From: Hyphochytrium catenoides
Taxonomy: Eukaryota > Sar > Hyphochytriomycetes > Hyphochytriales > Hyphochytriaceae
Direction of reading: 5' to 3'
Assembly (NCBI GenBank): GCA_900088475.1
Contig: FLMG01004535.1
Location: forward strand, 122,703-167,567
DNA length: 44,865 nucleotides
This document shows, piece by piece, positions 1 to 44,865 of the stretch. The notes under the pieces were generated by a model. It was not told the origin of the DNA and searched no databases. It saw nothing but the letters and a program-made list of their open reading frames with translations. The position numbers and the translations under genes were made by a program. How positions within the stretch are numbered: the first letter of the stretch is position 1; each line of letters opens with the position of its first letter.

Positions 1-35
<35 letters not shown>

Positions 36-36
36 T
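1..36. repeat. (CT)n microsatellite at the left edge
   Basis: A nearly pure CT run with one G interruption. It is cut by the window edge, so its full length is unknown. Confidence 0.95.
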
Positions 37-230
37 GCTGATGTCCCTTCCTCTAGAATCCGATGATCCTCTTCTGTCCTAGTGGCCATAGTAGTATGAA
101 TGGCCCATATAGCAGAAACCGATAAGGTAAGGTCAGTAGTAATACATAAATCTCCAAGTAATAAGGCCGTTAGCAGCTCAAGATTGGCGTTTTTCCATCT
201 TTCTTCTGTCGCTTCGCGCGGAGGGCAACA

Positions 231-291
<61 letters not shown>

Positions 292-632
292 ACACACATA
301 GAGAGGGAGAGAGTAAGAGAGAGAGAGAGAGAGAGCAAGAGAGCAGGAGGAGGGCAGGATAGAGATAGACTGAGAGCCTAAGAGTGAGCCTCAGCGCTTC
401 TTCTCTCCTCTTTCCCCCGCCGCTCGGGTTCCCTGTCGATCAGAAGCTGTTATCCCTCCGACCTCACTCTCCAGTCCAGCGATACCACCTCGCTGTCCCT
501 CTCTCCTCTCTCCCTACCTCAGCACTCTGAGATCTCTCTCTCTCTCTCTCTCCATCGTCCCACGCCTCTCTCTTCTCCTGTCAGCTCGTCCTGCTCTCTC
601 CCCTTTAGACTCCTCGCTCTTCACGCTGCAAG
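37..632. other. Upstream/leader region of the first gene
   Basis: No convincing coding sequence. The open frames here are artefacts of GA repeats, which give Arg-Glu runs. From about 390 to 630 the + strand is strongly pyrimidine-rich, as expected of a 5' leader. I cannot place a TATA box or transcription start. Confidence 0.5.
232..298. repeat. (GA)n followed by short (CA)n microsatellite
   Basis: About 57 nt of uninterrupted GA dinucleotide is followed by about 10 nt of CA. More broken GA tracts continue to about 340. It lies 300-400 bases upstream of the first gene's start codon, so it may be in its promoter or 5' leader. Confidence 0.95.
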
Positions 633-1025
633 ATGATTAACGCGACCACTGCGGCCGCGCAGCCCGCGGTGGCTGTAGGTCCCTCTCCCTCTCCTGCTCC
701 TCCCACGCGGAAGGTGATCTTCATTGCTGATGACGATTATTATTCTTGGAAGCGGGAGGACAGCCGACTGAACGGGAACATCTGCTGCTTTATGGCTCTG
801 ACGCTCACCTGCATCGTCCTGGGCTTCTCCCAGCTTTACTCGCCTAGAATCTGCTTTGGGTAAGAAAGAGAGAGAGGAAGAAAACGAGAAAGAAGAAAGA
901 GAGACAGTGAGAGAGAGAGAGAGAGACAGAGAGAGAGAGAAAAGGGAAGAGCAGCTAGCGCGTCATGGGTCATGTATGGGTTATGAAAGGAAGGAGCAAG
1001 TGAGAACTCGTGAAAACGAGAGCAA

Positions 1026-1057
<32 letters not shown>

Positions 1058-1595
1058 GTGTCCAATCTCTGGGCTTTGACTCCATCTTTCTTCCACGGGT
1101 CTCTCGCCTTGGTCATCCATCTGCTAGCTTTCTCTGGTCTCCATTCTGTCTCTTTCCCAATCCAGCAGCGCTAGATCTTAACCTCGGCCTCCTTTTCCGT
1201 GCCACTCTCTGCTTGTCTCTCTTCTCTCTTCTCTCACACACACATCATTGTCTCTCTTTCTCTGTCTCCGTGCATCGACTCTGCGTCCCTTTGATAAAAC
1301 GCTCAACTGGGTCTTTCTCTCTTTGTGCCGGCAGCGTGTACAAGAGGTAAGGACATCCCCTCTGCTTGATTAGGAATTTCTCTTCACTCATTCTTTTTCG
1401 CTGACCCCTCCGCTTTTGATTGTGTCTGTTTCTCTCTCTCTCTCTTTTGTTCTCTCTCTTTCTCTCTCTCCTTCCTGTGCGTCTCTCTCTATATTACATC
1501 AGACTTCTCTCTATCCCTTTTCTCTCTAAAAGATCTAACTCTTTCTCTCTCTCTCTTTGGCTAAAAACATCTCAAAGTAGCTAATCTCTCTCTCT

Positions 1596-1642
<47 letters not shown>

Positions 1643-2507
1643 GCCCTGCGGACTGATCCTACAGTGTCCATGTGAACCAGACGGTAGCCTTGAACGGCTA
1701 CTCTACGCAGCAAGCCTGCATCTCTGACACCTACGCGGACTCGGGCTCTGGCCGTCCTTCCATCGGCATCTGGGCCGAGGCGTCCTCTCTCACCTCCCCA
1801 GCCTCCAACCTCACAGTCAGCACTGATCTCTCCGCTGTCATCCCTGGTGAGTCTATCTTCCTCTTCTATCCTGTCATATTCTTTCTCTCTCTCTCTCTCC
1901 CCCCTTACCTCTCTCTCTCTCCCTTCCTCTCTCTCTCTCTCTGTCTCTCTCTTCTTCCTTTCTTTTTCTTTCCTTTCTCTCTCACTTTGCACATGAGATT
2001 TATCGCTTTCACTCTCCCTCCTTGCCATTTCTTAGTGTCACTTGAATGGCCTTCTGGATCTGGTGCCGCGCCTTCCCTCCCTCCCTCAGCTGGTCTTCTC
2101 TCTCTCTCTCTCTCTCTCTCGCTCTCTTTCTCTCTCTCTGTCTCTTTCTCTCTCGATCTCGCCCCGATTTCTCTCCCTTTCTCTCTCACTCTCTCTTCAA
2201 CCCTCTTTTTATGGTAACTGGGTCCTGACACTCCTACCTTCTAAGGCGGCTGGCCACTCGCCAACAGCGTGTTCCACTTGACGGCCGTCATCCTTGGCTT
2301 CTTGGCCTCCTGCGCGCTGCTGACCGTCAACCCGAAGGTTGGCTGTTTCTCTTGGGGAGCCCTTGCTCTGCTGTTCGCAGTCGTCTTCATCTGGGGTGAG
2401 AACCAGGGCTGATGCTTTACTGCGGCTCTCTTCCTTCTACCTTTCTCCTTTCCTCTACCTTTCTCTCTGTCTGTCTGTCTGTCACTCTCTCTCTCTCTCT
2501 CTCTCTC

Positions 2508-2544
<37 letters not shown>

Positions 2545-2989
2545 GTCTCTGCGCCTCTTATTCTCTCACCCTCTCTCTCTTCTTCATACCTTGCTCGAAG
2601 CAACGGAGTGCTCAGCTTTCTCTCCTCTCTCTGGCTTATCTGTCTTCCGCTGCCTGTGAATATCTCACCACCTTTGCTCGAGGGCAGATTCCGTCACCAT
2701 CTCCCGCTGGAACTCGGAGTGCCCGGACCTAAAGCAGAAATATCAGGAGATGGCTGTTGACGCGATCTTCCCTGCCTTACAAGCTGGACAGCTGCAGAGC
2801 CTCTTGAGCGCTGTGAACGTGGTTTGTTACTTTGACTGGTTCATCACTGATGTCGTCTTCGAGGCTCTCGCCTTCCTGGCGGCCGCCATTGGCTGTACGA
2901 TTGACTACTATGCCTGGAAGACCGAGGCCAGCGGAGAAGGAGAGGATGGCATGCAGCCATTGCTCTATGGAGAGCAATACTATGAATAG
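633..2989 (+). CDS. Four-TM membrane protein of unknown function (5 exons, 290 aa)
   Basis: Reconstructed exons are 633-859, 1335-1346, 1665-1846, 2246-2395 and 2688-2989. All introns are GT-AG and the frame stays open across every junction, giving 290 residues. Hydrophobic segments fall near residues 50-69, 148-168, 173-190 and 240-262. Between the first and second is a roughly 75-residue Ser/Thr-rich loop with two NxT sequons (NQT, NLT), probably lumenal or extracellular. The N-terminus is Ala/Pro-rich. The C-terminus is short and acidic, ending EQYYE. The topology resembles tetraspan families (claudin/SUR7-like), but I see no diagnostic motif and do not assign one. Exon 2 is only 12 nt and is discussed as a finding. 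Introns 1-4 are rich in CT. The start is the first ATG after a pyrimidine-rich leader and is followed by an open frame. Confidence 0.7.
1600..1633. repeat. (CT)n in intron 2 of the four-TM gene
   Basis: A pure CT run ends 31 bases before the 3' splice site at 1664, so it is effectively an extended polypyrimidine tract. Confidence 0.9.
2096..2156. repeat. Interrupted (CT)n in intron 3
   Basis: CT dinucleotides with a few G interruptions, inside the intron 1847-2245. Confidence 0.85.
2484..2542. repeat. (CT)n in intron 4
   Basis: A CT array with a single CCCTT interruption, preceded by a short CTGT run, inside the intron 2396-2687. Confidence 0.9.
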
Positions 2990-3197
2990 TTTACGAGGTA
3001 TAGGGGAAGAAGAGAGAGAAGAGAGGGAAAGAGAGAAGAGAGAGGCAGAGAGAGAGAACTGAAGGGGTCATAACATGTATGTGGGGGCCAAGGAGGTAGT
3101 TGCCCTAGTGACTATAACAGTAAGTGTTTAATTGCGTCCAGAAAGCCAACTTCAGTGTGCAGCCCAGGAATGGCGATAATCCTCCGTGGGCGTCGGT

Positions 3198-3228
<31 letters not shown>

Positions 3229-3522
3229 TTCTCTCTCTCTCTCTCTCTCACCTGTCCTTCTCTCTATACTTATTAGAGTGTCAGCTATTTGTGATGGCTC
3301 TGCATGAACTAGAGAGCGCGATGGACGAGACGACGAAGTAACAGGCTCCTGGGCCGACACCATAGTTAAGACTAAATCGTAGTGCTAGCCATTGTAAGAA
3401 GAATAGAGAGGACACAGAACACTGTGAACCCTAGGACCACAGGGGCCCTGCACAGAGAGAGAATAGCAGATAATAAATAGTAGATCGACACACAGAGATA
3501 CTGGTCCTTCGCGTGAGACTCT
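2990..3522. other. Convergent intergenic spacer with GA and CT tracts
   Basis: The spacer lies between the 3' ends of the four-TM gene (+) and the MFS gene (-). GA-rich sequence fills about 3008-3058 and an interrupted CT array fills about 3196-3249. I see no gene. Poly(A) signals cannot be assigned with confidence. Confidence 0.6.
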
Positions 3523-5253
3523 TCACACCATCTCCTCACTCTCAGGCTCTCTCTCATCCTCAGAACTCTCCTCGCCTTCCGCCATCTCCGTCACCACCTT
3601 TACGTCCATCGCCACGTCCATGGGAAGAAGACACAGCTCCTCTTTGAGAGCAGCAGCAGGAGAAGGCCTAAGCTTTTCCTCTTCTACATGTGGCTCGGGA
3701 GAGATGAGCCTCTTCGCGCTCTGCACCTCTTTCTCATACCTCCAAACTACCAGCGCAGAGACGGTGCATAGAAATGCATTCATTCCAAAGGTGACGGAGT
3801 CAACGGGAACATACGCGACCGAGATTGGCAGAATGATCCGTGCCAGAGAGCCCACAGAGCCGATAAGGCCCATATATGTGCCCTGCGGTCTCCTTCCTAG
3901 GAGCTTGGAGAAGGTGACAATGGTGACTGTGGAGACAATGGGAGAGCCCACGCTCCAGACAAGGCTTTCTCCTGCTATTAGCTGCGCCAGAAGCTTCTTT
4001 CCGGGAAGAGGAACGAGGACACAGTTGCCAACGACCATCACTACGAAGCCAAAGATAAGAAGGTTTATCTCTGAGATCCGGTGCTGAGTGCGGTCGATGG
4101 CGAGGTAAGTGAGCAGTCCAGCCAGGCCCAGATAGAGATGAAATGTAGAAGATTCAAAGATGGCGTGAGAAGGGTCGGCCTCTCTCTCTTCCTCAGAGTG
4201 AACAGCGATATGCCGCGTCTGCAGGAATATGAAGGTGGTTAGAGTCTCGAAGACAGAGAGAATGCCTCGTCCTACAAAGTTCAGGAACATAAACACAAAG
4301 ACTCCGACCCGGATGAGCCTCTCGGGCAAAGCTTCCAGAGACGCAGGACTTCTCTCCCTCTCGCGTCGCAAGGGAGAACTAGAGTTTGAGTGAGATGGCG
4401 TAGAAGCAGTAGACACAGAAGGAATGGACCGTGTGAGTCTCTCTCTTTCTTCACACTTCTCTTCCTTAGCAGAGAGAGGAGGACTGGTCGCTGCGTCAAG
4501 CGGGTGCGCTAAGGAGTCGTCATACACAGCAAGGAGAAGGACCAGGACTAGCGCACTCAGCACACCGAGAGCCACTCCCGGCGCTGTGTAGGCGTTAATA
4601 TGCATATGGCCGACTCGCATGTCAAAGCCCTGCAAAAAAGCCCCAAAACCTGGCGTCACAGCAAAGCCAAGGAAGACAGAGAGAGAGAGGAGACTCATGA
4701 AGCGCAGGCGCTGCTGTGGGGTGGTAAGCGCGCTAATGTTCGCGCGGCAGACGCTGCGACATCCTGTGCCAAAGCCAGAGACAAGCCTGCTCATCGCCAA
4801 CATTGTCAAGCTGTGATGCTGCTGTGCTAGGACATACAGAGCACTGGCCAGCATGCAGACAAGGGCTGAGAGAATGTAAGCAGAGCGGAAGGACCAACGG
4901 TCAGAGGTCCAGCCCAGGAAAGTGGAGGAGATAAGGCGCCCCACGCTGAAGAGAGCAGCCAGGATCCCATAGTCCGAGAGGTTCCCTCCCAACGATTGCA
5001 CATAGAGTAGAAGAGAGGGAAGCGTGATGCCGCGGGATGTTTCAGAGGAGAACTCTATGAGGTTGATCATAAGGACATTCAGGTACCACTGCACGCGTTT
5101 TCCCAGCCCGCAGGGAAGAGAAAGGGAAGTATGAGGCTTATCATGGCTCTCTCTCCCTTCACTTGCTTTCTTTGCAGCCTTTTGGGACTGCGGCGTCTCG
5201 TCTGACGCAATCATGTCCTTGATATGCGCTGTCAGCCCAGCCTGGTCGCGCAT
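3523..5253 (-). CDS. MFS transporter, MFSD8/CLN7-like (576 aa, intronless)
   Basis: A single uninterrupted frame from an ATG at 5253. It is a major facilitator with about 12 hydrophobic segments, a roughly 60-residue cytosolic N-terminus, and a long polar loop between the two six-helix halves (about residues 250-340). The TM2-3 segment (GRLISSTFLGWTSDRW) is the MFS A-motif region. The segment INAYTAP before TM6 matches the INMYTAP of vertebrate MFSD8/CLN7, a lysosomal carrier, and supports that subfamily over sugar porters. The acidic C-tail has an [DE]xxxL[LI] sorting motif (EELCLL, residues 538-543), consistent with delivery to lysosome or vacuole. The substrate is not inferable. The lack of introns contrasts with its intron-rich neighbours. 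Another SPX-type or general MFS assignment remains possible. Confidence 0.8.
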   Translation of the reverse strand: MRDQAGLTAHIKDMIASDETPQSQKAAKKASEGRESHDKPHTSLSLPCGLGKRVQWYLNVLMINLIEFSSETSRGITLPSLLLYVQSLGGNLSDYGILAALFSVGRLISSTFLGWTSDRWSFRSAYILSALVCMLASALYVLAQQHHSLTMLAMSRLVSGFGTGCRSVCRANISALTTPQQRLRFMSLLSLSVFLGFAVTPGFGAFLQGFDMRVGHMHINAYTAPGVALGVLSALVLVLLLAVYDDSLAHPLDAATSPPLSAKEEKCEERERLTRSIPSVSTASTPSHSNSSSPLRRERERSPASLEALPERLIRVGVFVFMFLNFVGRGILSVFETLTTFIFLQTRHIAVHSEEEREADPSHAIFESSTFHLYLGLAGLLTYLAIDRTQHRISEINLLIFGFVVMVVGNCVLVPLPGKKLLAQLIAGESLVWSVGSPIVSTVTIVTFSKLLGRRPQGTYMGLIGSVGSLARIILPISVAYVPVDSVTFGMNAFLCTVSALVVWRYEKEVQSAKRLISPEPHVEEEKLRPSPAAALKEELCLLPMDVAMDVKVVTEMAEGEESSEDEREPESEEMV

Positions 5254-5359
5254 TCAGTAAGCCTCAGAAGAGCTGCTGGAGTGAACTGCCGAGCGCCCGT
5301 TGCGTTCATTCCTTGGGTTTGGCTCTTCATAACCGGTGACCCCGAGAAAGACAGGAGCA

Positions 5360-5366
<7 letters not shown>

Positions 5367-5406
<40 letters not shown>
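5367..5406. repeat. (GA)n microsatellite upstream of the MFS gene
   Basis: A 40-nt pure GA run about 115 bases upstream of the MFS start codon (gene on -). It reads as CT in the gene's sense direction and could lie in its 5' leader. Confidence 0.9.
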
Positions 5407-5407
<1 letters not shown>

Positions 5408-5939
5408 GGAAAGGAGCTTGCGGATTATGAGCTTGTGTCACCAGGCCTCAGCATCAAGAAGCAGCGAGCGCAAGAACGATGCAAGGCAGGGACACGACTG
5501 AATGAAGTTGAGAGACTCAGCCAGTGGTTGAAGGGAGTCCTCTCTTTTCCCTTCCCTTGGCAGTGAAGCATAATGTGCCCCACAGCATGAGAAGCTTCAC
5601 AATTTTCACTGCCACCAAATGGACTCTTCATCTGCTCTCAAAGGTCCTGCTTGCACACAGAGGTGACCCTAGTGAGCTTCTGACCATATCTGGAGGACCA
5701 AAAGCTTCAACGTGACAGGAGAGAGCGATAAGTGCTCGATGAGAGGGAGACAGAAAGAGTAAGAGAGAGAGAGAAAGAGAGGACAAAGAGGAGGACAGGG
5801 AGAGACGAGGGGGAGAGTGGGGAAAGAGAGACAGAGAGCAGAGATGAGGGTCCGTCTGACCAGCTGTAACCAGAAGTGAAGCCACGCAGTCACGCAGCCA
5901 GGCCGCTTGATGTGAGGAGAGAGGAGACAGAGACAAAGG

Positions 5940-5942
<3 letters not shown>

Positions 5943-5990
<48 letters not shown>

Positions 5991-6006
5991 GGGAGAGAGA
6001 GGGAGA
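5943..6006. repeat. (GA)n microsatellite
   Basis: A GA array that turns into three GGGAGAGA units at its right end. Confidence 0.9.
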
Positions 6007-6589
6007 GGTCACCCCTCTATAACAAGTACGAGTAGAGTACAGTTTGGTAGCCAGAAAAAACACCTGAGGCAAATATATCACAGATTCACCTATTTCTATT
6101 ACCGCATAAGGAGGCATCTATCGCAGCATATTCGGCATAATCCAGCCACTGGCCACTGGGAGCAACCTTCACTTGTGAGTTGAGAATTGAGAATGGACTT
6201 GGGAGGTTTGTTTTGTGAATCAGATTCTTGATTATTTAACCTCTGATTCTTGACCAATAGATTAATAACGTTACCGTCCAGGCAGCAGCTATCATATTCG
6301 AAAGGAAATCGCTCTCAGTCATCAGAGACAACGGAAGAGAAATATCAAGGCCTCGGATCTCATAAATGATCAGCCAAGCACGCTGCCGCTAAAATAGATT
6401 TGCACTGAATATTTATAAAAGATTATTAACTGGCGTGACGCCGATAGAACTCACAGTCCTAGCAATGTGGTCATGCCCTCTAGTGATAGTGCTGCCTAGA
6501 GTCAGTTGCCCCACGAAGGAAGACTCCATAAATGTCCTGTCAGGTGACGCCTCTCGCGTTCCGCCCTAACCCGTCACTTCTTCCTGCTG

Positions 6590-6998
6590 CAGAGCTATCT
6601 GCCAGTCGATGGATCCAACTCAACCTCTTCCTCGACTACTAGCTGCTCAGCATAAGCAACCTCTACATCTCGATTGTCTGCAGGCGCTAAACTCGAGTAC
6701 TCCATCCTGAATAGCTGCGCCAGCAGCCAGGCAGGTTGTCTTCGTCTGGTTGAAGAAGACCATCTTTGTAAGGAAAGATGTCCTTAAAGTACCGAACGTC
6801 CTGAGAAAATATGATATTACGATAGCTGTTTAACGATCATCCAGCCTGAGTAGCTTGTAGGTTTTCTTCAGGGTAGCATACTCCAGGAAAAGGCACTTCC
6901 GCCCAATTTTATCTAACTTCTTCCGATGGACCTTATTAGGGACATCCGCTACCGCAAGGCAGCATAAATACATTGCTGTCTGCAAGCGGACTCATTTG
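6590..6998 (-). pseudogene. Decayed Ty1/copia-type polyprotein fragment (integrase C-end and linker)
   Basis: On the minus strand, from about 6998 downward, the frame reads motifs typical of the end of copia integrases: HRKKLDKIGRKCLFLEY, then an aromatic/basic KKTYKLLRLDDR strand. A frameshift and a stop follow. A second frame then continues with SQDVRYFKDIF, the place where copia elements have SRDV.F.E. After that comes an acidic linker (EQLVVEEEVELDPSTG) before another stop. No complete reverse transcriptase, RNase H or LTR is recognised nearby, so this is an old, inactive fragment. The boundaries are approximate. The assignment rests on remembered family motifs, not on a search. Confidence 0.55.
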
Positions 6999-9108
6999 TG
7001 GGGATGAGGGGGGTTCCTTCTACTCTTTACGCTGACCACGGCGTCAACGAGGAGATTTCTACCTCCAATAGGCAGGAGAGCGTCGACCACATCACTACTA
7101 CGTTTACACTCCACATCAGAACGATAGCAGAGAGAGGCAATCATCGATCTCTCTGGAGACGGAGAGCAATATCGCAATCTTACAACCGACGAGAGAAGCA
7201 GCACCCAGATGAAAAAAAAGGTCCTTGTTGTGATGGATTGACCTCGTCAAACATCAGACTACCAGAGGATGAAGTCAAGCGTGCGAAAGAATGTGGTTAT
7301 TGGGCACTTTGACTCTCCTAGTATTTGTTACTGGCAGCCGCTCTAGAAGCAATCTTCAAGAGATCTACACTATCGCGTCTCCTGCTGGCGCTCTCTTCTT
7401 GTTGATGGTCATACTTTTGCTTTTGCCCTCAGTTCTTCGAGAGACTTCCTGTCCTTTGGAAGGGGCAGCAGCAGCAGAGAGCGTCCGATTTGTGGAGAGA
7501 GACAAAGAGAGACAGAGAGAGAGAGAAAAGGTGACAGAGCAGAGAGAAAGAGAAGGGGAGAGAGAGGAAAGAGAGAGAGAGGGTTCTGCGCGAGAGAGAG
7601 AGTTGCGAAAGAGAGAGAGGGAAAGAAGTGTACGGAGAGATCGGGGAGAACGAAGGAACAATGCCATGTGCTTCGTGAGAGTGGTAGAACTCTACAGTAC
7701 AAAGAGGAGCAAAGTTCTTTTCTTTCTAATACTAAGACTGGGAGTATCTTTCTCTTATCTTTCTCTCTCCGGTCCTGTTCCCAGACATCAATCAGATGAT
7801 CCTCAGAAGAGGGAGGGGAGAGCGGAGCTCTGATTAACCCCGTCCAAAACAGATTTCATTGAAATATTCAATGTGAGGAAACCTTTCCCTTTGCCATAAG
7901 AACCGTCCTACCCTAACGTCTGCCCTGTACACCCAAAAAACACGCGCAAAACTTAATGGAAACCTTTCCAACCCACCCGTCCTCCCCTACCCACCCGACA
8001 CACTGGTCATCAAAAAAGTTAGCAATCGCGAGGCAGTAGTAATACACAAATGTTAGGCTTATCAACTAAAGTCAGAGGCGTACTACTCTTCCTACAAAAC
8101 TGTCGCCAAATATCGCAGTGGCCGCCACAACACAATTTTCTATTTAAAGTCCGTTCTTCCTTGAGTTGATCGACTGACAAACAGTGGCAAGAGAGATGGG
8201 ATTGTACGAATAAAAAGAAGGGCATCGGACATACAGAGTGTCCAAGGCACTTGGAGAAAGGAGGAATAAGAACAAACGTCAGCTATGGAAAACTAGAAAG
8301 AATGAGAGACAGAGGGGCAGCGAGATACCCACTGCGAGAGAAAGAGTGAGTTTATAGTAGTTGTACTCTTTGTAAATTGTCTGATAGAGAGGGAGAACGA
8401 GAAACAACGAGAGGCAGAGAGGCATAGAAGAGACACCGTAGTTCTCTGAAGGAGGGAAGTGCTCTGGCTTGCTGGTGGCTTATCTTGGGTCCCTCGCCCT
8501 AAGATGCGGCTCACCATAGAACAGGGAAGAGGACGAAAGAGGAAGAAGCCAGAGAGTCACACGCACCTAATCTTCAGTACGAGGTACGGACTACATTGTG
8601 CGAGAGAAAGGAAATCGGCAAGAGACAGAGTGGTGATGGAAGGCAGAGAAAGAGGGATACTTCAGACGAGAAGATAGACCTCAGGAGAGTGAAAGAGACC
8701 TGATGAGGAGCGAGAGAGACGAGCAGTGGCAGGAGAGCAGACAGGCACAAAGGAAGCATCAAGGAGCCAGACCCAGCACGTGCGAGCTGGCCTTCCTCTT
8801 CCCTGCTGCTGGTGCTGCTGCTGCAGTGATTGCCCAGTTGCCCGTTTGCTAGTGGTCCTGGTGCTTCCGTTGAACGGCGTCATTGCCAGCATTGCCGCTT
8901 TCTAAGAGCTTGACATCTTCACATCCGCTCTGTAATAAGAGGTAAGAACATCAGGAAAGCAGCCCTGAGTTTGGCAAGCTTTGTGCCAAGGGAGGCGGCA
9001 GGACAGGCATTGTCTCTCCTCCCTCGCGCGGCGCTTCTCTTCCTCCCGAGTCCCGCTCCAACAGCTGAAGTGCGACGGTTAGTCGGGAGTTAGTTTCTAC
9101 AAGGAGGT
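6999..9108. other. 2.1-kb region with GA-rich low complexity, no confident gene
   Basis: About 7490-7640 is imperfect GA-rich DNA whose translation gives Arg/Glu runs. The frame 7291-7833 (+) starts with two hydrophobic stretches but then consists of repeat translation, so I do not call it. CTG/CAG trinucleotides occur at 8803-8827. The last ~200 bases are the probable promoter and leader of the GH16 gene (AAGGAGGT directly before its ATG). The rest shows nothing I recognise. Confidence 0.45.
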
Positions 9109-11641
9109 ATGCGGCTAGAGCGGGTGGTAGCTTGCAGCGCTCTCGTCGCCTGTCTATGCGCGCGACCGGCGCTGGTCAATGGAGAAGCTTGGGAAGGCGT
9201 TGTACGAGGTGCTGCGGAGTCTGAGACAGCCACTCAGTATTGGATCGATAAGGACACACCTAAGGTACTGCATGCAGGCTTCGAAAGAGACCAACAGCCA
9301 GCGAATGGCATGGCTTTTGCCTTCCTTTTCTCCTTTTTTCCCCTTGGCTTCAGTCCTCATACGCTGTCGCTCTCCCCTCCATACATAGCCCATGTTCCCT
9401 CTGATGGCCCGTTATTTGATGCTCATCCATGGGCTTCTCTGTCTCTCATTAGGATGCTTTCTCAATCAAGTCTCCCTCCGACGGGAAGCAGCTGACCTTA
9501 GTGGCTAGCGACGAGTTCAACTCTGACGGAAGGAGCTTTGCCAATGGCAAGGACAAGATGTGGACGGCGTTGGATGGACCTGACGTGACCAATGACGCTT
9601 TAGAGTACATGTCACCTGACGCTGCGACCACCAAGGACGGCGCTCTGGTAATTGAGCTGACACAAAGGCAAATGGGAGGAAGGAACTACGTCGGCGCTCA
9701 TCTCCAGTCTTGGAACAAGTTCTGGTCAGTCTCCTTTGTCCCTGGACTTCAAGCGTGATAAGGGAAACTCATCAATCTCCCTCTTCGCCTTTCTCCTCCT
9801 CTCTCCGTTGCTCTGTCCTTCATCGTATCCTCGATATGCAGCTATACAGGTGGACTTTTTGTCGTAAGGAACAAGTGGCCAAGTGGCGGCGGAGTATGGC
9901 CTGCAGGTAATCTTACATAGAGTCTACTTGTGTCTCTTCAGCGTGTTTTCTCTTCTTTATATCTATCTGGTGCGTCATCTTGGTAGCTCTCTCTCTCTCT
10001 CTCCCCGTCGACCCTTGCCACGAATAGTCTTCGGCTTCTGACGGCTCTCCCTCTGTAGCTTGGCTCATGGGTAACCTTGGCCGCCCTCAGTACGAGCAGT
10101 CGAACATGGGCGTGTGGCCATGGAGCTACAATAAATGCGACGCCGCAGCCACCAAGCAGAAGATAAGCGCTTGCAACGCCAACCCTGGCCCAGGACTCTA
10201 TCCCAATCAGGGAAGAGGGGCGCCTGAGTTTGACCTTGTCGAAGCATGGAGTGAGTGCCTTTCCCAGATAGCAACGGTCTCAATGGTGATGACTGACTGT
10301 TTGTTCCTCGTTCTATTACACCTGCCCTTTGTAGCCACTGGAGAGGGTTTCAACGTCATCTCTCTCCAGATTGCGCCGAGCATTCCTCAGTACTATCGTC
10401 CTCGAGTATGGAACGCTGACCCCGCGCCGTCAGGACCTGGCAGCTGGTACAGAGGTGTCACCTACGAGAATGGCCAGAACGCCTATTATGGTGAGCTCTT
10501 GCCGCAATCTTCCCTCCCTGCTAGTCTCCAGCAAAGGCCTCCCTAGTCCGAAGCTCTCCCTATAAACACGCCCGTATCTTCGTAGCTCTTTCTTCGTCAG
10601 TGCGCGCAGCCTCATGAGCTTTGCCAGGTCCTTTCTGTTAGACAGAGGCGCATCTTGACTTAGGTGTGGGCGGTGTTACTCGTCTCCTCTAACCTGCTCT
10701 TTTTCTTCCGTTAGGACACGATAAGATGGGATATTCTACTGACGCAGTGGCCAGTAGAGCAGACATAAACCAAGATGCGCGCTTTTCCTGGCAGACATAT
10801 TCCTTTGACTGGAAGCCGGGGCCCGACGGATATGTCAACGGTTACTATGAGAACCAACTGATTGTGGGCGTGCCTGGCTCGGCGCTGGTAAGCGCTTGTG
10901 ATGGAAATCAGCCTGAACTGCTTTTGCCCATGTCTTCTCGGTCTTTTGGAAACGTGATTGAGATAATTTGGGGCTTTGCTTCACTTCCGGGATCTCCTAT
11001 AGATGATCTTTATTCTCGTGCTTGTCGTTCCTATAGCGGCTTTCAAAGGTGTCGCTCTTTCCTCTACCTATATCTTCCTCTCCTCACATCGTCCTCTCTT
11101 CTTCCCTTTTCAGGGCAAGTATTGCGACCCTACGAACCCGTCTATCTGCACGGGAGAACGAGAGGTTCCTAGCGAGCCGATGGCAATTATTCTCAACCTC
11201 GTGCAGGGCAGCGCCAGCTCTTGGGCCCTGGGTCCGGCAAAGGCCACTTATCCCTCCTATTTCTACATAGACTATGTGCGCATCTACCAGGACCCCAAGG
11301 CTATCAACATTGGCTGCGACCCTCCAAAGTATCCTACCAAGGAGTACATTGAGGCTAACAGTGCCATATATGGTCCTGAGGCTATTCCTGAGCCGCCACT
11401 TAACGCTTCGTTTTACTTCTACGCGCACCCACAGCCCACCACCAAGCCCCCCGTCACTACGAAGCCCACCACCAATGCGCCAGACACTACAGAAGCTCCC
11501 CCATCTTCGAAGGCCAAAGATAACGATCAACAGAGCAATCCGACAACGGCGAAGTCTGCCGCATCTGATATTAGCATATCTGCCACGGTGCTGTCTTCGG
11601 CCTGCCTGCTCTCTTCTCTCCTCATGTTCGTTAGACAATAG
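9109..11641 (+). CDS. GH16 beta-glucanase/transglycosidase, KRE6/SKN1 type, secreted (7 exons, 513 aa)
   Basis: Exons are 9109-9264, 9453-9724, 9842-9906, 10059-10250, 10335-10490, 10715-10887 and 11114-11641, with the frame kept across all junctions. The N-terminus (about residues 1-25) is a signal peptide ending ...ALVNG. The body carries KRE6/SKN1 hallmarks: NKFCYTGGLF, GVWPAAWLMGNLGRP, a GRGAPEFDLVEA catalytic block, and EPMAIILNL near the end. In EFDLVE the nucleophile should be Glu221 and the acid/base Glu226, as in the GH16 signature ExDxxE. The C-terminus has a Thr/Pro stalk (TTKPPVTTKPTT) and a final hydrophobic tail (LSSACLLSSLLMFVRQ), suggesting GPI or tail anchoring. The family acts in beta-1,3/1,6-glucan synthesis or remodelling in fungi and stramenopiles. 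Unlike fungal KRE6, it has a cleavable-type signal rather than a long cytosolic N-terminus. A Cys-bearing insertion (KYCDPTNPSICTGE) precedes the EPM block. Confidence 0.88.
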
Positions 11642-11995
11642 CTTGACAGACTTACCACCGACGGCCCGGGAAGAGATATGAACAAGGATAGGATGTACAG
11701 AAGTTAGCGAGAAAAGGGAGAGAGAAAGAAGAGAGTCTCTCTGCGGACATGAGACTATTATTATTATTAAAATACTATGGACAGCATAAATATGTCTTCA
11801 AACCATGTGACACCAAGCCAAGTGTCCGTCTTATCTGCCTTCCCTCTCTTCTCTTCACTAAAATGCTGATATCCCCTAGGTCCTTATCTGTCACGAAGAC
11901 GCTAGCTTTCCTTTCACCGTGGCTGTCGTTTTCTTCTCTTCTCATACTAATGAGAGGACTAGGAGCGAAGGAAGACGGATAGTACGCTAAAGCAT
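11642..11995. other. Convergent spacer between GH16 and kinase genes
   Basis: 3'-flanking DNA of both genes. It contains a short ATT repeat (about 11757-11769). No gene is seen. Confidence 0.6.
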
Positions 11996-13963
11996 CTAAA
12001 CTCGTGCACTGCTCAAAGAAGATTGCCTTGCAATCTCCATCTCTCTTCCTTCGATACGTCGCACATCCTCACTCCTGCAGGAGGAGAGGTCACGAGAAGA
12101 GAGAGAAAGCAGATCTGATGAAGCCTTCCTCAAAGAGAGAGAGCTCCTCATGCGACCGAGGCGAAAGCGGAAGTGAAGCTTGAGCTGCGCCATCAGGGCG
12201 AAGTTATTCCTGACAGTGATCGCATTGGACAGCTCCTCCTCTGAGACCTCCACTAGCGGCAGAAGAGGAGGTGGTGTCGCAGGAAAGAGCGAAGGAGAAA
12301 GAGTTGAGACAGGAGACGACAAGCCGATCTGGAGCCAAGAGTGTTGTCTCACATCTCTGAGAGAGAATCTCTGGCTAGGATCACGGTGCAGCATTCCTTG
12401 CAAGAGACTCTGACACAATGGGGAGACAGAGGATGGGATATGCACTTCTCCCTTGGTCATTCTTTCTAGGAGACAGTCCAGGGAAGGCGATTCCTTATCC
12501 TCTTCATAGAGAAAAGGAGGCCTTCCGGTCAACATGACCAGCAACGTGGCCCCTAGCGCCCAGATGTCCGCAAGGCAAAAGTCATAGCCGCCTTTCACCG
12601 CCTCTGGAGGGAGAAAGTGCAGTGTGCCTCCTCCTCCGCCGCCTTCTCGTTCATCACCTTGCCTTCCTCCAGCACTATGTGTCTCTCCTCCCTTTCTTCG
12701 CCCGTCCTCTTCTGCCTCCTCTCTCACCCAGCAGGCAAGAGAGAAGTCAGCAATCTTTGCTGTCCTCCTCTCTTCTTCTGTGAGGAGAATGTTCTCCGGC
12801 TTGAGGTCCTTGTGCGCAATCCCGTTAGCGTGCAGATATTCCAGCCCACAGACAACATCACGAACCACGCCAGCCGCTTCCTCCTCAGTCATCAGCTCCT
12901 CCTTGTGTCCCTCTGCTGCCAGCGTATCTCTTTCTTTTTCTTGTCTCTCTGTGAAAACAGGTGTCTCTCCTGCTCTCTTCTCTCTCCTCTGGTACCGCTG
13001 ACTTTGCGGGCACCACGTCATGAGCTGACCTCCCGGAGCAAACTCCATAATGAGAAAGAGCTTGTCTGACGTCGGGTCGTCAATGACTTCAAAGAGCCTC
13101 ACAATATTTCTATGGGATATCTTCTTTAGGATTGCTATCTCTCTCTCCACCGTGGAGGCGGCCGAGGAGGCGATGACCCGTCCGTCTGTCCTGCTGCGTC
13201 TAAACTCCATCCGACGCTTGAGGAAGGAGCGAGTCATCACCTTGATAGCCACCTCTTCTCCCTCCTCCCCTAGCTGACTCCTGCGTCCTCGTTGAACTAT
13301 CTCGGGTGTCTCCTGTCTTGTCGGATCTGTGGCTTCTTCCGCTCTGTCTGTTTGATGTTCTGCCTCATCGTCCACTCTCATTGCGGCTCTTTCTATTGTC
13401 ACTCCTTCTTTCGTTGAAGCATCTTCTCCTTTACCATCGCCCTCTGTCTCTCTATCTCTATTCTCACCTTCTGTCTCCGCATCTCTCTCCTCTTCTCTTA
13501 CTCTTTCCTCCTGGTGTACGGCACCTTCCTCTTGCGTTGGCGAGGGACAATGCCGCGCGAGAAAGACCTCAGAGAAGGCCCCGCAGCCGATGCGCCGAAT
13601 GATAGAAAAGTCATTGACTTGCTGCGGCTCTCCCTCAAACGAAGAAAGAATCGAGGCTCTTCTCGTCTCTCTCACTGTTGGAGAAGGGCTAGAGGAAGAG
13701 ACACTGGCCTCCCGTCCCTCCGAACTGTATGCCGTTCTCCAGGTGGTCAGCTCTCCTCCAGAGCTCTCTCCCTCGGAGAAGGACGTAGCATCTCTCCTGT
13801 CTTCTAAACTATCTCCTCGGCTTCCGCCGGCCTCCATTAGAGGCGCCACGGAGCCTTCGCCATGCCTCTTCTCTGCTTTCTCTGGCTCATTGTCCGTCTT
13901 CACGGTCTCCTGGGCCGCAGATTCTGGCGCTATCTGCCGGTTCCAGCCCAAGAGAAAGCTCAT
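11996..13963 (-). CDS. Ser/Thr protein kinase, CaMKK/LKB1-like, with DFS instead of DFG (655 aa)
   Basis: One exon. I start at the ATG at 13963. The open frame extends 5' to about 14090 without another ATG, so an upstream exon is possible. The N-terminal ~110 residues are polar and Ser-rich. The kinase domain has a Gly loop GCGAFSEVF (126-134), VAIK with Lys241, EREIAIL (Glu275), HKDLKPEN (384-391), ADFSLA (DFS at 406-408), and LPPE near 451-454, followed by DIWALGATLLVMLTGRPPF. An acidic insert of about 100 residues splits the N-lobe between strands 2 and 3. The xPPE motif and the sequence around the catalytic loop resemble CaMKK/LKB1 kinases, which phosphorylate AMPK/SnRK1-type kinases. That is inference. 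Asn of HxDxxxxN is present. The Mg-loop Gly is Ser and the HRD Arg is Lys, so activity is probable but altered. GT..AG pairs inside the frame look incidental. Confidence 0.8.
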   Translation of the reverse strand: MSFLLGWNRQIAPESAAQETVKTDNEPEKAEKRHGEGSVAPLMEAGGSRGDSLEDRRDATSFSEGESSGGELTTWRTAYSSEGREASVSSSSPSPTVRETRRASILSSFEGEPQQVNDFSIIRRIGCGAFSEVFLARHCPSPTQEEGAVHQEERVREEERDAETEGENRDRETEGDGKGEDASTKEGVTIERAAMRVDDEAEHQTDRAEEATDPTRQETPEIVQRGRRSQLGEEGEEVAIKVMTRSFLKRRMEFRRSRTDGRVIASSAASTVEREIAILKKISHRNIVRLFEVIDDPTSDKLFLIMEFAPGGQLMTWCPQSQRYQRREKRAGETPVFTERQEKERDTLAAEGHKEELMTEEEAAGVVRDVVCGLEYLHANGIAHKDLKPENILLTEEERRTAKIADFSLACWVREEAEEDGRRKGGETHSAGGRQGDEREGGGGGGTLHFLPPEAVKGGYDFCLADIWALGATLLVMLTGRPPFLYEEDKESPSLDCLLERMTKGEVHIPSSVSPLCQSLLQGMLHRDPSQRFSLRDVRQHSWLQIGLSSPVSTLSPSLFPATPPPLLPLVEVSEEELSNAITVRNNFALMAQLKLHFRFRLGRMRSSLSLRKASSDLLSLSSRDLSSCRSEDVRRIEGREMEIARQSSLSSARV

Positions 13964-14275
13964 GGCTTGGTGAGAGCGGGCGTTAGAGGCGAGCAAGAGC
14001 GCCGATGGCGGCTCATCCAAACGGAGGAAGAGCTGGTGCGCGACGTAGAAGATTGATAGATGAGACTTCCGTCTCTCGGCCAGTCACTGAAGAGAAAGAG
14101 CGCTCACAAGGGAGACCGTAGCCACAGCTTTCTTCCGTTCACAGCTGCTCAAGGCGGGAATCTGGTGGAGAAATCAAGAAAAAGAGAAAAACGTGAGCGA
14201 AAGACTTGCATCTTTTAAATTGACATTCTCCCTTTCACCTTCGTGAACGCAGTGCACTGGCTCTTCTTTGCCTCT

Positions 14276-14282
<7 letters not shown>

Positions 14283-14318
<36 letters not shown>
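14283..14318. repeat. (CT)n microsatellite upstream of the kinase gene
   Basis: A 36-nt CT run about 320 bases 5' of the kinase start. It reads as GA in the kinase sense direction. Confidence 0.9.
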
Positions 14319-14320
<2 letters not shown>

Positions 14321-14571
14321 ATCTCCCCTTCCTCTTTCTTCTTGCATTAGCCAGCTCATCAAAAACATCGTCCCTGTCGCACATAAGAGGCAGGAGAGAC
14401 CAATGGCCACGCGGAAGGGTGCGCGGGAAGCCAGAGAAGAAAGAGTTTGATCTTAAGGTTAATATTGTAACAAACAGGGGAGGAAGAAAAAGACAGCAAC
14501 GAGGGACAGAGAGAGGAGCGCCATAAGAGAAGGATGGCGTCACAAACGAATCAAGAGGAGCGAGGAGAGAG

Positions 14572-14586
14572 CGAGAGAGAGAGAGC

Positions 14587-14636
<50 letters not shown>

Positions 14637-14668
14637 GAGAGAGAGCAAGAGAGAGAGAGAGAGAGAAA
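14572..14668. repeat. Long (GA)n microsatellite
   Basis: About 97 nt of GA with a few G, C or A interruptions, the longest such array in the window. It ends in AAAAATG. Confidence 0.9.
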
Positions 14669-15747
14669 AATGTTGCCCATTTGTTCTGTTGGCTCACTTT
14701 CTCCTCTCGACTGGGAAGACGGTTCCGTTGGTTTATTGTTAGGGAGACTGTGTTAGCTCTTTTGTCTATAGATATAGCCTTAGCGGTACGATGCGTGTGT
14801 TTGGAAGGGTGTCTTGCCTTTGGAGAGCTGATAGTTCGAGGGTGTGAGACAGACGCACAGCCTTCGTTAAACACACATCCTTTAGGAAAACTGAAGTGTA
14901 TGGCAAACACACATCACAGTCAATCGCACTCGCCCATTGTGAAGAGGCGTTACAGGTCCGTTACTGCGCTTCCCATCCCTTTCCCTTATTGCCCGCGCCG
15001 CTGATGGCTCTCCCTCGCTCCCATTCTTAACTCTCTCCTTCCTGCCTCGCTCTCCTCTCTTCTCTTTACTGCCTCCGTCGCCCTTCTTCCGTCTCTTCTC
15101 TCACCCGCCGCTCGCTGCTTGACCCTTCTAGCTTCCCAGTGCACCTTCCTTTCCGTCATACCGCAAGATCGAAGGCTGAGGTGGCGGCTGTGCACTGGCT
15201 CGTCCCTCGCCTAGGAGAGCTACAGCAGAAGAAGACAGTAGGCTAAGGCTCCTGTGAGCCGTGCTGCTGCTGCTAACTAAGGAAACTGTGCGAGCACCCT
15301 GTGGTCGCCCCTCTCTCTGCCGTCTGTCAACCGGTCTTTGTCGCCCCACTGTGCTGTTGCGAAAGACGGGAGGCGACGACGCGGCTTCCTGCCCGTCAAG
15401 AGCACGTTCTAACCTTTAGTTCTATGATCTCTGTTACTGTCTCTGCGCCTTGTTCTACGGCCAGCGTTGAGAGGAGCCATTTATCATAGAGTACGCCCAA
15501 AGGACGTTAAGCCGCGGGCAGTTTACGGTTATCAGTGATTATATGGCTAGCAGACCGAGAGCAGCGGAGCTGGAGAAGCATCTCTTACACATTCTCAGGC
15601 ATAATGTATGCCCTGAAGAAGTTCTCTCTTTCTTTCTTTCTTAGTCTCTTCTCTTACATTGCCAGAGGCGCCACACCGCCTTGAAGGTTATCAGATCCAT
15701 GCCCAGAGCAATCTCCCTTCCATCTTCTATAGGTCCCCGGCGTACGC

Positions 15748-15885
15748 CTAGATTTCGGGCCTCCAGTCCTCAAAGAACTTCTTGATCGCCTCGGTGCTAA
15801 CATTTAAAGGACAGTGAGCATCATCCCAGTGATATAATGGAGCCGTCTCCTCTCCCAATAAGACTCTCTTATCTTCCTCTTTGCA
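15748..15885 (-). other. Possible terminal coding exon, family unknown
   Basis: The minus strand from 15885 to a TAG at 15750-15748 is open for 45 codons. It encodes a soluble, protein-like C-terminus (YHWDDAHCPLNVS, EAIKKFFEDWRPEI) and is preceded by a TATAG acceptor. The polypyrimidine tract is poor. Further upstream on minus, about 15994-16157, another open stretch is flanked by a good CT-rich acceptor and a GTAAGG donor, but the phases of the two do not match. It may be a degenerate gene or chance. Confidence 0.2.
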
Positions 15886-16642
15886 CTATACTTGGTCCTT
15901 TCTCTCTGTATCTCTCCGTTTCTCTGCCTCTATCTGTTTGTACGGTCTCTCCTCCCTTCTTGGTTCACCTTTCTTCCTTACCTAGCTGTCTGCTCTTCCG
16001 GTCCAAAAAAGATAAAGGACGATGCAGGCATGCTTGGTTCGGCTGCAGTGACAGCCGCCTGCCAGCCACAAAGGAAAGCGGTCGCGGAGGTAGCTGGAGC
16101 AGCTATGTGAACGCCAATGACGGCTTTGTCATCCACAAATCTCTGATGGTGGTGGGAGAGAGGGAGAGAGAGAGAGACAGAGTCAGAGAGACGATGAGTG
16201 AGCAACCTAAGCAAGCCACGATGAAGATTCAGTGTGTCGCTAAGCAGAGAAACGGTCTGTCGGGAACCTAAGCTTGGAACCGCCACTGAGCAAATTTAAG
16301 AGTCAGAGTATAAGCAGACATAACTGCAATATTCGCGAAGAGCTATTAGTTAGCGTTTCTCGTCGGCCCTGTGCCACTTGCCTTTGCCTCCACCTTCTCA
16401 TCTTTTCGCCCTGAGAGCAATGATGTCCACTGCGCGTCAGTCAGCCTTTGTTCCTTTGTCCTGACCACTGATAGCTCCCCTTGCCGATGCAAAGAGGACA
16501 AAAGGGAGAGAACAGATGGGGACAATTTCTACGGAAACAGAAGGCTTAGCAGGGTGATGGCCAATAAAGAGACAGGACATAGAGGCACTAAATTCTTGCA
16601 ACCCTTAATATAGAAGTAATGACTGCGAGGCAGTAGCCATTA
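15886..16642. other. Region between possible exon and XRP2 gene
   Basis: Short GA tract at about 16159-16182. No supported gene. Confidence 0.45.
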
Positions 16643-18360
16643 TCAGGCTTCGACCATCTGGAACAAGTCCTCAAAAGTGCTCAGCAATACCTTGGAGAAG
16701 AGTACGAAGGCCTCAGAACAGTCCTGCCACTCTTTTCTGGTCGCTAGCCCTGTATACCGAGAGAGAAGTCCGCGAGGAAAGAGGAGCAAGACATGTCAAT
16801 ATAACGGCCGACTTTAGAGGTACAAGTGTGCGAAAGTGGGGTCGACTGAGAGGCCAGGAGGTACGAGATGAGATACTACAACCGAGGAAGAGCAGTCTAT
16901 CACCGATTGTGAGCGGAACGGCGAAGCTTTCGTCAACAGAGGAGAAAGCGACCGTCTCCTGAGTCTCTGGCGGCAGCCTGAAGCGGCCGAGGAGTTCCTG
17001 GAGGGCCTGCGGGCTGGTGTCCAGCGTAAAGTTCTTGGAGCCTTCGTTATCGGGAGTAAAGTCGAAGATCTGAAACACAGCGAGTGAGCTTCCAACTAGA
17101 GCGGGAGGGCGCGCGCGGACGAGAAGAGGAGAGCCAGGAACAAGAGAGATTGTAGCTGAAAGAGACAGACCAAGATCCACTGAGGACCGACAGCGCTATG
17201 GTTGCGGCTGCAGGCAGTAGACTAGCGAATGCTCAGAAAAATACTCGACACAAGAAACAGAATGAAGAGTCTTGGCAATCTCTGTGTCCGCGCGCCTTCC
17301 TCCTACTGAACGATGAGGGCGAAGAAGGAGGGAGAGAGAGGAAGAGAGAGCTCCCTCGACCTAGGGAAGAACTTACCTCTGACCATTTGTTGTTCCAGAC
17401 GGTGAGGTTGGCTGCCCTAAGCTGGCTCTCCAGCTCAAAATACGTTGCGTAGAAGCAACTAAAGGAAAGAGACTCTGAAGACTCAATTACAGGCTCTGCT
17501 TGTTAACAAGAAGAGTTGCAGCATATGCACGCGTTAGCAAAGGAGAGACGCTGTCTAACAGGCGGTGGCTAGGCCATATACACCATGCCACGAGGCAGCA
17601 ACTTATAATGAAGCTGACAGTAGAAAGACGAGTTCACGCCTATGAAATAAAAGAGGAAAGGAGCAAGCAAGACATGAGGCCATGAAGCTAGCGAAAGCTA
17701 AGCGCGGAAGAAGACTGACCCGAAGGGATAGAAAAACAGAAAGAGTCTACGTTGGAGAACCGTGATCAACCTGTCTGACAGTAAAGACCAATGGCTACTC
17801 TCTTACAGTCCCTAGTTCGCAGCTGTTGGGCGAGAATGATGGCTGAAGAATCCTGAACGTTTCTGAGGAAGACGCTCGACTCGCAGGGCCCAATGAAGAG
17901 CCGGCAGTTCCGGCACTCGTCTACCTGAGAAGGGAAGGAGAGAGAGACGAACGTCAGTAAATTTTCACTTCAAAGACAGAGAGGACGTAGAAGGCAAGGG
18001 ACCAGGGGAAAACGGACATAAAGAAAGTCAAAGAAGAGAGATAGAAAAGAAGAGAAAGGGAGTCAAAAGAGAGAAACTGAGAGGAGAGAAATAGAGAGAC
18101 AGAGTGACCTGCACTGTGGCCGTGTGGTCCAAAAGGAAGATGTCACAGTCCTCACAGTCTTCTATGATGAACTGCTGGCCGCCAATAGCTCCTGGGCAGC
18201 GGACTATTGTCTCTCCCTTCCGCTTCGACACTATAAAGTCCTCGCGATTCAAGGCTGGTCGCGCCTTCGGAGACGCAGCAGGGGACGAGGAAGTTCCCGC
18301 TGCGTGAAGCTCCGGAGGAGTGGGAGGCAGTGGGGCAGCCCCTGTGCAGAGGTTACCCAT
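16643..18360 (-). CDS. RP2: XRP2/TBCC-domain protein (5 exons, 272 aa)
   Basis: Minus-strand exons are 18360-18109, 17924-17771, 17495-17377, 17069-16883 and 16749-16643; the frame is continuous. The N-terminus MGNLCT has Gly2 for N-myristoylation and Cys5 as a palmitoylation candidate, as in RP2 (MGC). The TBCC beta-helix is clear: GQQFIIEDCEDCDIFLLDHTA, CRLFIGPCESSVFLRN, and AQQLRTRDC, whose Arg120 aligns with RP2 Arg118, the GAP-type arginine finger. It is followed by QTEPVIESS, WNNKWSE and IFDFTP, matching RP2 QPIIESS, FNNTWSN and IHDFTP. RP2 is a GTPase-activating protein for ARL3 at the cilium base, delivering lipidated cargo. The C-terminal nucleoside-diphosphate-kinase-like domain of vertebrate RP2 is absent; a 35-residue helix-like tail ending LFQMVEA replaces it. 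Three donors are weak (GTCACT, GTTGAT, GTTGTA), so the exon 1, 2 and 4 ends are slightly uncertain. Confidence 0.85.
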
Positions 18361-19012
18361 GGCTGGGAGAATAGAAAGAAGTTAGTGAAGATAGAAGTAT
18401 TCTTTACTTCGTGATGCGTGATGCACGGTGCCTAATAGTGAGGCGCTGGAGAGAGGGAAGCGTCTAGCTCTTCCTGGCCGTCGATCAGTACCGCGGTGGG
18501 GGAGGAGAGCACTCCTTAAAGACAACGTGAGGCTGCGACTAAGAGAGTCGAAGGGCAGGAGAGACACTTCTTATAGGGCGAGAGGCGCGAGGGAAGGCGC
18601 GAGGGAGCACTGACGGCCAGCATGGAAAGGCCTGTGCCGCCTGCTGCTGGTGATGGCGCCGCTGATCAGAAAGCTGAAGTTTGGTTTTCGGGGGGGTAGC
18701 CTCCGCACACAGGGTAGCCAGGGACTCTATCAAGATCAATAACGCCTAATTAACTTGATAATGGATAGATATCAACTTCAATGTAAGCCGAGTGGTAGCC
18801 CCCGTATCCTGGGAGGGGGTTGCCCCAACTGAAAAGACACTCCTGTCTAAAGACTATCGTGAACTCTAACTGAGGAGCTTTGCTTTATAGGCTTAAGGCC
18901 TCACCATTTTTGATTATAGCGCGGCAGAGCCAACGGAGGATAGAACGCGGTATGCGGAGCGAGAAGCAAGGCAGCCAACAGAGGAAATGTTTGTCAACTA
19001 AAGCGGCCCGCG
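18361..19012. other. Divergent promoter region, XRP2 (-) and SFI1-like gene (+)
   Basis: No ORF worth calling. It holds short G-rich runs (GGGGGGG at about 18690, GGGAGGGGG at about 18811). Both flanking genes start outward from it, so it should hold both promoters; no specific element is recognised. Confidence 0.5.
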
Positions 19013-19732
19013 ATGGATCCCTCGTCAGGTAGGGACGGCAGCGAGCACGGGCGACAACATCCACCAGGAAGAACCAGCTGCCTCAAACAATAGAGCTGAT
19101 GGACAATGGAACTTGCAGACTGCGTAGTCTGGCCAGGGAGTGAGTTTGTTCCCGCTCTTTCTGCGCAGGACCCGAATTTCAGCGGCCACAGGTCACAAAG
19201 GACGACCATCACTCGGTGGCACCAGCATCTCATTCTCCAGCTGCAGAGACCGTCAGATCAAGAAGAAGGCAGTCGAACAGCTGTCTCCGTGCATCAAGTA
19301 TGTCCTAACCCAAGCAGCGAAGAGTCAGCAGCTGCGCAAAGAAATGCGAAGTTCCAAGTCATCTGCAGAGCTCGTCACCAGCGCCAAGCCATCAAGCAGT
19401 GGAAGGAGGCTATACAGCTCTATTGGGCCTCATGTGCCCAAAAGCTCTTACGGTTATGGAGAAGACGTATTCTCAAAATGGTCGTCAAGCAGTGGAAAGT
19501 ATTTGCAAGATTCTATGCGGAGCAGGAGCTCCGGCTCTGGATGCTGCAAGAGCAGCTTCTTCGACGTCAAGAGCATGAAGAAGATGACCACTGCGGGGAA
19601 CGGCAGAGGAAGCCCTGTTGGGATGCAAAGCGGTTAGAACTATATTTATTGTTCCAAAGCTGGCATGAAGTCTGTCTGCAAAGTTGGAAAGAGAGACACC
19701 ATCAGTCGCCTGCAGCAACAGCTGGAGAGTGA
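19013..19732 (+). CDS. Small Trp/Arg-rich helical protein, SFI1-repeat-like (model uncertain)
   Basis: The best-supported coding part is 19359/19369-19732. It reads helices with regularly spaced Trp/Leu and basic residues (RQAIKQWKEAIQLYWASC, LLRLWRRRILKMVVKQWKVF, LYLLFQSWHEVCLQSWKER). That pattern resembles the centrin-binding repeats of SFI1 and related centrosome/basal-body proteins. One consistent model is 19013-19028, 19169-19297 and 19359-19732 (172 aa), with introns of 140 and 61 nt. The donor is GTATGT and TCCTAAC looks like a branch site. A rival model starts at 19099 with a 29-nt intron (19140-19168), which is implausibly short. The last ~40 bases are also open and coiled-coil-like in another frame, so the 3' end may be wrong or the gene decayed. 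Its stop lies 105 bases from the stop of the convergent SOD gene. Confidence 0.4.
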
Positions 19733-19837
19733 GTTATAACTTTATCTAGGTGAATCCTACAGCCCACCCAGGCTCAAGGCAGCGAATGGGGCAAGGCATG
19801 AGATCCCTGGCATAGCGTCTCCTCGAGAACGTGGACT

Positions 19838-21361
19838 TTAGAGGTCATCCTTGGTGACTGGAAGCCCTCGCGCCGCATGGAACCGACGGGCGACCTGATG
19901 AAAACAGTTGGGTCAATTGCCAAGCTGCCATATTAGGAAGCATTTGAGGGGATGATCGTAGACAAGTCAGATGCCGCTGGAAATGTGTCAAACAGGGATA
20001 GTGAACGGGCTTGGAAAAAGCAGGGGATCAAGCGTCTCCCTCCTTACCTCCTGCCAGTTAACGACATTCCAGAAGGCCTCAATGTAGTCAGTACGTCGGT
20101 TCTGGTGCTTCAGGTAGTAAGCGTGCTCCCAAACATCCAGGGCTAGTATCGGCACCTGGCCCTCTACCATCGCTGGTGTGTCCTGAAGTAGAAAAGATGG
20201 TAAGGTTGTTCTGAGTAGCGACAGAGCAGAGAAAGGCCCGCTTGGATAAAGGTTGACGTGGAAGAAAGTAGAGCCAAGCCTAGCTGGCGATAGCGAGTGT
20301 GTGAGAGACAGAGAAGCCTGAAGAAGAATGTTGCCTCCTTCTAGCGCGCCACCGAAGGACCTGAATCTTTTTCCTGCTTGCCAGCAGTAGAAGTCGTTCT
20401 TTCCCCCTGTATGCCGGTAGTACCCTCTTTCTAAGTTAACATAAAGCAGCCTCTCGTGCAAAACGACTCTTCTCTCTCTCTTGTTCGTTGGTGTAGCGCC
20501 ACTGTACCTGATTGGGCGTGGATGTGAGGTACAGCTGCTGAGTCTTCTGGTCGTAGGCAAGCCACGCCCATCCGGAGCCAAAGTGCTTGGCGGCAGTCTC
20601 GCCAAACTTCTTCTTAAAGTCCCCAAAGGAGCCGAACGAAGAGGAAAGCGCCTCGGCCAAATCACCAGTGGGCTCGCCTCCTACAAGACAGGACAGTAGT
20701 AGATTAGGCGGCAAGCCGTCGACATAAAGCGCCCAAGATAAGGTTGGTCCGGAGAAGGAGAGCACTACCATGCATAGCCAAAAGAGAATAACTTGATTAA
20801 TAGCAGTCCCTACCAGCTTTGGGACCCATGACCTGCCAAAAGATCTCATGGTTCACATAGCCGCCACCGTTATTACGAACAGCGCCGCGCAGGGTTTCTG
20901 GGATCTGCATTGGAAAGCGTTAAGCCAAGTGGAGAGCGATAGGGCCAAGTAAGGGCCTCTCTTAGCTAACGACTAAGTGTCTGCCTAGGTGAAAAAGGTT
21001 CTCCTCACCTCCTCCAAGTGCTGCAGCAGCTTATCAATACCCATCTTCGCCAAGTATCTGTCCCAGGGAGGAAGCAGCAAGGTCAGAATGATGGTGAGGA
21101 AGGTAGTGGCATGAAGTTAAGAAGAGGATTCACGCACTTGGTCTCAACCTTCGAGCGAAGTGTCGTGAGCGCAGCATTGAGTTTGTCCGTGTAGGCCTTG
21201 TGGTGGCCCAGATGGTGGATGCGCATGGTCTGCTCATCGATGTACGGCTCCAAAGCGTCGTAAGCGTATGGCATTGACGGGACTTGGAGGTTTTGAGCCT
21301 GGCATAGGCTCTGCCCAGCAAGCGCAAGGCCACAGACAATAGCCGAGACCAGCAACTTCAT
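19838..21361 (-). CDS. Manganese superoxide dismutase, secretory/ER form with C-terminal KDDL (6 exons, 242 aa)
   Basis: Minus exons are 21361-21138, 21057-21009, 20904-20814, 20680-20508, 20182-20048 and 19894-19838; all introns are GT-AG and the frame is continuous. It converts superoxide to oxygen and hydrogen peroxide. Metal ligands are His49 ([12 protein letters not shown]), His110 ([13 protein letters not shown]), Asp195 and His199 (LDVWEHAYY). Tyr57 is the conserved gateway residue. NNGGG and Gln179 in PNQD are Mn-type; Fe enzymes have the active-site Gln in the first half. The N-terminus ([20 protein letters not shown]) is a classic signal peptide, not an amphipathic mitochondrial presequence. 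The last four residues are KDDL, close to the ER-retrieval signal KDEL. So the enzyme probably sits in the ER, a plastid reached through the ER, or outside the cell. MnSOD is usually mitochondrial, making this unusual. Confidence 0.9.
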
Positions 21362-21889
21362 GGCTTAGAAGAATCGACTTTCACTTCTGGTCCAAGGGCT
21401 AGCAGCTGCACACCGAACTCTATTGTTGGATGATCTTGATCAACAGGCAAGTATAAGAGCTTGTCAAGGAGAGCGTCGAACGGTTGTCAGGCTTGCGATC
21501 TCATCATCCGCGGGCCCAGCCTGCCTGCCACCGCCGCCTCGCGATCTGATGCTTCGAGCTTCAACCTAAATTCTTCTATAGTTCTTCGCCAAGAGATAGC
21601 TGCAAACGGCCATGATTCTAAGAGATAGCCGCAAACGGCCATGATCCGCTAAGTCAAGGCAGGAGAGATCATAGAGGCGGCTGGGAGCTGAGGGCTAATA
21701 AGGAGGCGACAACTATGGAGGAAGAGAGGAGCGGCAGTGCGGTACAGATGGGCCAAGGCAGGTAAACGTTCTTGTTTATTAGGTCAGTCCCTTTAGGCTA
21801 GTTTCAGCTTCAGCGCCTGGTGCCTGGAGAGCACAAGGCACAGGAGATCTTGAGACAACATAGCGGGAGCCCCCTGGATAATTGGTTGA
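21362..21889. other. SOD promoter region / CDC48 3' flank
   Basis: Both neighbours are on minus, so this holds the SOD promoter and the CDC48 3' end. The one distinct structure is a 29-nt direct repeat at 21591-21648. Confidence 0.6.
21591..21648. repeat. Two tandem 29-nt direct repeats in the SOD upstream region
   Basis: Units 21591-21619 and 21620-21648 start with AAGAGATAGC and share CGCAAACGGCCATGAT-type sequence with only about three mismatches. They lie 230-287 bases upstream of the SOD start codon. They could be a duplicated regulatory element or a recent slippage duplication. Confidence 0.85.
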
Positions 21890-24963
<3,074 letters not shown>

Positions 24964-26276
24964 GGTGCCTAAATGGGTGTCTCAAGAAAGAGTTGATTTC
25001 AGGCAAAGTCCAGAAGGCTAAGCCGATGTCTTGCTTTGCAGAAAGCGCCTTGTCGCTCTAGGTGCTACAGCTTTATTGAAAATCGTCAGCAGTCTTTGCT
25101 GGCAGGCTTCCGCGGCGCTCAGCTGGACTCAATCTGACTGTTCGGCGGCGAGTCTCAAGGAAGCTTCACGCTCCCTCTGTGGGGAGGCAATGCAGATAGC
25201 GCAAAAGATTTCAGGAGCCCTGCCCTCCTAGCTCTCGTTCTCTGTCTGTCCTGTACCTTCCTTGCCCTTCTCTGTCTGTTTCTCACAATATCTCTATCCC
25301 CATTCCGATGAGTTCTCCACACTTCGTAAAGGGGAGACGTCGGTAGCCTAGGCAACGGGGAGCTAGTACTGTGGTATGCGCTACCTAGTAGGAGTCACAT
25401 GGTCATGGGGATAGCCCCTGGCTACTTAGGCTGAAGGGCCCTCATCTAAAGATTTTATGAAGTGTTGCCCTGCTAGAAAGGGGGAATGAAGCCTTGTAGT
25501 AATACGCTGGAAACCTTTGCGCAAGAAATACTAGTAACCATGGGTGTAGTAGTACGCGATGCAACCATCATGTTTTCATGTTGCAAGATTGCAGAAAGAT
25601 TCAAAAGATCTAAACCGCCCTTTTGACTATCAGTGCTAAACAAAGTACTGCTTTTCCAGATGTTGATATACGAAAAGACGGTAAAAGGGCCTCTTAGAGT
25701 CATGTCGAGTTTTGATTTTTGGGCTTAGTTTTGAGGAGACAGAAGAATTGATAATCATCCGGTGCCTTTCCTCTGTTCTATTGTGCTGTAGAACTAGATG
25801 AGCTCCATCTAAGAAGATGATTGAGATGATAGAGAGACGAGGCGGCACTCTTCTCAACTGCAAGCCGGGCAGGACGGAGGTGGAGCCTGAAGGCAAGAGT
25901 GAAGACCAGCTGGTCATCCCTTCTCCAAGCTGCAGCTCCAGCCGCGTGGCCTGTAAGCATTAGGCCTTGGTGGAGACATCCAGACGTAACTGCCTTTGCC
26001 AACCACGCCCAAGCGTTGCAGCGATACCTACTGGAGACCTAGTCTTCAGCACGGTGATCAACTCGCCGGTGAAAGTGGCCAGTTTAGCCTCGACCGTCTG
26101 CGTTCTCGTTAGTTGACCTCAAAGATCAAACAAGTAACGAGTAGGGAAGGTGAGGTGGAAGGCGAAGTAGCAGGGCTAACTGACTAGCTGCTAGTCGGCT
26201 TATACACTCTCCCTCTGCCCCGCGACAATCATAGAGTATCGCCGAAGCCCATTCGCAAGCGACAAGTGCAGGCATA
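24964..26276. other. Divergent promoter region, CDC48 (-) and repeat-protein gene (+)
   Basis: 1.3 kb with only short, unrelated ORFs on both strands. No domain, repeat or RNA gene is recognised. It should carry promoters of both flanking genes. Confidence 0.5.
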
Positions 26277-29200
26277 ATGAATCTTGAGACAAAGTTCGTT
26301 CGCATATTGGGGAAAAATGGAAGCACACATTTTGTGGCCTTTTACACTGGTAAACTCGGCCGTGGGTGAACTGCTCCTGAAGCTTATGTCTCTAAACCTC
26401 CATATATCATGCAACGGTGCAGGAGTATCCTCGCTAGAGATGTCCAACTTATTGAAGGTTTTGGTGGGAGCTGCACCATTCGAGGTCTGACAACGCTTGA
26501 CTTTTACGACGACTGTGCCCACTTTTCCGGCGCGCAACTGCTGAAGAACTACTGCACTTACGCTGACCGACCGGTGTAACTTCCTCATCAGGTGGTTGTG
26601 GGCTTGGAAGATGACTCGAATACTGCCATTCCAATGTCAGTTGCGTGCCAGTTTCCTCAGAGCTTGTCAGCGGCACAGTATAAAGTTTTGGTCGCTGGTA
26701 AGTCGGCCAAGTAGCTGAGCCCCATCGTCGTCTTCGCTATAATCTGCCGTCTACTTTGCCTTAGACACATCCCATCTCTACGCCGAGCGGTATACTAAGA
26801 CGAGCACGCAATTGCCAAGACCGAAGCCTACGAAGGAGACGACTTGCACAGAAAGCAGTATGTCTCTTCTCTGAGCCTAGGCTCACCTTCATCTCTTCTT
26901 ATATGCATGTGAAAACGTAGCTTTCGGGTCGTATGTGTAAAGCACTGAGAGTATTCTTTCTTTCTCCAATATCTGCAGTCAGTCCTGCCAGTCTGGGCAG
27001 CGTGATCAAAGGCCTAGCTGACGAAGGCTACGTAACTGCAGAAGAGAGTGAAGTGCTGCGTCAACTAGCAAGAGAAGGAGCCAAGGTCGTCACAAAGCCC
27101 TTCCAGGTCTACCGGAAGACAGGTGGGAAGAACGCCTATCTCGGTAGCTGCCTTTGGCATCCGCAGTATGCCTTTGCCTACATCCTCTAAGGGTGGCTCT
27201 TCTCTAAGGGTGGCTCTTCTCGCTGGCTCATTATAACGCTTACTCTTCTCAGGACACCTTGGACGTTTAAAGTCGGAGCTTGTGTCTGTTGCTCATCGGA
27301 AGAGTGACAAGAAGGCGCCAACAGGGCAACTGAAGGTTGTACAGCTCAGTCGGTTCGTTGATGTGCTGCGGAAGCAGAATATGGTCTCAGAAAAGGTAGG
27401 TCTTACTTTACGGCTGAGATAGTCCTCAAAAGAATGCTTCGGACACGACACTCTTGCAGAATACGTCGCACCTGGATGACTTCATCTTTCGCTAATCTCG
27501 TATTCCTCTTCATTTGCTTTGACTTGGTCCACAGGAAGAGACCATCCTACTGCAGCTGATAAAGGCGAGGGATGCGGTGATCAACGCCGCATTTGAGCTA
27601 GCGGAAGTGGAGCATGATGTGGAAGCGCTGAGGAACATGATGGTGAGTTGTTTTGTTAAGATGGGATTAGAATACTTACCCCTTCGCTGCGCCCGGCGCT
27701 TTGATGCAATACTTCCAACCGCAGCGTTTTGACTTATCGTTTCTTCGTGGTAGATCCTCCGGGTACGCCTTCTGCTACCAGATGAAGTTCGCGCGCAGCA
27801 AGTTGAGCTTCTAGAAGTTCTTAAGCTTCTCGTACAGCGGAAACTCATCTCAAAAGAAGGTAGCTGACGTGTGTGACGTTTCACTTTCGCCCGCATTGTG
27901 TGTCTTGCATTGACACTCCTCTTGCTCATTTATCACTTGTTGAGTCCCTACGTGGTCTTTCTCGTATATTTTTGACCCCACTCTTCCCGGATCTCCATTA
28001 TCTTGATTATCTTGATTATATCTGTCGCCCAGGTGCACGCTTCTTGATGTACAAGATCATGAACGCTGATAAGTTCGTAATAGCGGCCTGTGAGGCCTAT
28101 GAGATGGACCATGACGTAGAAGAGTTGATGGTAACATGGCACGTGGTGGGCGATAAAACAGCATCGAATGACCATTTCACCTTCTTGTCGATTTGTGCTC
28201 ATTCGCAAGGATACTCTTCTCCGAGTTGCACGACTAGGAATGAGCGGAGAGATCATGAAGCAAGCCCGCGGCCAAGCTCAGCGGTTATCGCAAACCCGCA
28301 CCTCTTCAGCGTCGGCGCAGCTCCGAGGGTCGCAAAAGCTTCTACAGGAGTTTTCCAGAGTAAGTAGTATGTAGGGAGCTAGCTACAGCGTGCCTTGAAA
28401 GGCAAAGCCACGGGCTAGCCACCATCCCCAAGCTGCAGCACTGGCCTTTATGGACATAGGAAAGCAACTTGTAGAATGCTAACACCCATCTTTTGAACTG
28501 CTCTAGTCCGGCTTCATCACTGGCGCGGAGTTTCGCGTTTTGATGTCCCTTTTGCAAAGCGAGAATGAATATCTCATGGCAGCTCTGCAGACATTTGACG
28601 AGGATGGTGATCGAGAGGAACTTGTAGACACTCTCAGGAGGGTGGCACGCCTGCAGGCGCCGGGGAAAGATGAAAAGGTTAGTGGGGGACTCTGATTGGC
28701 TTTGCTTTCCTTCTCGACAAAGAAGTTTTATTATCTGTCGATCCTGCTTCCCTTTAATCTATGGACTTCCCCACTTTTTGATGCCTAAGGTTATACCCCG
28801 GCGGCTGAGAGATCTGCCTTGGTATCGTCCAAGCACTTCCACTCACTTTCGATCCTTGTTCAAGGATCTTTCTGCTTCTTGTTAGCACGATTCTGCTTTG
28901 ACTCGTAAGATCGGTAGAGGTAGCTCTTACATCGCCGGACTGAGTTCCTTTTCTCCCCTCGTCTCTTCTGACCAATACTGCAAAGCCTTCTTTAAGATCT
29001 GGTAGTAAGACATCCAGTCTTTATTCGGCCACCTCAAGCGAGGTTGATCAACTGGAAGACGAAGAGAGCACAGATGAGGAGACGGTGGCATTAGAAGTGG
29101 CAATGGCCTACCCTACCAAGGAGTTGGTGTTACTGCTGCAAAGAGGAGAGCAACAGAAGATCCTGACGCCTGAGTAGGACTAGACGCCCGGCTCTTTTCG

Positions 29201-32121
29201 CTCTCTTTTCCATCTCTCCGTCTCGCCGGACATGTCTTATCACCTCTTTCCAAATTCGCTCTCTGCTATGGCCATGCATCTGTGGTCGATACTTTGCATA
29301 ACCTTGCACGCCCTTATCCAACGCTCTGACGCTCAGTCCACTAAGTCCTTTCTATATATTTACGACAACATCAGGGACTGCTCGCGGCTGCGCCGTTTGA
29401 TAGGTGAGCGAAATCCTGCGCTCTTGGATCCTCTGGAGAGTTTCAAGGAAAGCCAAAACATTAGGGAGCTATTGAGGGCGCTGAAAGCATTAGCTCGCAC
29501 AGGGCTAGAGAGAAAGATGCCTGGAAACGTGAAGCAGTCCAAAGACAAGACTTCAAATGGCAGAGATGTCACTTCCAGGCCAGAGTCTACATTCCACGTC
29601 TTGATGCGGGAGCTGACGGGCACTGCGGTGCTCACTTCGGAGGAAGCATTTATGGGCTCTGCTCTTTTTGAAGAGGGAAATGAGCTAGTCCATGCTATCT
29701 GGCAGGTTTTCCAGGCCAACAGGTATGGTGCACCATAAAGATAGGAAGAGAGGCCTACGTGCTGCCTCTTTGAAATAAGCTGACCGCGGGTCTGCTATCA
29801 TTCTCTCTTCTCTTTCTAGAGACGTGATGGATCTCGTGGATTCTCTAAAGCGCATCTATCGCCATCAAACGGAGGGTGATGGCCAACAACCGACCGGTAG
29901 AGTTTCTCCCTCATGTCATTATCGCTCATCTTCTCTTTTCGTTTGAAGATTCACTGGCCTAACCCTTTGCAGCTTTAGTCTATCGGAATCAGCCCTATCT
30001 GTCGTCTGCCATGCCAGCTTGGTAATAACTGAACTATCCGTCTCTTCGGTCCTTTCCAGTCACAGTGATTCGACGGAAGCTAGAAGAGCTTTCCAACCTT
30101 CACTTCTTGACGAAAGTCCAAAAAGAGAAGCTTTTGAAGCTGTTGGACAAAGAGGATGAAATGTTATTAGCGGCTTTCGAGTTATGGGAGAGGGACCAGA
30201 ATGTCGAAGAGCTATTGGATACCTTGCTTAGGTAAGAGAACTTCAAACAACAGAGATAATCGTGGCCCGGGACTTTCTGAGCGCATGATGCCACCTTAAA
30301 CAGGCTACTACGGCGGGACGATCTCATAGAAGAGCCAGCTGAGAGAAGTTCACAACCAGATCGTGCGCGAGAAGAGCTTTCTGAATTGGCCCTTGCCCTA
30401 GAGCAAGACGGCAAACTGTCTTCAAACGAGCTGCAGGCGCTGCTTTCTTTGGTTGCAATGAGCGAGCCGGCTGTCCTGGCTGCACACGATGTTTATGAGA
30501 GTGACAGGGACATTGAGGATCTGGTGCACTCTCTGCAGATGATTGCTCAAATCTATGCCCGGGAAGGAAACGGGATCAGTCCGGCCGGGCTCGGACGTCA
30601 TACTGAAGCAGGAGAAGTGGAGGACGACGATAAAGGTCTGTCACCTTTTACCGCCGTCAAATAATAGCTAGTCCTTGTAGGGGATGCCTAGTATGCTCTA
30701 CGTTGTTTACTCTTGGCTGTCGAAGGTTGTCATGGTCCTCGTCCTAAACCACCTCATCTCCGTTTCTTCCTTGCAGTGACCACAAAAGGAGACTACTCCA
30801 AGCAATCACTCCAAAAAGTAGTTGCGGTCCTTCAAGAGTCTGGCGCTCTAACGCTGAAGGAATCCAACGTCATCAGCCATCTTATCGAAGAGCTCGACGA
30901 TCGAGTGCTCGCTGCCTTTGATGCTTACAGCTTTGACCAGGATGTGGTAATACGAGCAACAAAATTTGCTGCTCACGAGTGGTCCATTCCCCTGAGTTTG
31001 GCGGTGATGCTGTCTTGGCAATGTTGAATTCGTCGCTGCACTTGTGAACACGTTTTCATAGGGTGCTTTACCTCGCCTCGCCCTCTTGACCCTTATTAAC
31101 CGTAGGATCTTTCCTAACTTCTATCGTTCGCCTTCTTACCTCCCGGCCGCAGGCAAACTTCGTTGACTCTTTGAAGCGAATAGTGTCTTTAGAAGAGCAT
31201 GAGTTCACTGTTGACAGCCAGACGAGAGTTTCAACCCATGATGAGGATGCGAAGAGCCTGGCTGTCAGCAAGGCGCCAGTACACGCTCCATCCGCTCCTG
31301 CCTTTACAGATCTACCTGTGGAACGGCAGTTGCTTCGCGTGGTCTCAGAGATGAAGCTATCGGAGAGGGAAACATCAGCCCTTCGACGAAGGATAGCTCA
31401 AGGAGATTCGTTTGTAAAGGCTGCATTGGAAGTTTATAGATTAGAACAGGACCCGGTAAGTCTTTTGGCGCAGACAGCAACTTTATTTCTCCTATATTTC
31501 AAACCTAGCCAGTTTCGACCATCCCAATAATAGCATTCTTGAGGTCTGGTGGCTCCGATCTGGGACTATTCGCCCCGTAAGGAGATCTTTTGTTTGCCTG
31601 AAGCTAGCAGTTCGTGCTTTTCCTTCCCTGTTGACGACCTCCAGGTATTGAGGTTACCCTCTCACGACCATCTCCAATAGGCTGACCTCAAAGACACACT
31701 TCAGCGAATTGCCAAGAGAGCCGCAGAGGAGGATGCCGCCACGCGCTTGGTGTCTAGTAGAGCCCTAGTGCGTGAAATAGTGACGGAGATGAGAGAGGTA
31801 AATCTGCCGGGCTGTTCAAGGTGTCTTTCTGCTTCCCTCTACCCAAAGGTTCATCTTTGCATTTGCCGTTCGCCCAAGGGCTTGATTTATATGTGGCCAT
31901 GATTCACTTACAAATGATGAGCCTGCCGAACGCACGGTTGACGACTGCTAATGCAATTTCCTTTACAGGCGGACTTTCTTACGCAGAAGGAGTTCGAAAG
32001 GCTGGAACAGATGTTTGAAGATCCAGAAAGCAGTCTTTATGACGTCTTAGAGCGTTACGACGAGACTGGCAGGATAGAGGTTCTGATAGACGGTCTTCGG
32101 GTCTGTGCTTCTGATTCGTAG
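26277..32121 (+). CDS. Large protein of ~11 degenerate tandem helical modules, unknown family (20 exons, 1037 aa)
   Basis: Exons are 26277-26349, 26423-26484, 26592-26697, 26765-26857, 26979-27122, 27253-27395, 27535-27642, 27754-27859, 28033-28130, 28210-28359, 28507-28677, 28986-29173, 29375-29722, 29820-29896, 30060-30231, 30304-30635, 30777-30946, 31153-31455, 31681-31797 and 31969-32121. All are GT-AG and the phase fits at all 19 junctions. Residues 1-110 form a separate, probably beta-rich domain (MNLETKFVRILGKNGSTHFV). From there on a 50-110 residue unit recurs: a helix ending in Gly-x-Leu/Ile-Thr/Ser, a Glu-rich helix, Leu-Ile-x3-Asp/Glu, a helix like VLAAFExYE, then xDxDVEELxDTLxRIA. 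Clear copies are EYLMAALQTFDEDGDREEL, MLLAAFELWERDQNVEELL, VLAAHDVYESDRDIEDLV, VLAAFDAYSFDQDV and FVKAALEVYRLEQDP. There is no signal peptide or TM segment. Acidic Ser-rich linkers occur in exons 12, 16 and 18. The short DxDG-like loops recall degenerate EF-hands, but spacing is too short. It may be a scaffold; function is unknown. Confidence 0.75.
27187..27220. repeat. 17-nt tandem duplication in intron 5 of the repeat-protein gene
   Basis: Two perfect copies (27187-27203, 27204-27220) beginning CTAAGGGTGG, inside the intron 27123-27252. Probably replication slippage. Confidence 0.85.
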
Positions 32122-32724
32122 AATATAAGGAAGGTGTCTATGTCGATCTGTCAGTACGCGGAAAGTAGCTCTATTTTGAAAAGATAGTGGAACCGTATAG
32201 CGCACAAATGAACATTTGTCCTCTGGCGTCGCTAACGGGGAAACATAGTCTCACTCTTGTCCAGAAAGATCGGACACCTCCCTTTTAGGACAAGCGCGAA
32301 GCTCCAAAATGGTTATGTTTCGTGGATGGGCGGTCGCGAATTTTATCTGTTCCCTCCCTATCTCGTGACAGCCTGCTATCATCTGGGCTTACGCCATGGC
32401 CGAAGACCAGGACACGCAGCATTTGTGAGTGCGTTCCAAACATAACCCGGAAGGTCGAAGGGAAACAGGCTCTTTAAGGGTCCAAGAAAGCACTTGGAGG
32501 GCAATCCTCGACGACACCTAGCGGTCAGTCGTGATTCATTCATTTGACTTCTTGAATGATCGATAGCTCCTTTGTAAGGGTTCCGTACAAGCCAAGAGGA
32601 TAAGACCACGAAGCATTAGCGTCTCAAGTAGGAGAAGCTCTGCTGAGTCTTATAAAAGAGTCGGCTTGCCGCGAGTCACTTTTTTTTGCTCTCCGGACAA
32701 AGGTCAAAGCTTTAGAGATAGACC
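32122..32724. other. 3' flank of the repeat-protein gene
   Basis: Short ORFs only; no recognised feature. Confidence 0.5.
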
Positions 32725-33525
32725 TTACATGAGTTTATCTCCCACGAAGTACGGTATAAAGGAGGAAAGGACAACAATAGGTGGTAGATCTGAGCTGTGA
32801 ATAGCGAACTGCTGGCGAAATGGTGAAGGACTCTCACAATGCCCCAGCGGAATGGGAATCAAGGTTTCACGAAGCAGGCTGAGAAGGGAGTCTGCACCAT
32901 CTTCTCTGATCAGTGAACCTCCAGCGGGCGTGAGGCGCGTGTCTTCTGGTGGAGATGGCGCTGCCCGGTTGACAGAGGAAGGAGATGACACTGACCAGAG
33001 AGCTGACAAAATTCTTGTGTGATGATCTAAAATTAGGAATTGGTGCAGACAGAGAGAAAGATAAAGAGGAGAAGAGAGGGAAAGAGACGGAGATTTCATA
33101 AAGGGAAAAGGTGTTCAAGGCGGAGAGATTGTGAGCAATGGGGAGAGAGAGAGAGAAAGAGTGAGCGAGAGAGAGAAAGGCGAGAGAGGGAGAGACGGAG
33201 AGAGTAAGGGAGGGAGAGTGAGAGGAAGAGAGAGCGAGAAAAAGAGAAAGCGAGGAGAGAGGCAGAGGAGGATGCTTGACTTGTACTCGTCTTCATCATT
33301 CATTGGGTCAATAGTCAAATTCAGCTCTATCTGCGATATCCTATTGGCTAACACTACCCAATCAGCAACCGACTGAGAAATACACATCTGTGATTGGAGG
33401 AGAAGGGCTGACCAGCGTGGACTAAGATACCAAGGCCGCTGAAGCAGCTCTGGGAGCTGCTGCTGTGAGTAGTCTGTATAAGGGGCTTTATAGGGAGGGA
33501 AATGGGGAGCATCGGAGGCAGGCAA
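32725..33525 (-). CDS. Possible two-exon minus-strand gene, unknown product
   Basis: Two stretches look coding on minus. At about 33525-33286 a frame reads ELLQRPWYLSPRWSALLLQ, then NRISQIELNLTIDPMNDEDE, before CT repeat translation begins. At about 33030-32725 another frame reads RLTPAGGSLIREDGADSLLS and continues to a TAA. Between them is CT-rich, intron-like DNA with a good acceptor (CTAATTTTAG near 33028). The phases I can derive do not join cleanly, and no ATG is firmly placed (the first stretch is open from a TGA, with ATG at an internal Met). It may be a real gene with different splice sites or a relic. No family is recognised. Confidence 0.3.
33129..33270. repeat. Imperfect GA-rich tract
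   Basis: About 140 nt of interrupted GA sequence. On minus it would serve as a CT-rich intron between the two possible exons at 32725-33525. Confidence 0.8.
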
Positions 33526-34480
33526 AGAAGTTCAAAAAGAATGCACTTTCCCGCCCGACGCATCAGTCCTGTTAATACCTTCTGCCCTCTGCCCCTCTCA
33601 TTTCTTTGAGGGGCCAGGTCGGAAGGGTGTGACGGTTGGAACCTCTTATCACTATGGTCGAAGGACGGTGCTGACTTTCTCCAATGATGGAGTTATTTAG
33701 GACGGACGAGGAGCCGGCGTGCCCGTCAGCGATAACCTCATTGGCTGCCTGCTAGCTAGCTGTCCTTCTGATGTTCTTAGCCTATGATGTCCCTTATTCA
33801 ACAGATGACCTTAGAAATGCACTCTCTCCAAGAGTGGAACCCGCCAACCAACCATAGCCAAAGGACCTTCTACCTCTGCCTGTACGCATACCCATAGACT
33901 TCATGGTCCAGAAGCAGTAAGAAGAAAGGGTAGGAGTAGGGGGATAGGACTCGTGCGCAACAAGAAAAGGATCCATACTCAGAGCAATTCCACTAGGAAT
34001 TCTTTATATAACTAGATAGAATAGAGGATGGCGAGTAGTGGTGAGTGGTGAGCGTCCCCGATCTGTTAAGAGGCAGATCTGAAGGTTATGTGGCTTACTA
34101 CAGAAGGAAGTGAAGCAGAAGAGCTGCAGCTAAAGGCAGAGAGAGGTACACTCTTTGATGCATCGTCCAATACTGGTAAAGAAATGCGAGGGAGTAGGAG
34201 CACAACAAAGGCAGGCAGAGGGAAATGAGCAGAGAATGGCACTGTCAACGAGGAGCTGTTGATCAAAAGACGCTGCGTAGTCCGCGAGCAATCTTTGACG
34301 TTGCCAAAAAGTTGAAGGCCGGATCGGACCGAGTGCCTTACTGGTGAGCCGAGCGGCCCCACCCTCAGATAACAATTTTCTATCTCTTACAAAGTTTGGC
34401 ATCACAGGCCGCGACACTCCTATCGCTGAGCCTATCCTAGACGACAACTGCTGGGAAGGATTCTATCTTCTGTATCAGAA
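33526..34480. other. Upstream region of the SAC1-like permease gene
   Basis: Short ORFs only. Nothing recognised; it presumably holds the permease promoter. Confidence 0.5.
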
Positions 34481-36652
34481 ATGGCCACTCCTACAGCCTC
34501 TTACCGAGGCCTGGAAGATGACTTTGAACAAAATGGGAAGCAGAAGAGTTATGGTGGAGTAGATGATGCTGCTCAGCGTAATTATTGGAATGGTGGTGCA
34601 GAAGAAGGCCGCCCAAGTAAACATCTATGGTGGAGAACTGCAGTCGAAGGGCTGGAGGTGCAGAGCTTTATCCACAAAGTTTCTGCTCCGAGCTACTGGA
34701 CGGAATTCTTGCGCAGGCGCTGGGCGGGTCTGGCTACTGTTGCTATCCTTAGTCTTGCTCTCCTTTTCTTAGGCATATTTGCGTTTCCTCCGCTGGGATG
34801 GAAAGGGTGGGTTACCTTCGCCATCGTGGTGATCACTCTTGGACTCTTGGTCGAGTCGGCTTTGCCAACGGAAGTTGTGCTCTTGCTCGCTGGTACAGCT
34901 TTCATGGCATTTTTCATCATTCCAGTGAACAAGGCCTTAGCTGGCTTCTCAAATGAGGGCATCGCCACTGTCACCGTCCTCTTTGTCGTGGCAGAAGGGA
35001 TACAGCGTACCAACGTTCTTAACATCGTCTTCAGGTTCTTGCTAGGTCGTCCATCCACTCTGCGCGTTGCACTTCTGCGTATGGTAGTCCCTTGCGCGTT
35101 GATTTCCACATTCTTGAACAACACGCCCATTGTAGCGATGATGATCCCCGTCATCGTAAGATGGGCAGAGTACTCAAACTTTTCTCCGCAGCAGCTGTTG
35201 ATACCAATGTCCTTGGCTGTCTCTTTGGGCGGTACAAACTCTTTGATCGGCACTTCGACAAATCTTGTGCTTCAGGGTCTGGCGGAGACGAACAAGCTGA
35301 AGGACCTCGATGGCAAACCCGTGTCAATCTCCATTTTCGACATCTCCAAAGCAGGGATCATCTACTGCGCGGTGGGTCTGGCTTACCTACTGCTCTGCAC
35401 GCCTTGGCTGCTTCGCGGAGAGAAAAAGAGTGCGGAGAAGGTAGATCTCGAAAAAGCGCTAGCAGTCGCTGGCAAACAGCGATTGAAACTCTACTCTATT
35501 ATCCTTCGAGTTAGAAGGAGCTTCCCTAGCCTTGGGCGGGACTTGAGGGAAGCGGGCTTCTATAATAACGCTCAACATCTTGAGGTTCAGCAGCTAACAC
35601 GAGCTGACACTGACCAACCGCTCATCCAACCGCCGGCAGAGACAAAGGTCCAAAAAGGAGACGTGGTCATCGTCCGCGGTCCTCTGGATGCCATAATAGC
35701 TCTGTACAGACTGGACGGTCTCTCTGTAGCTACTCGAAGCAGCGAAGCCTTGGAAGTGAAGCGACACCGCCGCTCATTGTATGAAGTTGTGATCGGCCCC
35801 TCTTTCCTCGATCAGAACTCGACGTTTGGCGGCTCTGCCTGGGAGGCCTTCTACGATGGAGCTCTTGTCGGTGTGCAGACGGACGCTCGTGAGTTGGACC
35901 CTCTCCTTATTCATCAAGTACCCCTTACGACTGGCCAGACGGTTCTGGTGGAAGGGAAGGACGACTTCATTAGAAATTATCGCCATGTCAACGACTTTTC
36001 TCTAATCTACCAACTGTACGACTCAGAAGCATACAGGACCGATCTCTTCCACATGCTGTTTGCCTCTGGAGTAACGCTAGCTGCAATAATCCTCGCAGCC
36101 CTGGAACTCGTATCTCTTTTTATCACTGCCTCTGTCGCGTCATTCCTGCTTATCGCGACAGGATGCATAACACTCCGGCAGGCGGCCCTCTCTATTGACC
36201 TACCAGTGGTCATAACCGTGGCGTCAACGTTTGCTCTTGCAGCTGCCATAGACGTAACAGGGGATGCTGCAGCACTGGCAGATCAACTGATTGCTCTCTT
36301 TGAGCCCTGGGGAACAATTGGTCTTCTCTTTGGAATCTACTTAAGCACCGCCATCCTGACACAGCTCATCACGAATAATGGTGCAGCGGCGTTGATGTAC
36401 CCCATCGCTCTCTCCACCAAGACCGGAGTGGCCATTAAGGAGAACTTGAACCCCTACGCTGTGATCTTTATACTCATGCTCTCCGCATCAGCTTCCTTCT
36501 CGACACCATTTGGTTATCAGTGCAATATGATGGTCCACCGGCCAGGACAATACACTTTTATGGACTGGGTACGGTATAGCTTAGGGTTACAGATTATCCT
36601 GGCGGTCCTGGCACCATTCCTCTGTGACTGGTTCTGGCCATCTCCAAGATAA
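34481..36652 (+). CDS. SAC1/SLC13-like anion (probably sulfate) permease with two TrkA_C domains (723 aa, intronless)
   Basis: A single exon from an ATG in a good context (cagaaATGG). After an 80-residue polar N-terminus come about five hydrophobic segments (81-260) with ESALPTEVVLLLAG, the hairpin FLNNTPIVAMMIP (NNTP at 213-216) and GGTNSLIGTSTN (250-261). A hydrophilic middle (about 315-510) holds two RCK_C/TrkA_C-like folds, each ending in a KGDVVIVRG or GQTVLVEG strand. The second membrane half (about 520-723) has the matching hairpin ITNNGAAALMYP (632-635 NNGA). This layout is that of the SAC1/SLT group (Chlamydomonas sulfate transporters) and bacterial SLC13-type carriers, usually Na+-coupled. 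The substrate could also be arsenite, citrate or another anion. Position of the paired NN motifs agrees with the inverted-repeat fold. Like the MFS gene at 3.5-5.3 kb it lacks introns, and the possibility of transfer should be kept in mind. Confidence 0.87.
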   Translation: MATPTASYRGLEDDFEQNGKQKSYGGVDDAAQRNYWNGGAEEGRPSKHLWWRTAVEGLEVQSFIHKVSAPSYWTEFLRRRWAGLATVAILSLALLFLGIFAFPPLGWKGWVTFAIVVITLGLLVESALPTEVVLLLAGTAFMAFFIIPVNKALAGFSNEGIATVTVLFVVAEGIQRTNVLNIVFRFLLGRPSTLRVALLRMVVPCALISTFLNNTPIVAMMIPVIVRWAEYSNFSPQQLLIPMSLAVSLGGTNSLIGTSTNLVLQGLAETNKLKDLDGKPVSISIFDISKAGIIYCAVGLAYLLLCTPWLLRGEKKSAEKVDLEKALAVAGKQRLKLYSIILRVRRSFPSLGRDLREAGFYNNAQHLEVQQLTRADTDQPLIQPPAETKVQKGDVVIVRGPLDAIIALYRLDGLSVATRSSEALEVKRHRRSLYEVVIGPSFLDQNSTFGGSAWEAFYDGALVGVQTDARELDPLLIHQVPLTTGQTVLVEGKDDFIRNYRHVNDFSLIYQLYDSEAYRTDLFHMLFASGVTLAAIILAALELVSLFITASVASFLLIATGCITLRQAALSIDLPVVITVASTFALAAAIDVTGDAAALADQLIALFEPWGTIGLLFGIYLSTAILTQLITNNGAAALMYPIALSTKTGVAIKENLNPYAVIFILMLSASASFSTPFGYQCNMMVHRPGQYTFMDWVRYSLGLQIILAVLAPFLCDWFWPSPR

Positions 36653-36729
36653 ACCTATCGGGCAACCTCCCCGGTTCTCTTCACATATAGTTAGATCTGC
36701 CTACGCGAAGCATATTGGTTGTAGGGTGC

Positions 36730-37790
36730 CTAGAACTTGCTGTCATTGTCATAAATCAATTGGCTGTACACCTGTCTCATTATCTCCTCCCTTTGGGTGA
36801 TGGCAGACTGCCTCGAGTGCTTTGTCTTCATCATCACTGCCTCTCTTTGTCGTCTCTCAACAAATTGTTGTCCTTGCCGCTGCCCACTTTGCCGCCTCCA
36901 ACTTCATCTCCTAACGTCCTCGGGAATCTTCTTGCTGCCCGAGAGCTGCTTCTAGGGCCAGCGACATTATGAAGGCTGGCTTGGGCTTCTTCTCCTTCTC
37001 CACCGCCTAGACCTGGCTTGAACTGAACCCGTTTGGGAGAAGGCTGGTCTGACGGCGTTTTCTCCTGAAAGAGCTTATCAATGAAGACCCAGAGGAAGGA
37101 CGAGGAGAAGGTAGATCGAGGACGACAGTGTTCAAAGTAATAGAAGAAAGAATCTTATCCTTCTTTGGGGTGGTTTCACTTATAATGCAACAAGAGGGCC
37201 TACCAAGCTCCGGCTGGGGGTGTAGTCGCAGCAGCAGCTGGCGATGTAGTAGGAGCAGGAGATATTATAATCACTTAATACACAGTGACCCATCATCTGG
37301 TACGTACCTGCGAGTGCAGGGAAGGGACATGAATAGACAGGCAAACCGTGTACGACTAGAGATATAAGCTGCTGAAGGCGCCAAGGTTGATTATCAAGAA
37401 CGACATAACAAAGAAGGAATACAACGACGAAAAAAAGAGAAGAGAGGCGGAAGAAGAGAACAACAGGGAGACGAGGCGAGAGAAAGGAAAGTAACAAAGA
37501 AGGGGAGGCAGAGAGAGAGAAACAAAGAGCGAAGCCTTTATGTTTCGTCCATTATAAGGAGCGAGTACGCCCAACAGACGACCTCCCAAGAATCTCTTGG
37601 GCATCCGGAGAAACCGGTAATAGCCATATGCTGGGGAACGTCTTGCCATAATGGATGGCGATGGGAGAGGAAAAGCTGGGATGGACAATGGTGATGGTGC
37701 CGATCGTTTCTTTGCTTCCTTCGGAGCAAACGAGGTGAGATAGTCCATTATTATCATCCGACGAGGTGGAACGGATGCATGATGCTGCAA
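36730..37790 (-). CDS. Possible minus-strand gene encoding a low-complexity basic protein
   Basis: Several minus-strand stretches look mildly coding. At about 37760-37540 a frame reads MDYLTSFAPKEAKKRSAPSP and MPKRFLGGRLLGVLAPYNG. At about 37200-37090 one reads ISETTPKKDKILSSITLN. At about 37090-36830 one reads FLWVFIDKLFQEKTPSDQPS and a Gly/Glu-rich stretch. The last ends with either DKERQ or, in another frame, a C-terminus EEIMRQVYSQLIYDND to a TAG at 36732-36730. I cannot fix a consistent set of splice sites, and composition is Ser/Pro/Lys-rich with no domain. It may be an intron-rich gene for a disordered protein, or chance. Confidence 0.25.
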
Positions 37791-39099
37791 GAGACGTGAG
37801 GGAAAGGACTAGTGCTCCCTCCAGTAGCTGTGCTAATGGCCAGAGGAGAACTCCCCTGGTTACAAGCTGGGGACTATCTAAGGTCCTGGGTTAGTGGGGC
37901 CTCAACGGAGGAAAAGAGAACAGGAGGAGTACGACTGGCTGAAGGCGCCGCCGTAACTTGGTTGTTGGAAAAGGTGCATTCATTGTCCGCAAAACTTTGA
38001 CTTCATCATTCTTGATTATCATCTACATGACGCGCGTTCTGCAGATCCCAGAAATTCTCTTCACAGTCTCGTCGTAGAACACCGCTGGTTTGATGTCTTC
38101 AAGCCGAGGGACTCCGGCACAGCTTTCCCTAGAGTCTGCATTATTGTCGCCAGGCGAGTACTACTTTATTACGTGTTGAGGCAACAGATTGATTGGTGGC
38201 GCTCTGATCTATACTGAGAGCACCAGAGTGAGAATAAAAAGAAACTAGTCATCGCAATACGCAGAAACGTTTCCTCGTATGTGGTGGAAAGTCTTCGAGC
38301 TTTGCCCTTTCAATAACCAAAGTCCTTGGTATGATATTTTTGTTTGACAGGGCGCTTGCACCTGTTCATCTCTGATGGCCACCCACAACTTCGTGAGCAC
38401 TCATGAGCACTACAGAGATGACACCTCTGTCACTGCTGCAGGTCCGGTCGTTGTTGGCAATTCTCTCTCTTCGTTCCTGATGGGCCACCACACAAGCGCC
38501 GCTGGGCAGTACCTAATAAGAGTGCTTTTCGCTCATCACTACTCTATGTTCCCTGGTGGTGTTTGACATCGTCGGGCGGGTCATCACCATGTGACCTCAA
38601 GCATCTACTTCACTGCCGTTGTCCAGCCATAGGATTGTTCATCATGCCATTGGAAGTAAGAGGGTGAGGGGTTTAGTTAAGTCTTCGATTCCGCAGTATG
38701 GAAGTGGCCTTTATAAGAACAGGACTTAGACTGATCGTAACGACGAGTTAATATCCCATCCTAGTAAGGACAGATTTACCTCCCTCAGAAATTAGATAAA
38801 GATGGAAAAAGGAGATAGAACTAGAGGCGACCAGCAGCAGCATCCTTCCTACGAAGTACAACTGGATCCCGTCATTGGACCTGCCAGGCCACAGCACTAG
38901 TTCAGATGAAGGTAATCTTTATATTATAGCATTGCGAGTGGCTTCCTGTCCTATCTATCCGACGTAGCGCTTGGTCCTAGAGCTAATAAAGTCACATCCC
39001 GCCGTGCTTCAGCATATAGTGTCTCGTTTTGGATTCTTCTAGCTTACTACTACAGTGGCAGAGAGGGTATGCACTTATATATATGTAACAACGTTCCCT
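37791..39099. other. Subtelomeric DNA, no supported gene
   Basis: Only ORFs of about 60 codons. None has recognisable features. Confidence 0.45.
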
Positions 39100-40150
39100 T
39101 CAGAAATAGTCTTCACTGGGCTGCTAGAAAGAAGACTGCCAAGAACAGAGCTCTCGTCATCGACGGCACTTTTGCTGGCTGGCTGGTACCAACTCTGTTG
39201 GAACCTAGACTGGCTACTGGCCTGGCCCCTCGGCTGACACGTATTTCGGTGATCTTTACCGTCGGCAATTAATTACGCTGACATGTAAGACTGCCACCCC
39301 AGCCAACGCTTCTAGGATGAGCGCTAGGTTCTAGGCTATGGCTAAAAACCGTGAACGCAATCTTCCCTAGCACGCTGGCTCTTCTGGGTTACGGATAAGG
39401 ATGCCACCACGTAGGCTAGCACCTTCTGGGCCGTTAGGTAGCCTGATGCCTAGCATGTCAATCAGCTAGTTAGGGCCCAGGCTGGTGCCAAAATAAGCGT
39501 CTCACGGTGCCTGGTGTGGCTTATAGGCCGACACGTAAGCTACTAGAAAGTAGGTGGACACTCTAAGAAGTTCGCTCTAATCCTAAGAAGGACACTAGCA
39601 GGCACGCATCAAGGCGGGACACGTAGGATGGCACCACGGCTGACAGCTAAGGATTGTTGCATAAAGACTGGCGTCAGGGTTGGCAGTAAGATGGCAATTC
39701 TTAGAGCAGGCATCAAGATTGGCACTACTGCTGCTGGCACCAATGGCTGGCATTTTGACGAACATTTCACCACTTTCGTCGGTATCAGGGCTGGCACTAA
39801 CGCGGGTAAGTTGACTGGCCGGCTACCTGGACTGGAAACTCGGCTGACCATCAGAGGGCCCCCACCATGCTGGCAAGGGAGAGTTGTCATATAAGTAGCA
39901 AGATGGCCTTTGCTCGCACCTAACGCTGGACGCTGGCACTTATGCTAGCAAATACGCTGGTATATGGGATAGTGGTTATGCGACGCTGGCCTGTACGCTG
40001 GCATCTACGCTGGTACATCATCGGGTGATGGTTCTCTAGGGTGGTGCCTCGGCTACCAGCTAGCCTGGCACTAAGATAAGCACCTGAAGCTCGTACCAAG
40101 ACTGGTACCTAGGCTGTCACTTTCTTGAACCTGTGCGCTGGCATGGAATC
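39100..40150. repeat. Degenerate CTGGCAC-type subtelomeric repeat field
   Basis: Sequences close to (A/G)(C/A)GCTGGCA(C/T) or CTGGTAC recur every ~15-40 bases on the + strand (for example at 39724-39750, 39785-39797 and 39930-40010), mixed with AAGATGGCA and CGGCTGACA motifs. No single period is kept, so this is an old, diverged minisatellite. Its open frame at 39628-39894 is a product of the repeat and is not called as a gene. Confidence 0.6.
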
Positions 40151-40159
40151 CCCCATCTT

Positions 40160-40660
40160 CTGCCTCATTGTTCCCTACTTCTTGTTCTCCCCTGGTATTT
40201 ATCTTTTATGCTCTTTGCTTTGTCTCCCGGCTTGTCTCTTGTCTAGACTTACTATTGGCTAGGACAACCCTTCTATTCCCGCAGGCTTCCTCTTCTTCAG
40301 CTTACTCCATCTCTTCCTCCATTGTAGCTATTATCATCATTTATATAGCTTCACTACCTTCTATTCGCCTCCTTTGTTCTGCTCCCGTTCTATCTGGCTC
40401 CTCCCATCCTCCATCACTCTTCTTCTTCCTCCTCTCCTCTCTCTCCTCACACATACACCATATTCCTATACCCAACACTTCCTTTCTTCTTTCTTCACCG
40501 CTGTTCAGTTCCCCCATCCTTGCTCAAAGCATCTCCTACCTCTGCCTTGCTTCCAGCCGTCTCCTCTGCCTCTCTGTCCTTTGTGTTTCCTCCTAGACAA
40601 TCTCTTCTTTATCTTCCTACTACACTTCCTGGACTCTTAACTTTAGTAACCCTTTTCTCT
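40160..40660. other. Pyrimidine-rich + strand block
   Basis: About 500 bases with very few purine runs on +. The long frame 40168-40596 is a Ser/Leu/Phe-rich translation of this bias and is not supported as a gene. Confidence 0.55.
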
Positions 40661-41483
40661 CTCCGGTCTGCCATGGGCACAATTTTGAGTAGTAGCCTCT
40701 TCTCGGAACGCTCTGTGTGGGCCTCCTTATCTGTTGCTCCCTTCCTTCAGCTTAACCTCCAACGTGTACTTAAGTCCACCACTACTCATCTATTGCAGTG
40801 GCTTTCTCTACAGCACTACTGTTTATATCTCGTGTCCAACATATAGCTTTTTTGAGCTATGTCGTACTTTACTTCGGTCCCTCGCCACTCTTCTGAACTG
40901 GCCAAACTCTCTGTGTGTTTCACTTTTCAACTCTTCATCCTCGGTACTGATGATTCTGCTTTTGACTAGCGTGAATCTGGTACATAAGAAGTGCGTGAGA
41001 AGAATTGTCTAGAACATGAGATCCAGAGTCTAAAGAACGGAATCATCAAACGGAGTGTTCACACATATAGGGAACCTTTGCAAGCAGAAGAGCACGCAGA
41101 GACGTAAGGGAAGGAAAGAAGTAGCGAGTGGAGATAAAGGATCAGGAGATCATAGACAACGGTGGTCGACCGGCACGGCAGGAACAGCTGTTCCGGGATG
41201 AAAGGCTGATATAATGCCAACAACTGTCTCTTGATTGGTATAATATGTGTTTCGTGTTCGTAAGTACCCATCGTCCCACGCTACTCCAGAGTATTAATGT
41301 CCACGGCACGTGTCGTGTCTCTTTTTCACACGCTCTTTCCGGAGGCAAAGGATCGACATGTTGTGAACACCTACTCTTCCTACTCTTCCTAGAAAACCGC
41401 TTCCTTTACATTGTACCCCCGTCCGTATACTTGTAAGTCTCTTCTTACATGCCAAGCCTCACGACTGCCTTCTCCTGTTCTAG

Positions 41484-41870
41484 CGTAAGAGATTGGCCTC
41501 TAAGGGAAAAGCGGAAGTGGAAAGAATTGTGAGGTGGATCTCATCTGAGTCGCAGTCTGATGGCCTTGTTGCGTTTCGACAGCAAGAGCTAAGAGATTTC
41601 CTACTTAGCTTGTTAGGGCAATCCCATCGCAGGCAAGCAAGGTGGATGACGAGAAAAGAAACAGAGGAAGAACGAGCGCCGACAGAGTTCCGGCACAATC
41701 ACGAAGAGAAGATTCGGGACGGCGGAAGGAAAATTTCCTCGCCAGAGAGAGGGAACAACAAAGGGAAAGTAATTGAAATCGGATCTACCACTTCATTCCT
41801 TTCCGTTGGCTTGGCACCAACTCATACCTTCTCTCTCGCTCTCCCGTGTTGGGCGAAATCTCAAGCGTAA
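41484..41870 (+). CDS. Possible coding exon, unknown product
   Basis: The frame begins right after a good acceptor (CTCCTGTTCTAG, preceded by a GTAAGT donor at 41433) and reads a helical, charged peptide (ASKGKAEVERIVRWISSES, LRDFLLSLLGQSHRRQARW). It then becomes low-complexity before the stop. A further open stretch at about 42012-42138 (QRKRAKELQGEQKKRDKRHS to a TAA) could be a 3' exon. The upstream exon would be within 41245-41432, but the frame there is ambiguous. Evidence is weak: one intron-like interval and helical composition. Confidence 0.25.
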   Translation, partial: RKRLASKGKAEVERIVRWISSESQSDGLVAFRQQELRDFLLSLLGQSHRRQARWMTRKETEEERAPTEFRHNHEEKIRDGGRKISSPERGNNKGKVIEIGSTTSFLSVGLAPTHTFSLALPCWAKSQA

Positions 41871-42199
41871 CTTAATGATACCAATGGGAGGAAAAACTGA
41901 GAGCTGGCGAGAAAAAGAGAGGGGGTGACCGAGGAGAAGCAGAAGTAGTGAAGTAGATGAAGGACTCAGAGCGAGAGGCAAATGAATAGAGAAAACTAGA
42001 ACGAGATAAGTATGGAATGGAAGACAGCCAACGGAAAAGAGCCAAAGAGCTACAAGGAGAACAGAAGAAGAGGGACAAGAGACACTCAGAAGCTCTTAGG
42101 GTTAGGCATTTCTCCTCTCTCCGCAACAGCCTTAAATAAAAAAACGTCTTCTCCTTATTCCATGTTTTGATGAGACACTTCTTGAGTCTTTTGAACGAT

Positions 42200-43260
42200 A
42201 CCACTCAGGAGACACATAGGTTTCCGCTCTTTCTCTTTCTCTCTGTTTATATTCTTCTCGCTCCGTCATGTGCTCCATGATGTGTTTCTCTCCGTTTCCG
42301 ACAAGGTTCAAAAGAACAGTAGAATGCGAGTGAGAAAATTGATAATGGAGGCTCGTTTGCTATCTTTCGTCCCTCTCTCCCTCACTGACACTCTCTCTGT
42401 TCGCCCTTTTCTTCTCCCTTCTATGCTCTTTCTTTGCGATACAGCGACACCCCATTTGTTCCTGTTCCCTTCTCCCATCTTCTTGGTCCCATTTCCTTGA
42501 CTCTTGGCACCGGGGAGGACCCAACAGAAAAGTGAAGAGAGAGGAAGAATGCAAGAGGAGATGAAGACTAAGAGTTGCAGGGGTAGACGAAGGCACTGAA
42601 GAGAGAAAGGTCTCTCATCCTTCCTCCATTACCCCGTTAAAGGCAGGGAGCATCTCCTTGCCTCGACTCCCCCTTCTGCACCCCTACTACTACTTCTACT
42701 TTTGGTATGCATGGATAGAATAGAGGTAATAGAGGAATTGCGGAGAGAGCACTGGGAGATGGAAAACAAGAGAGAGAGAGAGAGAATATGCGGAGAGGAA
42801 GAGACAGAAAAAGTGAGAACGGGAAAGACATATCAAGGGACATAGACTAGAGACAGAGAGAGACAGATAGTTAATCCAAAAAATGAGAAGTGGAGGAGGT
42901 AGCTACCTCAGGCAACATGCTTGACCTGAAAAGATAATTTGCCGAGGACGCAGCTAGCGTAAGTGTTATTCGTCTCCAAGCGGTTTGCCCTTGAATGGGT
43001 CAGAAGCTGCGAAGCAGAGTTCTCTCTTGGACTCGATGTTTAAAGGGGTAAGGAGCACTGTTCTTTTCGTAGATGGATATGGAATCGGAACGGCCAGTGT
43101 CTGCATATGGATCGGAAATTAACCATGACAGCACCGAAGGTTGGTCCCCGCTATAGAAGAACAGCGGAGATGAGCTGCCCTAGATAGGTCCAGTGGGCGG
43201 GATAGATATAGAGGTAGCCAACCGAAGATAGTTATAGACGCTCTAGGGCGTAGCACAATA
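42200..43260. other. Subtelomeric DNA, no supported gene
   Basis: CT-rich (42230-42500) and GA-rich (42750-42800) patches. No gene is recognised. Confidence 0.5.
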
Positions 43261-43279
43261 GGGTTAGGGTTAGGGTTAG
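43261..43279 (+). repeat. Interstitial telomeric repeat (about 3 units of GGGTTA)
   Basis: Three perfect consecutive telomere units in the same orientation as the terminal array, about 1.45 kb from it. A two-unit trace is also at about 42099-42110. Confidence 0.95.
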
Positions 43280-43297
43280 TAGAGAAGTTCACCAGTA

Positions 43298-43528
43298 GTG
43301 CCGGACAAAAAAGTAGGAACGAAGGACGACGTACTCCGATTAAAGCGCCATAAGCCTCTAAACGAGATTATCCTTCCTGGCCTGGAAGCCTTCGTGAGCC
43401 ACTTCTGCTTCCCTGAATATTTCAAAGAGACCGAAGGCAGTAGGAGGAGGGCAGTTGGGTACTGGTTGAGCGTTAAGGAATTGGGCATACGGACGAACAT
43501 GATAGAGAACTTTTGCTACGTCAAGTAG
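43298..43528 (+). other. Possible small ORF or gene fragment between telomeric repeats
   Basis: 76 codons from an ATG, with non-repetitive, protein-like composition (LEAFVSHFCFPEYFKETEGS, YWLSVKELGIRTNMIENF). It starts 19 bases after the interstitial telomere block. No family is recognised; it may be a fragment of a subtelomeric gene or chance. Confidence 0.2.
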
Positions 43529-43600
43529 ATAAGTGTTGGGGGTATGTGGCAGAGATAGGGATCATATTAGGTCTTTCAGGGTAGGTGTAACGACGAACGT

Positions 43601-43830
43601 GTTAGTGTTTTTGGTGAACATGTGAAAGAGGTTATATTGGGGATAGGCGGTAATGACAGAAATGAGAATAGGATGTTGGAGTGATTATATCGCAGTATAC
43701 AGGTGCTTGGGAGTATAGGTGCTTGTGTTTCGGAGATAATTTCGGAGTATACAGGTGTTCGGGTCTAGACATTTAGATGTAGGATAAATGACTGTGTGAG
43801 AGTTTTTAGTGAATATGTCCAAAAGGTAAG
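43601..43830. repeat. Diverged ~190-bp duplication and short GTATACAGGTG repeats
   Basis: The segment near 43601-43640 (TTTTTGGTGAACATGTGAAA) resembles 43800-43830 (TTTTTAGTGAATATGTCCAA). Between them GAGTATACAGGTG-like words appear three times (43691, 43711, 43745). Confidence 0.6.
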
Positions 43831-43924
43831 TGATCCAAGTAGGTGGGGGGAGAGGATAAGGGCCGCAGGTGAAGGAAAGGCCAGCCGGGTAGGATAAGGG
43901 CAGGGAGTAGGGAGAGGACACTGT

Positions 43925-44727
43925 GTTAAGAAAAGGGCAGCGGGTTAGTAAAAGGGCAGCGAGACGGAAAAGGGCAGCGAGACGGAAAAGGCCAGCGAAA
44001 CGGAAAAGGGCAAGGGTTATTTAAGAGCAGCGGCATATGGAAAGGACAGCATGTTAGGGAAGGCAATGGGTTAGGTCAAAGGGCAGCGCCTTAGGGATAG
44101 AACAGCGGGGTAGGGAAAGGGTAGCGGGTTAAGAAAGAGCAGCGGCTATAAAAAGGGCAGCGGGTTAGGCAAACGGCAGCGGTTGAGCAAAAGGACAACG
44201 GCTTATGGAAAGAGCAGCGGCTTAAGGAAAGGGCAGCGTTTGAGCGAAAGGGCAGCGAGTTAGGGACAGGGCAGCGTTTTAGGGACAGGGCAGCGGGTTA
44301 GAGAAAAGGCAGCGTGTTAGGGAAAGGGCAGCGGGGGTTAGGAAGACGGCAACATGTCAAGTGACGCGGAGCGGATTGGGAATAGGAAAGCAAATTAGGT
44401 TAAGGGCAACGGGCAATTGAAGCGAGGAAGGTTAGAACAAGGGCAGCTGGCTCAAACAAGGGCAGCGGGGACAAGGGCAGCTGGTTCAAACAAGGGCAGC
44501 GGGTCAGAGAAACGGCAGCGCATTACGTAGAGGGCGGCTGGTTAGTGAAAAAGCAGTGAAATAACGAAAGGGCAGCGATTAGACAAGAAGCAGTTGGTGA
44601 GATAAAAGCATGAGGGTTACTTAATGGTAGCGACTTATAAAAATGGCAGAGGGTTAGACAAATAGCACCGGTTAAGATAGGGCAGCGTGTTAGCAAAATG
44701 GCAATGGTCACGAATATGGCAGCGCGT
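43925..44727. repeat. Subtelomeric satellite, ~19-20 nt unit AAAGGGCAGCGGGTTAGG
   Basis: Several dozen diverged copies of a unit built from (A)AAAGGGCAGCG and GGTTAG(G). The spacing varies from about 16 to 30 nt. Copies are best preserved around 44080-44340. The GGTTAG half looks telomeric. The array abuts the telomere directly. Confidence 0.9.
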
Positions 44728-44730
44728 TGG

Positions 44731-44865
44731 TAGGGTTAGGGTTAGGGTTAGGGTTAGGGTTAGGGTTAGGGTTAGGGTTAGGGTTAGGGTTTAGGGTTAG
44801 GTTTAGGGTTAGGTTTAGGGTTAGGTTTAGGGTTAGGGTTAGGGTTAGGGTTAGGGTTAGGGTTA
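44731..44865 (+). repeat. Telomere, (TTAGGG)n, right chromosome end
   Basis: The G-rich strand runs 5'->3' toward the window end, as expected for a right telomere. About 135 nt are present, mostly TTAGGG. Between about 44787 and 44832 there is one TTTAGGG unit and then three copies of a 12-nt variant TTAGGTTTAGGG, before perfect TTAGGG resumes. Confidence 0.98.

Follow-up and report, generated by a model that had tools for sequence, protein, structure and literature searches.

Eleven predicted four-helix modules behind a probable ubiquitin-like head: a candidate scaffold protein of Hyphochytrium catenoides from an undescribed stramenopile family

We analysed a window of 44,865 nucleotides of Hyphochytrium catenoides DNA (i.e. 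the whole stretch presented above) and conclude, with a probability of about 0.6, that a gene within it encodes a member of an undescribed stramenopile family, in which a beta-grasp head is followed by eleven diverged four-helix modules and which would act as a multivalent intracellular scaffold. Computation yielded the gene model with its 11 modules, the common head, the oomycete and ochrophyte relatives and the predicted four-helix fold; it is only the function that we infer.

The gene was assembled as follows from splicing, translation and homology to relatives (designated by P numbers, P0001 being the closest).

26277..32121, + strand: whole coding region, 20 exons and 19 GT-AG introns, 1036 aa and a TAG stop
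26277-26349, 26423-26484, 26592-26697, 26765-26857, 26979-27143, + strand: exons 1-5
27253-27395, 27535-27642, 27754-27859, 28033-28130, 28210-28359, + strand: exons 6-10
28507-28677, 29010-29173, 29375-29722, 29820-29896, 30060-30231, + strand: exons 11-15
30304-30635, 30777-30946, 31153-31455, 31681-31797, 31969-32121, + strand: exons 16-20

The introns are 67-332 bases long, and the exon 2 donor lies at 26485. Automatic splicing with a free end halted after 167 codons, and with a forced end it gave 19, 21 or 23 exons depending on the coding bonus. The final exon boundaries were hand-picked so that the junctions restore the module, and were then checked with module and head profiles built from members other than the window protein. 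Twelve of the 19 introns interrupt the profile span of a module, and joining the exons restores the module; exons 1-3 are separately backed by a profile built from the N-terminal sequences of 12 relatives (51.5 bits, residues 4-83). The initial annotation had joined 20 exons into a single continuous frame of 1037 residues; splicing and translation confirmed this frame, at 1036 residues, and on the sequence evidence we regard the gene model as confirmed. The genome gave no sign of a second copy, either with a 767-residue query (E <= 1), which matched only the exons of this gene, or with the Phaeothamnion head (E <= 10), which matched only exon 3 of this gene (E 2.8e-4), both searches being insensitive to distant paralogues. 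Within intron 5 (27188-27221) a 17-base tandem duplication (TAAGGGTGGCTCTTCTC twice) was spotted by eye.

An iterated profile of the module (consensus ELVEKGLLSEEEAAVLEQLVEAGDELVLAAFEVYEEDGDVEELVDTLLRIA) detected exactly 11 modules in the protein, with i-E values from 1.6e-7 to 7.1e-18.

26979..27395, + strand: module 1 (degenerate), residues 124-172, exons 5-6; 21.9 bits with the iterated and 11.3 bits with the relatives-only profile
27253..27859, + strand: module 2, residues 204-247, exons 6-7, helix 4 extending into exon 8; 30.6 bits
27754..28359, + strand: module 3, residues 276-325, exons 8-10; 48.2 bits
28210..28677, + strand: module 4, residues 367-415, exons 10-11; 55.1 bits
29010..29722, + strand: module 5, residues 473-520, exons 12-13; 33.8 bits
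29375..29896, + strand: module 6, residues 560-608, exons 13-14; 46.1 bits
30060..30635, + strand: module 7, residues 630-680, exons 15-16; 47.9 bits
30359..30571, + strand: module 8, profile match at residues 710-760, entirely within exon 16; 55.9 bits; piece 698-768 modelled
30777..31455, + strand: module 9, residues 808-857, exons 17-18; 49.6 bits
31153..31797, + strand: module 10, residues 910-958, exons 18-19; 50.5 bits
31681..32121, + strand: module 11 (degenerate), residues 983-1033, exons 19-20 to the stop; 22.9 bits iterated, 12.9 bits relatives-only

The modules are spaced 71-105 residues apart, with inter-module segments of 10-44 residues, and exon 6 holds both the end of module 1 and the start of module 2. 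The relatives-only profile, whose 223 module members all came from relatives and were gathered with the window-seeded profile, recovered the identical 11 modules (11.3-52.1 bits); the best domain in 500 shuffles of the protein scored 3.6 bits. When the 1784 six-frame ORFs of the window were compared with the relatives-only profile, all 13 matches of at least 10 bits were + strand exons of the gene; the highest remaining scores were 5.9 bits, on the opposite strand of the gene, and 3.8 bits, beyond its limits. The description of one tandem-module protein with about eleven helical modules is thus borne out, as the 11 modules lie in one frame and nothing comparable occurs elsewhere in the window. 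The D-x-D-V-E-E-L-type hallmark claimed for the module is seen in the conservation of 78 diverse full-length modules (L30 in 59/78, A41 in 69/78, D50 in 53/78, L54 in 63/78, L58 in 67/78 and R60 in 53/78), a count that left out 16 further selected modules of other length.

That the initial annotation could not match the protein to a Pfam family agrees with our searches, in which neither the protein nor the heads reached a cut-off. Residues 46-1036 matched no Pfam family over cut-off and eight at E <= 10; the window head and three other heads gave none over cut-off, and nor did the 17 of 25 relatives that were scanned, except for TPR profiles in P0016. Among 36 modules taken singly and assessed by E-value, the best match had an E of 1.1e-4 (TBD, one module), and at E <= 1 no family matched more than 2/36 among the 25 of 30 listed. 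NCBIfam, searched with 926 residues, yielded nothing over cut-off and single-module matches only, at E 0.008 or worse, and no PDB sequence matched residues 46-1036 at E <= 10. Several candidates were set aside. CtsR_C was a near miss (23.4 vs 23.8 bits for the window protein, 20.7 for P0006, 2/36 modules at E <= 1), and a literature search on CtsR_C in eukaryotes gave one unrelated paper. The death effector domain scored 22.6 bits in P0001 and 17.7 in P0024 against a cut-off of 35.9 bits. The PDB matches of the module profile, i.e. 1u61 (the best, E 0.012) and designed bundles, were not significant. Literature searches found no mention of the locus tags of four relatives and, among the matches listed, nothing relevant on stramenopile-specific novel domains, tandem or helical repeats or ubiquitin-like heads.

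The modules are preceded by a head.

26277..26697, + strand: N-terminal domain, probably ubiquitin-like (beta-grasp), exons 1-3, residues 1-80 (profile of 12 relatives)

The initial annotation had proposed a distinct N-terminal domain of about 110 residues; a distinct domain is confirmed, and its conserved part is shorter, at about 85 residues. The window head is 34% identical to the N-terminus of P0001, and this N-terminus is common to relatives (27-40% identity in six), with Y23, G25, E30, P59 and P67 invariant across seven aligned heads (a Y-x-G ... E ... P ... P signature). It was recognised in 16/26 proteins, the window protein included, of which the head profile took in 13, leaving out P0003, P0010 and P0016; it is partial in P0012 (7.3 bits), and the other 9/26, including P0019 (10 modules) and P0022 (20 modules), have no recognisable head. 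In the AlphaFold2 model of P0001 the head has strands and one main helix in a beta-beta-alpha-beta-beta arrangement of about 75-80 residues, and it aligns over 72-79 residues at 2.4-2.8 A to beta-grasp domains, i.e. doublecortin, CIDE-N, ELMO RBD and Ras-association domains and the talin head (5ip4, 4ikg, 6idx, 8b69, 1lxd, 3kh0, 8fse). The predicted model therefore suggests that the head probably has a ubiquitin-like beta-grasp fold, although the heads reach no Pfam sequence family cut-off and the fold does not tell the partner class. Designed toroids matched the head profile in the PDB (E 2.2e-11 and 1.7e-9), but these two matches cover 24 positions in a single helix, none of their individual stretches passes alone, and they were set aside as designed repeats; the remaining PDB matches were unrelated proteins. 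ELMO proteins and talin likewise place a ubiquitin-like head ahead of many helical units, but no ARM or talin rod profile is among the Pfam matches listed for the window protein; in our judgement the domain family is new and its architecture is of a familiar kind.

The 25 relatives comprise 22 from one protein search, one from a profile of a 19-row alignment and two from a search from P0001; these protein searches scored only the ∼8000 candidates sharing most words, and the range given here applies to those candidates. The taxonomic range rests on the 7/25 with organism names: Globisporangium splendens, Globisporangium ultimum, Pythium insidiosum, Aphanomyces invadans (two entries), Phaeothamnion confervicola and Tribonema minus. 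Taxonomy was checked for four of these species: G. splendens and A. invadans are oomycetes, P. confervicola and T. minus are ochrophytes, and all are stramenopiles. The suggestion that the family is lineage-specific holds in part, since relatives in oomycetes and two ochrophyte algae extend the lineage to a large part, at least, of the stramenopiles. P0001 found no relative in viral contigs or prokaryote genomes, which were scanned with six exact peptide patterns that detect close relatives only. In the genome that holds the gene, neither the RuBisCO large subunit nor chlorophyll a/b-binding proteins turned up, as might be expected of a non-photosynthetic host; these negatives carry no weight, since the SKIP/SNW family, expected in any eukaryote, was likewise missed and gave no signal in any control. 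Protein names, where relatives have them, are only hypothetical or unnamed. The relatives carry 5 to 20 modules (i-E < 0.01) against 11 in the window protein; P0002 (G. splendens FI667_g15541), P0005 (P. insidiosum ATCC90586_004444), P0025 (T. minus JKP88DRAFT_272466), P0001 and P0024 share the same head and the same module, with 9-11 modules each (i-E < 0.01). By eye, the two algal proteins have longer linkers, with more Gly, Asp and Glu, than the window protein.

Comparison of individual modules bears on the age of the array. Identity between modules of the window protein ranges from 13 to 35% (mean 22%), whereas module 10 is 58% identical to P0001 module 9, 52% to the last P. insidiosum module and 42% to P0024 module 10; the array appears old because its module 10 is closer to its counterpart in P0001 (58%) than any two modules within the protein are to each other (at most 35%). 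Reciprocal best modules are collinear between the window protein and P0001 (3-3, 4-4, 8-7, 10-9) and between it and P0024 (3-2, 4-3, 8-8, 10-10). Module order is partly kept in P0002 and P0012 and is not collinear in P0025, and P0020 gave a single match. As head and modules occur together in oomycetes and ochrophytes, the sequences suggest that the array predates the oomycete-ochrophyte split and was modified later. Some relatives show features of their own. In P0025 the module 10 counterpart is, by eye, split by an inserted stretch and was missed by the reciprocal-match count. P0022 (1732 aa) and P0019 (1254 aa) are the long arrays of 20 and 10 modules (i-E < 0.01) without a recognisable head, and P0022 seems, by eye, to alternate between two types of module; its source label, 'succinate dehydrogenase flavin-adding protein', was set aside, P0022 having no Pfam family at E <= 0.01. 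In P0016 (A. invadans) a TPR-containing part precedes the head and modules, whereas P0017 from the same species begins with the head, and P0016 may be a fused gene model.

We modeled the structure of the module with AlphaFold2. The module 8 piece (residues 698-768), given a fold alignment of in-exon pieces of the other ten window modules, was predicted to form four helices (2-16, 22-33, 37-49 and 52-69; pLDDT 93.2, pTM 0.79). The model of P0001, folded with 18 relatives, showed ten groups of four helices each, or 40 module helices in all, which equals its number of profile matches (ten); its pTM of 0.30 means that it does not give the mutual arrangement of the modules. Its pLDDT was below 50 in eight short stretches, i.e. 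a single stretch behind the head and a further one at every one of 7/9 module junctions, the other two junctions being at 226-235 and 374-376. Because confidence is low at most P0001 junctions, the modules look like independent units, i.e. beads on a string rather than a solenoid, and the helical solenoid suggested by the initial annotation finds no support in these predicted separate four-helix units.

A continuous ARM/HEAT- or TPR-like solenoid would nevertheless share with the protein its all-helical repeats and their 71-105 residue spacing; the two P0001 junctions at 226-235 and 374-376 lack a low-confidence stretch, and there are two weak single-module matches among the 36, one to DUF3458_C (E 0.0094), a family whose description names ARM repeats, and one to Importin_rep_5 (E 0.098). 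However, ARM, HEAT and TPR are absent from the eight Pfam families matched at E <= 10 by residues 46-1036, the unit is predicted to be four helices that fold alone, and the low-confidence P0001 junctions and the inter-module segments of the window protein also argue against continuity; we consider this solenoid unlikely, and an ARM/HEAT match of the module is not supported at Pfam cut-offs. A degenerate EF-hand array sensing or buffering calcium seems to us highly improbable. The acidic D-x-D-x-E-E-L stretch of the module consensus is reminiscent of it, but the weak matches to EF-hand_1, EF-hand_6 and EF-hand_5 (16.7, 14.7 and 12.7 bits) fall short of the curated thresholds (25.4, 25 and 25.9 bits), and at E <= 1 these profiles match only 1, 1 and 2 of the 36 modules. 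The calcium loop of an EF-hand has 12 residues; the inter-helix loops of the predicted module have 5, 3 and 2, and the D-x-D stretch runs from the short turn into the beginning of helix 4, so an EF-hand reading of the module finds no support. The short list of module fold matches names no EF-hand, ARM/HEAT, SAM or death-fold structure.

The nearest fold to the module is the VEL polymerising domain of plant VEL1/VIN3 (PDB 7o6v), a similarity within noise for helical bundles. It raises the alternative of a head-to-tail polymeriser, in which VEL-like four-helix modules would stack on the next module and on other molecules to form filaments or condensates, the head being PB1- or DIX-like. The module would then be a new polymerisation-competent four-helix domain and the protein a covalently pre-strung oligomer with a beta-grasp docking head, organising condensates or filaments in stramenopiles; if true, such a polymeriser arose independently of the SAM, DIX/PB1 and VEL polymerisers. 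We regard this as a long shot. In contrast to the VEL domain the modules here are eleven in tandem, and the module profile matched no VEL sequence in the PDB (E <= 10). Finally, the gene model might be an artefact, i.e. a chance joining of unrelated short ORFs, given that the exon model is a sequence-based one and that automatic splicing yields 10, 19, 21 or 23 exons by settings, with the final boundaries set by hand. This would be very surprising, as the relatives-only profile already matches modules in unspliced ORFs, the joined exons 1-3 match the head profile of 12 relatives and P0001 matches the protein at E 2.4e-57.

A scaffold is our preferred reading and the simplest one. The protein would act within the cell as a multivalent scaffold, its head docking on a partner and its eleven tandem, mutually diverged four-helix units (∼50-62 residues, on linkers) each presenting its own surface to client proteins. 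Small GTPases, tubulin and other beta-grasp domains are partner classes of the folds matching the head. A separate client surface for each module would account for modules that differ within one protein, yet in some cases keep their identity by position between proteins, and the scaffold role suggested by the initial annotation stays plausible. A domain that is predicted to fold confidently, is common to oomycetes and algae, reaches no Pfam or NCBIfam cut-off and matches nothing in the PDB significantly marks a gap in the eukaryotic domain map, and the head and module signatures would let others recognise further hypothetical proteins and pick one for structure or function work.

The window contains other features.

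3523-5253, - strand: long uninterrupted frame, MFS transporter
10028-11641, + strand: two ORFs matching SKN1/KRE6 beta-glucan synthesis-associated protein
11996-14083, - strand: long uninterrupted frame, protein kinase
19988-20852, - strand: two ORFs matching the C-terminal domain of iron/manganese superoxide dismutase
22411-24295, - strand: exons of a CDC48-type AAA ATPase (AAA, AAA_lid_3, CDC48_2)
34430-36652, + strand: long uninterrupted frame, CitMHS-type transporter, with a weak TrkA_C match below cut-off

CT/GA-rich low-complexity tracts lie at ∼1560-2730, 5630-6010, 7270-7860 and 14220-15000; mechanical ORFs translate them as sequence rich in Leu and Ser or in Arg and Glu. The uninterrupted CitMHS, MFS and kinase frames contrast with the intron-rich module gene.
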